Positions 1 through 64,000 of a stretch of 64,000 bases of DNA are shown here, piece after piece. The stretch comes from Paraphaeosphaeria minitans. Taxonomy: Eukaryota; Ascomycota; Dothideomycetes; Pleosporales; Didymosphaeriaceae. Numbering within the stretch: position 1 is the first letter of the stretch; each line of letters begins with the position of its first letter. The notes beneath the pieces are model-generated. The model had not been told where the DNA came from. It was given only the letters and a program-made list of their open reading frames with translations, and made no database searches. The stretch lies in contig WJXW01000008.1 in the NCBI GenBank assembly GCA_015832175.1, positions 248,001 to 312,000 on the forward strand, written 5' to 3'. Both the position numbers and the translations under genes were made by a program.

Positions 1-2769
1 ATCTGTACAATCTGAGCCTCGCTGCTTCGCTCCGTAGCATTGCTGAATATATGGGTACTGCTCTACTTCGTGACCGCAAGCGTATTTAACTCGTGGATGT
101 ATTCTTTGGCAGATAGTGTAGCTTGACGGAGCAACTGTATGTATCAACAGAGACGTCAAAGAAGTGTTTGAACTGGCCTCAGAGTGTACGTGGAGTAGCG
201 CTGCTGGCCGGGAAGGGCTTGCAAATGGGCTGATCGGGTAATAAGTGCGAAATATTATGCATCCCAGAGTTAAGATGTAAGAACGAACATCGCAGTCTTA
301 AAGTATGTATCTTAGCTTATATACGCAACTAAGCGGTGATCCAGTACGCATGTTCCTACCCCGCTCTTGATTTAGACCCGTTTTATTGTCGCGCGGCTCA
401 TTTGATGGCTGACAGGGCAAAATAGGGGTGGTTAGAGCTATAAGCAGTGAACAGGAAGTAGTGATATCGGTGGCGTCGGAGCCAATTAATCACCACCCTT
501 GTTCGAACCATGTTAATGCGACTCCTGGAGCAAGCCAGCATTGTAACGAAATCCGTTTTTAGCACTGTTTGGAACACCTTACTGCATATTATCACAATGC
601 AAAAACATACATTCCCGAACAAGAGCTTAAGCCTATGCGACAAAGGCAAGGCTACGGGGTATGCTTGCCTAAACCCTAACTCTCTTATGAAATCCAGAAA
701 CACAGGGACAACAACTAGGACAGGAGAGTGTCCATCCTGCGGCGCGAAGTTATAATTTGTATTATATGTCAAGTATCGAAGAATAGCTAGCGACTCGCTA
801 ACCGCCTTTTCTAATAGATAGACATATTACCCTTATTACGAAGATGGCTGTCGTTGTCTTAGAAGCGTTGGGAGAACCTTGAAGAGAGCCGCGCTGCTTT
901 TAGATTGCTAAACGAATTAGTTGTGTAGCTATAAAGCAGAAGGGAAGGTATAAAATCTGCAATAATTGTCTACACTTCATGTGCACTAGCACATTTGCCT
1001 TGCCAACATTTCGTAACAGTGCAGCTAATGGGTCCCAGACTTACTATATTAGGAAACTAAGAATTGCTAAGCAAGTCCACAATGTCTTCTTCTTCGCGCC
1101 TATTATAAGGAGCTTAACCTGTTATAATTTCATACATAGAAGAGTCGAGTGCGAAGATGTCTCCCTTGATTGTTTTAGAACTCTATGGCCACAGTGGCTC
1201 GCGGACACTGTAAATCGCAGTTTAGATTTATCTAGGAAAGAGCCTCTAAAGTCGGCAACTTTTAAGCGCAGTACGTTGTCTAGGAAAATGTTATTGCACT
1301 TAAATTCCCTATGGACGAACTTGTTTAAGCGAATAAATTCAAGTGTAAAGGATACCCTTTGGCACCATTGAAGTTGGTGTTTAACACTAATGTCGCTTTT
1401 ATGCTCTTGAAGGTAATGGAGTATGGCCTGATTGCTGGCATACTCAAGTCGAATTCCAGTCTCAACTGGTCCGAAGTATTGAAGGTGGCCTTCATTTCCA
1501 CCTTTCTATGCCCACGAGGCGTTCCCAGATCTAGATAGTTTGACGGATGAAGACGAGATCACGCGTTAATTTTCCGCTGGAGGATTTCCTGTAGATCTGC
1601 ACATATGCGCTACTATTACTAAGAAGTGCTAGAAACAGCTCTACTCTTAGTTTGGACTAATTTAAAAGATGTACGAGAGGCAATTACTCGTAACGAGAAG
1701 CTAAGATGCTTTAGGCATCTATGTTCCACCTCTAACAGGGGCGTGGCTACCCAAGTGGCCTTTGCGACGATACGCAAACGCCAAAAGCACCGCCTCCATA
1801 TCGCCAACGTATAGGGTTTTGATAGATGCACGTGGTAAAAAGATAACCCCTAAGGAGCACGTTCTTAATAAAATCATTTACAAAGGCTCGCCATGGTAGA
1901 GCTCGGTACGCTGGCTTTAGTACCTAACAGACGGAGGGTTATTACGCAAGTGGTGGGCCGGCACTTGGGAGAGATACTTGCAAACCCCATCCTATAAGCG
2001 CAAATTGCGCGCAGCTAGGGCGATCTTAAGTTATAGAAACTTGTTGTTTAATTTAAGGAGATATTAGGTCATATTGCTTGTATCAAGGCTTCCCAGTCTA
2101 TATTTCAAAACTTTGTTAAGATAAGTTACATAATAGTCATTTAATTAAATTTAATGTTTATTTAATTAATAATAGGAAAACTTTAAACATCAATAGCAAC
2201 TGTGTTTAAAAAGCCATTTAAATCAAAAGACGCATAGGTTGTATGGCGTATCCTAGGTATACTAGCTACCTAAATCAGATTCGCTAAACTTATGTCTAGA
2301 TAACCGGCACCCTCCTCGTAACCTGAGTACCATCGCTTGCCGCAGAAAATATTCCACTTTCGGCAATAATGCTCTCACCAAGTACTAGGGATCTTTCGTG
2401 GGGCTCCTACCTGCCTCGCCCCATGTCTACACCGAGCCTACTCACCCGCGACGATCCCCCCTCACCCAGGTACGCTAAACACCGGAGAAGCGCTCCCATA
2501 CGGTACGGCATCCCGGGCGAACAACACTGAACCGCACATCACCGCCCAGCCGCGACGTTACGGCATGAATGTAACCTGGCCGCACGCCCACTCTGCCTTT
2601 CTGTAAACTAGTTTGCCAACGATGAGACGGAGGTCAGCCATCAGACGCGTCGGTAACGTTCTGCCGAACGGCCAGTTGTTCTTGAAGCGTGAGATCCAGA
2701 CTTCAAAAAGCGATCGTCGCCCTACAGCAGTCATGGCGAGGACCTCGCAGCGGCACGAGAGAGGACATC
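1..2769. other. gene-poor left flank with degraded sequence
   Basis: No intact gene is visible. Open frames are short, are interrupted by stops on both strands and resemble no family I know. Base composition is more AT-rich than in the genes that follow, with an especially AT-rich patch at about 2095-2240. Decayed coding pieces lie at 1371-2030 (separate entry). The last roughly 350 bases before the alpha-fucosidase are GC-richer and probably hold its promoter. The pattern fits a decayed, possibly RIP-mutated transposon zone, but I could not compute RIP indices. Confidence 0.5.
1371..2030 (+). pseudogene. fragments of a decayed unidentified coding sequence
   Basis: Several stretches read like real protein but are split by frameshifts and stops. 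One frame is open from 1371 to about 1510 (contains NTNVAFMLLKVMEYGLIAG). A shifted frame from about 1500 contains HEAFPDLDSLTDEDEITR and then hits stops. A further open stretch at about 1723-1893 contains IDARGKKITPKEHVLNK and ends in a stop after KGSPW; similar-looking peptide continues beyond it (LTDGGLLRKWWAGTWERY). The order and strand are consistent with one old gene, perhaps a transposon ORF, that has lost its reading frame. I do not recognise the family. Confidence 0.3.
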
Positions 2770-5099
2770 ATGCCCGCGTGGTTGCTTGCGGTTGCAGCGT
2801 GCACTAGCTATGGCGTTGTCGCACGCTCGATTCCTCTGCATCTCGACGCCTACTTTGACAACCAGGCTTTTGGCACCTACCCCGGGGAAGCGGCGTTCAA
2901 TGGGCTGAACGAGTCGTACCCGGCCTCTGCGTCGTATCGAGACGGCAACGAGACGTTCCTCTCGAGTTCGGGCATCGAGTACGTTTCGCCGGGCTACCGT
3001 GGCGCTTCCACGCCAGACAACATCATCTGTGCTGGGCAGACAATTGCTCTGCGGACACCGAGGAGGGCTTTCGCATTTTCGGTGCTGCACTCGAGCGATG
3101 TGCGGAAGAAGACCATCCTGGGGAACATCACGTTTACATATAGCGACAATTCGACGTCCACAGCCGAGCTGCGCAGCGAGCCGTGGTGGGCCTTCCTCGC
3201 CATCAACAGGGGCGACATAGTGTACGACAGGTTCTACACGCACAACGCGACGAATTTCAACACCAGTCATGTTTTCGAGTTCGAGGCTGGCTTGACGCCG
3301 GGCAAAGAGTTGGCGGCGATCACGCTGCCGAATACTACGAATGCGACGACCGGACGGATCCACATGTTTGCTGCGTCGCTTTGGGAGAACGACGGGCCGA
3401 GCGTGGGCGTGCAGAATGTGAGGCCGACGCAGAAATGGGTCGATCTTGGGGACACGCGAAGCCAGGTCGTGGAAGTGATCCTGAACAATGGCGGAACGGA
3501 ATGCGTGCACGGCGACGGATTGACCGTCTCTTTCAAAGGCAACGACATCGAGACCGTACAGCCCGGACGCATCAAGCGGCTCTGTCCGGGGGACCAGAAA
3601 AGCATACAAGTCTCGGTGACAGGCTCCGGGACCTGCGCCGTCGACGTATCCATCGTCTACCAAAACACCACCACAACCCACACCTTCTCCGACCTCACCT
3701 TCGGCCTCACAAACTGGACCGAAGACAACCTCGCCGCCCACGAGTCCCCGCAATGGTTCGACGACGCGAAATTCGGCATCTTCATCCATTGGGGCCCCTA
3801 CTCCGTGCCCGCCTGGGGCAACTCCACCCCCCACGAGTCCTACGCCGAGTGGTTCTGGTGGTACACGACGCATCCCGAGGGCGACAGCAGCGGCTTCAGA
3901 GACTACCGACTGCGCACGTACGGCCCAGACCTCAACTACGACGACTTCTTCACCAACTTCACCGGCGCGCAGTACGAGCCCAAAGCCTGGGTCGACCTCA
4001 TCGCCGACGCAGGCGCAAAGTACTTCGTCATCACGACCAAGCACCACGACGGCTTCGCCCTGTTCGACGCCGGCACCACGACGAACCGCACGAGCCTGCA
4101 CCACGGGCCCCGCCGCGACGTCGTGCGCGACCTCTTCGACGCCGCATCCACACACCACCCCTCCCTCCGGCGCGGCACCTACTTCAGCCTCCCCGAGTGG
4201 TTCAACCCCGCCTGGGGCCCCTACGGCTTCGCGCAGTACGGACCCGAACGACCCGGCGGGACGACGCACCCGGGCCTCGCGGCGCGCAACCCCTTCACGC
4301 ACGCCCCGGAGCCGTACACGGGCTTCGTCCCCGCGGCCAACTTCCTCCGCGACGTGATGACGCCGCAGATGGAAATCCTCGCGTACGCCTACGCGACGGA
4401 GCTGCTGTGGTGCGACGCGGGCGCCGCCAACGCGACCGCGGGCTTTGCGCGCGCGTGGTGGAACTGGGCGCGCGAGACGTGGCCGTCAATTCGCGCTGCG
4501 GGACCGCCCTCGTCAACGACTTCGACACGCCCGAGTACGCGACCTTTGGCACTGCCCAGCGCAGGAAGTGGGAGAGCAACATGGGCATGGATCCCTATAG
4601 CTACTGGTACAACCGCGCGACCGGGGACGACGAGTACATGGACGCCACAACGCTGGTGACGACGTTGGTGGATATGGTTAGCAAGAACGGGAATTTGCTG
4701 CTGAATATTGGACCGCGGGCTGATGGGACGATACCGCAGCCTGAGGTGGATGCTCTGCGGGAGGCGGGGACGTGGATTGCAGCGCACGAGGAAGCCGTGT
4801 TCAACACGACGTACTGGTTCCAGAGAGCGGAAGTGAGGGATGAAAAGGTCAATGTGAGGTTCACGCAAACGGACGACGCGCTGTACATCACCAGTCTCGT
4901 GAAGCCCGAAGGCGGGAAGCTGGAGGTGAGGGCGCCGGTGCCGGTGTTGCCGGGGGATACGGTGAGTCTGCTTGGGGCGGAGGGCGTGGAGGGACTGGAG
5001 TGGGCGATTGACGGGGAGGTGTTCACCATTGTGTTGGAGGGGGGTGCTGTGGAAAGGGGGAAGCACGCGTGGGTGTTCAAGGTCTCCTATGTGGCGTGA
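2770..5099 (+). CDS. secreted alpha-L-fucosidase, GH29, with apparent frameshift
   Basis: Glycoside hydrolase family 29 enzyme that removes alpha-L-fucose from glycans outside the cell. The chosen ATG gives a signal peptide (MPAWLLAVAACTSYG, cleavage near residue 18-20); an in-frame ATG at 2689 would put a charged stretch before it. An N-terminal beta domain with AYFDNQAFGTYPGEAAF is typical of fungal members. The catalytic barrel starts near residue 329 (FGIFIHWGPYSVPAWG), with HHDGFALFD and ELLWCDAG, whose Asp (about residue 549) is the expected nucleophile. At about 4460-4480 the reading frame shifts: WWNWAR is in frame 1, while VAVNSRCGTALVNDFDTPEY and the rest (KWESNMGMDPYSYWYN, LLNIGPRADG) continue in frame 3 to 5099. 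The break falls inside a conserved block, so an intron is unlikely; it is either a real mutation or a sequencing error. Confidence 0.85.
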
Positions 5100-5364
5100 G
5101 TTTGAGCGACAAGGTCGGATCTAGCCCTGCCACAGTGCCTGGGATGGGACAAAGGAGAATTTACCACGCGTGCGCACCTCATCGTGCATTAACTCACGCT
5201 CTTATGCGTTTGTAAACTTCGGTATAGTACGTCAGCGTGGAGGTTCACGGTAGGGCGGACTCCAATCTTTAATGTCGACAACTGTGCTGGAGACAACGAG
5301 ACTGTGCCATCGGAGTATTGGTAATACGTATACACATTACGCTGCCCAACCGCTGCGTCTTGCT

Positions 5365-7136
5365 CTACTCCTGCTGCGACATATGCGTCGGGAGGTTATA
5401 CCCCGTATAATCGATATGCACAAACGCGCGGTCGACATACGGCACGCTTTCTGTCCACCATGCATTAGCACCAAGCCCCTAAACAGATGAATCAACTTAC
5501 CAAGCACATACTGCAGACTCTCACCCAAATCATGGCTATCCCTTAGACTAATACTCTCATCCACCACGATGTCGACTTCCACATTCAGCTTGTCCCCCGC
5601 ATGATACGCGCTCAGGCCCTGGATCTGCTTGATCGTCTTGGCAAACCGCATCGTCAGATACAGCAAGATGTTTCTTTCATCCGCGGTCGCGGCGGCGCCT
5701 GTGAGGTTGCGGATGTGCGTCGCCGACGTGCGGGACCAGTTGACGATGACGAAGAGGGAGAGGAGGACGGCGCCCAGCGGATCGAGCCACCAAATCTTCG
5801 CGTAGAAGCCTACGAGCGGGAACAAGATGCTGAACAAGTTGAAGACGATGTCTGTCTCGGCGTCCTGCGCGAGGGCTTGTACGCTCGAGTTGCGGATGAG
5901 GCGGCACCAGAGCCAGCAGCCGCCTTTGACGACGACCGTGGACGCCATGATGGCGATGGCGGGGATGCTGAGCTCGACGACGGTGCGGTCGTCGCCTGTG
6001 AGCCGGGAGAAAGCCTCGATGAGCACCTGGAAAAAGGATGTTATCATGATCACGCTGAAGACCAGCACGCCGATGGGCTCGAGGCGGCGGCGGCCGACGG
6101 GATACGCGTATTTGTCCTGCGGGCGGGCGATGATCCAGGAGGTGACCCAGACGATGGCGGTGGAGAGAAAGTCAAGCGCCGCGTCGACGAGAGAGGCAAC
6201 CACGGACAGAGACGAGGTCATGACGGTGACGATGATTTTGAGGATGAGCAGGATGGCGTTGGCGGCGAGGTTGACGTAGATGGCGACCTTGACGATGGGA
6301 GACTCGGTGTCTTCGTCTTCTTCGGGGACCCAGTCCGGCATGCTCTTGCCGAGCGACTCGATGTCTTCCTCGTCGTCGTAGGCGTCTGAGTGCAGCAGAG
6401 GCGTTTGCTCGTCTGCCGTTGGGACCTTGTACAGGTTTTTGGGCGTCCGCTTCAGCTTGACTTGCGAGCCGTTGCTGTTCTGGGTGTTCTGAGTTGTCGC
6501 GCTGGTCGGGTTTCTGCTGTTGTCGCCATAGCTCGCCGGGGTATACGCCGCGGGCGTGGAGGGAAACGAGGGCGGCTCTTCGGTGATGGTGGTCGGGATG
6601 CTGACATTGCCCGACTCCAGATGGCTGTACTCCTGGATGAGGTGGTGTGGCAGCGACGAGTCGAGTAGTCGGTCAATGTAGTCGTAGTTTTGTATGAGGT
6701 AGTTGTTGCGCTCGTAGTACTTGCGCACCTTCTTGTTCCTGTGCTGCTTGAGCTCGTCCTCGGTCTTGAAGTACCGCTCCCACTTGTACCGCGGGTTCGA
6801 GTGCCCGATCAATCTCATGCTCCGCATTTGCGGCGTGTGCAAGGCGTGCGCGCCGATGCTCGCGCGTCGCTCCGAGGCGAGATCCTGGGCCATGAGGCTG
6901 TGCCTGAAGTCGTCGAAGTCGTCGTCGCTGGAGTCGCTACCGCGTCGCCCCTTCCCGGATCGCGAGCTACGCAACGTGGAAGGACGTCTCGAGATGAGGC
7001 TCTGTAGCTGCCCGCTGCGCGTCGACAAGACGCTGGAATTGTCGGCGAGGGGGAGGTAGCCTTTGGCGCTGGCGAGGCGCGACAGGCTCCTGGATCCCGG
7101 CGGGCTGGATTGGGACAGCGGGCTTTCGGGGGTCAT
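5365..7136 (-). CDS. CDF family cation efflux transporter, Mn-type (copy 1)
   Basis: Cation diffusion facilitator, about 573 residues, probably moving Mn2+ (or another divalent metal) into an organelle or out of the cell in exchange for H+. There are two exons: 7136-5501 and 5450-5365. The 50-nt intron has GTAAGT at 5500 and CAG at 5451, and splicing restores the family ending (YVLESVPYVDRAFVHIDYT). The N-terminal 250 residues are Ser-rich and cytosolic. Six membrane segments follow, with DAALD in TM2 and DAETD in TM5; DxxxD in both positions is the pattern of Mn-CDF proteins. GRRRLEPIGVL between helices is conserved. The C-terminal cytoplasmic dimer domain carries ISLRDSHDLGESLQ. A paralogue lies at 27116-28492. 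Confidence 0.88.
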
Positions 7137-8144
7137 GGTGGAAGTGTAGCCTGGATGGACTTGGGTTGCTATACGCTGCTGGAATGTGCAGTGGGCAGTG
7201 TAGCTTGGTATAACTCGGTTGGTAGAATGCTGTACCTATGCTCTACTAGCAGCTCTTCCACCCTTGGATTAGATGGAAGACGATCGCTCAACGAGTTGGA
7301 CTGCGAAACGGAACCGGGCAACTGCACTTCGGGACATTAAAGAGTGAAAAAAGACCGGACCTCTCGCGCTTCACATTTTTGTCGGGTGGTGGAGCAACGC
7401 GCTTCAAGAGCGTCCGTGGTGTTGAGCCCCAAAGTGTTGCCCCATCCCTGCGCGCGTCATAGCTCCCTCGCTAGCGCCCAGCTATTCTATTGGCCGAAAT
7501 GTTTGCAATCTTATCAGATCTTTGCCAAGACGATGCGTTCAACCTCGGGTGCAGCAGCTGCGAAGTGCGCGTTTCGTGACTGATCAATCGCTGAGAACAA
7601 ACACGGTGCTGCGCTGCGTGGCTCTCTGTTTACAACATGTACAACTGTGTCTTTGCTGGAGAACCATGGGTCCTGCTTAGTGCTCAGCACGACCATCATC
7701 TGCGAGGCAGAGCGTGCGCGTTCCGCTCGTGCATTAGCTGCGCTAATCTCCTTTGTGGCGTCCAACCGCCGATCACGCTAGAGTAACTACAGTGCACACT
7801 GCACACCCATCCTCTGGGACATCCATCGTCCAAGGACTATCACGGCCAAGACGAGTTCCCAGGACCAACCGCAGGGTCATTTTCGAAAGACACAACGCGC
7901 ATGGCAGATGAGAGCAGATATAAACAAAATTCCGATGCATAGTCTACAGGGTCGTCCCGATTGTGGTCATTCTAAACCTACCTAATATAACAGCGCCCAG
8001 CTCGGGAGGAACTCGAGCATGACAATCCCCATTGACAACCCGAAATAACAGAAAGAAGTACGCTTCAAATGCATCATCCGTTCCCGCGATGCTTACAATC
8101 TCATGGGAATCTTGTCTCGTGGCCCTTGCTAGAGGCGCAACCCT
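7137..8144. other. intergenic, no gene seen
   Basis: About 1 kb between the start of the CDF gene and the stop of the P5C dehydrogenase gene. It must contain the CDF promoter on its left side. Open frames here are short and show no family resemblance. No repeat or RNA gene was recognised. Confidence 0.5.
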
Positions 8145-9935
8145 CTACTTGTTGGACGGGTACCAGAAGTCCGTCTGCGGGAAGAACTCCTCCTTGATGA
8201 GTCGGGGCGTCGTGAAGCGCAGCAGCGTGTTGGGGCTGCCCGCCTTGTCGTTGGTCCCCGAGGCTCTGCTGCCGCCGAAGCTCTGCTGGCCGATGAGTGC
8301 GGCCGTGGTCTTGCAGTCTGCATGACGTTAGCTGTCTGGTGGACGAAAGTAGGACTGTGACGGCTTACTGATGTAAAAGTTTCCTGCAGAGTACCTCAGC
8401 GCATCTTCGGCCTCTCTGATCGCCGCACGCGAATTGGCAAACACCGCACCGGTCAGCGCGAAACCGCCGCCCGCCTGGTCCACCTTCTCCAGGATCGCTG
8501 GCCACTGCGCATCGGGATAGACGTGGATGGCTAGCACGGGGCCAAAGATCTCGTAGTTGAATAGCTTGTGGTCGGGCGAGTCGGCGAGGTAGACGGTGGG
8601 CTTGACGTAGAAGCCTTCCGAATCGTCGTAGGTTCCACCGGCGACCAGCTTCAGCGAAGAATCCTTGTTGCTCTCGTCGATGACGGCCTTGATCTTCTCG
8701 AACGAGTTGCGGTGGATCACCGGCCCCATGAAGGCGGCGAGGTCCTTGTGCGGGTTGCCCTGTGTGATGGTCTTCACGTCGGCGAGGAAGGCGTCGAGGA
8801 ATTCCTTTGACCGAGATTCAGGGAGGTAGAGGCGGGATGTGGCGGAGCACTTCTGGCCCTGGTACTCGAAAGAACCACGGATGGTGTGCTTGACGGCCGA
8901 AGGGATGTCGGCGGTCGGGTGGATGAGGGTGAAGTTCTTGCCGGAGGTCTCGCCGACGAGACGGGGGAACTCGCGGTAAGTGTGCTTGCCGATTTCCTGG
9001 CCGACCTTGGCTTGAAGCTGACGGAACACATCCGAGGAGCCGACGAAGCCGAGACCAGCAAACTCGCGGTGGTTCAGGATGACGTCGTTGATCTCCTCTG
9101 GGTCACCGGGAATAAATTGGATGACATCCGGGGGAAGACCGGCCTCGAGCAGGATCTCATACACGATTTGGCTGGCGTAGACGTTGGCGGGGGACGGCTT
9201 CCAGAGCACGACGTTGCCCATGATGGCAGGTCCAGAGATCAGGTTGCCACCGATGGCGGTGAAGTTGAAGGGCGATACGGCGTACACGAAACCCTCAAGC
9301 GGTCGGTAATCCAGACGTGACCACATGCCGTCGGAGCCACGGTAGGGTTGTCTGCCTAGAAGCTCCGCAGCGTAGTTGGTGTTGAGACGGAAGAAGTCAG
9401 CCAGCTCAGCAGCGGCGTCGACCTCACCCTGCCAGATGTTCTTGCCCTGGCCAAGCATGGTCGCAGCGATGAGCTTGTAGCGGTACTTCTTGGTGACGAG
9501 CTCTGCAGCCTTGATGAAGATGGCAGCACGATCCACGAAGGGGGTGTCTTGCCATGACTTCTTGGCGTTGAGGGCTGCGTCAATGGCTGCCGAGACTTGC
9601 TCCTTGGAAGTCAAGGGATTGTTGGTGAAGACAGTCTTGTGCTCTGCGGGTAGTACTTGGTCCCATGACTTGGTTGACTGCTGTGCGACACCGTTGATGA
9701 AGACGTTGGACTTGAGCGGGATTTGAGCCTGAAGCTCCTTCAGGGCCTTCTCAACTTCAGCCCGTTCCGGTGAGCCCTTCTCGTAGTCTGGGTTGGGCTC
9801 GTTCCGCTCCGGAGGAAGCTGGAATGGAATGGTGGCATTGGCTGTCGTCTTTGTGCGAACTTGGGTGGAGGGGCGGAGACGCAAAGCGGCGTTCCTGAGG
9901 CCAACAGGCCTTGATCGTAGAAGGGAGGTAGCCAT
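8145..9935 (-). CDS. prnC: delta-1-pyrroline-5-carboxylate dehydrogenase, mitochondrial
   Basis: Aldehyde dehydrogenase superfamily, P5CDH/ALDH4A1 type, 579 residues. It oxidises glutamate semialdehyde (from P5C) to glutamate with NAD+, and the 3-hydroxy analogue to 4-hydroxyglutamate. Two exons: 9935-8369 and 8317-8145. The 51-nt intron joins NFYI to NCKTTAALIGQQSFGGSR, a P5CDH hallmark. The start was chosen at MATSLLRSRPVGLRNAALR, an Arg-rich, acid-free mitochondrial targeting leader; an upstream in-frame ATG would add unrelated sequence. Catalytic Glu (LVGETSGKN, about 329) and Cys (YQGQKCSATSRLY, about 363) are present, as is SPFNFTAIGGN. It is divergent to the aldolase gene across 572 bp. 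The symbol follows the Aspergillus prn cluster by family only. It ends in PSNK, so it has no peroxisomal signal. Confidence 0.93.
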
Positions 9936-10507
9936 GATGTGCGGGTATAGTGAGTGTCCATTGTGAGCAGCGCAGAGCCATTCAAGTAGGTATTCCCTGG
10001 TTTGCCAACGAATGCAGCGCAAGCCGAAGTCGCAGTGTCGGTTGCCCACGGTACGGGATCGGCGCCGGGATAGATCACACCCCTCATTCAATGGACTACG
10101 CTGCCCGTGTGCCGTGTGAGGGATGGTGCGCTCCACACGCCAAGCTGGTCGTTGGATAGGTAGTCGGTGCGTGATCGGGAGGGCAACCGTAGCGCGCGGG
10201 ATGCAAGCGACACGCATGCGGGGTCATGGAGCATCGCATTCACCCCAATTGTCATCCTTCCGGGAGGCATGCCGAACATCGTCAAGGTCCACGATGGTTG
10301 CGAGAGCGGGCGGTGAGAACCCGGGCGGCGACGCGGAAATTCGCGGTGCCTGTAGATACCCAGGTAGGTACTGGTAGGTAGAGATGTTAGCACTGACCGT
10401 TGCCTTTTGTAGCTGAGTGCCCCCGGTGTCGCTGCCCGCGAGTCCATCTGCTTTTGCTCCGCAGGCTCGCCGTCACTGTCAAGTACCTACCTTCTGTTGT
10501 CGAAATC
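9936..10507. promoter_or_regulatory. bidirectional promoter between P5CDH and aldolase
   Basis: The only sequence between two divergently transcribed genes of the same inferred pathway, so it must drive both. It contains several CGG/CCG-rich spots (for example around 10050-10075, 10258-10275 and 10315-10335), possible Zn2Cys6 sites, and a repeated AGGTAGGTA-type motif at about 10361-10382. The assignment rests on layout. No experimentally known operator was recognised. Confidence 0.5.
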
Positions 10508-11479
10508 ATGCCCAGCATCGTGCCTCCCGGCGGCGTTTGGTGCCCTGCCATCACCTTCTTCAATCCCGACACAGACGAGCTTGCACTTGATGCGCAGGCG
10601 CGGTACTTCCACTACCTCTCAACAACGGGCCTCGCTGGGCTCGTCATCCTGGGCACGAATGCAGAGACGTTTCTTCTGACACGCGAGGAGCGCAAGACGC
10701 TTGTCGTGACGGCAAGGCAAGCGGTCGGTCCCCGCTTCCCCCTCATGGCGGGTGTGGGCGGACATTCCACACGCCAGGTTCTGGAACACATCGCAGATGC
10801 AGCCGACGCGGGCGCCAACTCGGTACTTCTGCTCCCGCCCGCTTACTTTGGAGCTGCAACGACGCCGCAGGTTGTGGAAGCCTTCTACGACGACGTGGCC
10901 CGGAAGAGTCAATTGCCCATTGTCATCTACAACTTCCCGGGTGTGTGCAATGGCGTGGACCTCCAGTCCGACCTCATCGCCACCTTGGCCCAGCGCCACG
11001 CCAACATCGTCGGTGTCAAGCTGACGTGCGGCTCTGTCGCCAAGATCACCCGCCTGGCGGCTGTCCTGCCCAAGGAACGCTTTGCAGTCTTCGGCGGCCA
11101 GTCTGATTTCATCCTAGGCGGCCTGACCTCTGGGTCCAGTGGCTGCATTGCAGCGTTCGCCAACGTGTTCCCTAGAACCATCTCGCACATCTACAAGCTG
11201 CATCAGCAGGGCCGGAACGATGAGGCTCTGGCCTTGCACCAGAAGGCGGCATTGGCGGAGCAGCCTATCAAGGCCGGCATCGCTGCGACCAAGTACGCGA
11301 CGGCGATACACAGTGCCAGATACGCCGGAATCGACAACGCTGTGACGCTGCTAAGACCGCGCAAACCCTACTTAGAGCCTACGGCACCTATCAAGGAGAA
11401 GGTGAAGTCTACAATGGCCGAAGTGGCCAAGATCGAAGAGAGCCTAGGCTCCTACACGAAGCTCTCCGCTCGATTGTAG
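10508..11479 (+). CDS. DHDPS/HOGA-family aldolase, likely 4-hydroxy-2-oxoglutarate aldolase
   Basis: Class I (Schiff-base) aldolase of the DapA/NAL family, 323 residues, single exon. The ATG before PSIVPPGGVWCPAITFF was chosen because the family fold starts there; an upstream in-frame ATG (10400) adds Cys/Arg-rich sequence. Visible motifs are LGTNAETFLLT (family GTxxE loop), Tyr141 in VIYNFPG and Schiff-base Lys171 in GVKLTCG. Fungi make lysine through alpha-aminoadipate, so a biosynthetic DapA role is unlikely. Sugar-acid aldolases of this family are an alternative. Its neighbours (P5CDH, PRODH, aspartate aminotransferase) favour cleavage of 4-hydroxy-2-oxoglutarate to pyruvate and glyoxylate. 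The protein ends in Ala-Arg-Leu, a canonical PTS1, so it is probably peroxisomal. Confidence 0.85.
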   Translation: MPSIVPPGGVWCPAITFFNPDTDELALDAQARYFHYLSTTGLAGLVILGTNAETFLLTREERKTLVVTARQAVGPRFPLMAGVGGHSTRQVLEHIADAADAGANSVLLLPPAYFGAATTPQVVEAFYDDVARKSQLPIVIYNFPGVCNGVDLQSDLIATLAQRHANIVGVKLTCGSVAKITRLAAVLPKERFAVFGGQSDFILGGLTSGSSGCIAAFANVFPRTISHIYKLHQQGRNDEALALHQKAALAEQPIKAGIAATKYATAIHSARYAGIDNAVTLLRPRKPYLEPTAPIKEKVKSTMAEVAKIEESLGSYTKLSARL

Positions 11480-12054
11480 CGACCGTGTCTTTTGTGCCAT
11501 ATTGTTTTTCTAGTTGTTTCCGACTTCCTTTCTTCCCGAGATACTTGCGATTTAGACAAGACTTAGATATTGACCTACCTATCCGATCACTTGATAACTC
11601 TATCTGCCACATGTTCCTTTAGTGTCGTGCTATCGTCTCCGAACCCCAGACCGGCGCACGTCAAATGGCTCATTGCCCACTGTTGAGCCATAGCCATACC
11701 CACATTGCGGGTCTGCTGCCGTCGCCTACCTACCTACCTTCTCGCCGGGTCCGCCGCCGATCCCCGCACTTGATACCGTGCGGCTACCTACCAAGCGGCC
11801 AATGACCGGGATCACTGCACCGGAACCCTTCCTGCCCACAATCATCCCTACTAGGCTGCCTCGACAAGGCTAGCTGGACCAGACTTGGGTAGGATGCGTC
11901 CAAGAAGCTGGCCAGGCCGTCCTTGGTGAATGTCCCGGAAGGCTATGTATACAGGCCTGGGACCGCCTTGACCAGATTTACATCTCCACTCTCTCCACTC
12001 CTCTTCCATCTCTTTCCATTACCTAAAATTATCTCAGTGCTCCAAGTCCTTGCA
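11480..12054. promoter_or_regulatory. permease upstream region
   Basis: 575 bp between the aldolase stop and the permease start. It holds CTACCTACCTACC at about 11728-11741, a second CTACCTACC near 11784, two CCGG tetramers 10 bases apart (11806-11809 and 11820-11823), a TATA-like TATGTATA at about 11944, and a pyrimidine-rich tract (about 11985-12020) just before the ATG, as is common at fungal transcription starts. Confidence 0.4.
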
Positions 12055-13973
12055 ATGGAGGGTAACAAGAGCGAGAAAGTCGTCGATGTCTCGACCTCTG
12101 GGTCGGACTTGTACCCAGTCGAGACATCGAACGAGCAGAGGGTAGGCCATGTTGGCAATGCAGATGAGCTCCAGCGACATCTGGGGAATCGTCAGCTGCA
12201 ACTTATTGCTATCGGTAAGTCTGACCAGCGGCAGGCCAAAGCAGAGCGCTCGCAGGCAATGGCGGGGAAAACCTCCGACTCAGGGGCAATTCACGCAATG
12301 TGAGCTGTGGTGCACTAACCTGTCTCAGGTGGATCCATCGGAACAGCAACCTTCGTCTCCATCTCCAACGGTCTGCTCAAGGGTGGACCCGGCTCTCTCT
12401 TCCTCGCCTATACGATCTACACCTGCATGCTGGGATTGGTCAACAACTGCCAAGCCGAAATGAGCTCTTACATGCCTGTGACCGGTGGTTTTATTCGCAT
12501 GTCGGGCAAATGGGTCGACGAGGCACTGGGATTTATGATTGGCTGGAGTGAGTTCACTGCCCTCCGGCAACCCGGTTTGACGATGCTAAATAACTGCAGA
12601 CTTCTTCATCTACGAGGCCATTCTCATCCCCTTTGAGATTACCGCACTGAACCTTGTATTGTCCTACTGGCGTGACGACATACCCGTGGAAGCCGTCGTA
12701 GCGGCATGCATTGTCCTCTACTTCTGCATCAATGCCTTCGTCGTCAAATGGTACGGAGAGTGCGAGTTCTGGCTCGCCCTCGGAAAAGTGTTCCTCCTTG
12801 GCATGCTCTTCTCCTTTACCTTTATCACCATGGTCGGCGGCAACCCCAAGAAAGACGCCTATGGCTTCCGCTACTGGAAAAATCCCGGCTCCTTTGCGGA
12901 ACACATCACTACTGGTCCTTTGGGACGGTTTGAGGGTTTCCTCGGTGCTTTGTGGAGCGCGGCTTTTACTGTTGTCGGTCCCGAATACGTGTCCATGGTA
13001 GCCGGCGAGGTGAAGAGCCCCCGGAAGTACCTCAAGCAGGCGTTCAAGGCAACGTATGCGCGTTTCGGTCTGTTCTTCATCGGCAGCGCGCTGTGCGTCG
13101 GCATCGTCGTCCCATACAACAACACAACGCTCGTCGAGATATTCAGCGGCAAGTCCAGCGGCGCCGGCACTGCGGCCGCATCCCCATACGTCATCGCCAT
13201 GAACAGTACGTCTCCGTCCTACACCCTTCCTCCCTCTGTGTTGAAACTGACAACCCCTAGACCTCGGCATCGAAGGCCTCCCTCACGTCACCAACGCTCT
13301 CCTCGTGACCTCCATCTTCTCCGCCGGCAACGCATACACCTACTACGGGACCCGCTCGCTCTACGGCCTCGCCATCGAAGGCCAAGCGCCCCGCTTCCTG
13401 CGCAAGTGCACCAAAGCCGGCGTCCCCATCTACTGCCTCTGCATCACGATCCTCTTCCCCTTCCTCGCCTTCCTCAACGCATCCTCGGGCTCCTCCAAAG
13501 TCCTCACCTGGCTCACCAACATCATCACCGGCGCGCAAATCATCGACTACATCGTCATCTGCATCAACTTCATCTTCTTCTACCGCGCGTGCAAAGCCCA
13601 AGGCCTCGACCGCCGCTCGCTGCCCTACTTCGGCCGCTTCCAGCCCTGGTCCGCCTACATCCCGCTCGCCTTCTTGACGTGCGTGGTCACGTGCTACGGG
13701 TACGCTACCTTCCTCCCTGGGAACTTCACCGTGGATGACTTCTTCACGTACTACATGATGCTGCTGGTGGACCCGGTGCTGTTCGTTGGGTGGAAGCTGT
13801 ACAAGAAGACCAAGTTCGTAAAGGCGAGCGAGGCGGATCTGATCTGGGACAAGCCCGTCATCGATGCGTACGAGGATGCGTTGGAGGAGGAGCACGTCGG
13901 GTTTTGGAGGGACGTGGGGAATATGTTTGGCAAGTGCTTTATGCGGCGGAAGAAGTCGGATGCGGAGAAGTGA
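12055..13973 (+). CDS. amino-acid permease, proline-permease-like (YAT/AAP family)
   Basis: Fungal amino-acid/H+ symporter of the APC superfamily (AA_permease), 565 residues, 12 predicted membrane helices, plasma membrane. Four exons: 12055-12214, 12329-12547, 12600-13205 and 13261-13973. All three introns are GT-AG and restore the family sequence: LIAIG/GSIGTATFVSISNGLL, FMIGW/NFFIYEAILIPFE and VIAMN/NLGIEGLPHV. The segment AAFTVVGPEYVSMVAGEVKSP and the NAYTYYGTRSLYGLA helix are typical of the YAT family, which includes Aspergillus PrnB. The cytosolic tail is acidic then basic (HVGFWRDVGNMFG, RRKKSD). The cluster context suggests proline, hydroxyproline or related imino acids as substrate; sequence alone cannot fix it. 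Confidence 0.9.
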
Positions 13974-14580
13974 GAGGTGGACGGGAAGACGTGCATGACA
14001 TCGTGAAGATGGTTATTGGATCCGGCGGCCGGGGTTACGGTGCATTTTCAGATGTGCCGATAGATGGGTGTAGAAATCATAGGATCGCAACCACAGGAGG
14101 TGGTTCATTACCTACTTAGCTATTCTTGCTCAGCATAAAGTCGGACGTGGATGCTGCAATCACAGCTATACGCACCCAAAGCATCCCATTCCCCTTCGCG
14201 CGACTTCTTTCCACTACCTACCAGATTCCAGATCCTTACGGTGCGCTAGCTTTGGGGTTGGCACGAAGCTCGCGGCTCGGCTCCACGTGACGATGGTGCA
14301 TAGATACCTAGTGCATACCTAGAGTCCCCGGTCTCCACCCGACGCCTGCTCCACTTCCGTGAATACGCGGGCGCTCGGATGTATCCCGGACGTACAGCAC
14401 AGAGGCCACTCGTTTTTCGCCGGTGCCCAACAAGGCTAAGATAGAAGAGGTAGGTACCGTAGTCCAGCATGCACGTATACATACGTACCGTACAGCTGTA
14501 GCAATCCTCTGCACTGAATAGCCCTCCTTGTCCATACTCTTCGTAGCACGTTCCCATCCGGCATTTCTACAACTGCAAAC
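13974..14580. other. intergenic; promoter of aminotransferase gene
   Basis: 607 bp with no coding potential recognised. It contains AGGTAGGTACCGTA near 14448 and further ACCTA-type words at about 14107, 14213 and 14305. The proximal part must carry the promoter of the aminotransferase gene. Confidence 0.4.
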
Positions 14581-15916
14581 ATGTTCCGCAGCGTCCCCCC
14601 GAGCCCCGCTGACCCCGTGTATCTCCTCTCGCAGCGCGTGCGAGAAGACACTGCGCCCGGCAAAGTTGATCTCGGCGTTGGCGTGTACAGGAATGAGCAA
14701 GGACGGTATCACGAACTGCGAGCGCTGAAAGCGGTCCGTACGCCCACCCACGCATATGACCCCACGGCCCGAATCTAACCACAAGAGCCCAGGCGAAGCG
14801 CATCCTCGCGCAGGAGGACGCAAACCACGACTACGGAGTGACGACGGGCAACGCGGCGTTCCTGGCCAACGCTGCAAAGCTGTTTTTCGGACGGGAGGCG
14901 GAGGTGCTCTCTTCGAAGAGAGTGACGTCCGTGCAAGCCATCTCAGGCACAGGCGCCATACACCTCGGTGCTCTCTTCCTCGCGCGCACGCCCGCGTTCG
15001 CGGGGAAGAAGGTGTACGTCGGGACGCCCGCGTGGGGCAACTACGTGCCGCTGTTCAACCTCGTTGGGCTCGAGGTGGCGACGTACAGGCACTACGACGC
15101 GGCGACTGGCAAGGTGGATTTCCAGTCTGTGCTCGAGGCGACGAGGATCGCAGAGCAAGGAAGCATATTCGTGCTGCAGGGGTGCTGCCACAACCCGTCC
15201 GGCGCGGACTTTTCGCCTGCGCAATGGGACGAGTTGGCTGATGCGATGGAGGCGAAGAAGCTGTTTCCGCTGTTCGACATGGCGTATCAAGGCCTGGGCT
15301 CGTCACTGGACGAAGATGCGTATGGGCTGCGGTTGTTTGCGAGCAGAGGCTTCGAACTCGTTGCTTGCCAGTCGTTTTCGAAAAACTTCGGACTGTATGG
15401 GGAGAGGGTCGGTGTGGTGCATGCTTTGAGTCAGGATGCAGAGGTCGCGTCAAAGGTGTATGAGAGTTTAAGATGCTTGATTCGGTGGGAGTTCTCGTCA
15501 AGCCCGGCGTACGGGGCGCGGCTGGTGGACATTGTGCTTAATGACGACAAGTTGAGGCAGGACTGGGAGATAGAATTGGCGACTATTCAGAAGCGGCTTG
15601 CGGACAATAGGAGGGCACTGCACGCGGAGCTGGTGGAGAAGCGCCAGGTGAGTCTATGTGCGTCTTACTTGATGGCATTTCGCTGATCCTGAGGTGTCGA
15701 AAGGCTCGCGGGAACTGGGGCTCGATTCTCTCATCGAATGGCCTCTTCTGCTTCCTCCCGCTGAACCCGCAGCAATGCGAGCGCCTCGCTGCAGAGTTCC
15801 ACATTCACCTGCTTCAGAACGGACGCATGAATGTGGCTGGCCTGAACCGGAGCAATATCGAACACGTGGCTTCGGCGCTCGTTGAGGTGACCAACTCGGC
15901 GTCCTCGCGCTTGTGA
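14581..15916 (+). CDS. aspartate aminotransferase family enzyme with PTS1
   Basis: PLP-dependent class I aminotransferase of the eukaryotic AspAT type, 409 residues. Exons: 14581-14737, 14788-15647 and 15704-15916. Intron 1 has GTACGC at 14738; the in-frame acceptor is the second AG of acaagag (14787). Intron 2 joins VEKRQ to ARGNWGSILSSNG. Motifs: KVDLGVGVYRNEQG, AISGTGAIHLGALFL, GCCHNPSGADFSPAQW, LFDMAYQGLGSSLDEDA and Lys251 in SQSFSKNFGLYGERVG, which binds PLP; RSNIEHVASAL is near the end. Animal AspAT converts 4-hydroxyglutamate to 4-hydroxy-2-oxoglutarate, exactly the step needed between P5CDH and the adjacent aldolase. There is no mitochondrial leader. The protein ends in Ser-Arg-Leu (PTS1), so a peroxisomal location is likely. 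It could instead be an ordinary aspartate/glutamate shuttle enzyme. Confidence 0.9.
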
Positions 15917-16365
15917 GTCTCTGTCATGCATCAAGTGAGTCGGTAATCGCGATGGCTGGATTGTGCTGGGGCGATGTTGGGAGTGGAAGGGTGGCCGACA
16001 TGCTTCTCGGATAGGCGGCCGGTGGCCAATGCGCGCGCTAGACTCAAAAGCGCCGCATTTTCCTGGAGTGATGCGGCTCCGCAAGGTAGATACGAAGCTG
16101 CCGATTGCATGCTTAATGACGTGTGGCTGTGAAGGGATTTTGCAGGACAGCGGGTGTGGAAAGGAGTGAAGAACGATGTAGACAGCTCGGAGATGGTCTG
16201 GGACAATGGGATGGCTACCTACTTAGGCACACTAGCGTTATCCTTTCCCCGCAAATTCCCATCCCTCTCGTAACGTGACGCCTGACCTCCTCGCCGCCGT
16301 CTATGGCCTTATGTATAGGGTCGTTGGAGTGCTGCGGCTAGCGATGTAACATCCCTGCGGTTGCA
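15917..16365. other. intergenic; promoter of regulator gene
   Basis: 449 bp with no gene recognised. It includes GGCTACCTACTTAGGC near 16210, another copy of the ACCTA-type word seen before several cluster genes. It presumably carries the promoter of the Zn2Cys6 regulator. Confidence 0.4.
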
Positions 16366-19090
16366 ATGCAGACGATGGCAAACTCGAGCGAACAGCGACG
16401 TGCTTCTAAGCGATCTTCCAACGCGTACGTAGGGAATTCATCCGACGGACGTGCATCCGCTTATCAGTGAAGGTGCTCACGGTGTCGACGGCAGAAGATC
16501 AAGTGTTCCGGGCTGCAGCCTTGTGCGAACTGTACCAAGAGGAGTCTGAGCTGCGTCTTTGATGATCGGGATAACAAGGTGCTGGTTACGCAGGGGTGAG
16601 TCGAGCCTTTCCATCCTTGTTGAGGCACGATGCTTGCTGAGGTGTTGGGTGCATCCCAAGAACCTCTTCAGCATCATACGCCCAAGACAGTGCAATGGCA
16701 ACCTTCAAGCTAACCGTCCGTCAGCTACCTGTCTGATCTGCAACAGAAAGTTGCCCGTTTGGAGCGAAGCCTCAGCCACACAGAAACGACCCCTGGAGTG
16801 CCTCAACAATCCCGGGAACATGGCGAAGAACCTGTTCAGGCTGGCAGCTCCTACCGAGAGCATCCTCTCCGGCCCCCTCCCGGTGGCGACCACGAGCCCC
16901 GGGAGACCTCTCGATCGAGCCCTGCAGAGACGCGGGACAACTCTCCGAAGACCGATCAGGGAAATGCGGAAAGTCACGAATTGACAAATCCCTTACTTGA
17001 GTCGCCCTCCAAGTTCATGGCCGCGTCTTCCGGGAGGACATTCTATCTGGGGACTTCATCTAATTGGTCTTTCCATGGACAGGTGTTGAATGTGGTTCAT
17101 CAGCATATTCGCAGCACTCCTCTGCCTGGGACAGAGTTTCTGTTTGATGGCTCGGCTTACAACCTTCCTTGGGCAAGTGATCCATCCCGTCGTATATGCC
17201 ACTTCACCTGTTACTTACCCTGCTGACCTGCATGCGAATCGCAGGATGGCACTCGCAGCCTGCCGGAGACAAATGCACCTGTCATTCCAAGCATCGACTA
17301 CGCCATATTTCTCATCAACGCTGTCAAGTTTCATTGTGGGCAGTTAGTACATCTGTTCGACGAAGAGGAGTTCACGGCCAAACTGCACCTTTTCTACGGA
17401 AATGCACAACCCAACAAGCTTCAGGACAGCTTGTGGTATGTCCAGTTTCTTCTGATCATCGCTTTCGGGAGGACACTCGTACAACGCAAACACCGAGAAT
17501 CGAAGCCGCCTGGAGCTGACTTCTTCGTACACGCTCTTCAGCTCCTCCCCGATACCAACCGACTGTGCCGAGAACCACTCGTCGCAACAGAGATACTGTG
17601 CGGTATCGCTCTATACCTGCAAGCCCTAGACTCACGTAACGCCGCACATGTAACGGTACGCTACACCTGCTTACACTTCCATAACAGCTACTGAGTCCCA
17701 TCCAGATCGGCCAAGCGATGCGAATAGCATTGGCAGAGGGTATGCACACCGACATGCCAGCGGCGGAGTTAGGAGAGGCATTCGTCCAGCGATGTCGCAA
17801 GATTTGGTGGACGATCTACATCCTCGATCGGCAGATGAGTTCGCAGATGGGCGTACCGCAATCGATCCGAGATGACGAGATAACGTGTCAGCTCACGCAT
17901 TTCCCTGGCTCTGCTCAACGGACAGCCGCGCTGAAGATGCAGATCAAGCTCGCGCGTATATACGCGGATATAGCCAGAAGTAGGTCGAATAAGCTCCAGT
18001 CACTGTTTTCGTCATACGTAGTGGCGACAAAGTTGTGCATAGTTAGTTCACAGGCTCACAACATGCAGGTGTCTACGGCCCAAAAGGTCGCCTTCGCAAG
18101 AAGTTTGTCATCAGTATCAAGGCGCTACTCGATGACATGGCAGCAGTCGCAGAGGAACTACGGAACTCGTTTCCTTTGCACTCCGACGAGCGATTTGGTG
18201 GGATATCAAGAATGCCGGCGCATCTACACCTGATGTACTACCAGGTAAGTCAGTCCTCTGGTAGTATGTCGTTGACGTATGGCTACCGAGTCGTTGCGCC
18301 GTGCTGACCACTGTGCGCAGACAATCGTTGTGACGACGAGGCCACTGCTATTCTGTTGCCTGAAGAAAGCATTCGAGTCTCCAAAGGAAGTGGGGCCGCT
18401 GGTATCGTCTCGTAAGATCAGGCCTCTGTTAAGCATGTCGCTGGATGCTTCGCAGAAGATTCTTAACATCCTTGAAAGCCTGCAAGACCAAGATCTACTA
18501 GGTACGACCATTCAAAAATGTCGCCGAACTCATCCGAACTGACCAGTCCAACAGAAACCTTTCTTCCGTGGGATTTAGACTCCCTATTTGTTTCGACAAT
18601 GGTTCTGGTCCTGATAAGATTCGTTGACGACACCCTATCCGAGAACAGTTCCGCCTGGCTCAGTAAAGCCTTCGCTTTTCTGGATACTATGGTATCGAAC
18701 GGGAACAAAATTGCCGAATTTAGAGCCGCTGAGTTACGCAAGTTGGAGGAAATGCTGTCCGAATACTCTGCCAACCGGACCCTACAGCCACTTCAACCAC
18801 TCGCGCCGCTTCCACCCCAACAACAACAGCCCATAGGTCAGCATCAATCACCACGACAGGGTTACACTATGCCTCCCGATATGCAGTCACCGCAAACGAT
18901 GATGAACACCGAAGCTATGGGAATGTACACCGCATTTAGCGATGAGAGTAGCGGGTTTGGTGATGATCTGACGGCAGATCAGATACTTGCCGTGGCGGAG
19001 TCGATGGATTTGGGTGCGACTGATTGGTTCAATACGTTCGCGACTATGGATACGTATCAGATGGTAGATCCGCAGCAAAATACCATCTAG
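16366..19090 (+). CDS. Zn2Cys6 transcription factor, candidate cluster regulator
   Basis: Fungal binuclear zinc cluster activator, about 735 residues (732 if the in-frame ATG at 16375 is used). Eight exons: 16366-16424, 16473-16595, 16725-17172, 17245-17655, 17706-17979, 18069-18244, 18321-18501 and 18555-19090. The zinc cluster is CSRCRRQKIKC..CANCTKRSLSC, spacing C-2-C-6-C-5-C-2-C-6-C, split by intron 1. It is followed by a linker and coiled coil (YLSDLQQKVARLERSL) and the fungal-specific middle homology region (FGRTLVQRK, ALYLQALDSRNAAHVT, RCRKIWWTIYILDRQ, QSIRDDEITCQLTHFPG). The C-terminus is Gln/Pro-rich and then acidic, as in an activation domain. Intron 3 (17173-17244) appears to be GC-AG, with donor GCAAGT. 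It lies in the middle of the catabolic block, as PrnA does in Aspergillus, so it may respond to an imino acid. Confidence 0.9.
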
Positions 19091-19399
19091 AATATTCTAA
19101 TGTCAATCCGAGAGGACGGCGTGAACGAAGCGTCTTAATTGATAAAGCTTTGCATGTTTGACCGGCGCTCTACTCATAAATACCCAAGAGACAATACAAG
19201 GGGTTGGCCCAAAGAAGTGCAATGCGTCGTAAGGTCACACAGCACGACTCCACAGCGAAGACAGTCGATTCATTTCAGCACTCGGCCATGCATAAAAAAT
19301 TGTCAAACTCACGACAGGCTCGATGGTTAGGGTTCGGAAAAAATATTGGATCGTCCTGTACGCGCTCGTTCTATTTCATGCCATCATGGCCTCATAAGA
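19091..19399. other. convergent intergenic region
   Basis: 309 bp between the stop codons of the regulator (+) and the FAD oxidase (-). It is AT-richer than its neighbours and presumably holds two 3' UTRs. Nothing else was recognised. Confidence 0.5.
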
Positions 19400-20768
19400 T
19401 TACAACTTCGCCTTCACTGGCTGCTCCGACAGATCGCGAAGCTCCCTGACATCTCCCACTCGCCAGCTTACATCGGCATCCTGACTCGTCTCGCCGTTGA
19501 CAGGCTTTGGTTCCCTCCACCGCCACCTCTTGATCGGCTGCTGTCCCCCTGATGCCTTCAACAATTCACGCACCCAGCGACCCACAATGGGGAACATTTT
19601 GAAACCATGCCCAGAATCACCGGTCATCACCATGACCGAGGCCGATGTTTCGGGCACGTAGTCGATGATGAAGTCCGAGTCGTCAGTATCAGCGAACCAG
19701 CACAGTGTCTTCTCAACCAACGGCCGATCGGCAAGGTGTGGCAGCGTCTGGCGAAGTAGTTCTTTCATCTTGAGCTCGTCTTCGTACGGCACAAAGCGAT
19801 TGAGCCCCTCTGGCGCTTTCGACACACCGCTTGCAGGGTCCGTGTTGACGTAGCCGCCACCCATGGGACAAATCTTGAGGAGGTTGGTCTTCGGGTCGGG
19901 CTCGAAGAAGAAACCTAGATCGCGGGCGTACACAACGGGGATGCCGCGCAGGGCCGCAGTCTCGTCGTCGGTGAGTCGCACGTGGCCGACCGACCACGAC
20001 TTTGCTGATACGTTGGTTCCCAGCTCGGGGAGGATCTTGTGGGCAGCTGCTCCTACGGCGACGATGACCAGGGACGCGGCATGTGCGCGGCCATCTTGCG
20101 TTCGCACACCCGTGCTTCGCCTCCCCCGGCTGGTGTTCTCGTAGATCACCTCCTTGACGGCGCCGACCTTCTCGCCGAGGAAAAATCTTACGCCGTTTGA
20201 CCTTGCAGCACGGTAGACGCCACGCAGCGCATTCGCGGAGTGTACGTAGCCGTCGTATGTGTTGATGTAGCCTCTCCAGCCAGGCAGCGAGCCAGTGAAC
20301 TGCCAGCACGCCTGGAGGAGGTCTTTGCGGTTGTTGACCGTGTTGACGAACGGCTTCATGACTGAGCTGCGCTCTGCCGCTGCCTTGAAGCGCTCCATTG
20401 TGTCGACGGCTTTTTGCGGCGCGGCTTCCGAGCAGCAATTTAAGAAGCCGACGCGGTGGAAGTAGGGTGCGTAGAAGGGCGTTTGCCATTCGTTCATTGC
20501 TTCCTGGTCTCTGAGTCAGATGGGCTTTCCTTGGTGACATTTCGAGGGGGAAACGTACGATTGCGAGATTCGTGTACCACTCGTCCTCATACTCTGCTCT
20601 TGCAATCTTGTTGAGGTCATTGGCAGCAGACCAGCGCGAAGGAATCTCCTCGTCTTTCTCGAAAACGGTAATGTTGGTGTAGCCATTTCTTGAGAGCTCG
20701 AGTGCTGTCGACAGACCGAATGCACCACCGCCGATTATGGCAATGGGTTCGCTCTTTGGGAGAGTCAT
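19400..20768 (-). CDS. FAD-dependent amine/imino-acid oxidase (DAO superfamily) with PTS1
   Basis: 437 residues, two exons: 20768-20559 and 20503-19400. The 55-nt intron has GTACGT at 20558 and CAG at 20504, joining WYTNLAI to EAMNEWQTPFYAPYF. The N-terminal Rossmann motif GGGAFG (residues 13-18, in IAIIGGGAFGLSTALELS) is followed by Glu in VFEKDEE and by SAANDLNKIARAEY, typical of sarcosine/pipecolate/fructosyl-amino-acid oxidases. GDSGHGFKMFPIVGRWV near the C-terminus is the second FAD contact. It ends in Ala-Lys-Leu, a strong PTS1, consistent with an H2O2-forming peroxisomal oxidase. The substrate is unknown. Cyclic or N-methylated imino acids (pipecolate, N-methylproline, D-hydroxyproline) fit both family and context. 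It is divergent to the SLC25-like gene. Confidence 0.87.
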
Positions 20769-21327
20769 TATGAGCTGCTCTCTGATGAATGTGCAGTGCA
20801 GGAATGTGCTGTGGAGATGTCCTTGGGGCTACGGGACTCCCACTACTTTTTGAGCATCAACAGCGAAGCTATGTTGCAATAATTCGAACCACCGTCAGGC
20901 GATGCTCGACCGGCATCGGAATATGGCTAGCAGGAACCGACGATACCCAATTGTGGGGGATGAGCACTAGTGGTGGGGCAGCGCGAGCGGGTGCCCTACG
21001 GGAGGCCTGCCGATGTGTTGTCTATCATCAGTTCATGCGGGTGCGCTCCCTGCACCCACGGAATGATTACCGTGCATCTGCGCACCACCCGAGTGACTTC
21101 ATACCGTTAACGGAAGACACGATGTGCGTCCAGAACAAGGCAATGAATACGAGAACGGACAGGCGACCGAAAGCTCAACACATCAGCTGGCAGACCTATT
21201 TGTCGGCGTTACGTACAAGCACACTGTAGCGACTCGTTGTACGTGCTTTGGAAGGTTGTGGACGATTCAATTAGATATTATCGGAGTTGAGAAGAAGCTG
21301 GCCTTCTTCTGATTCATCACTGTTCTC
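20769..21327. promoter_or_regulatory. bidirectional promoter, FAD oxidase / SLC25-like gene
   Basis: 559 bp between two divergent starts. No coding potential is convincing. It must contain both promoters. No motif stands out beyond scattered CGG/CCG triplets. Confidence 0.4.
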
Positions 21328-22289
21328 ATGACTGAGCTAGTCGAGAAGCAGAGCTTCAGTCGAGGTTGGAGCAACTACCAACTACCTGGCTACCTAGCAG
21401 GCGATGTATCTGCAGCTTTTCTATCAGCGACACTCATTTCGCCCATTCTCACGGCGATAGACAGGTGCGATCCTTTGACACTTCCAGAACCTCAATTGTA
21501 ACCTTCCACAGAGCCGTTGTCGAGAATGTATCCTCTACCACGCGGCCCCTCTCGACCGCCCTGAAAGAAAACATCCTCTGCACCTTCCGCCACCCAAAAC
21601 GCTTCTTCGTCGCAAGACCCTTCTTCTACATGTGGACGCTCTACGCTGTTACCTACACCACCGCCAACAGCCTGAACACCCTCACCAGCGCATTCATGGA
21701 CAAGTCCCACGAAGTCCTGGCCAAATCACTCACCTTCATCGCAACATGCACCGTCAACGTCCCCCTCGGCGTCTGGAAAGACATCCGCTTCGTGCAGACG
21801 TTTGGCGGAAGTCACATTCTACCACCCACAGGCCCCGCCAACACGCCTCACCATCCCCTCAAAACACCTCCTCCACCTCCACCACTACAGAGCCCAACCA
21901 AGTTCCCCAGAGCAGTCGCAGCAACCTTCCTCGCACGTGATGCCCTCACGATCCTGGGCTCCTTCACCCTCCCGCCTATGCTCTCGCACCGCATGCCGAT
22001 CGCCGACCCAGCAGCGCAGATGGCGGCGGCGCAGCTGCTGGTGCCGATCTTGTCGCAGGTTGTGGCGACGCCTGTACATCTGCTGGGACTGGATTTGTAT
22101 TCTAACCCTGGGAAGGGGGTGGAAGGGGAGCGGGCGGGGAGGATGCGGAGGGGTCTGGTGGGCACGACTGCGGTGAGGTGTGCGAGGATTGTGCCGGCGT
22201 TTGGGGTTGGCGGGATCGTCAATACGGGGTTGAGGGGGTGGTTTAGGGAGAGGGTGGATGGCGGTGGGGGGAGGAGGGAATTGAGATGA
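21328..22289 (+). CDS. conserved fungal SLC25-like membrane protein
   Basis: 304 residues, exons 21328-21464 and 21512-22289; the 47-nt intron joins SPILTAIDR to AVVENVSSTTRP. Splicing gives the first membrane segment GDVSAAFLSATLISPILTAI, then an FFVARPFFYMWTLYAVTYTTAN segment with conserved basic/aromatic residues, a third segment around LAKSLTFIATCTVNVPLGVWKD, an amphipathic Pro-rich loop and a LARDALTILGSFTLPP segment. I recall this as a fungal family related to mitochondrial carriers and often annotated only as hypothetical; the classical PxD/ExxK/R repeats are degenerate. In this block it could move an intermediate across a mitochondrial or peroxisomal membrane. The transported substrate is not known. 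Confidence 0.75.
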
Positions 22290-23303
22290 AACGTTTATAC
22301 TAGGTAGATATTCGAGGATAAGAAATCAAAGTTCTACCTGCATTGATGGTTTCTTCACAACTTGCACATGGAGATTTGGAGGGATGAACGCTTTTTCGAC
22401 GTCAAGGGTTTGGACCGTTGATTCTATGATTGTGAATCAAGGCGAATGTGCGTTTGCTTTGATGAGTAGCAAAAATGTTTAGTTCTTTATTACTTTCATT
22501 ATTTCTAGCCTGGCTGTAGAAGTTGACGGGAATACACGCAAATCGGAGAATAAAGAACTATCAAGGTGTAGGTATGCTGCATACCTAAGCGAAGGCCGCA
22601 TTGGGCAAGTGAATACGAATGCGATTTGGCATGTAGGCAGCCAATCAAGTGATGCATACCACGAGCATCGCGACAATCCCCCACCTCCCTCACACCCATA
22701 CTCAACGTGACACAACAACCACACAGGCTGCGGGATCCAGATTGCGCAGCTGTCTCAAGCTTCAGGCACCAACAGCGCCAATGCAGCTTGCCGATATCGA
22801 GCACTTTAGCTACCTATACCTACCAAGTGCTCGAGGCATGCCCAAAAAGCCCCCGCCAAATTCAGCGGCGGTGCGATACTAGTCTGTCCCAGAAGGCTAC
22901 CATCGGCTCCTACAGAAGCAGGGCCCAGAGCAATCGGGCCCGGATCATTATTCCATTATCGAAAGATCTAGCGCACTACACGTGTCATCCGCTGGGGAGT
23001 GTGCCGCAAGCTAAACACGGCGCTATGCGAATCGGCTGCCCGCCCGTTGTAGGACTGCTTATCGGGATGGGCCTGCGAGGGGTCACGGAGCGTCTACGGT
23101 GTCTACGGTGTCTACGGAAGCACCGATCTCGCTGGAGAGTCAGGTGCGGGGTTGTCGCTTTGAGGTGCCCGTGGGTGGCTGGGTGGGGTATACAGCGACT
23201 ACATGAGGATGGCTATCTCATGGTGAGGTTGTTGTTCTCCAAGCTGTCTTGCTCACTGAAAGGTTCTTCACTCTTCTACCGAGAGACTCTTTCTTGAGCA
23301 ACG
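22290..23303. other. intergenic; upstream region of proline dehydrogenase
   Basis: About 1 kb without a supported gene. It contains ACCTA-type words (about 22291, 22566, 22808) and a short triplicated GTCTACGGT block at about 23092-23117. The proximal part must act as promoter for proline dehydrogenase. Confidence 0.4.
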
Positions 23304-24834
23304 ATGCTACCACACCGTATCGGGACTGTAACTTCAAGGAGACTACCAAAGGATGGCTTCGCCACTGTATCTTACCTCCAGGTACGGTGGCACACAGGTG
23401 TCATTCCGTCGTCGAGGAGCGTCGGAGCAACCACACATATGAACAATGATACGGCAAAGACACCATGCACAACTAAAGTACTGCCTCCAGAGGCTGCAGC
23501 ATCAGACGCACCACTGTAAGTTTCCATGGCCCCTCCTCTCCGTCTGCACAGGCATGGAAAGCAACATGAACGTCCCTACTAACTCCCTCGTCAGAGCTAA
23601 GATGCCACTCGAGATGCTCCTCCGATCTTTTTTCATTGCAACCATATCTTCCAAGAAGTTCCTTTTGATACCCGCACTGAAATTACTGTCCTTCTTTTCG
23701 AAACCGGGGCGGAGCTACCTTTTCAACGTGGACCGGAACCCCGTCCTCCACGGAATCCTCAAGAAGACTTTCTACAACCAGTTCTGCGCCGGCGAGTCGA
23801 AGCAGGAGACCAAGGCATGCTGCAAGTCGTTGACCGATCTCGGTTTCAAGGGGATCATCCTCACGTTCGCCAAGGAAATGGTGTTTGACCACAGGAACAA
23901 AGCACCAGAAGCCCCCGCTGAGCAAGCAGCAAAAGCAGAGACTGCAGCAACACACGACCCGGTGGTAGAAGAGTGGCGCGTAGGCACGCTCGCCACGGTC
24001 GACATGATCGAGAAAGGCGACATCCTTGCCCTCAAGACCACCGGCGGCGGGCCCGCCGTAGGAGAGGCGTTCCACAGAGGCGAGCTGCCTCCGCAGCAAA
24101 TGATGGATGCGCTGGACGAGATCGCGACCAAGTGCAAAGAGCGCGGCATCCAGATCATCGTCGACGCAGAATCGCAGTATTTCCAAAAGGGCATCGCACG
24201 CACATCGCTCGAGCTGATGCGCAAGTTCAACCGCGAGCCCACGGTCGTCATCTACAACACGTACCAGGCGTACCTCAAGAACCAGCCCAAGTACCTGCAG
24301 CAGCACCTCGCCGAGGCCGAAAAGGACGGCTTCACGCTGGGCTTGAAGCTCGTCCGGGGCGCCTACATCTTGTCAGACGACCGAGCTCTGATCCACGACA
24401 CGAAAGAGGACACCGACGCCGCGTACAACGGCATCGTCGAGGGCGCTCTCCACCAGAAGCTCTGGGACTTTGGTGTCTCGCGCCCGTTCCCGGCGACCAA
24501 CCTGTTCCTGGCCAGCCACAACAAGCACAGCCTCATCACGGCACAGCGGCTGCAGGCGCAGCGGGAGAGTGACGGCTTGCCCACTGTGCCGATTGCGTTC
24601 GCGCAGCTGCACGGCATGTCTGACGAAGTTGGCTTTTCGCTGCTGAAGGAACAGTGTGCGGATGGGAAGGCGCCCGATGTGTTCAAGTGCTCGACATGGG
24701 GCAGCATGGGGGACTGCGTGGCGTACCTTTTGCGGAGGGCGGTGGAGAATAGGGATGCGGTGTTGAGGACCAAGGATGAGTTCAATGCGTTGAAGAAGGA
24801 GGTTTGGAAACGGCTGGGCTTCGGACGGTCGTAG
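23304..24834 (+). CDS. prnD: proline dehydrogenase (PRODH), mitochondrial
   Basis: FAD-dependent proline (or hydroxyproline) dehydrogenase, 483 residues, inner mitochondrial membrane; oxidises L-proline to P5C and passes electrons to the respiratory chain. Exons 23304-23515 and 23595-24834; the 79-nt intron joins ASDAPL to AKMPLEMLLRSFF. The leader (MLPHRIGTVTSRRLPKDGF) is basic and mitochondrial-like. Barrel motifs: IIVDAESQ, LGLKLVRGAY (Arg about 325), NLFLASHN, FAQLHGMSDEVGF, GDCVAYLLRRAVENRD. A roughly 30-residue Ala/Glu-rich insert (APEAPAEQAAKAE) lies before the barrel, as in other fungal enzymes. In a cluster with an aminotransferase and a HOGA-type aldolase, it may prefer 4-hydroxyproline. 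The symbol is by family only. Confidence 0.93.
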
Positions 24835-25416
24835 GGATTGCATTTCACGAGTTTTACGAATGAGCATGGATGGAGTCGGACCATTGATTGATTGATTGAT
24901 AAGCTTCTTTATTTGGATGAGATGTGATTTGCAGTGTTTTCTTGTTTCTTGGGGAAGAAAATTTGAGCTGTGGACGGAGACCGCGTACTGCAGGCCGTGC
25001 TCGCAGGATAGGATAAATCGAATGCATGGAGATCAACTCTTTTGTCATCTCAGGGGGCGGTGAGTGATCCTGGACCATGTGATTGCTACAAGCGCTCAAA
25101 GTGAGGACTTCCCTAGGCTGCTCAAACGATACCCACCTTCATAGAGATGGCGGTCTATCCATTCGTACATACTATTGATGTAATGTCACCGTGATTATTG
25201 TTCGATGGTGGAATTGAGCGATAGGTAGTGACATAGCGCCATGTGGGGGAGGGACACCCAATCGGCGTGGCAGCCGTTGCGACTTCGGCCCAAGGAGAGC
25301 ATACCCAACATCGACTCGCAACAGCTGCCACGGACAAAACGCACCACCAACATCCCCGAAGGAACACGTAGCCCTCTTAGTCGAGAAGATCGAACCACGG
25401 ACAAAAAAAACGCAGC
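24835..25416. other. intergenic; upstream of P5C reductase
   Basis: 582 bp. It has a short TTGATTGATTGATTGAT microsatellite at about 24883-24899 just after the proline dehydrogenase stop. No gene is supported. The distal part must carry the P5C reductase promoter. Confidence 0.45.
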
Positions 25417-26431
25417 ATGGCTGACACCACTCTATGCATTCTTGGCTGCGGTGAGCAGGGAGACCCTCAACGGCAGCACAGTGACCTGACAAGCAAATCC
25501 AGGCAATCTGGGGACACCGATATTGAGTAGTTTGATGGGAGCACCCGACGGTTCGGGGATCCAATTCACACACTTCATAGCCTGCGTGCACAGTGCCGCG
25601 TCGGTAGAACGGTTAGCAAAGCGCTTCCCCAAGGAGAAGGAGTCCGGAAAACTAGTCATTTCTCGAGGTCAAAACGCCAAAGCAGTCTCCGATGCCTCCG
25701 TTACAATCCTCGGCGTGGACCCCGCAGACGTCGAAGCCACGCTCAAAGAGGACGGCGTCGCGGTAGCCCTCAAAGGCAAACTCGTCATCAGCATCGCAGC
25801 CGGCTGGGCGCGCGAAACGCTCGAAAAGGTCATCTCGTCGGCGCAAGGCAGTCCCTTGTCCTCCTCCTCCTCCTCTTCCTCGTCCCCTTCCTCCAGCGCA
25901 GACGCAAAAACCTGGGTCCTCCGCACCCTCCCCAACGTCGCCGCCCAAGTCTCCCAATCCCTCACTGCCCTCGAAGACCCCGCCCCAGACACCCCAGACG
26001 CGCACCTCCAGACCTGCCGCGCCATCTTCAACCAGGTCGGCCGCACCGTGCAGCTCGCGCCCAAGCTCATGGGCCCGGCGTCGGCCATCGGCGGCTCCAC
26101 GCCCGCCTTCTGGGCTGTCATCTGCGACGCCTTGGTCGACGCGTCGGTCGCGGTGGGCGTGCCCAGGACGGCGGCGCAGGAGATGATCTACCAGAGCATG
26201 CGGGGCTCGGCGGCGATGCTGCAGAGCGGGATCCAGCCCGGGGAGCTGCGGGACATGGGGACGAGTCCGGAGGGGTGCACGATTGGGGGGATCATGGTTT
26301 TGGAGGAGAATGGGGTGAGGGGGGCGTTGGGGAAGGCGTTGAGGGAGGCGGTGACGCTGGCGAGGTTGATGGGGAGCGAGAGGGAGGGGTTGCATGTTAA
26401 TGATACGAGGGAAAATACGGGGAGACAGTGA
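25417..26431 (+). CDS. pyrroline-5-carboxylate reductase (ProC family)
   Basis: NAD(P)H-dependent reductase, 320 residues, converting P5C (or 3-hydroxy-P5C) to proline (or hydroxyproline). Exons 25417-25450 and 25503-26431; the 52-nt intron falls inside the nucleotide-binding turn, CILGCG/NLGTPILSS. A Ser-rich linker (poly-Ser near residue 135) interrupts the Rossmann domain. The dimerisation domain has GPASAIGGSTPAFW, an AAQEMIYQSMRGSA helix and the signature GTSPEGCTIGGIMVLEENGVRGAL. It has no organelle signal, so cytosolic. A biosynthetic enzyme beside PRODH and P5CDH is unexpected; it may recycle P5C, act on the hydroxylated imine, or reduce pyrroline-2-carboxylate. Confidence 0.9.
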
Positions 26432-27115
26432 GGGGGTGGGAGTGCGCTGGGGTGGGACAGATTGGAAAGAGGAGAGGCTTGCTGAGGTCGACGTTGAGCT
26501 GCGTTACCTACTCGCCCGCTGGCTCTTGTTGCGAGACACTTTCGGCCATGCGGGCTATCAAACCGCCCGATGCAGTAGGTTAGGGGAGCATCGATGGCGG
26601 TGGGGACCTAAGCTCACTGCCAGACGGCCGGGGACTGAGACCGAGCTCTCTGACCTGGCAATTCTGAAAAGCGTCGATGTTTGCAGGTGGCAGCCGACAC
26701 TGCCGGCATGGCCTTGAGTACACCCGCTACATCAGAGGATCTTGAGAAGCGGGTATAAATGTACACTGTATTCGGCACACGGCACGAGACTCTGGACCGC
26801 GTGAAGCATCCTCAGAAAGTACATGTGTTGGCAATCATCCAGGACGGAAAACATCCCAGCTGCGAGTCAATCTCATCAACTTTTGTATCATTGAGAAGAA
26901 TTAGATGCACAACCCCACGCCAGAGCAAATGCGAAGTGAGCACTAGAAACAGACGCCTGGAAATGCCAAACCACGCAATACAGCCAGCGAACTCCACTCA
27001 ATCCAAGTAGTCGAAATAAACAAGATGTCAGCACCGACGAGCTCGGCTATGCAGAACTATGTAGCACAATGCGATGAAAACCATCGAAAACAATCCATCG
27101 TACACTCGGCAAGCA
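26432..27115. other. convergent intergenic region
   Basis: 684 bp between the stops of P5C reductase (+) and CDF copy 2 (-). No open frame resembles a known family, and no repeats were recognised. Confidence 0.5.
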
Positions 27116-28492
27116 TTACTCGTTCTCCGCCGCATGTCCGGTCGGCCCCTGGCTCGTGTAGTCCATCGTCACAAACGCGCGATCCACCTCTCCCAACCCC
27201 TCGGCACAATACTGCAGCGTCTCGGCAATGTCGTGGCACTTCCTCAACGGCGCCTTGGGGTCCATCAGCACGTCCATCTCAACCCACACACCGTCGCCCG
27301 CGTGGTAGCTCTTGATGCTCTTGTACCCCTCGACGAGCGGCGCAAACCGCCAGGCCATGAACATCATCTTGCGCGCGGTGCGGTCGTCGGCGGCTTGGCC
27401 GGATAAGCGGGTCACGTTCTCGAGCATGGTGCCGGCCCAGTCGTAGATGATGAAGAGGGAGAGGAGGGAGGCGCCGACGGGGTCGAGCCACCAGATGTCG
27501 GCCTGGGCACCGATGAGCGGGAAGGCGAGGGAGAGGGTGTTGAAGTAGACGTCTGTTTTGCAGTCCTGCGCGAGGGCCTGGACTTGCGTCGTCTTGATGC
27601 GCGCGCAGCCGAACCAGATAGTGCCTTTTACGACGATGGTGGCCACCATGGAGCTGATTGCCGCCGGCGGGAGCGTGGCCGTGGTGTGGTCGCCTGAGGG
27701 GAGCAGCTTGGACACCGATTCCTGCAAGATCTGGAGGAAGGAGACGATCATGATGATGGAGAAGGCAAGGATGCCGATGGGCTCCAGACGACGACGCCCG
27801 ACGGGGAAGCGCGCTTTCAGGCGATCGAGTTTCCAGCCTACAAGGCGGTTGGTGGACCATATGATGATGGTGCAGAGGAGATCGAGGGCGGAGTCGACGA
27901 GCGAGGCGATGAGGGAGAGCGAGTTGGACCAGATGGCTGCGATGGCTTTGGCGGCAAGGAGGAGGATGTTAACAATGACGTTGATGTTGATGGCCCATTT
28001 GACGTTTCTGGCGGATTTCCGGCGGCGCTCGCGTTCTTCGTCGGGCAGGAAGCATTCTACGCGGTCTTGGCTCAAGCCCAGAGGACCTCGGTCTTCTGCA
28101 ACCCCGTCATGGTCTAGGTCTCGCGGGTTCATGCTGTCCAGGACATCATCGGCGAGCGCGGAAACCATGGAGTCGACTTCAAGCCAGTCATCGAGGCGCG
28201 TGTTCTGGTCTTTGTAAAAACTGCGGAGCTTCTTGTTGCTGATCTTCTTCAGCTCTTCGTCACTTTTCCTGAACTTTTCAAGCGCATTACTGTCTACGTT
28301 TTCTAGGAGTTGCTTCTTCAGGTCAACTGCGTGCTGTTTGGTCATGGTAGCATCGATGGCATCGCGGAATCGCTGTCGCGGATGTGGCGTGTAAGGATTC
28401 CCATTGCCATTTTCCAAGTCTAGATGTCGATATTGCTGCTGGTCGCGTCCTGAGGTGCTGCGGAGCAAGTCTCTATGTCTTGAAGCAACCAT
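27116..28492 (-). CDS. CDF family cation efflux transporter, Mn-type (copy 2)
   Basis: 458 residues, single exon. Same family and architecture as the gene at 5365-7136 but with a shorter N-terminus. The N-terminal half is charged and cytosolic (ELKKISNKKLRSFYKDQN, as in other fungal Mn-CDFs). Six membrane helices carry DSALD in TM2 and DCKTD in TM5, the DxxxD/DxxxD pattern of Mn-CDFs, plus GRRRLEPIGILAFS. The C-terminal domain ends with HDIAETLQYCAEGLGEVDRAFVTMDYT. The ending resembles the spliced end of copy 1 but here lacks the intron. Probably a vacuolar, Golgi or ER manganese/proton exchanger. Confidence 0.9.
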   Translation of the reverse strand: MVASRHRDLLRSTSGRDQQQYRHLDLENGNGNPYTPHPRQRFRDAIDATMTKQHAVDLKKQLLENVDSNALEKFRKSDEELKKISNKKLRSFYKDQNTRLDDWLEVDSMVSALADDVLDSMNPRDLDHDGVAEDRGPLGLSQDRVECFLPDEERERRRKSARNVKWAININVIVNILLLAAKAIAAIWSNSLSLIASLVDSALDLLCTIIIWSTNRLVGWKLDRLKARFPVGRRRLEPIGILAFSIIMIVSFLQILQESVSKLLPSGDHTTATLPPAAISSMVATIVVKGTIWFGCARIKTTQVQALAQDCKTDVYFNTLSLAFPLIGAQADIWWLDPVGASLLSLFIIYDWAGTMLENVTRLSGQAADDRTARKMMFMAWRFAPLVEGYKSIKSYHAGDGVWVEMDVLMDPKAPLRKCHDIAETLQYCAEGLGEVDRAFVTMDYTSQGPTGHAAENE

Positions 28493-31167
28493 GCTAACTG
28501 AGGTGTAGGTGCGATATCCTGATGTGGTACGGACGGCCGACTACGATGTGTGACTGCTGAAGAGAAAAGAAGGAACACCGTCATGATGAAAAGACAAGAT
28601 GATGATGTAGGCAGCGGCATATGACGATCCGGGGTAAGAGTGCCGATACCCGCACCGTTAGAGGTGTGAGCTTGTTTGAGTGAGGAAGAACTTGGCAGGC
28701 ACCAGATGGGATGACGTCACCATATCCGAACGCGAATCGCGCCGTCACGTGCGGCATGAGCGACGTTGCGACTGTCGATCCACTGCTGCATGTCCCTTGA
28801 GCTCATATCAACGCGAGGCTTGTGTTAGGCACTTCACGAAAATTGCATCTCGGTATGTAGTTTCTCAATTTAGAGGGTAGGAGGTTCCATTGTGGAAGGC
28901 GTGCAGACTGCTAGGTCGAGTAAGAAAAATCACAGCCAGAGTGCATGCAATACTGATGCATACACATCCCTGGAGAAACCCCCGGTTGGCATTTGTTACA
29001 AGCACAAGTGCTGGCAGTTCTGAAACCTAAAAAAAAGTCCCATGATCAATCGATTATTGTATCCAGAAGAAGGTTCTGGTCCGCTTTACACAATTCGAAT
29101 TCGTTCCACAAATGCCCACACTGGTCGCAATGCGATTCGCAAAACACAAACTACAGCATCTAGTTCGAAGTGCTAGTCCGTTACATTACGTCTAGGGGAG
29201 CAAGCAGTGTTCAAGCCTTTCAGCTTATACTAAGTGCACAGCTGCTCGTACCAAGCCTTAAAACAATGCGCACCGGATACTTGTAACTACCGCTCTAACT
29301 CACTCTCCAAAAAGAGCTCATCAAGGAAAATCAAGCTCAAAGCTTGATATAAAGGTCTTCCCAGATCATCCAAGGTAAGCTGCGATTCTCACATTCGCTT
29401 GAAAAAAGGAAGGCCAGCAACAGCATTTGTCTTTCCCCCAGACGGCAGCCTCGAAAACCCATAATAAACAGTGTACCTTTCGCCTAAATGCAACGATCGC
29501 ACGACACCGGTACTTTCGTGAACAGTATCTGTCTGGAGCGAGGGCGGTGGGCTCGAGACCTCTGGGATACAGCTATCGTCCTCTCCCCTAACGATAGGGC
29601 GGGTCGAGCCGCGGGTGCTATCTAATGGCGGGCTCGGGATACAGCTATCATCAGCATTGACCGCGGTGACGTGCAGTCAATTGATCGAGGTAGAGCTGGG
29701 AAAGCGGCAGTAATAATCAGCGGATTCTGAAGCGCATACTGCATAGAACGAACCTGCAGTATCTAATATATCGGATTGAGGAATGATAGACTATAATTGG
29801 ACGGATTCCAAGAGTCGCGATAGTAAAGCGGTTTATGTGCGCGTGTGGTTAAGCGCTAAGCCCGATTCGGTGAACTCTCCCTATCTGGTGAAAGAGTAGG
29901 CTGGGACGTGGATTTCCCTCTGCGTGCGTTTCGACACGTATATACGCTTGTTTCAAGGGCCGCGTTCATAAATAGTTGCGAATCTACGTAATCGTATCAG
30001 GAATCTAGCGCGTACAAGTTCTTAACTTTAGTAGAGCTGCGGCATTGAGAGCTACGTTATTAATCAGAAGCGCAATCTCTAAGAGTTGTTGGCAATAGAA
30101 TCAGCTTGCGTTCAGTTATACTCAACTGCAATACGTATGAAGTTCTGATGCCTCTCAAATACTACCAAGGCTCTGGCCCCATATTTGACATCTGAACATG
30201 CGCCGTGGTCCCTACTTACAGAAAATGGCCCCAGCTTGGCGTGTCAGGGAACCTACCTGCTAAGAGAACTTGTGTCGATAGGTAAATGGGTGTTTACGTC
30301 TCCTAGACATATCCATGCATGTGCGAGGCAAGGACTAGATAGACCACAAGTCGCAGCACGTGTACCATCAGTCAAGTCAAGCTAACCAAAAAGGCCAACA
30401 CATAAGAGAACACTTCTCAAGCATATCTATATTGCCTGTACTCTTTATCTCGCATGCATAACCAGGTCTTACAACTTTAAACTAGAATCGTACATTCTCG
30501 TGCTCTCTTCGAAATTTGTTTTGGTATCTCCATCCCGCTTGAAACGTTTCCCCGAAGTGCGCTTTCCGAGGTACCAGCTACGCGCGACACCCACCATTGC
30601 AACGCATCCATCACATGCAGGTCTTTCTCTTTCCCTCTCTTTCTCTTTTGGTCCTATCCTTATCTGAATAAAGCTAAGAGGGTGAGGTAGACAGATGTGG
30701 ACAGCCGCTTATCGCCCAGATCGCCAAAACGACAGACGAGAACGGACAGACTGTTATCTCCGGAAACAGTGATGATGGGATGGAGTCATCGTATTGTATG
30801 CAAAAGACTGTGCACAGTATGAATCCGTATGCCCCTAGCCGACAGCTCAGCAGTAAACGCCCTAAAAACATCATAGCATGTGTGGAATGTTTATAAGCCA
30901 AAGAGAATTCGTTTAAGAGAAATCAACATGTGCATCCCGTCTGTATTCTGTACACGTAGTTTACAAAGTCTCGTACATGTTGTTAGAGAAAGGACTGCGG
31001 GACATGTGTTTGGCAGGTGTGCCAGCCATGGCGCGCTAGTGTGTACATGACCGTCCCCACGGCTAAATAATACATCGCTCGTACACTGTTCGACGCGTCG
31101 ACCAGAAGCAAGGCCTCGGCGACTGGCTGTCGATCAAGCTAAAGCGAGGTTCACATTAGTCGCTCTA
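28493..31167. other. gene-poor right flank of the island
   Basis: About 2.7 kb without a supported gene. The first few hundred bases hold the CDF promoter. From about 28900 to 30900 the sequence is AT-richer and stops are frequent in every frame. A short direct repeat (GGGATACAGCTATC) occurs at about 29557 and 29638. No transposase motif or RNA gene was recognised. Its character is similar to the left flank at 1-2.5 kb. Confidence 0.45.
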
Positions 31168-32518
31168 CTATGAAGGTGCCAGCCGTCCTACTGAACGCAA
31201 GCCCATTGCTTGCTTCACCCTCTGGATAGTCAGACCGGAAAGGGATCCCACGGTTCGCCCACTGCTCCATCTCTCCGTGTTAACATCGTCCTGCGACCGC
31301 GCCATCTGCTCTTTATAGCGCTCCCGTATCGGGTCGAGGTGGTCGGCAACCGCGGTCGCGACCTCCTCTTTCAGGGCTCGCATGCTGACATCCGCAAAAT
31401 CACGCGCAATGGCCTCGGGAGATTCGTATTTGCTTTGGTCCATGTAGTACATGATGTCTAGCAAATTGGAGACGCCGGGTCGCAGTTCGCGGTCGTACGA
31501 GATGCCGGGCGTGGAATCGGTGAGGGCGGCTTTGAACTTGGCTTGGATCTGCTCGCGGGTGTCGGTGATCAGGATGCGCGACCGTTCGTCCGGATCCGAC
31601 TTTGACATCTTCTTGGTCGGGTCTTGGAGCGACATGACACGCTTGGCAGGAGAGAGAATCGTCCGCGGTATATTGAAGCCTCTAAAAGCGTCCTGATCTG
31701 TCGGGTCGGCGTGCGGTCTGGCATATACATGGTTGAAGCTACGCGCAAGCTCGCGGGTGAACTCGAGGTGCTGCGCTTGATCCTCACCAACGGGGACGTG
31801 GGTTGCATTGTACAGGAGGACATCGGCGGCTTGGAGGACAGGGTAGGAGAAGAGGCCGAGCTTGAGGCCGGGCTTGTTGGGGGCAGAGTCCAGAGGGTCC
31901 GCATCGTCGGCCACACCGGCTTTGCTCTGCGGACAGTCAGCTGAGCGCCCATCGTGGAGTCGGAAGGATGTAGTTCACCTTCCATTGTGTCATCCGTCCC
32001 AGGTAACCCATGCTCGCGTGGCAGCTCAAGAGCCACATGAGCTCGGTATGGGCAACGTTGGCGCTCTGCATGAATATCAAGCTCTTCTTGGGATCCAATC
32101 CGATGGCCAGCAACGACGCATACGTCTCGTCCTTTTGGCGAAGCAGCGCGTGCGGGTCCTGGGGAACGGTGATGGCATGTAGATCCACGATGGAAAAGTA
32201 TCGCTTGTCGTCCTTGAGGCCTTCATCTTGCAGCTTGACCCATCCGCGCAGCGCCCCAAGATAATTGCCCAGATGCGGAACACCCGTGGGCTGGATACCA
32301 GAGAAGATGATTCTCGGATTTCTCTTCCATTTCTTAGCCCTGATAGAAGTACCATAGGGAGGAGCACGGTCTGAAGGAGCTTCGGGCGCGTCGTAGTTGT
32401 CGAAATACTGGGAAAGCGCAGCCGTCGACTCGGCACGGCGAGACGCGGAATTGGGCGGCCATGGGAGCGATTGGATCCTCCGCCAGGCGCGCGGTGACTG
32501 TCGTGAGAGCATCGACAT
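31168..32518 (-). CDS. tryptophanyl-tRNA synthetase, mitochondrial
   Basis: Class I aminoacyl-tRNA synthetase charging mitochondrial tRNA-Trp, 432 residues, bacterial-type length. Exons 32518-31979 and 31926-31168; the 52-nt intron joins GYLGRMTQWK to SKAGVADDADPL. The N-terminus MSMLSRQSPRAWRRIQSLPW is a basic mitochondrial leader; further in-frame ATGs at 32578 and 32638 are possible but add Gly/Pro-rich sequence. Rossmann motifs: FSGIQPTGVPHLGNYLGA (HIGH box, HLGN) and KKMSKSDPD (KMSKS). VPVGEDQAQHLEFTRELA is the usual TrpRS segment. Divergent from the BAR-protein gene with a 203-bp gap. Confidence 0.93.
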
Positions 32519-32721
32519 GGGCGTTGCAGTGTTGGTAAAGTCACGGCCACTAGGTACCGGGCAGCGCGGCTTCGTCATTCGTGGCGCAGGCCGCCCAGGA
32601 ACCTCACAACCACCACCGCCACCACTATCACACCTCACAGAGTGCTTCTCTTTTCCGCGCAGAGCGACCCGCCACTTATATACCCTGATAGTTACTACGT
32701 GCCTGGTGCCACCCCTACGCC
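32519..32721. promoter_or_regulatory. short bidirectional promoter, TrpRS / RVS161
   Basis: Only 203 bp separate the two divergent start codons, so the promoters must overlap. No specific element was recognised. Confidence 0.45.
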
Positions 32722-33619
32722 ATGTCCTGGACCGGTCCGTCGCACGCTGCCCTCTCCCCCGCAGCCGGGACCACGATGCTCACACCCGCGCAGGCTTCAA
32801 GAAGGGCGTCAACCGCGCGACGACACAGGTGCTCATGAAAACGGGCCAGGTCGAGCGCACAAATGACCGCGACTACGAGACGGAGCTGCGGTATGCCCCC
32901 GTCCCCCCTCGCACGCCCTCGCACAGCCCTGACATGCGCGCAGCCGCTACCGCACCATGGAAACCGCCGCCAACAAGCTCCAGAAAGAGGCCAAGGGCTA
33001 CCTCGACTCTCTGCGCGCCATGACGGCCTCGCAGATGCGCATCGCCGAGACCATCGACGCCTTCTACGGCGACGCCGGCGCCAAGGACGGCGTCTCGCGC
33101 TCCTACAAGCAGGCCGTCACCGACCTCGACGCCGAGACGATCAAAGCCCTCGATGGGCCGTACCGCACCACCGTCCTCGACCCCATCCAGCGCTTCTGCT
33201 CCTACTTCCCCGACATCAACGCCTGCATCACCAAGCGCGACCACAAGGCCCTCGACTACGACCGCACGCGCGCCCAGGTCAAGAAGCTGACCGACAAGCC
33301 CGACAAGGACGTCACCAAGCTGCCGCGCGCCGAGAAGGACGAGCAGATGGCAAAGGCCTCGTATGATCAGCTCAACGAGATGCTGACCACCGAGCTGCCG
33401 CAGCTCATCGACTTGCGCGTGCCGTATCTGGACCCCAGCTTCGAGGCCCTCGTCAAGATCCAGCTCCGCTTCTGCGCCGAGGCGTACTCGCGGATGGCCC
33501 AGGTGCAGCAGTATCTCGACGCCGACACAAGAGACCAGTACGCGCAGGGCGAGCTGGACGCAAAGGTCGAGGAGGTGCTGCAGGAGATCCGCGACCTGAG
33601 CATCGCGGGGACGGTGTAA
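32722..33619 (+). CDS. BAR-domain protein, Rvs161/Hob3 orthologue
   Basis: 261 residues, almost entirely an N-BAR domain, which dimerises and bends membranes during endocytosis and actin-patch function. Three exons: 32722-32734 (13 nt), 32794-32890 and 32944-33619. The first codes only MSWT plus one base, then GFKKGVNRATTQVLMKTGQ follows as in all fungal orthologues. Highly conserved: GYLDSLRAMTASQMRIAETI, DAETIKALDGPYRTTVLDP and the end VEEVLQEIRDLSIAGTV. The first donor is GTCCGT, with C at +3, unusual for a fungal donor. Family identity is very clear. Confidence 0.95.
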
Positions 33620-33974
33620 TGTTGGGGTCGGGGCGCTGGGTCAAGGGCGACTTTCTTGTTTGGCATTTAGCATTGAGGCATTGGGACACCTTGGTTGGGG
33701 TCGAGAGGCAAGGGCGTACGGGACAGACGGACGCTTCGATATCACTGCCGGACGCTGGCTGTGCGAGGCAGACGCCGTAATCTTTTTTGGACCACGTGCT
33801 GTGATTTGACGGGTCGGTGACAGACATATTGTATATCCTTCTCTAGAACAACAAAATACGCATGCAGTTCTACTCCCCAGATCCATCGACGCAACCAGTG
33901 CCTGCAGCGCTCCCTAGGCCCACGTATCGTACACATTGTTTTACACACGCATATACAGCCGCCTTTGCACAGAC
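33620..33974. other. convergent intergenic region
   Basis: 355 bp between the stop codons of the BAR-protein gene and PGS1. Nothing recognised beyond expected 3' UTRs. Confidence 0.5.
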
Positions 33975-35777
33975 TCACAAAGCCCCTCCCAACACCTTCA
34001 CCAGCCACATCGACAACCGCACGCTAACGCCGACCCTTCTCTCCGGCTTCTCAAACTCCGTCTCATCCACCCTAGACGCGTACTCGGCGAGCCACTTGAC
34101 TTCGTCGCCCAGCCTGCGCCTCAGCCCGGGGTCGCTCGTCGCAATAACCACGTTGGCCTCGAGATCGAGCTCGTAGCTTCGCTTGGTGTAGTTGCTCGAG
34201 CCGACGACGGTGAGACTCGGATCTTCCTGCTGCGGCATCTCCGCAACGTCGCCAGAGCGAGGAGCCGACGACGCCGCAGACGGAGAAGAAGAAGGAGAGG
34301 GAAAAGAAACCCACAGGCCCTTGGCGTGATACGTCCACCCGTCCTCGTCGCCGACTTTACCCCTCCGCCACTCCTTGAGCGCAATGGCCTCGTCAAGCCC
34401 CTCGTACCGGACCTTGCGCAGGAACATCTTGCTCAGATGCGTGTAAGCGTCCGGCAGCATCCCGCTGACGCCTTTGCTGCCGTAGAAGCCGTTCGCGAAG
34501 GGGTGCGCGGTGAGCACGGTGCCGGAGCGGGGCTGCGTGGAGAGCAGCAGGCGCCGGAAGGACGGCGTCATGTTGAAGTAGCCCGCGGTGAAGGTCCACG
34601 TGCTGCCGCGGAGGGGGGCGCGGGCGAGGGAGGACAGGATGGTGGTGAGGGCGGGGAGTTCGGTGGAGGTGTCGTCGGGGAGGAGGGGGACGAGGGAGAG
34701 GATGGGGTAGATGGTGGTCGTTGTGGGGCCGGCGATGGGGGCGGGGGAATTGGAGGGCGTGAGGAGAGGGGCGAGATGGGCGGCGGCGGCTTTTCGGAAG
34801 GCTGGGGGGGACACGAGGGGCGAGGGTGCGGCGTTGGAGGATGGCCAGGACATGGTGTACCCCGCCTGCGTGGCGGCGGGCTGGATGTCGAAGGAAAGCG
34901 CGGCGACGCCGGCGTGGATCTTGCTGAAGTACTCCGCCAGCCGCGCGTCCTTGAGGAGGTGGTACCGGTCCTGGCGGTTGGTGAAGTAGTCACCGGACAA
35001 ATTCGCGCCGCTCATGATGACCTCGTCGTCCACGCCGTACAGCTTCATGTGCTGCAGGCCCCAGCCCTCGTTGATGCGGTTTGGAATGACCTTTTTGCGG
35101 AGGCCGGTCAGGTTGGGCGTGTGGAACATGCGGACTTGGACGCGGGACCCGAATTCGGCGATGAGGGGCGCGAGGAGGGAGGCACATGAGGCGTTTGGGG
35201 ATTCTCGGGTGCCGCGGAGGGCGTCGGTGAGGAAGGAGATGCGTAGGTTGGGGTTGGCGAGGAGGGCGGTGCGGATGGTGGCGATGAGTTCGTGTTCGGT
35301 TTTGCCCATGTAGAGGGTGCTGAGGTAGATGCGGGATTGGGCTTTTGATATTTTGTCCTGGTTTGTGTGTCAGGAGATTATTGAGTCTTTGGTAGGAAAA
35401 GAAGAGAATTAGAGATGCGGATGGATGACTGGGAGGCTGAGGCTTGTTTCAACTGTATATCTAATTGAAGTTTGGATCATTGCATGATGAACAGGAGACC
35501 ACGTGAGACCAACCTTTAGTGTTTCGTAAAACTCCGAGGGTGTCTTCAGAATCTCTATCTGATCGGGCTGGACCTCGAATCTAGGTGCAATCTTGTCCAA
35601 ATCGGTCGTTATAGTGGCCAGCATCGACGCTTGGAACTGCGGTGTGGATGAACTCATTGAAGGGGCGTTGGCTGTCGAATACTTCCGCGCGCATTGGACT
35701 GGCCGTGTCCGGACTGGTATTCTGCGTCGTAACGCGATTCGAGGCCCTTGTGCCCTCAAGCAGCTTCGTACTATCAT
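33975..35777 (-). CDS. phosphatidylglycerophosphate synthase, PLD type (PGS1)
   Basis: CDP-diacylglycerol:glycerol-3-phosphate 3-phosphatidyltransferase, the first committed step of cardiolipin synthesis in mitochondria; 548 residues. Exons 35777-35514 and 35357-33975, with a 156-nt intron joining SEFYETLK to DKISKAQSRIYLSTLYMG. The leader MIVRSCLRAQGPRIALRRR is strongly basic. The two PLD (HKD) motifs are HMKLYGVDDEVIMSGANLSG and HAKGLWVSF followed by SSNYTKRSYELDLEAN. A Ser-rich insert (SPSSSPSAASSAP) follows the second HxK. The start is 161 bp from the divergent NDUFA12 start. Confidence 0.92.
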
Positions 35778-35938
35778 TTTGCAATTGCACGCTACAGTGA
35801 ATGTTGTTGCATCTGGAAGTTTTGATGTTGCGCTCCCCCAGGCAGGCTAAACCGCTTTGGTGGGTCGTGGACGGTGCCAAGTAACGACGTCTTGGAGTGC
35901 GTCGCGGCTCCGAACCTCCTCTCTACAACCCCGCCGCC
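35778..35938. promoter_or_regulatory. compact bidirectional promoter, PGS1 / NDUFA12
   Basis: 161 bp between two divergent start codons of mitochondrial-function genes. Its position forces shared promoter sequence. No element was identified. Confidence 0.45.
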
Positions 35939-36729
35939 ATGTCGACGCTTATGAGGACACTGCGGAACCTCCGCAGAATTGGCTTCAAGGTGCGTACTCT
36001 CTCGAGGTTCCCATGTAATTGGCGACCCCAATTGACCTTTTTTCGCAGGAATATGGCCACCAGATGCAGGTACGCGACACCCACGCTTCCACTCCGCCGC
36101 ACTCGCCGCTAACCGCTGCCGTCGGCGAACATAGAACATCGGTATGCTCAGTCTGCAAAAGAAGGGAAAGCACGAAGAGACTGACGGGGCGCAGGTGACA
36201 CCAAAGCCGGAACCTTGATAGGCGCGGACAAGTACGGAAACAAGTACTACGAGAACTTGGCCGAGGAGCTCCCGCGTACGTGAGCACGAATCCGGCATGT
36301 TTTGGTGCAGTCAATTGACGTTCCGGGGCAGTGAGGACACGATGGGTGGACTACAAGGACCAGGAGTTCGAACCGTGAGTTGCGGCGCCGCCCTTCTCCC
36401 GTGCAACGCTGATTGTTTGCAGCTCCCAGATCGAGCCCGGATGGTACGTTCTCCATCCCGAAGCATCTCCGCAGCAGCATCTGATAAGTGCAGGCACGCG
36501 TGGATGTCGTACATGGTCGACAAGGCACCCTCCGTGGACCCTATCCTACAGCGACAAGTGCGCGAGTGGGAGCCCAAGGAGCACCGCCCCACGTTGACGT
36601 GGAGCCGCTCTGGCTACAAGCCGTACAGCACGTATGTTTGCGCGAATCGCCATTTGACTCATGCTAAGTCTCTGCAGGGTCAAGCCCAAGACGTCGCCAT
36701 GGGTACCGGTAGCGAAGGCGCGGCAGTAG
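35939..36729 (+). CDS. NADH:ubiquinone oxidoreductase subunit NDUFA12 (B17.2 type)
   Basis: Accessory subunit of mitochondrial complex I, 137 residues. I read eight exons: 35939-35989, 36049-36069, 36135-36141, 36195-36275, 36332-36374, 36423-36443, 36494-36631 and 36678-36729. All seven introns are GT-AG, 48-65 nt, and the summed coding length is a multiple of three. The product runs STLMRTLRNLRRIGFK, EYGHQMQ, NIGDTKAGTLIGADKYGNKY, LRTRWVDYKDQEFEPSQIEP, HAWMSYMVDKAPSVDP, EHRPTLTWSRSGYKPYST and ends VAKARQ. GTLIGADKYGNKYYE and the RWVDY..EFEPSQIEPGWHAW block are the family hallmarks. Exon 3 is only 7 nt. Confidence 0.93.
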
Positions 36730-36906
36730 ACTGCCGCCTGAACCTATTTCTAGTCATCACTGTACATAACCAACATCCAGTCAGAGTACCAGCCGCAGTG
36801 GCTTCCGCCCTTTGCATGACCGCCCTTTGCGTGATTAGCGTCCGTGCTACGCCCTTGATGTTGAGTTTGTGCAAGACGGGTGCTAGTGACAGTGAAGCGA
36901 AATAGA

Positions 36907-37189
36907 GGCTGCAACTGCATCCTTGCCCATATTTCTTGAGAGATTCAGTGACATGTTCGTTGCATTGTATTAGATATCGTTGCTATCCCAGTCCCACGTG
37001 CGTGTATTTGACGATAAAGACTTTCAGAGGAAGATCAACGAATCTCTTCAAGTGTGGTGCCATGGGCCTTTGAGAAGCGAATTCCAAGCTGCAACTGCAT
37101 CCTTGCCCATAATTGTTGCGAGGTTCAGTAACATGTTAGTTCTATCGCATTGGATAGCGTTGCTGTCCCCGTCTCACGTGCGTCCATGA
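36907..37189. repeat. imperfect direct repeat of about 100 bp
   Basis: A segment at 36907-37008 (GCTGCAACTGCATCCTTGCC onward, through ACATGTT and CACGTGCGT) recurs at 37088-37189 with scattered substitutions. The copies are about 180 bp apart in the same orientation. The first begins within the NDUFA12 3' region. Likely a local duplication. Confidence 0.75.
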
Positions 37190-37249
37190 TCGCCAAGCTC
37201 GCTTCTACCGACCCTTGTTCACGAAGTCGCAAAAGTGCATCAACCCACC

Positions 37250-37250
<1 letters not shown>

Positions 37251-37286
<36 letters not shown>
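37251..37286. repeat. TGGC tetranucleotide microsatellite
   Basis: Nine perfect TGGC units in a row. Confidence 0.95.
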
Positions 37287-37287
<1 letters not shown>

Positions 37288-37485
37288 TGTTAGGCGGTAG
37301 GTACCCCACATAACGGCTGCACGATAATGAAGCGACGGCAGGGCGCGGAGCATGGGTCCCGTAATCGAGGGACTCTGAGAGGTCGGTGGCCATGTGGATT
37401 CTGCACGAGCTCGCACTGGGTCTGGCGGGTCGCAGCATGCGGAGGATGAGGGTGGTGGGTCCCGAGTTCACACACGATATAGTCT

Positions 37486-37577
37486 AGATGGATGGATGGA
37501 TGGATGGCTGGATGGATGGATGGTTGGATGGCTGGATGGCTGGATGGCTGGATGGATGGATGGATAGATGGATAGGT
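37486..37577. repeat. GATG/GCTG tetranucleotide tract
   Basis: About 90 bases of GATG units with interspersed GCTG, GTTG and GATA variants, typical of a decaying microsatellite. Confidence 0.9.
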
Positions 37578-37794
37578 ACGCTGGCGTACTCTCGACAAGG
37601 AACACGGCGCTGGAAAGGGCGGTGGTGGTGTGGATCTGAAGGGAGAGAGGTAGGTAATGGTTTCCCCGGATTTCCATTGATGCGAGATGGGACGCCGTCT
37701 GATGGGCGTCGGCACAGCGATTGGCCTTGTTCGTCTGACTTGTGGGTGGTTCAGATAAGCTGTAACCTGGACTTATTGCGTTGTTCGTCCTACC

Positions 37795-38106
37795 TATGGC
37801 CTTGTCCATCTCATGGCCTCGTCCCTCTCATGGCCTCATCCATCTTACACATGGCCCTGTCCATTTCATGGCCTTGTCCATCTCATGACCTGTCCATCTC
37901 ATGGTTCGTCCATCTCATGGCCTTGTCCATCTAACGGCCTTGTCCATCTAACGGCCTTGTCCATCTTACGGCCTTGTCCATCTTACACATGGCCCTGTTC
38001 ATTTCATGGCCTTGTCCATTTCACGACCTGTCCATCTCAAGGCCTTGTCCATTTCACGACCTGTCCATCTCATGGCCTTGTCCATCTCATGGCTCTGTTC
38101 ATGCTC
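37795..38106. repeat. minisatellite, units like GGCCTTGTCCATCTCAT
   Basis: About 310 bases of tandem units of roughly 14-24 bp built on CCTTGTCCATCTCATGG, with variants (CTAACGG, CTTACGG, TTTCACGAC) and a longer unit with TTACACATGGCCCTG. Period and sequence vary between neighbours, so this is an imperfect minisatellite, not a spaced-repeat array. Confidence 0.85.
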
Positions 38107-38786
38107 ATGATGAGTACAGCGGCTAGCACCGTCCGTGTTGGGACCGTCTACGCATCGGCAAGCACAAATACGCGGATGAGCGGGCGACCTTCCGCATGGC
38201 GACTTGTGCAGGGAATGCATTCACACTGCAGCAGCACGGGAACAGCAGAGCCCGTGCGTGACTCAGAGCGGTGAGTAGGGCGGGTCGGCGCCGCGAACGA
38301 CGATGCTGGCGCCTGCGCTGCGACGGTTTGCAGCTCGACAAGTACGTTCCATAGCTGGCTGGCGGCTGGCTGGCATACCACGGCTGTGGACATCTAGATA
38401 TCTTCCCACGCCCCCTGCAAGCGGAAGCCCGAAGCTGTGGACATTGGAGCGTTCGGCTATTCGACCATTGACCTTCGACCACCGGCGCCGAGGTTCCGAC
38501 GTTGCTCGTATCAACCGCGCGGGACCAACGTCAGTGCGGCGAGCAAGAGTGGAGCGCTTTCGATTCTACTATTTCCTCCCAGGCCACGCTTGCCACATTC
38601 TCTGCACCGCCGGGACGGGCTAATTGCATCAAGCGCGACGGCGGCGTTTTGCCATTGTTTTCTGGACCGACCTACAAATGCCCACCTGCGCCTGCCGCTC
38701 ATAGTCTGGACCGCTGACCGACCGACTGCTTCCCACCCTTCTTCTGACAGCGCCAAGAGGACTGCGCAAGAGGCCTCGCGACAAGC

Positions 38787-41700
38787 ATGTTCGCCCGCTG
38801 CAACGGCCCGCTCTGGCGCCTGGATGACTTCTCGTCCTGCTTCGAGTTTGAGTAGGTGCTTTTCTCTTCTGATTCCTTCTGCCGGGGATTGCTGTTCTCC
38901 GCAAATCACGATACTGGGTCGACTACGTCAAGAACTTTGCCCGGACCATTTGCACCCACACAACTTCGTGGTCGTATGGGGATTTCCGGAGAAGCATATG
39001 CCCATCTGACTTGAACCCGTATGGGAATTTCGGGAGAAGCAAATGTCCATCTGACTGGAATCTTGCTAACTTGCCCAGCTATCTTCAGACATTGATTCCC
39101 CTCGCATTCTGCGCCTTGTCACTCCTTTACCTCGCATTCCAGCTATACCAGGAAGCGAAAGCGTCCAAGTACTACCATGCCTACTCAATACTCCAAGATC
39201 CTCTCCAGCCGTGGTCAATACACAGCCGCCACTATGATGGCGACGACCCAGATTCCAGCGATGACGACGAGTTCGATCGCAACGAGCAACTGGCTTTACA
39301 TCCGACCGCCAGTCGTCAAACCACGTCTACGATGGCAGTAACCAAGCCGCGCGGCGAAGTCACAATCGTTGTGCTTGAAGAGATGGCTGTGCTGGCAGCA
39401 TTGGGTGTGCGTGTGGCAATGTTTTTGACCGAAGCATATGGTCCCAAGGGCAGGATCGCCGCTATTGCCGGCATCGCCATATGGGCATACGTTGCGACGC
39501 TGGCTTCGCTGAGGCTCCTCATGTCGAGCACAAGCCGGCTATCGTTCCCTAGGCTTTGGTATCATACGGCATTCATCTACGGGGTTCAATGGATCTTGAC
39601 CGTCCTCGTTTTCCGATCCGCCATCATCCATCCTCGCTCGTCTCTCCACCAGAGATTGACCATCGCCGATTTTGCTCTCAATTCAGTACTTTTAATAATA
39701 GCTCTATCTTCACGGAGAGGAAATAAGGCCGTCGAACTCGAATACGAGGGCGACATCATGCCCTCGCGTGAACCTATCGCGAGTGTCTTCTCTCTCGCTA
39801 CCTTCTCGTGGGTGGATTCGATCGTTTGGACCGGATACAAGAAGACATACGAGCTGTCTGATGTGTGGAATCTCACACCGAAAGACAAAGCAGCGGCAGT
39901 AATCGCAGACTACCGACAAGTGAAAAAGACGTCCTCTCTGGCATTCCACTTTTTAAAGCACTTCAAACGCGGTTTGCTGATCCAGGCTGCATGGGCCGCT
40001 CTGTCGGGTGTCATCGCTTTCGCTCCGACACTGCTTCTGAAGGCTATCCTGGAATATGTCGAAGCGCCAGAGTATACTCCAAAGAATGCGGCATGGTTTT
40101 ACGTGATCCTTCTGTTCGTCTCGGGATGTTTATCTGCCCTTGCTGACGGCCACGCGTTATGGATCGGACGCAAGGTTTGCATTCGCTTGCGCGCCATCGT
40201 TATCGGCGAAATTTATGCCAAAGCGCTCAAGCGAAGAGCTGGTGCGGGTGTCGACAGAGTGCTGGGCGAGGACAAGAATAAGAAGTCCGAAGACGAGCCA
40301 CAGCCTGGACGATTGAAGAAGATGATGACCTTTGGACGGAAGAAGAAGAAGACGACCCAGGCGGACCAAGCTCAGAAGGACAACGAAGAAAACTCGGCCG
40401 ATTCGCAAGTCACGACCGGAGCCATCATCAACTTGATGGCCGTGGATGCGTTCAAGGTCAGCGAGATTTGCGCTTATCTTCATTTCCTGTGGGCCAACAC
40501 TCCTGTCATGATCATCGGCGCAGTCACACTTTTATACACCATTCTCGGATACAGCTCGATTGCGGGTATTGGGATGATGGTGTTCCTACTTCCAGTCAAT
40601 CTTTATGTGTCAAAGCAGTTCTCCAGCATCCAGAAGTTAATTCTAGCGGCTACCGATGCCCGGATTCATACCACCAACGAGGTTCTAACAAATATCCGCA
40701 TCATCAAGTACTTCGCATGGGAACAACGGTTTATCGGGCAGGTCAACGAAAAGCGGGCCCTGGAGCTGAAGCACCTGAAGAGGAGATATTTGCTTTGGGC
40801 GATTGCTGCCACGGTCTGGTCAGGAACGCCGATCTTAATTACTTTCCTCTCCTTCCTCGTGTACACGAAGGTGGAAAACAAGGATCTTGTGCCCTCTGTT
40901 GCTTTCACCGCCTTGTCCCTCTTCCAGATTCTCAGGATACCGCTGGATCAATTGGCCGATATGGTTGCTCACGTTCAAGAATCCAAGGTTTCGGTTGATC
41001 GTATCGAAGAATATCTCAACGAACCGGAAACTGATAAATACACTCAGCTGGTGACGCACAAGAAAGACGCAGATGGAGCGCCTCTCATTGGGTTCGAAAA
41101 TGGCACATTCAGCTGGGGCGGAAAGGACATGCAAGATAAGACAGCCGCGGAAGCTTTCAAGCTCATGGACCTCAATCTGCGCTTCAAGGTTGGTGACCTA
41201 AATGTCATCGTTGGCCCGACCGGCTCTGGAAAGACCTCGCTACTGATGGCCCTGCTCGGAGAAATGACAAAACTGAAGGGCGATGTCTACCTACCTGGAG
41301 GCCGTAGCCGTGAGGATCTGAAACTCCACCCAGAGACCGGACTTACGGAAAGCATCGCCTACTGCGCGCAGCAGGCATGGCTTGTCAACGGATCAGTAAA
41401 AGACAACATCGTTTTCGCGAGCCATTTCGACGCGAAGCGGTATAATGATGTCATTGTCACATGTTGCCTTCAGCGCGATCTAGAGATATTAGACGCTGGA
41501 GACGAGACACTTGTTGGAGACAAGGGTGTCACGCTGTCGGGAGGCCAGAAACAGCGCATTTCACTCGCTCGTGCTCTTTACAGCAGAGCACGACACGTCC
41601 TGCTCGACGATGTTCTCAGTGCCGTCGACTCCCATACCGCCAAATGGATTTTCGACAAAGCATTGATGGGCCCGCTCATGTACAACCGTACATGCATCCT

Positions 41701-44304
41701 CGTCACTCACAATGTCAGCTTGTGTCTACCCGAGGCGGGTTTTGCCGTCGCGCTGGAAAATGGTAGGGTAACGGCTCAAGGTACAACCAATGAGATCATC
41801 GATTCCGGCAAACTCAGCGATGACATCTCGAAATCCAGTCCTGCGTCTCGCGGTGCGTCGAGGGTGCCCTCAAAAGTCAACGTACCAGGCGATGTTGCCG
41901 AAGAGGTCGACCGCACCAACGTTGCGGCGAATGGAAGTGCGAACGGCCTCGCAGACCCTAAGAAGACCCCAGCCAGCAACACGCAAGAAGAGACCAAGGC
42001 TGAAGGAGGTGTAAAGATAGGCATCATTCTTATGTATCTGAAGGCTATGGGCCCATGGTACTACTGGGTTGGTGCTGCCATATCTTTCGCGGCTCAGCAG
42101 GTGTCCTCTGTATCTACGAATATCTGGATCCGATCCTGGGCTAATGCGTACGCGGACAAGAACATGCAGGTCATGGGCTCTCACCACAAGACACCGATTA
42201 CGCATGCACCCACATTCAATGGAGTTGGCACCTGTCTGACCAGCGGCACATGCAGCTGGGCCATGCCGTACTTCAACAATAATCAACCGACGTCACACCG
42301 GTACTCTTACGGTCTAATGCAAACAAACATTGCGAAGCAGGATACCGAGGTTGATTCTACTTACTACCTCACTGTGTATGCTGTCCTCGGCTTGGTTTTC
42401 ATGATCATCACGTTTGTGAGAGAGGGTTTCTTGTTTGCAGGTTCATTGACAGCTTCGAGGCGGATTCACGAGAGACTGATCCAGAAGATTACACATGCGA
42501 AGTTCCGCTTCTTCGACCAGACGCCGCTAGGTCAGCTGATGAACCGTTTTTCGAAGGACATCGAGTCCGTGGATCAGGAGGTACGTACTCATCCACCATT
42601 ACAGTATACCTTTGCTAACTGAACTAGGTCGCTCCTGTGGCGATCGGTGTGGTGCACTGTCTTGCATCCATCATCACCATCGTGATCCTGATCTCAGTCA
42701 TCACCCCGGGCTTTCTCATCGCTGGCTTCTTCATCACTGTACTCTACGCTTTGATCGGCATGTTCTACTTAAACTCGTCCCGAGACCTTAAACGACTCGA
42801 ATCCGTGCACCGAAGCCCGTTGTACCAGCAGTTCGGCGAGACGCTCTCTGGTATGACGACAATCCGAGCTTACGGCGACGAGCGACGATTCATCCGCGAG
42901 AATTTCAGCAAGATCAACACCCAACACCGACCGTTCATCTACTTGTGGGCCGCTAACAGATGGCTCGCTTTCCGAGTTGATGTTGTTGGAGCGCTGGTAT
43001 CTTTCTTCGCAGGAGTCTTCGTGGTCCGGAACGTCGGCCGTATCGATGCGGGTGCCGCCGGATTGGCACTAACCTATGCTGTGACGTTCACTGAGAACGT
43101 CTTGTGGTTTGTGCGGTTGTACTCTTCCAACGAGCAGAACATGAACTCGGTGGAGCGTGTCCAGGAGTATCTGGACGTCGACCAGGAAGCACCTGCCGTG
43201 ATACCAGAGAACAGTCCATCGGTCAGCTGGCCCAACAAAGGTGCAGTCGAATTCATCAACTACAGCACAAGATACCGACCGGATTTCGACCTTGTTCTGA
43301 GAAACGTCAGTTTCAAGGTTAAGCCGGGTGAGAAAGTCGGTGTAGTGGGCCGCACCGGTGCTGGCAAAAGCTCCCTAGCACTCGCACTCTTCCGAGCTCT
43401 GGAAGCTGAGCAAGGTCAGATCATCGTCGACGACATCGATGTCAGTAAGATCGGACTTCAAGATCTGCGCAAGAACATCGTAATGGTCCCCCAAGACCCT
43501 ACCTTGTTCACTGGCACGATCCGCAGCAACCTCGACCCCTTTGGCTCTTTCACCGACGAAGAAATCTTCCAGGCTCTGCGTGAAGTGCACCTTATCTCCA
43601 CCTCATCCGTCACAACATCCGGTGCCACCACCCCCGAAGGCGCCACCACACCCAAAGCCATCGAAATCCCCAACCCCACAGCGGGCGCCGTCGTCGCAGA
43701 CGTCAACGGCAGCTACTCCGCCTCGACCGTAAACCCATCCTCCATCCTTGCCAACCGCGACTGGCAGCACGGCAACACTCCCGACGACACCGTCATCATA
43801 ATGCCCTCTGGCGCGGCCACCCTCAACCCCGCGGGCGTTGCCACCCTCGCGCTTAACGCCGACAACAAAAACCCCTTCCGCAACCTCAACTCGCCCGTCA
43901 CGGAGTCGGGCTCGAATCTCTCCCAGGGCCAGCGGCAGCTACTGTGCCTCGCGCGTGCGCTGCTCAAGGCGCCCAAGGTGCTGCTCATGGACGAAGCTAC
44001 GGCGAGCATCGACTACGCGACGGATACGAAGATCCAAGAGACGATCAGGGAGATTCGGAACACGACGATCACGATTGCGCATCGGCTGCAGACGATCATC
44101 GATTACGACAAGGTGCTTGTGCTGGACAAGGGGAGCGTGGATCAGTTTGGTGACCCGCACGATCTGATCCGCGAGCAGGGCGGCAGCTTCAGGAGCATGT
44201 GCGAGACGAGTGGGGAGTTGGAGAGTCTGATGAAAGAGGCGGAGAAGGCGTGGGCCAAGAGGAATGGGCAAAGCAATGGAGAGGGTGAAGGGAAGAAGAA
44301 GTAG
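38787..44304 (+). CDS. ABC transporter, ABCC subfamily (YBT1-like), full length
   Basis: About 1747 residues. Exons: 38787-38851, 39079-42580 and 42628-44304. The start MFARCNGPLWRLDDFSSCFEF is characteristic of YBT1-type fungal ABCC proteins and is joined by a 227-nt intron to DYLQTLIPLAFCALSLLY; intron 2 (47 nt) joins ESVDQE to VAPVAIGVVHC. Architecture is TMD0, TMD1, NBD1, TMD2, NBD2. NBD1: GPTGSGKTSLLM (Lys about 740), LSGGQKQRISLARALY, VLLDDVLSAVD. NBD2: GRTGAGKSSLAL (Lys about 1436), LSQGQRQLLCLARALL, VLLMDEATASID. NBD1 has Asp where the catalytic Glu is expected, usual in ABCC. NBD2 carries a Ser/Thr-rich insert of about 100 residues before its signature. Probably a vacuolar or plasma-membrane exporter of conjugates or bile-acid-like compounds. 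Confidence 0.92.
38973..39062. repeat. 45-bp tandem duplication inside ABC transporter intron 1
   Basis: Two adjacent copies, 38973-39017 and 39018-39062, both beginning CGTATGGG and containing GGAGAAGCA and CCATCTGACT, with a few substitutions. The pair lies directly before the branch site and acceptor of intron 1. Confidence 0.85.
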
Positions 44305-46680
44305 TCGAGAGTGTGAGGGGGCTTCTTTTTTTTTTGCATGGCTGAGGGTTGTATGTGCTGCATCTTTTCTCTACTGCACGTCGCGAGTGGTGGGGTTTTT
44401 TTCCTTCTTATTGTTTGGCGTTGGAGGGATCATTGTGTATGTGGGTTACGACGCAGGTGTATGTATGTACGTCCGAGGGGAGATGGTGAGAAGGAGGGTG
44501 TGTATAGCTGCTGCTGCTTCCGCTGTTACTGTTGCTGTTTTCTGGTGTTATAGCGCAGATTGGGAGGGAAGAGGGGTGTAGGATTAGATGCCTAGCACGG
44601 CCTAGCATGGCGTGGCATGGCATGGCATAGCATGGGTACAGTGCATGTGAATACAGCAAACTTTGCTTTTTTGCTAGACTGCTTTTTTCTCAACGCGGCT
44701 TTTCCTTTTTTTTCCTTCTCCTTTCTTTTTTCGTTTTTCCCTGCCACTCGAAGAATTGCCTCCCATGATTCCGCCGGAGGATATTCACTTTGGAAACGGA
44801 TCGGTTTATTCGGACCTCTACGCAACCTGGCTATTTCGTTTCCTTCTGACGCCGACTCGGTGCATAGAGACGAGATGTGTTGTTGTTGTCTCGGCAATCT
44901 GTGTGGACTTTGCGAAAAGGAGGTTTTACTAGGTGGTGTATGGATTCATCCTCGATGCGCCTCGGGTGCACGGATTTCGTCTATCTGGGAGGCCATGGAG
45001 GAATGCATAAGTTCCCGTGAGCAAAGCCGCGCGTCGCCGGATTCTGAGCCACGGATGTTTAATGCTCTGATCTTGTAACTCCCATGGAGGTGAAACGGGC
45101 TGTATCGGGTATTTTGATACCTTTTAATAGTCCATGTTAATGTTGGGTAGCTTGGTGAGTGAGACTGTGGGCAATATCTTTTCTTCTTCTCGTTTGCACC
45201 TACCCTTGTTTGCATACAATTTTCTCGTTAACTTATGGTTTTATTCAGATATAGGGAGAACGCGATACTTACGTTGCTATACTGTATTACTTCAGCGCGA
45301 AGCTTTGAGTAGATTTGCAAGTCGCGGCAAACTGCAGTAGAGAAACACAACGAAGTGCCAAATCACGATCATCCTAGAAGCCAAATGTAAACACGGCACT
45401 GTTCGTAGCAGTACAGTGCAACAGATCTAATCTCAGAGCAGGCCCGGTGCTATCGCGAGTGAAAGCAGAAGCAAGTTGCACGTGTTCCATCTACACCTTA
45501 GAACACAACATATCTCGCGTCTACAAAGCCAAGTTCAGTGTGCGAGCGCAACGCCCATACCCATCTCCCCATCCACTCGTTCTCCCAACACAGACTACCG
45601 TAGTGTCGTCATCCAGGCCAAAGCACTTCACAGCCCCGTTTCTCAGCGCTTCGATACTCTCACACGACTAGAGGTATACAAGACAAACGGAACGAAGGCA
45701 TCATGGCATATACCAAACACCAGTATCCACATCACAGTAACATGCTTAGCTTCCGCACGCTACCCCCGGCGTGTACGAAAGACGTGCAACAAACGCCACA
45801 ACGACAGGAGAGACGACACCGGCGACGAAAGCGACTATGAATGACGAGCAGCGTAATCTTCGCCGCCATATCATTGTACCAAGGCAAGTCTAACTAGTAT
45901 AGCAGCGGGGAACGGTGCACTTTTGCTTTCCTCGGTGGGCCTGAGTACGTAGCCACGCCGAGAAGAAGGCAAGCGGATCCCCCCCTTTCCCCCTCCAATC
46001 TTCGCGGTTTTGGACGTTAGTTTCGACATCTCGCCGCTTTTGGTTTGTACCGTTCGGTACCTGTTGTGTTTGACGCCTATTCTTCATGCCTACTCACTAT
46101 TCTCATTATCACCCACTCTTATCCACATCAACACGTAAGCCTAGTGCCCCCGTAGATGTGTCTTTCATTTCATTCCATTTATTTTATCCCATCCCATCCC
46201 ATCCCATCCCACGTCGTCGTCACCAATGCACTGACGCAAATATCCGCAAATATCTAAAAAGAAGGAAAAAAAAAGAAAAAAGCGCCATAACGCCCACACA
46301 CTTTCTCGCTTCCTTCCCTAGACAGATCCAAAGTAGCTAAGCCGCCCTTTCCGAACCAGACACCATGCCGAAGCAGAAGCAGAGAAAAAAAAAAGGTTGA
46401 AAGAAAAGTTGCGACGCCGGTGGAACGCCGCCCATGCATGCATGTAGAGTGCTGTGTGAAGGAAAGGGAATAGAGAAGGGAGGGTCCGGGTGTTGAGTGG
46501 GGTATTGGGGAACAGAGGAGGGAGGACGTTCCGGACGCCAAGCTCGAATCCGTGACCGTAGATCCGGGATGTAAAAATGGCCGACCATGGGCGTCGTGCA
46601 CCGCTGTGTAGCCGTGCCATGCGTCGTATCGCTGTCAAAGGCACCAGCCTTTGATGGCTTGGATCGCTCGTCCCAGGCGT
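44305..46680. other. intergenic, no gene supported
   Basis: About 2.4 kb between the ABC transporter stop and the E2 stop. It contains poly-T runs (about 44325-44335), a GCATGGCGTGGCATGGCATGG repeat (about 44596-44634), a CCCATCCCATCC repeat (about 46189-46210) and A-rich tracts near 46260 and 46385. Open frames do not resemble known proteins. Confidence 0.55.
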
Positions 46681-47474
46681 CTACTTCTCATCCTCGTCGT
46701 CATCGTCATCCGCGTCCCCCTCGAAATCACTATCCATGTCCTCATCCCCGTCCAAATCGCTCTCGCTTCCCCCAAAGCTCTCGACATCGCTATCCTCCCA
46801 GCTCATGTCAAAGTCCCCCTCGTCCTCCTTCTTCCTGAACGCGCTCTCGTGGGTCGGCATGCTGAAGCCCTTGGGGATATCCCCTTTGCTGATGTCCAGG
46901 TCCTTCTTGACGCGTGCCTTGTACTGCTCGGGGGCGTTGCGCAGCATGACGCCAGCGTCGACGTTGGCGGGGGACGAGACTTCTGGGTCGTCGAGGAGCG
47001 AAAGGACGGAGATGAGCACGGATTCGACGCGCTGCACAGGGGACCAGCGCTCGGCGGCGGTCTCGCCCGAGGTTTCGTCGTCGCCGGGCGGGTGCAGGAT
47101 GGAGATGCAGAGCTTGCCGTTGGGGTAGATGTTGGGGTGGTAGAGGGGGCGGATGAACTGGAAGTCTGTGCAGCCTACTGTCAGCTACTTGGGGCGGTGT
47201 TGGAGGGCGTGGGAGTGACAGACCTGGCGGCTGGTAGGGATATGTCTTGGGGAAAGTGAGTTTCGCCTTGAAGTAGCCGCCGTAGTAGAGCGAGTCGGGA
47301 TTCAGCACGATGAGCGCGACGCTCCACTCGAATACATGGTCGTTAATCAACTGTGGGCCAGTCAGCCATGTCGGCCGGTCTGAGACGTGGCTTGCGTACC
47401 TCGATGTTGGTCCACGTCTCCTTGCTCAGCGCCTTGAACTCGTTCATGAGCATGCGCTCTGCGGATTGCGCCAT
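46681..47474 (-). CDS. ubiquitin-conjugating enzyme E2, Cdc34/UBE2R type
   Basis: 228 residues. Exons 47474-47400, 47350-47224 and 47165-46681; introns of 49 and 58 nt join KETWTNIE to LINDHVFEW, and YPYQPP to DFQFIRPLYHPNIY. The catalytic Cys is in NGKLCISILHPPGDDETSG; this acidic loop insertion after the cysteine is diagnostic of the Cdc34 class. The C-terminus is a long Asp/Glu tail (DGDEDMDSDFEGDADDDDDE), used by Cdc34 to bind the SCF cullin. Works with SCF ubiquitin ligases in cell-cycle control. The second donor is GTCTGT (C at +3), non-consensus. The RING partner RBX1 lies about 7 kb away. Confidence 0.93.
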
Positions 47475-48072
47475 GTCGGCGGCCGTCGAGTAGGACGGGT
47501 GCGGTTGCGGGCGGGGAGAGCACCAGATGTGAGCGAAATGCGAACACAGGCGAGGATAGAGCACCAGACGTGAGCGAAGTACGGACACGGGCGAAGATAG
47601 AGCAACCGGGTTCCTGTACGCTGGCCTCACGATGATTTCGGAACCAAGATTGCGGTGGTACGTCGGAGGCAGCTGCAGCGGCGGTGGCGTATGGCGTGTG
47701 GCGTGCGACGTGTGGCGTGTGGCGTGTGGCGTTGGGAAGGTCTGCCTGTCTGTCCACAGGCAGCAAGACAAGCGATTTTTTTTGTTATATCTACGGAAGA
47801 GACAGGGTCCGCCGAAGGTGCAATCGGAGGCAGGCGTCAGGTAGGGTAAAAAAGGCGTCAATGTGAATGTGAATGGGAATGGGAATATAGGAATGTGAAT
47901 GTGAATGTGAAGAAGCGCCACGGTGAATCCAGAGCACCACGAACAACGAACCCGCCCACCCATCTTCACACCTCGACTAGGGTTCCGGCACGAATGCGAA
48001 CGCGCATGCACAGGCACAGATAGATAGAGCGAGGATCTGGAATCCAAGTGGGCATAAGATGCGAGCGCCCAC

Positions 48073-48500
48073 TGAAATAAATAAATCTTCACTAATATCT
48101 ATATTCACTTTAGTACACCTGCTGTTTTTATTTAAAAGATCATTTTTATCAACATTCTAATACGCAAAAATATCTATATTTGTATTTTAAATATATGTAA
48201 ATATAACCTTTTTAGATAGTAATCTAGAGTAGAAGAAAAATTAAATTAAATTAATTTATATATATTTTTAAAGAAATCCAAATTTATATAAAATATATAT
48301 ATATCTATAAATTTTACTATATTAGTAATTCTTAGTTTTTAAAAAATTACTTATAATAAATTTTTTTTTCTTAAATATTATAAATATTAATATTTATCTA
48401 GCTTTACTAAAATAAACAACTTGTTTTTTTAAAAAACTTTATAAGAATTAATAGGCTTTACTTAACAATAACAGTTAAAGTTTGAGAAGAAACAAAGTTA
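48073..48500. other. AT-rich island
   Basis: About 430 bases made almost only of A and T, with TATATATA, poly-T and poly-A runs and no open frame, embedded sharply in GC-rich DNA. Candidates are a RIP-degraded transposon remnant, inserted mitochondrial DNA, or a replication-origin or matrix-attachment element. The sequence does not decide between them. Confidence 0.6.
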
Positions 48501-48929
48501 GGAAGAAGACTTACTAGTTTCGTAAGCGCTTCCACCCCACACCCACTCACATCCCCCGATCCCGCCGCCCGCCGCCCCTCGCCAAATCCGCCCCGCCCTT
48601 CCCAAGACGGCAACCCTACTACCCCATCCCCCACAGGGCACCTAATTAGAACGCTAGACTTGCCCTTTGTTCCCTCCCTCCATCTCCCCAACTCTCTCCC
48701 ACACAATCTTGCTGCGGCCCCAGAGTCCGCGTTGCTGAACTGCTTGGCTTGGGTTAAGTTAGGCCAAGTTAGTAAGAAACCACGTCATCAATCCGCCTCA
48801 CCATCCCGCTCTCGGAACCAGGGAAACCGCAGTCATTCCGATGATTCACTGATTGCGACCTGCCTGCTTGGGGTAGACTACCTAGATAGCACGTTTGCGC
48901 AGGAATGGACGTTGTACCTATATTTTCCC

Positions 48930-48971
48930 GAAGAAGAAGAAGAAGAAGAAGAAGAAGAAGAAGAAGAAGAA
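48930..48971. repeat. GAA trinucleotide microsatellite
   Basis: Fourteen perfect GAA units. On the minus strand this is a TTC tract upstream of no obvious gene. Confidence 0.95.
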
Positions 48972-49563
48972 TAGATATATACATCTGTCAACTCCAGAGC
49001 AGACATCGTTTTTCTTCTTCTTTTCCTTTGAAATACTACACATCTTTCGTGACGAAAACTTCCTCTTGAAAACGAGCGTGGCAAGGCTGGCGACAGAAAG
49101 TGGACGGGAGAAATCATGACACCTCGACAGCCCTCTTCCACCACCCAGCCAACTCCCCTTACTCACCCCGTGATGCTTTTCACCCCGTGATGCTTTCCAC
49201 CCCGGCGGCTCGCCCAACAAACATCACAGAGACCAACAAAGGACGCGTAGTTTGCCCATCATCGTCATTTATTCGCGTACTAGAACACGCCACAAACAAA
49301 GAAACAGTGCCAAACCCCCACAGCCAGCCCCACCTCGCCCGCTCCTCTCCATATGGCCAAGCGCCGTGTATGACCAGACTCTTCCCATTGCACCTCGCTC
49401 TATACACACCTCTTCAACAAAAGAAAAGGAAAAAGAAAAGGAAAAAGAAAAGGAAAAGAGAAGAAAAACAAAAAAAGACAAGAGAAAAGCCAACGTACAC
49501 GACAGTGCAGCCGGAAATACACTCGCAAATAACAAAAAAAAGTCCGCAAACACATGGTCCAAA

Positions 49564-51555
49564 TCAGATGTACCTCATGCGCTTGGCAACACCCAGGCAC
49601 GTAGCAACGAACACAACGATAATCCCGAGGATCACGAAGAACCAAGCAATGCTACCGTCTTGACCAGGCACTTTGACGTTCATGCCGAACATGCCGCAAA
49701 TCAAGTTCAGTGGAACCAGGATGGTCGCAATCACAGTGACCTTGCCGAGCGTAACGTTGGACTGGTTCCCCTGGATCACCTGGTCCACCGAGATCTGCGC
49801 AAGGTAGTTGGAGTGCGATCGGCTCAGCATCTTTTCGAAATGCCCCAAGTTCGACATCATCGTCACAACGTGGTCCTGGATATCGCTGAGGTAGAGCCCG
49901 ACATCTCCGCGAGGCGCGACGCTGTACGATTCGTTGCAGCGCTTGGCAAACCCCTTGATGACATCTGCTTTGCCCCCGAGAAGACGGAGCAGTTGCATGA
50001 CCTTCTTGCGGCAGTCGCCGACGGCGCGCAGGATCTCGCGAGAGTCCTCGATGCGCGCAATGAAGACTTGGTCTTCGATCGTGTCCGTCATCTGCTCAAT
50101 CGTGTGGAGCACCGGCGCGAAGCTATCGACGATGTCGTCAATCAGGGCATAGCAGATCCAGTCGGCGTTGAGGTTGATGTAGTCTCGCAGTCGGCTGATG
50201 CGCTTGCGAACGTTGCGCGCATGAGAGCTCTCGGTGAACGTGAACGACAGGATGCCCTCCTTGAACACCACGGCGTAGAAGTTGATAGGCTCCAGGTAGT
50301 CCTCTGAGTTCTTGTCCGTCTGGTAGAACGACCGGAAACAGACAAAGTAGTACTGGTGGAACAGTTCCACTTTCTCGCGGGGCTCCTGGATGGCAATATC
50401 CTCGCGCGTAAGCGGATGCACCCCGAAAGCTTTGCAGATCGCAAACACTTCCTCTTCTGTTGGGTTTACCATGTCCAACCACCACACTCCAGCTTCGGCG
50501 GGTGGCTCGAAGAGGTCGCGGAAGCGTTCGCCAGGCATCAAGAGGCCACCCAGCTCAGCAGCGTGGATGGTGTCATCTAGCTCGGACGAGAAGAAGGTCC
50601 AACGGTTGAGAGGCATCTCGACTTGGCTGGTCGTCTTGTCGACGGTAAACATGTGGGATAGGCCTTCCTGGGCGAGCTTCTCCTGAATGGCACGGTCGAC
50701 ATCTTCCTTGATTGTCATGGCATCCGAATCCGCCTTGGGATGAGTGGAATGCCCAGACTTTGGGCGCAGGTCGTTGAAGACCCGAGGCTTTTTGCTGGAA
50801 AGTCGGGACTCCACGCTTGGCTTGCGGTGCAGGTTGCCAATGGGCGTCTTGGTTTGGTTCTCGACCACGAACTCTTCCAACTCTTCATAGTCGAACCTGG
50901 TGGTCTTGCCCGTATCTTCTTGCACTGGGAAACAGACATCTTCTTCGGCAGAGCTGTGCGTGGAGGCGGTATCGGCTCGATGGATTTCAGGGCGTTCATC
51001 GCTGATGGTCGGGCGACGGCGTGTACCGCCAGAGACGGTCCGCTGAAGCTCAGCTTCGATCTCTGCAACAGACGGAGGACGGCTGTTAACGGTCCCGGCA
51101 CGGCGCCGCGGTCGAAGGTCGCCAAAGGCATCCACGGAGTTGGGTGGAGACGTCGATCGTGAGGTCGTGGAGGATGCCCTAGAGCGCCTCAGGCGTTCGA
51201 CGGCAGGATCTCGAGGCCGCCTGAAGGTATCACGGCGGGCCACGGGGCTGTGAGCCAGCGAGCCTCGCCTTCCAAATGCCCCCTCGGGAGACAGGTGTAT
51301 CTCGTCATCGTCCACGACGGCTGTTTCAAAGTCGCGCGCGGTAACATTGTGCGCCTCGAGGGCTTCGTTGACGAGGTGCAGCGGCGTGAGGCGCTCGGAA
51401 ATGCCCTGGACGCTCGCAAAGGTTGGCCTGCGGGAGCGGGCAGGGGAGGCGTCGGCCCTGGGCATCGAGGCCGGCTGGTTGCGGTGGTCGTCGAGGTCAG
51501 ACACCGGGGTGCTGTACCTCGTCTGGGACTTCTCGGATCGTGGCGTGTCAGTCAT
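49564..51555 (-). CDS. CorA/Alr/Mnr2-type magnesium transporter
   Basis: 663 residues, single exon. The N-terminal half is Ser/Arg-rich, polar and probably cytosolic. The CorA domain follows (WWLDMVNPTEEEVFAICKAF, REDIAIQEPREKVELFHQYY, EDQVFIARIEDSREILRAVG). Two C-terminal membrane helices are separated by the GMN selectivity motif (GMFGMNVKVPG, GMN about 624-626), ending VAKRMRYI. The long N-terminus and the ETLxx/REDI core resemble fungal Alr1/Mnr2 proteins. Alr1 is plasma membrane and Mnr2 vacuolar, and I cannot separate them here. The 3' side is purine-rich. Confidence 0.93.
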   Translation of the reverse strand: MTDTPRSEKSQTRYSTPVSDLDDHRNQPASMPRADASPARSRRPTFASVQGISERLTPLHLVNEALEAHNVTARDFETAVVDDDEIHLSPEGAFGRRGSLAHSPVARRDTFRRPRDPAVERLRRSRASSTTSRSTSPPNSVDAFGDLRPRRRAGTVNSRPPSVAEIEAELQRTVSGGTRRRPTISDERPEIHRADTASTHSSAEEDVCFPVQEDTGKTTRFDYEELEEFVVENQTKTPIGNLHRKPSVESRLSSKKPRVFNDLRPKSGHSTHPKADSDAMTIKEDVDRAIQEKLAQEGLSHMFTVDKTTSQVEMPLNRWTFFSSELDDTIHAAELGGLLMPGERFRDLFEPPAEAGVWWLDMVNPTEEEVFAICKAFGVHPLTREDIAIQEPREKVELFHQYYFVCFRSFYQTDKNSEDYLEPINFYAVVFKEGILSFTFTESSHARNVRKRISRLRDYINLNADWICYALIDDIVDSFAPVLHTIEQMTDTIEDQVFIARIEDSREILRAVGDCRKKVMQLLRLLGGKADVIKGFAKRCNESYSVAPRGDVGLYLSDIQDHVVTMMSNLGHFEKMLSRSHSNYLAQISVDQVIQGNQSNVTLGKVTVIATILVPLNLICGMFGMNVKVPGQDGSIAWFFVILGIIVVFVATCLGVAKRMRYI

Positions 51556-51874
51556 CTTGGCGACTTTGGCAAGCGAATGCGGCTTCGACTCTTGTTCGTT
51601 CTTTTTCTTTGTTTACGCCAGCTTGAAGGCTTCGCAGCGGCAGCGACTCTTGCGGCGCAAGAGCGTCGACTTTGCCCGGTGAGTCGCTTGTGAGCGCCCA
51701 CCTCTACGGTGCGCTCAACGTGGACGGCGGGTTCGCGTAGGGGATCGCACCCTACACTCAGCCCTTTCGGGAATCTATGGTACTATGGCCAGAGTTCCTG
51801 ACCCAGTACCGGGATAAGGAAGGGTTCGTGTAACGACAGTAGTGAACAGGAAGGGGTGTGTTGCCAAAGCCCAG
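51556..51874. other. intergenic; CorA promoter side
   Basis: 319 bp between the CorA start and the stop of the small minus-strand gene. No gene recognised. Confidence 0.4.
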
Positions 51875-52315
51875 TTATGGGGGCTTCTTGTAGTCGCCTC
51901 CGTAGACCCACGCCTTGGGCCCTAGAAGAGGACGAACGAAGGAAAACTTGTGGATGTAGAGGCCCGCCAACTTGGTGGTATTCGAGGTTAAGACGCCGTG
52001 GCGTTGGAAGCGCTGAAAGTTTTGGGGGAGCGACGGAGCGAGAACGTGTGTTATCAGCCAGTCGCTGCGAACGTGGGCAGTTTGCTCTGGTCGGCTTGTG
52101 CAAGTCAGCGTCGCGCTTCGGGTGCAAGGCGCCGGCAGCCGAAGTGTAGGTGGCAGGGGATGTAACGTACAGTAATTCCGGAATTCAGATGGTAGCAGTG
52201 GGATACGGTGGTGCAGCAGTTGGGTCCAGAAGGACGGTGTTGTGGTGGAGGAAGAGGAGAGGCGGCGAGGCGGCGAGGCGAGCAGTAAAAGTCTTTGGTG
52301 GGCCAGGCGCAACAA
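51875..52315 (-). CDS. small protein of unknown function, mitochondrial-type N-terminus
   Basis: 146-residue open frame. The N-terminus MLRLAHQRLLLLASPPRRL is basic and hydrophobic, like a mitochondrial leader. The C-terminal half (SDWLITHVLAPSLPQNFQRF, LTSNTTKLAGLYIHKFSFVR, GPKAWVYGGDYKKPP) looks like well-conserved coding sequence. The middle part (about residues 48-75) is less protein-like, and an intron starting at GTACGT there is possible, though I found no acceptor that keeps the frame. I do not recognise the family; a small mitochondrial ribosomal or respiratory subunit would fit. Confidence 0.5.
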   Translation of the reverse strand: MLRLAHQRLLLLASPPRRLSSSSTTTPSFWTQLLHHRIPLLPSEFRNYCTLHPLPPTLRLPAPCTRSATLTCTSRPEQTAHVRSDWLITHVLAPSLPQNFQRFQRHGVLTSNTTKLAGLYIHKFSFVRPLLGPKAWVYGGDYKKPP

Positions 52316-53377
52316 CGCCTTCGGGCTGGCGCATGTTTTCTTTCAACAACGCCGAATCATCAATCGCTGTACGCCCAGGCCAATGGGCAACGCTGAACAC
52401 ACCAGTGAGTCAGGCCCTCATGAGCAGAGCCCCGTGTTTCAACCGTTTGCTTTGCACTGCGCTACCAGTACTGGGCCGCAGCCCCCGATTCAGGATTGCA
52501 GCCCTGTCATGGTGCCCCTTGCCGCGGCCTGCAGGAAGCAGTCCTCCCGTCAGCCCCATAAGCGCTCACCGTCGTCATACTGGTCGTATGTCCTCTATCG
52601 TCTGTGAACCGTGTGAACCCATCTTATGCCTGCATGGCTAGTGTCGATATCAGGCTGATGGAAGACCCATGAACTTCCAGAACGGCTGCGTAAAAAACAA
52701 GGATTTCCATCAATTCCATCCGCGTTGTGTGCCCTTTTTCCACGCACTATTAGTAAAATGCACCGGTCATCCCAACATCAATAGTTCCTACCAAGAACAA
52801 GGCGAACCCCTGGGAAACAGAACAGGCATCCTGGTCCTGTACGCGTGGTTTCTTCTTGCTCCAGCACAAGCACCGCCCAGTCCGTCCAATTCCCATTGGA
52901 TATATTCGTCCTTGGGCCTCTCACCACGCTCTCAACGTGCTGGGCAGACCGAGCTGCTCGTGATGTTCTCAAGATTCTAGAAATTGAGAAGCAATAGGTG
53001 AAGCACAGGTAGTCGGCCGGGAGGGCGGAAAGACACGTCCATGCTGCGTTTGTTAGGCAGATGACCGGACTCGATAATAATGTCGGACGAGGTTGACGAT
53101 GTTCATGAGAGATGTTTGCTCATTATACTCGTGGCGATCTTGAGTGGAGATTGACTGCGACGCGCAAATTCAGTGTGGCGGCCTTACCTACCGTACCCTT
53201 CTACCAGATTCACTTCTGTTCGAATATACACGTTACATTCCTTCTGTTACAGTTTCCGCCGGACAGCTGGAGTTGTACGGCATCTTTCTCGAGAAGAACG
53301 TTCCAAAAGCCATTGATACCTCTGAACTCGTACCATCATCCCAGGTACGAGCATCCATCCTGTATAGTTCACATGGG
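52316..53377. other. intergenic, no gene supported
   Basis: About 1.1 kb. An 81-codon frame at 53144-53389 is open but resembles nothing I know and runs into the flank of the MITE-like element. No RNA gene or repeat was recognised. Confidence 0.45.
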
Positions 53378-53387
53378 ATAAGGCGTT

Positions 53388-53674
53388 AGGGATGTGCGGA
53401 TACCGTATCTTTTGAAACATACATGTGCATCCATAACCATGTAAATTACGGTGTATCCTGGATACACCGGATGCTGATTTTTGGCTGAGCTAGATTAAGA
53501 TGAGCCAATAGGACTGTAGTACCAGCATTCTAGAGACGCCAGTAAAATAGATTTCGCCTATAAGAGTGGGCTACGGAGCCATTTATCCGGCTCAGCATAC
53601 ATTCCTGCATTTACGTTTCTTGAAATATACGGTAAAATACGTCAAGCTTCCGGTAAGTCTTACCGCACATCCCT
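53388..53674. mobile_element. MITE-like non-autonomous DNA transposon, 287 bp
   Basis: The element begins AGGGATGTGCGG and ends CCGCACATCCCT, a perfect 12-bp terminal inverted repeat. It is flanked on both sides by ATAAGGCGTT (53378-53387 and 53675-53684), a perfect 10-bp target-site duplication. Subterminal sequences are also inversely related (TACCGTATCTTTTGAAAC on the left against TACCGTATATTTCAAGAAAC read on the other strand from the right). An internal hairpin GGTGTATCC-T-GGATACACC lies near 53452. There is no coding capacity. TSD length points to a Mutator-like (9-11 bp) rather than hAT (8 bp) or Tc1 (TA) origin. The intact TSD suggests fairly recent insertion. Confidence 0.85.
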
Positions 53675-53849
53675 ATAAGGCGTTAGGTACAAGGCCTGCA
53701 CGGACCTGTCACGCTAGTGCTACACTGCGGCGGAAGTAGCCACCTAACAGTCCACTACAGAATCCAGATCATAGCAACCCCAACGCGCGGCTTGACCTCA
53801 CCTCCATCAGACCACACCCCCAGCCAGAGCCATACCAGCACCTCCTACA

Positions 53850-54273
53850 ATGGCCGACCAGCTCCTCGACCAAGTGCGCGACGCCATGGAGGGCCAAATT
53901 GTACGTCCGCGCCTCCTCTACCTGCTCTACTTGTTGACTAACCACTCTTCACAGGACTTCGAGGGCCAGCGCCTAGCCGAGCTCCTCACCAACGTAATCC
54001 TCGGTGCCGTCGGCGTACGCTCTCACCCCGCTTCCCCGCCCTCTGTTATTTAGTCGCTTACGGGAGGAACAGATATTCGCCTTCTTCATCGGGTTCATGG
54101 CGCAGGACATCACGCTGACGCTGTACATTGGGCTTGCGGGCACGCTGGTGACCTTCCTGGCCGTTGTGCCGCCGTGGCCGTTTTACAACAAGAATCCCGA
54201 GGGGTGGCTGCCGGCGCATGTGGCGCAGGCGGGGATAGGGGGAATTGATGTTGACGGCTTGAAGGTTGGTTGA
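53850..54273 (+). CDS. signal peptidase complex subunit SPC1 (SPCS1)
   Basis: 103 residues; small ER membrane subunit of the signal peptidase complex. Exons 53850-53900, 53955-54014 and 54073-54273, with GT-AG introns of 54 and 58 nt. The product begins ADQLLDQVRDAMEGQI, then DFEGQRLAELLTNVILGAVG and IFAFFIGFMAQDITLTLYIG, with a second membrane helix (GTLVTFLAVVPPWPFYNKNP). The DFEGQ box and PPWP.YN.NP are family hallmarks. Two membrane helices with both ends cytosolic are expected. The start is 165 bp from the MITE-like element's flank. Confidence 0.94.
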
Positions 54274-54607
54274 TGGGCATGCTTGGAGTGGGATGGAAAG
54301 GATACGCGGATACCATGCTTGGAGAAGAACCTCATTACCAATGAACGCCCAGTCAGGATTCGATAGAGAGCTCGTCACCAAGGGCTTTTGTTGCCCGTGC
54401 TATGCTACCTCATGAAATCCGACCGTATGCCCGGACGCCGGCATATTCGTCCCAGACGTATACCGCTGCCGCGTTGCGGACTTGGTATGTGACAGCAAGA
54501 AATGTTCGTCATGTGCGTGCTACGCATGCTCGATAATTCGATACACCGATGCTCCCCGAACTTGTCTCCAGTGAAGTGTGTGCGTGAAATACCATCTCTT
54601 GAAACCT
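54274..54607. other. convergent intergenic region
   Basis: 334 bp between the SPC1 stop and the RBX1 stop. Nothing recognised beyond expected 3' UTRs. Confidence 0.45.
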
Positions 54608-55055
<448 letters not shown>

Positions 55056-55805
55056 GGTGTTGATGTTGATGGGCGAATGTGGGGATGCGGGGAGCTGTTT
55101 GTAGCTTCTCGGCGAGGACGATGTGGTGTTTGTTGGCGCGGCCTGAGCGAGGAAGTCGAATGCGAGTGCGGAGATGTGTATGAGCAGGTGGTAGCTTCCG
55201 TGGCCGTAGTGTGAGGATGGCGCAGTGTGAAGTCGACTCGATGTGAAGGCTACCGGTGGCGCCTACCAGCTATGAACGCGCCAAGCCCCGCTCTTGCCTG
55301 GGACCGGGGAAAAGGTCATATACACGATTTGTTTATTCCAGCGAGAGCACAGCATTCATTCAGTTACCATCGCCTCCCATGAAAATATATTGTGTTTGCG
55401 CACGCTGATCTCAAGCAAACAGGCGTTTCTGCGCTGTTCTAACTGCGTCTCAGCCCTACACCGCAATCAGGCGCCGTCGCCGCGCTCGGTCTTGGCCGCA
55501 GGGAGAAACAAGGCGTTAGCGGACTTCATTCACGCTTGCGACATCACCACACCCCTCCTTTACCTTCAACACTCTCTCCAGAACCTTACGGTCCATTTTC
55601 CATCATTACTCTCGACAAGTGGATATGAGCTCTTCAATCTCCAGACATCTAGTCACAGCTCTATACCCCACGAACACCGCCTCGTCATCCCAACCCACAT
55701 CATCCGGCACTCAGCGCACGACCAAGGGCATCCGCCGACGGCCCTCGAGATAGCCACCGACCACGCACACCGATAACCAAAACAACACATACCTGACACT
55801 ACTAC
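55056..55805. other. intergenic; promoters of RBX1 and PNRC-motif gene
   Basis: 750 bp between divergent starts, containing the promoters of both genes. The right part is pyrimidine-rich (about 55550-55610). No gene recognised. Confidence 0.45.
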
Positions 55806-57392
55806 ATGTCCGGCACACAGGCTACGGCCTCTCCGCGCGCCCCGCGCGCGCTCAACGCCGCGCAACAGAACGGCACTGCATTACCCAATAACAATGGCGG
55901 CAGGGGTCAGAGGAGGAACAGAGGGAATCGCCCGCATAACGGAAACCATGCGACGGCGCAACATGGAGTCTCTGGCAATGCGCTCCAGGACCCGTCGCTT
56001 TCCGAAAGCGCAGTGCTCTCGAGCGAGGAGGTAGCCATGCCTGTCGGGCCGCGACAGCCCAAGAAACATACGCGCTCCCAGCCATCCGCCGATCGCGTAT
56101 TCTCGCCCAACGGTGTTCCTCACGCGGACACGGAAGGCGCTCCTAGCCACTCTGTCGCAACTCCCGCCAAAACCCAAGGTGCATATGCCGGTCCTACGTT
56201 TCATGCTTCCCCGGCTCCCTCTGCGCTTCCCATTCCGAAGTTTCTTTCCAAATCCGTTCCTCCCAAGACGCATACAGGCCCCCCAACTCCACCGCCCGAG
56301 GAAGGTTCAGACTCTGGTTCTTCGCTCTCTCCTTCTCCTTCGCGCGGCGCGCCCATACCAATTCCCTCGCGTTCGGCCCAAAACTCCCCTCTAGATCTGT
56401 TGTTCAAAGCTGATCGAGCAGAAAGAGCTAGGAACGTCAACTACAGTGTTTCATCAGCTTCATTTCCTAATGTTCCTCCCGGCGGCGGCAGGCCGCAGCA
56501 CCTGAAGCATGACTCATTCGGCTCTTTGAATGCTCCATTCCCCATTGAACTTGAGGCGAGCATTCAGCACGCGCATTCCCCACCTGCTGGTAACCACCGA
56601 TCTGTCACTGCGCCTTCAAAGATCCCACAAACGGAGGCTAATGCTCAGTCCAAGGAGTCCGATCCCATCCAGGACCTGATGAACCGGCTTTCCATGTCGC
56701 AGAATAAATCCAATTCTTCTACCCCACCAAGGAATGGATCATCTGATCCCGCTCTACAACATCACAGTTCCTCTCCTTTCCATGATGGCAGGCCGTCTCC
56801 TTTCCGTAGCACTTCTGGTCCTACTACGCCTGCACCTTCGACACAAGTTCAAGAGGATTATGAAAAGATAGTTTATGGTAATCAAAACCTTTCTTCCAAG
56901 TTCAAAGCTGCCAAAATGGATTCGGCGAAGCGCAACTCCGGCCTTCGAACCGAGATCACTGCGGATTCACCACTTGTTCCGCAGGGCGGATTTCCTCCTA
57001 TCTCTGTAATGAATAATGATTCGAGGAGTATGATTGGCAATGCTTTAAACAACCCGGGTGGCCCTCGCCGTGGGTCGGCGCCTCATGTTGCTCCCATTCC
57101 ACCTTACCGAGGCGTACCCAACAACCAGAACATGCGCGGCTCTAACCGGCGCAGCTACCAGGCTCACCCCAACCATGCGCATCCTAAAATGAATGGCCAT
57201 GCAAACGCAGCCCCGGGTTCACCTGCTTCAGTTCCGAAACCGACTACTGCCATGGCGTTCATCCCTTCTTCCGTGCGCGCAAAGCCGCCACCCACCCCTC
57301 CCAGGAAAGCTGAAAGCGACAATGCGACTTTGGAGCAGAATCTCAAACGCATGCTTAATCTGGGCTCTGGGGATACGAACGGCGGCCGGTGA
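55806..57392 (+). CDS. PNRC-motif protein, likely mRNA decapping co-factor (Edc1-like)
   Basis: 528 residues, single exon, almost entirely disordered and rich in Ser, Pro and Asn. The recognisable part is the proline-rich nuclear receptor coactivator (PNRC) motif YAGPTFHASPAPSALPIPKF near residues 127-146, followed at about residue 195 by SPLDLLFKADRAERAR. In fungi and animals this motif links to Dcp1/Dcp2 decapping and nonsense-mediated decay. The N-terminus has an RGQRRNRGNR patch suited to RNA binding. C-terminal segments AMAFIPSSVRAKPPPTPPRK and LEQNLKRMLNLG look conserved. The precise role is inferred from the motif only. Confidence 0.75.
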   Translation: MSGTQATASPRAPRALNAAQQNGTALPNNNGGRGQRRNRGNRPHNGNHATAQHGVSGNALQDPSLSESAVLSSEEVAMPVGPRQPKKHTRSQPSADRVFSPNGVPHADTEGAPSHSVATPAKTQGAYAGPTFHASPAPSALPIPKFLSKSVPPKTHTGPPTPPPEEGSDSGSSLSPSPSRGAPIPIPSRSAQNSPLDLLFKADRAERARNVNYSVSSASFPNVPPGGGRPQHLKHDSFGSLNAPFPIELEASIQHAHSPPAGNHRSVTAPSKIPQTEANAQSKESDPIQDLMNRLSMSQNKSNSSTPPRNGSSDPALQHHSSSPFHDGRPSPFRSTSGPTTPAPSTQVQEDYEKIVYGNQNLSSKFKAAKMDSAKRNSGLRTEITADSPLVPQGGFPPISVMNNDSRSMIGNALNNPGGPRRGSAPHVAPIPPYRGVPNNQNMRGSNRRSYQAHPNHAHPKMNGHANAAPGSPASVPKPTTAMAFIPSSVRAKPPPTPPRKAESDNATLEQNLKRMLNLGSGDTNGGR

Positions 57393-58879
57393 TCTTTGGC
57401 GTCTTGTGTCTCGTTCAATAGCCTGCATAGCCTGCGATTTGTTCATGCGTCCTCTTTCGTTCTTCATATTGCGATTTCTCTCGTCCTTGTTTGACATGTT
57501 TGTCCCTTTGGCGGACCTTCTCGTATGTGTATTAGGCGTTGCTTGTTTTCCGGACTGTGACCGGCGAGTCACTTAGCTGCTGGTTGTGGTTTTGTCAGGG
57601 TCGCGGGTATGGCGCGATTGCATATGCGGCGTGATCGGTTGTTTGGGTGGCTATCGTCGAAAGACATGCTCACACGGCATGACTGCACGTTGATGAGGAT
57701 CACGAGGCAAACGTGGATGGAGGTGTCTCGTTCATTCGGCATTCCCTTTCTGGTGGCTTCCGGCGGGCTTTGCTTTGGAAACCGGCGTCACTTGCGTCAA
57801 TTCGGCTGTCCTCGCGAGAAGGATCCAGGCGCGACCATTACCACTACACAACATATAAAAGCGAAAAACACAAAAAAAAATTGGGCATGATGCTCACCTT
57901 TGCCCCCACTCTGGGGGTAGAGGAGTATTGGTGTCTAACACTGGTTCCCACTGCTGTCAACCTGTGATGGTGAAGTTTGTTTCATTCTGATTGTAGTTCT
58001 TTCTATATCGCCTTCTATATACGTTATCCTGTATCAAGTTACACCATTGACACGGAAATCGACAACGTAGGGTGCGTACCTCGCCTCACATGAACTCACT
58101 ACACTAATACGAAGAAAAGGAACGTTAGCTCACACCACCATACGTTTTTTACTTTATCGTATGATACTCTAGTGTGGATGTCCACGGAGGTTCTGCAACG
58201 AGGGCAATGTATACACACACTTCATGTGTGAATTCACTATAGTTTGAGGTGGTAAGCTTATCATGAGTCGATCTGTCCTGTATTCTCACACCGTGGCTGA
58301 TATAAGGAACAGGAATGTAGGTGTATGCCTTGTCTTGCACAGAGTCGGTCTACTATATGGTTGCTAATTTGAAGTATGATAAACCTAATCTAGGTTTTCA
58401 CAGTAGGTAATCTCAGCAGCTAACACAGATAGGTTCACACCTCATTCCGTACAAACTCACGCTGCTTTACACAGTGGTAAACTCATGTTTCATCAGCCCT
58501 CACAGGAGGGCCTACAATCGTCGGTCTACTGCTTCGCGCACGTCGCCCTGTTAGAACTCACTCTAATATAAAACAGCAAATTCACAGCCTCATTATGTAG
58601 GGTGGGTGTACACAGCATCTTCTGCCATAGGGATATTGGCCACCATAGTCAATACTTCCTGCTATGCCTTGTCTGCAGTTTGACATCGTCGTTAGTTTAC
58701 CGCTTCACTTCCACCTTCACCTCGCCTCTCTTACTCGGCATACCGAGCTGCCTTCACTATCGCGTTTGCGCGCCTGCCTTCGACGCGTTTCTATCAGAAC
58801 AAAACAACAACTTCTCACTGCAACGCGGCCGTCCTTCTTTTACCCCACAACAACTCGCTTCGCGTGCGTCGCTCACGAT
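57393..58879. other. intergenic, no gene supported
   Basis: About 1.5 kb. From about 58060 to 58600 the sequence is AT-richer, with many scattered TCACAC/ACTCAC words and no open frame of note. Nothing else recognised. Confidence 0.45.
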
Positions 58880-61170
58880 ATGGAGAAGCTTAAGAAGAAA
58901 GGTAATACTGATCTGATGTGTTACTGTTTCCTTTTACCCTACACACTACCCTTACTTCCCTATTGCTACGTAGCTGTTCACATGTTTGGCCTTATTCAGG
59001 CTACTTTTACTTATAATCTAGGGTTCAGCGGTAAGTATTTGATAGAGCTAACGGCGGCAGCTTCGCGCGTCTTCAGAGGCGAGGGCAAGGACGAGAAGAC
59101 GCCTGAGCCCGTGGTTGTATCCAATCCTTCGAACGCCCATTACGATCGCCCACGCTCAATAGACACTCAAGTCGCGCCGTGGGAGGCGCAGAAGCCTCCG
59201 CCGGTGGAGCTGCCACGCAAAGTGGTCAAGAAGAAGTGTAAGTACACTCACCCATGTCTACTTTTCAACCGCCTTCGCCTAATGAGGAGAAAGCTTCGCT
59301 TTTCACTCTCAACAATCAGAGGCGCTACGAGGACAAGGTGGTGACTACCGACGCTTCTGCCCCGCCCGTGCCTCCGATCCCAGCGAAGTTCAAATACACT
59401 CTCTTTCCCCAGGACAAGCCGCTCAGTCCCTTCCACGTCGCAGCTCGGTCGCCATCTTCAGAGCAACGCCCCGACACCGCTGGCTCCGCCTTCAGCTCGA
59501 GGGCTATACCTCACCCGCAGAAAGCAATCGCGTCGAGCAAGTTCAGGCCGATACAGACACCCTACAGCAAGGAAAGTGGTTTACCTAAGTCGCCATCGCA
59601 GGCCAACTTTCCTTTTCCGAGCGAGAGCTCGGCTTCAACCCAGAAACCAGATACCAGCTCGGCAGTCTCTGTGACCAGCTCGGCTTTTGTAGATCCGCAG
59701 AAGAAACTTACCAGGATCTACGCGCCCATCATGACGCCCTGGAGCAACGAGAAAGGACTACCCAAGTCACCACTGCAAGCAATCGCTCCAATCCATTCGC
59801 CATGGAGTAACGAGGCAGGACTGACCGAGTCACCACCAAAGCCAGTGCCCTGGCCAGGCCAGTCACGCAGCCCCAGCCCAGCTTCCAGCGTCCGTACAAC
59901 TGTTCACAGTCCGCAGTCTCCGTGCAAGTTGACGCCGCCTCGCGCAAAGCCGTTCGAAGACACAACCTTCGGCGTCCCCGACGAGGAGCTGCGCGCCTTG
60001 TTCAAGGACCATCCCGCCGTCAAGCGCTTCCACAAGATGCTCGAACCTGGTGGGAAAGGGAGCTCCGACATCGTGTACCCGCCTGGCATCCCGGCTGTAG
60101 AGTACCACAAGATGAAAGCTCTGTACGATCTCACCGGCTCACCATTCAACGAGGGCGACGGAGGCACCAAGAAGAAAGGTGAAGGCAAAGGAAAGAAGCC
60201 CCAGACCCTCCCACAATCTTCAAGCTTGTACTCCCTCGAGACAGTGACCCCCTTCTCCGTCCACCAGCACCTCTTCCCGCGTTCAGCTCCTCTCAACCCG
60301 CCTCTGCCGTATCGTCCTATTGTTCGCAGTACGAAGAGTGCAACGTCATCCCCCACCTCCCCGGACTTCGCCAAACTCAGCGCAGCCGCGGGACGCAAGT
60401 CCTCTTCGTCGTCCGCCCGACCTGGATCCAAGGATACGCACACGACGTCTCCCCCAGGCCGCCGCTCAGGCTACACGTCGTCCTCACTCGGCCGCTCCTC
60501 CACCAAGGATAGCACCGCCAAGAACGCCGGTCCTGGCGCCCTGAAGATCAAGTCGAAGAGGTCGCTCCGGGACCTGTTCCAACGTGGTGGCCGCCCGCCT
60601 CCGATCCCCTCCCTCCGCCACTACCCCATCAGCAACCCGATCCCCATCGCCCCTTCCCGCGCTGACTCCCCGCCTACGGTCTCCGGATCCACGCCTGAGT
60701 TCAGCGAGGAATTCTGGGAGCGCGACACCCTCGTCGCCTTCTCGATTCCCGTGTCTGTCCCAGATGATGACCAGCCCGTGCCCGACGTCACAGCAGCCCT
60801 CTTAAAGCACACGAAGCGTGCGGGCCCACCGCCCATGGTGCCTGCACGGCCGGGCGATGGAAAGGTGGATCTGGATATTGTAAGGATGAGGGGGGTGGGT
60901 GATGGGAGGATGATGTTTGTGAAGAAGCCAGTTGGTAGTGTGGACGAGGACGAGGACGAGGGTGAGGGAAAGGTTAGGGGTGCGTGGATCCCGGTGCCGC
61001 ATCAGGCGCCGCCGGGTGTGGATATGAAGATTAGGAGGGCAGATGGAGAGGTTTGGGAGAAATTCAGCCATGAGCGGTACAGCCAGGTGGAGAGGATTGA
61101 GAAGGGTATGAAGGGTATGGTGGTGGATGACTTTGTTCTGGGCGAGAAGGAGTTTGTGGAGGACATCTGA
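58880..61170 (+). CDS. unknown low-complexity protein with PWSNE-GLPKSP repeats
   Basis: I do not recognise this protein. The main exon (59294-61170) is open and Ser/Pro/Lys-rich. A likely upstream part is 58880-58901 and 59079-59237 (MEKLKKK, then EGKDEKTPEPVVVSNPSNAHYDR), with introns of 177 and 56 nt; these junctions are the least certain in the window and a start at 59254 is the alternative. About 685 residues if spliced so. Three tandem motifs (I.TPYSKESGLPKSPSQA, I.TPWSNEKGLPKSPLQA, I.SPWSNEAGLTESP) lie in the first third. The C-terminal 200 residues look folded (TPEFSEEFWERDTLVAFSIP, GAWIPVPHQAPPGVDMKIRR, WEKFSHERYSQVERIEKGMK). Confidence 0.6.
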
Positions 61171-61456
61171 GCATGCCCTGGAGGAGGTATGCGGCTTGGC
61201 GAGGCATGATTGGCATGGTTGAACACGCATGGTAATGGTTGGATTGCGTGGAAGATGGCTTTGCATACGAGCAGGCAACGAAGATACCCAGGCTCCATCA
61301 AGGTCCCCGGCTCTCTTCACATGCCTTCAAGACTCCGGGGATCACCCGCTCAGGACTCAATTCGGAAATGTTCTCAAATCTCCCCCGCTAGACAAAACTT
61401 TCAGTGCAGCGTGGTCACCCCAGAGCCTAGGCCTTACGCAGGCAGACCAACGGTGC

Positions 61457-63448
61457 TCAAACCCCCGACCCAGCACTGTACCTCGTCTCACTCACATACT
61501 CCTTCTTCGGCCCCTTGACATCGTACGTCACCTTCCACCACCGCATCCCACCCCCGCCCACTGGCACCTCCCATACCGCAGCATACAGATCCCTCCCACA
61601 GAGATGCTGCTCCCTATTCCCCACCCTCGCAACCCCATCAGCCACCTCCGTGCCCCCCTGCAAATCCATCTCCACAAACAGTCCCCCGACCCCATCAACA
61701 TATGCCTCCTCTCCCTTCTCCGCCCAGAAATGCACCGCAACCCACTCCTCCTCCGGAACCCGCTCCAACCCCTCGTCCAGCTCCCCGCGCAGCACGTACA
61801 CGTACTTCATGCGGGTGGTGAACGCCATGCCCGTCGTAGTTGTAAACTCTCCCTCCTCGGCGTAGAGCAGTGCGGGGCGGGAAGATGGCAAGGGCGTGAA
61901 TGTTGCGGTGCCGGTGACGGTGCCGGAGGGGTGCGTGGGCAGGACGGAGGTGAGGGTGCGGGTGAAGGACCACGGGGAGGAGGCGTGGAGGGCTGTGAAG
62001 AGGGAGGCGGCGGTTAGTCTACTCGGTGGTGCTGATGTGGTTGGCGGGGAGGGCGAGGCGCGTGCTGCGGCTTCGGAGGGATTCGGCATGAGCCACGCGT
62101 TGACGGATTGCAGTGTTGCTCGCGGGGGGTTGAGCGTCGGATGTGTGGTCGTGAGCCATGCGAGCCGCTGCTTGATGGTTTTCTTGTCGATTTTGGCGTG
62201 CGTGTGCGGGAGGAAAGTGAATACGCCGGAGGCGTCGGCATACGTGCAGAGGATGGCGAGGGCGGTGCCAACGGCGAGGTCTTTGCCTGTGGAATCGCAG
62301 ATGAGGATTTTCTTGTCGGTGGTGATTGCTTCAGGTGGGAGCCAGGTCTCTAGGATGGGCAGGCGCTTGAGCTGTGTGCGGAGGTCGCGCGAGCCGAGTT
62401 TGCCGGTTTGGCATTGGAGGTGGAGATACCGTGTTTTCGATACTGATGTCAGTCCTGGGAGCGGTTGGGGCCCACAACTAATGATCACATCGAACGGCGT
62501 GGTGTTTAGGTTTTGGAAAGTGGAGATGTACAAGTTTGACGTTGGTTTAACAAGAATGGGTGCAGCGTCGGAAGTCGCTTCTTCTTCGACAAGTCTCTTG
62601 ATGAGGTTTGGAAGGTCTTCTTCGTTCGTGTTGAGCAACTGCTCTCTGTGGCTCCAGAAGAGTGTTGGCGTGAGGCCCTGAGACCAGGCTTCGTGATCAT
62701 CGGCAGCGCCCTGGATGTACCCGCCTTCAGACACCTCAGCGCCGTTCACACGTCGTGATGCAGTGCATAGCACTATCGGATGAAATTCCGGGAAAGAAGG
62801 CGGTGAATCCGGTATACTCGAAGTGTGCGTCACCCAAATTGGCCGCATTGGTTTCCCGATCTTGCTTCGCAGGAGTTCGACATCTGGTTTGCATATGTCC
62901 AGGAACTCGCTGACGAATCCATCTATCCGCCTCTCGATCTGTGCATGCTCCGGCTCGGACACTGCTTGAGGTGCCGTGTGTAGCTCATGCACTCCCTCTT
63001 CTAAAAAGAGCGCGCGGTTCATCACGCAGCACCAGACGGGAACCGTTTTCGAGAGCGCATCCGGCATGCTCTTTCCACGTCGTGTCGAGTCTACGACAAC
63101 GCACCCGCCCTCTCTGCCGACTAAATCAAGCAGCTGCAGATTTAGTCTCCTGACACTGAACTTCCACTCGTTCGTGTGCCCATCCGTGCTCTTGAAGTAC
63201 ACGCTCTCAGCTTTTCTAGCAGGGTGAATGTACCAGCTTCCGCACCGCTCATTTGCCACAAGCGGGATACCATAGGCTTCGGATACCGATGCGACGAAGT
63301 TGGCATCGAGCTGTATGGATGAGAGACGGTTATGTGTGGACAGCGCCGATCGCTTCAGAGAATTCAGTGTCCCAGAGATAGAGAGAGACTGTGTCGGGAA
63401 TATCAAGTCCGATTCGGTAAGTGGACGAGACATTTCCTCTATGGTCAC
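61457..63448 (-). CDS. initiator tRNA phosphoribosyl transferase, Rit1 type
   Basis: tRNA A64-2'-O-ribosylphosphate transferase, 663 residues (the in-frame Met at residue 6 is an alternative start). It adds a ribosyl phosphate to initiator tRNA-Met to keep it out of elongation. Single exon. N-terminal domain: VANERCGSWYIHP, SVYFKSTDGHTNEW, FSVRRLNLQLLDLVG, VVVDSTRRGKSMPDALSKT, PIWVTHTSS. C-terminal part: a phosphatase-like P-loop (ILICDSTGKDLAVGTALAIL, with CDSTGKD), a phenotype shared by Rit1 C-domains, then a conserved C-terminal segment after a Ser/Pro linker. Family identity is clear from the Y(F)KSTDGH and STRRGKxxPDALSKTVP motifs. Confidence 0.92.
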   Translation of the reverse strand: MTIEEMSRPLTESDLIFPTQSLSISGTLNSLKRSALSTHNRLSSIQLDANFVASVSEAYGIPLVANERCGSWYIHPARKAESVYFKSTDGHTNEWKFSVRRLNLQLLDLVGREGGCVVVDSTRRGKSMPDALSKTVPVWCCVMNRALFLEEGVHELHTAPQAVSEPEHAQIERRIDGFVSEFLDICKPDVELLRSKIGKPMRPIWVTHTSSIPDSPPSFPEFHPIVLCTASRRVNGAEVSEGGYIQGAADDHEAWSQGLTPTLFWSHREQLLNTNEEDLPNLIKRLVEEEATSDAAPILVKPTSNLYISTFQNLNTTPFDVIISCGPQPLPGLTSVSKTRYLHLQCQTGKLGSRDLRTQLKRLPILETWLPPEAITTDKKILICDSTGKDLAVGTALAILCTYADASGVFTFLPHTHAKIDKKTIKQRLAWLTTTHPTLNPPRATLQSVNAWLMPNPSEAAARASPSPPTTSAPPSRLTAASLFTALHASSPWSFTRTLTSVLPTHPSGTVTGTATFTPLPSSRPALLYAEEGEFTTTTGMAFTTRMKYVYVLRGELDEGLERVPEEEWVAVHFWAEKGEEAYVDGVGGLFVEMDLQGGTEVADGVARVGNREQHLCGRDLYAAVWEVPVGGGGMRWWKVTYDVKGPKKEYVSETRYSAGSGV

Positions 63449-63725
63449 AGCTGTGGCTCACGGCGGGCGGCAATTGGGAAGTGAGTTGAGTGAATGTAAT
63501 CGCTTCGGGAGCTCTTGTGAAAGAGCTAGCTCGAGAACGGCTAGGGCGACTTGGCATGTGCTCGACGAAGTGGAGACATGTTGGTACAACTTTTGCGTCG
63601 TACATACAATTAAAGCAAGAGCAGCAGCAATCGTGCTGCTTAGGGGTATCTCAATACAATCCAAGCGCCGAAAAAGTCCCTCAAGTAATGCCAACAAAAT
63701 CGACTCAAGTGACGCCAGAGCAGAT

Positions 63726-64000
63726 CTATTCCGCACCCCAGCCGTCGTTCTCGTCGACCTCGAGGACCTCCACATCCTCATCCTGAAACGTCACATGCTT
63801 CTCTTTGCCCTTCTTCCCCTTCTTTTTCTTCCCCGCTTCGTTTTCGTCGCCCTCCTCATCACTCATAAACCCAGCCAATCTCTTCTGCCTCTTCTCCTCT
63901 TCATGCTCCGCCTTGGCCTCCTCAATCTGCCTTCTTGCATCCTCCTGTGCGGCCTCTAGTTCCTGTTTGATCTGTTCGACTCGATCGTACTGCTCGTTCT
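63726..64000 (-). CDS. partial lysine-rich coiled-coil protein, C-terminal end only
   Basis: The stop is at 63726-63728 and the frame stays open to the right edge, so the start lies outside. The visible 90 residues are a charged helix (RVEQIKQELEAAQEDARRQI, EHEEEKRQKRLAGFMSDEE), a basic run (GKKKKGKKGKEKHVTF) and an acidic end (DEDVEVLEVDENDGWGAE). Such a tail is common in nucleolar and ribosome-assembly proteins, but I cannot name the family. Same strand as RIT1, about 277 bp upstream of it. Confidence 0.65.
   Translation of the reverse strand, partial: NEQYDRVEQIKQELEAAQEDARRQIEEAKAEHEEEKRQKRLAGFMSDEEGDENEAGKKKKGKKGKEKHVTFQDEDVEVLEVDENDGWGAE

What the first reader, a model, noticed from the sequence alone, without database searches (positions are those of the whole stretch)
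8145..26431. Nine-gene block encoding a complete candidate 4-hydroxyproline catabolic pathway
Seen: intact P5CDH, DHDPS/HOGA-family aldolase, amino-acid permease, aspartate aminotransferase, Zn2Cys6 regulator, FAD oxidase, SLC25-like protein, PRODH and P5C reductase, contiguous with no unrelated gene between. Known: in animals trans-4-hydroxy-L-proline is broken down by a PRODH-type enzyme, P5CDH, aspartate aminotransferase and HOG aldolase to pyruvate and glyoxylate; Aspergillus prn clusters carry only the proline part (regulator, permease, PRODH, P5CDH). Inference: this is an enlarged prn-like cluster dedicated to hydroxyproline, for example from collagen or plant cell-wall glycoproteins. 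I do not know of a described cluster with this composition.
Basis: partly seen in the sequence, partly recalled or inferred. Interest (0 to 1): 0.92.

Follow-up and report, generated by a model that had tools for sequence, protein, structure and literature searches.

The report
Fungal gene cluster for hydroxyproline breakdown
A fungus very close to Paraphaeosphaeria minitans carries nine neighbouring, probably co-controlled genes that together look like a dedicated route for breaking down hydroxyproline, the modified amino acid of collagen and plant cell walls, with the last two steps apparently sent to the peroxisome.

Summary
The nine-gene block (8145-26431) is real. PRODH is 100% identical to that of Paraphaeosphaeria minitans. 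Eight of nine labels hold; "SLC25-like" could not be confirmed. New evidence that it is one unit: (i) a candidate operator, CGG-N8-CCG, occurs 11 times in six of seven internal promoter regions (1.2 expected; 0 of 500 shuffles) and not in the flanking gaps; (ii) PRODH, P5CDH, P5CR, AAT and aldolase all have relatives elsewhere in the genome, so this is a dedicated set; (iii) aldolase, aminotransferase and PRODH homologs share contigs in 22 cases. Best reading: animal-type 4-hydroxyproline catabolism to pyruvate and glyoxylate. Unlike the animal route, aldolase (-ARL), aminotransferase (-SRL) and FAD oxidase (-AKL) end in peroxisomal-type signals, as does malate synthase (-AKL). The substrate is inferred, not shown. 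PRODH has Cys where a Tyr disfavours hydroxyproline in PutA (recalled), but 118 of 120 closest homologs have it too, so it is not diagnostic. Roles of FAD oxidase, P5C reductase and the SLC-like protein are open. No such cluster was seen in the paper listings searched.

The parts
8145..9935 (-). P5C dehydrogenase, 579 aa, intron 8318-8368; presequence-like N-terminus (by eye, no predictor run)
   Evidence: TIGR01236 689 bits over cut-off 613.6; best PDB hits are mitochondrial P5CDHs; relative on C1
10508..11479 (+). DHDPS-family aldolase, candidate 4-hydroxy-2-oxoglutarate aldolase, 323 aa; T50-N51, Y141, K171, T173 at the HOGA1 S77-N78, Y168, K196, S198 positions; C-terminus ARL (11468-11476)
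   Evidence: residue roles from PMC3188589 passages
12055..13973 (+). Amino-acid permease, 565 aa, three introns
14581..15916 (+). Aspartate aminotransferase paralog, 409 aa, C-terminus SRL (15905-15913); K251, R285, R380 kept
   Evidence: public P. minitans model (406 aa) also ends SRL
16366..19090 (+). Zn2Cys6 transcription regulator, about 744 aa, several introns (some junctions uncertain)
19400..20768 (-). FAD oxidase of the sarcosine oxidase/fructosyl amine oxidase group, 437 aa, C-terminus AKL (19403-19411); substrate not assigned
21328..22289 (+). SLC-like protein, 304 aa (a 317-aa variant ranked first in the script); SLC25 membership not confirmed
23304..24834 (+). Proline dehydrogenase-family enzyme, 483 aa; presequence-like N-terminus (by eye); Cys436 (codon 24688-24690) at the PutA Tyr540 position
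25417..26431 (+). P5C reductase family enzyme, 320 aa
10054..10274 (.). Three CGG-N8-CCG candidate operators (10054, 10176, 10261) between P5CDH and aldolase
11708..11759 (.). Two CGG-N8-CCG candidate operators (11708, 11746) upstream of the permease
16008..16021 (.). CGG-N8-CCG candidate operator upstream of the regulator; a further one at 16446 in its predicted first intron
20999..21169 (.). Three CGG-N8-CCG candidate operators (20999, 21059, 21156) between FAD oxidase and SLC-like gene
23033..23046 (.). CGG-N8-CCG candidate operator upstream of PRODH
25263..25276 (.). CGG-N8-CCG candidate operator upstream of P5C reductase

Best explanation
A dedicated, co-regulated catabolic cluster for trans-4-hydroxy-L-proline. 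The permease imports it; mitochondrial PRODH oxidises it to 3-hydroxy-P5C; mitochondrial P5CDH makes 4-hydroxyglutamate; a peroxisomal aspartate-type aminotransferase makes 4-hydroxy-2-oxoglutarate; a peroxisomal DHDPS-family aldolase splits this to pyruvate and glyoxylate, and glyoxylate can meet malate synthase in the same organelle. The cluster's own Zn2Cys6 protein probably acts through CGG-N8-CCG sites. Shown here: gene content, the operator-like repeat, targeting-type ends, relatives elsewhere in the genome, conserved linkage of three of the genes. Inferred: substrate, every reaction, localisation, the regulator-site pairing. Roles of the FAD oxidase, SLC-like protein and P5C reductase are open.
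For: All four families of the vertebrate pathway (PMC8779045, passage) sit together. CGG-N8-CCG: 11 observed, 1.17 expected, 0 of 500 shuffles reach it, and 0 of 500 reach the best z over all 66 patterns tried; none in the flanking gaps. Relatives outside the block for PRODH, P5CDH 56%, P5CR 37%, AAT 42% and 38%, aldolase 60% and lower. Linkage: 22 contig lengths shared by at least two of the aldolase, PRODH and AAT hit lists (one of them P. minitans itself), 8 by all three, none repeated within a list. HOGA1 Lys196, Tyr168 and Asn78 are matched; AAT keeps its catalytic residues. Three of nine C-termini are PTS1-like, about 2e-6 by composition; malate synthase reads to AKL. No proline racemase/epimerase family found in the genome.
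Against: No hydroxyproline-exclusive feature found. The PRODH Cys is in 118 of 120 closest homologs, 2 have Ser (an earlier pattern read 104 of 120), including Aspergillus, Penicillium and Colletotrichum proteins called proline oxidase or proline dehydrogenase, so it may mark ordinary fungal PRODH. Human HOGA1 (101 bits) is no closer to the aldolase than DHDPS entries (110, 103) or YagE (100), and the key Asn is in all five readable relatives of the aldolase in this genome. Strict PTS1-like ends hold in only 29 of 120 aldolases and 15 of 120 AATs. P5CR would reverse the first step. One promoter region, before the aminotransferase, has no operator.
Confidence: 0.7

Rival explanations
1. An enlarged proline (prn-type) cluster: proline is the main substrate, PRODH and P5CDH give glutamate, the aminotransferase feeds 2-oxoglutarate, and the aldolase and oxidase are add-ons for minor substrates.
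For: Regulator, permease, PRODH and P5CDH are the prn set of A. nidulans (PMC5983819, passages). The Cys-type PRODH is the common type among the closest homologs (118 of 120).
Against: It leaves the conserved aldolase-aminotransferase linkage unexplained. No PrnA-type CCGG repeats in the seven promoter regions. A second PRODH with Tyr and a second P5CDH exist elsewhere that could serve proline.
Confidence: 0.17
2. A cluster for another substrate, for example another hydroxylated or N-substituted imino acid or an Amadori compound of proline, opened by the peroxisomal FAD oxidase, with PRODH, P5CDH, P5CR and the aldolase downstream.
For: The FAD oxidase's best PDB match is a fructosyl amine oxidase, 208 bits; FAD oxidase, aldolase and AAT share PTS1-like ends; an oxidase plus an imine reductase (P5CR) would suit such a route.
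Against: No such pathway is known to me to need an HOG-type aldolase with an aspartate aminotransferase; conservation of the FAD oxidase across species was not tested.
Confidence: 0.08
3. A bacterial-type hydroxyproline route: FAD oxidase forms pyrroline-4-hydroxy-2-carboxylate, the DHDPS-family protein is its deaminase and the aldehyde dehydrogenase makes 2-oxoglutarate.
For: The same three broad families (DAO, DHDPS, ALDH) serve the bacterial route (recalled); oxidase and DHDPS-family protein share PTS1-like ends.
Against: No proline racemase/epimerase family found in the genome; the ALDH is a P5CDH (689 bits, cut-off 613.6) and scores 174 against a cut-off of 770 for one alpha-ketoglutaric semialdehyde dehydrogenase model; PRODH and AAT would be unexplained.
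Confidence: 0.04
4. Neighbours without common function.
For: Fungal genes are dense (general knowledge); three of nine have no place in the animal pathway.
Against: Shared operator-like repeat and conserved linkage.
Confidence: 0.01

Closest known systems
Vertebrate 4-hydroxyproline catabolism (PRODH2/HYPDH, P5CDH, GOT2, HOGA1)
   Same: Same four enzyme families and the same inferred reaction order (PMC8779045, passage).
   Different: Genes clustered with a permease and a Zn2Cys6 regulator; aldolase and aminotransferase carry PTS1-like ends instead of being mitochondrial; fungal PRODH has Cys, not the recalled Ser of PRODH2; extra FAD oxidase, P5CR and SLC-like genes.
Aspergillus nidulans prn cluster (prnA, prnX, prnD, prnB, prnC)
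   Same: Zn2Cys6 regulator, amino-acid permease, proline oxidase and P5CDH in one block (PMC5983819, passages).
   Different: Adds aldolase, aminotransferase, FAD oxidase, SLC-like gene and P5CR; no PrnA-type CCGG repeats but CGG-N8-CCG; an equivalent of prnX was not searched for.
PDB 3qfe, putative DHDPS-family protein
   Same: 458 bits over residues 5-313 of the aldolase; same active-site motifs.
   Different: The molecule name gives no tested function; its source (Coccidioides) is recalled, not from a call.
Bacterial hydroxyproline epimerase pathway
   Same: Uses members of DAO, DHDPS and ALDH families (recalled).
   Different: Epimerase family not found in this genome; the ALDH here is a P5CDH.

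Membership tests
Animal-type 4-hydroxyproline pathway | PRODH-, P5CDH-, AAT- and HOGA-family (DHDPS superfamily) enzymes all present | tested here: met
   Pfam, P5CDH equivalog, PDB matches
Animal-type 4-hydroxyproline pathway | First enzyme prefers hydroxyproline to proline | tested here: inconclusive
   Cys436 at the PutA Tyr540 position, but Cys in 118 of 120 closest homologs; the PutA and PRODH2 residue effects are recalled
Animal-type 4-hydroxyproline pathway | All four enzymes mitochondrial | tested here: not met
   Aldolase ends ARL and AAT ends SRL; sequence signals only, no localisation data
Animal-type 4-hydroxyproline pathway | Growth on or flux from hydroxyproline | not testable with these tools
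   needs experiment
HOG aldolase (HOGA) | Lys196, Tyr168 and Asn78 | tested here: met
   K171, Y141, N51 aligned
HOG aldolase (HOGA) | Ser77 and Ser198 | tested here: inconclusive
   Both positions hold Thr; in human HOGA1 S77T significantly lowers kcat and kcat/KM, and S198T keeps about 18% of kcat/KM (PMC3188589)
HOG aldolase (HOGA) | Closer to HOGA1 than to other DHDPS-family enzymes | tested here: not met
   HOGA1 101 bits, DHDPS entries 110 and 103, YagE 100
prn cluster | Zn2Cys6 regulator, permease, PRODH, P5CDH clustered | tested here: met
prn cluster | PrnA sites (CCGG-N-CCGG; CCGG-N6/7-CCGG) in promoters | tested here: not met
   none in seven promoter regions
Bacterial epimerase pathway | Hydroxyproline epimerase (PF05544) | tested here: not met
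   0 matches in the genome, six-frame exon-wise search

The most novel reading that the evidence does not exclude
Pezizomycotina have a conserved, mobile hydroxyproline cluster whose pathway is split between organelles: oxidation in the mitochondrion, transamination and aldol cleavage in the peroxisome, so that glyoxylate is released next to malate synthase and becomes carbon instead of oxalate. Closely related copies in Bipolaris maydis and Curvularia clavata would reflect horizontal transfer.
Probability: 0.4. Interest if true: 0.75.

Novelty: new variant of a known kind. Interest (0 to 1): 0.6.

Why it matters
Hydroxyproline is abundant in collagen and plant cell-wall glycoproteins. A. fumigatus grows slowly on it as nitrogen source (PMC2526178, passages), yet the paper listings I searched showed no fungal gene set for its breakdown. 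If right, this names the genes, gives a likely function to a solved but unassigned structure (3qfe) and its many fungal relatives, and offers a eukaryotic contrast to the human pathway whose glyoxylate feeds primary hyperoxaluria.

Tried and rejected
Rejected: PRODH-P5CR fusion enzyme. Twenty of 120 PRODH homologs are annotated with both domains, but 16 of the 21 proteins over 600 aa lack the YxxRR motif at the end of PRODH and 5 keep it; where the join was printed, most also lose the first residues of P5CR. I read them as gene-model errors that show adjacency. Rejected as diagnostic: the PRODH Cys and the aldolase Asn. Rejected: PrnA sites. Led nowhere: single-sequence fold of the SLC-like protein; Pfam and PDB searches for it; phmmer of PRODH against PDB (no hit; the profile search gave weak hits, best E 4e-8). 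In the operator scan CGG-N8-CGG direct repeats were also raised (9 against 2.3, 0 of 500 shuffles) and CGG-N12-CGG less so. CTACCTA was enriched in these promoters and not pursued. Novelty searches: which listed 20 of 104, 20 of 214, 8 of 8, 15 of 22, 6 of 6, 12 of 42 and 1 of 1 papers; the library holds only open-licence papers and no preprints.
Full report
What is there. The window lies on contig C8 of a 47.45-Mb fungal genome. Its PRODH is identical over 483 aa to PMIN06_002791 of Paraphaeosphaeria minitans, and its aminotransferase is 99% identical to PMIN06_002787, so the organism is that species or very close. Nine genes were modelled with a splice-site script and match the finding's order and end points; for four of them I preferred the second-ranked model (see observation check). 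Pfam supports eight of nine labels. The SLC25 label is not confirmed: no Pfam hit at E up to 10, no informative PDB hit, a single-sequence model with pLDDT 37.6. Four ORFs of 139-196 aa in or across the gaps have no Pfam hit.

One regulatory unit. I counted CGG/CCG half-site pairs in three orientations and 22 spacings (66 patterns) in the seven internal gaps that hold promoters (4,358 bp; the eighth gap lies between two gene ends). CGG-N8-CCG occurs 11 times in six of seven; 500 dinucleotide shuffles gave a mean of 1.17 and a maximum of 5, and no shuffle reached the observed best z over all 66 patterns. CGG-N8-CGG was also raised (9 against 2.3). Density is 2.52 per kb against 0.20 per kb in the 40 kb of the window outside the block and 0.49 per kb in 64.7 kb from 15 other loci of the genome. 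A twelfth site is in the regulator's predicted first intron. The region before the aminotransferase has none. There is none in the flanking gaps 7137-8144 and 26432-27115 or from 28493 to 29000; the two cation-efflux genes beside the block have one and three inside their coding sequence, and several cluster genes have some too. Over the whole window 32 sites is only weakly above chance (24.4 expected; 6 of 100 shuffles reach it), so the signal is specific to these gaps. That Zn2Cys6 proteins bind such repeats is general knowledge; the pairing with this regulator is inferred. PrnA-type repeats are absent from the seven regions.

A dedicated gene set. PRODH has a relative on C2 (42% and 26% over two stretches), P5CDH on C1 at 56%, P5CR on C4 at 37%, AAT on C7 and C3 at 42% and 38%, aldolase on C4 at 60% and several lower. 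The C7 and C3 AATs, as read, do not end in PTS1-like residues.

Conserved linkage. Contig lengths (the longest contig of each protein cluster) in the three homolog tables (120, 120 and 119 usable rows; only the best 120 of each were listed) were compared. Twenty-two lengths are shared by at least two families, eight by all three, and none repeats within a table. One of the 22 is P. minitans itself. For the 18 with species names the names agree; four are metagenome contigs, among them 30,260 bases (aldolase and PRODH), 30,313 and 51,325 bases (aldolase and AAT). Length is a proxy for contig identity, and sharing a multi-megabase contig does not prove adjacency. Locus tags add distance: Kalmusia 001802 (aldolase), 001804 (AAT), 001809 (PRODH); Paraconiothyrium brasiliense 003064 and 003070; Diaporthe australafricana 005424 and 005418. 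Twenty PRODH-P5CR joint annotations show that those two genes are neighbours in both Pleosporales and Sordariomycetes (class names recalled). Many aldolase homologs, of Xylariales for instance, showed no partner in these lists, so linkage is not universal or not visible here.

Enzymes. The aldolase aligns to human HOGA1 with Lys196, Tyr168 and Asn78 kept and Ser77 and Ser198 replaced by Thr. In HOGA1, S77T significantly lowers kcat and kcat/KM and S198T keeps about 18% of kcat/KM (PMC3188589, passages). GTNAE is found in 120 of 120 closest homologs and GVKLT in 113 of 120. Overall similarity does not single out HOGA1, so HOG cleavage rests on context plus catalytic residues. The aminotransferase keeps the Lys, both substrate-carboxylate Arg and other catalytic residues of aspartate aminotransferases (residue roles recalled). 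PRODH Cys436 falls on PutA Tyr540 (numbering recalled) in the weak alignment to 7mwt, and both lie 12 residues before the Tyr of the YLxRR motif; in the alignment to 3e2q, which has Ser there, HMMER shifts by one residue. That this Tyr disfavours hydroxyproline and that PRODH2 has Ser are recalled. The C2 relative has Tyr, but 118 of 120 closest homologs have Cys and 2 Ser. E. coli ProC oxidises both 4-hydroxy-L-proline isomers 150- to 300-fold less efficiently than proline (PMC12899673, passages), so a role of P5CR on hydroxylated rings is possible but not indicated.

Compartments. Aldolase, AAT and FAD oxidase end ARL, SRL and AKL; PRODH, P5CDH and the other four do not end so. Chance for three of nine is about 2e-6 by composition, though ends of related proteins are not random draws. 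The AAT end depends on the chosen model; the public P. minitans protein has it too. Strict PTS1-like ends are found in 29 of 120 aldolase, 15 of 120 AAT and 0 of 120 PRODH homologs, and in 13 of the 23 best AAT rows; the lists include truncated models. The genome's malate synthase reads to an AKL end across a likely intron. This suggests that glyoxylate is made where malate synthase can use it; localisation was not measured.

Literature. A review lists the A. nidulans prn genes as prnA, prnX, prnD, prnB and prnC (PMC5983819, passages). A. fumigatus grows slowly on hydroxyproline, and proline oxidase is among its functions raised in infection (PMC2526178, passages). A. niger cultures on collagen hydrolysate lose hydroxyproline from the medium (PMC12333218, passages). 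Vertebrate steps are from PMC8779045 (passage). The listings showed no title or abstract start about a fungal hydroxyproline cluster; I read passages of a few papers only, and no whole text.

Evolution. In the PRODH tree (38 of 120 homologs, picked by hand) two B. maydis rows sit with P. minitans, Paraconiothyrium and Karstenula (100/99), while B. oryzae and B. zeicola pair among the other Pleosporaceae. In the aldolase tree (30 homologs plus the window) Curvularia clavata falls in the P. minitans group (100/99). Transfer, contamination or mislabelled assemblies could each explain this.

Verdict. The block is real, very probably a regulon, and most likely a hydroxyproline pathway (0.7; the recount of the Cys did not change this, as the residue was already treated as undiagnostic). 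The pathway itself is known from animals; the clustering, the operator and the apparent peroxisomal half are what is new, so I rate it a new variant of a known kind.

Noticed in passing
5337-7136 and 27116-28492 (both -): Two Cation_efflux-family genes flank the block, one on each side, 45% identical over 280 aa; the block may lie between duplicated genes.
   Followed up: partly
L018 and L019 (G000 C4:2812000-2827000): The closest aldolase relative is split by about 6 kb holding opposite-strand ORFs with reverse transcriptase, endonuclease and RNase H domains, as in a non-LTR retrotransposon.
   Followed up: partly
P0122, P0129, P0002: Bipolaris maydis PRODH and Curvularia clavata aldolase group with Didymosphaeriaceae, not with their own family: possible horizontal transfer or contamination.
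   Followed up: partly
P0125, P0129, P0131 and 17 others: Twenty homologs in public annotation join PRODH and P5CR in one protein; most joins look like gene-model errors.
   Followed up: yes
17 places in the window, 13 of them within 7978-25228: CTACCTA is enriched (17 against 3.1 expected), mostly in and beside the block; meaning unknown.
   Followed up: no
L040 (G000 C7:2150126-2151282): The SLC-like gene has a 48% relative whose reading frames are separated by a stretch of repetitive sequence.
   Followed up: no
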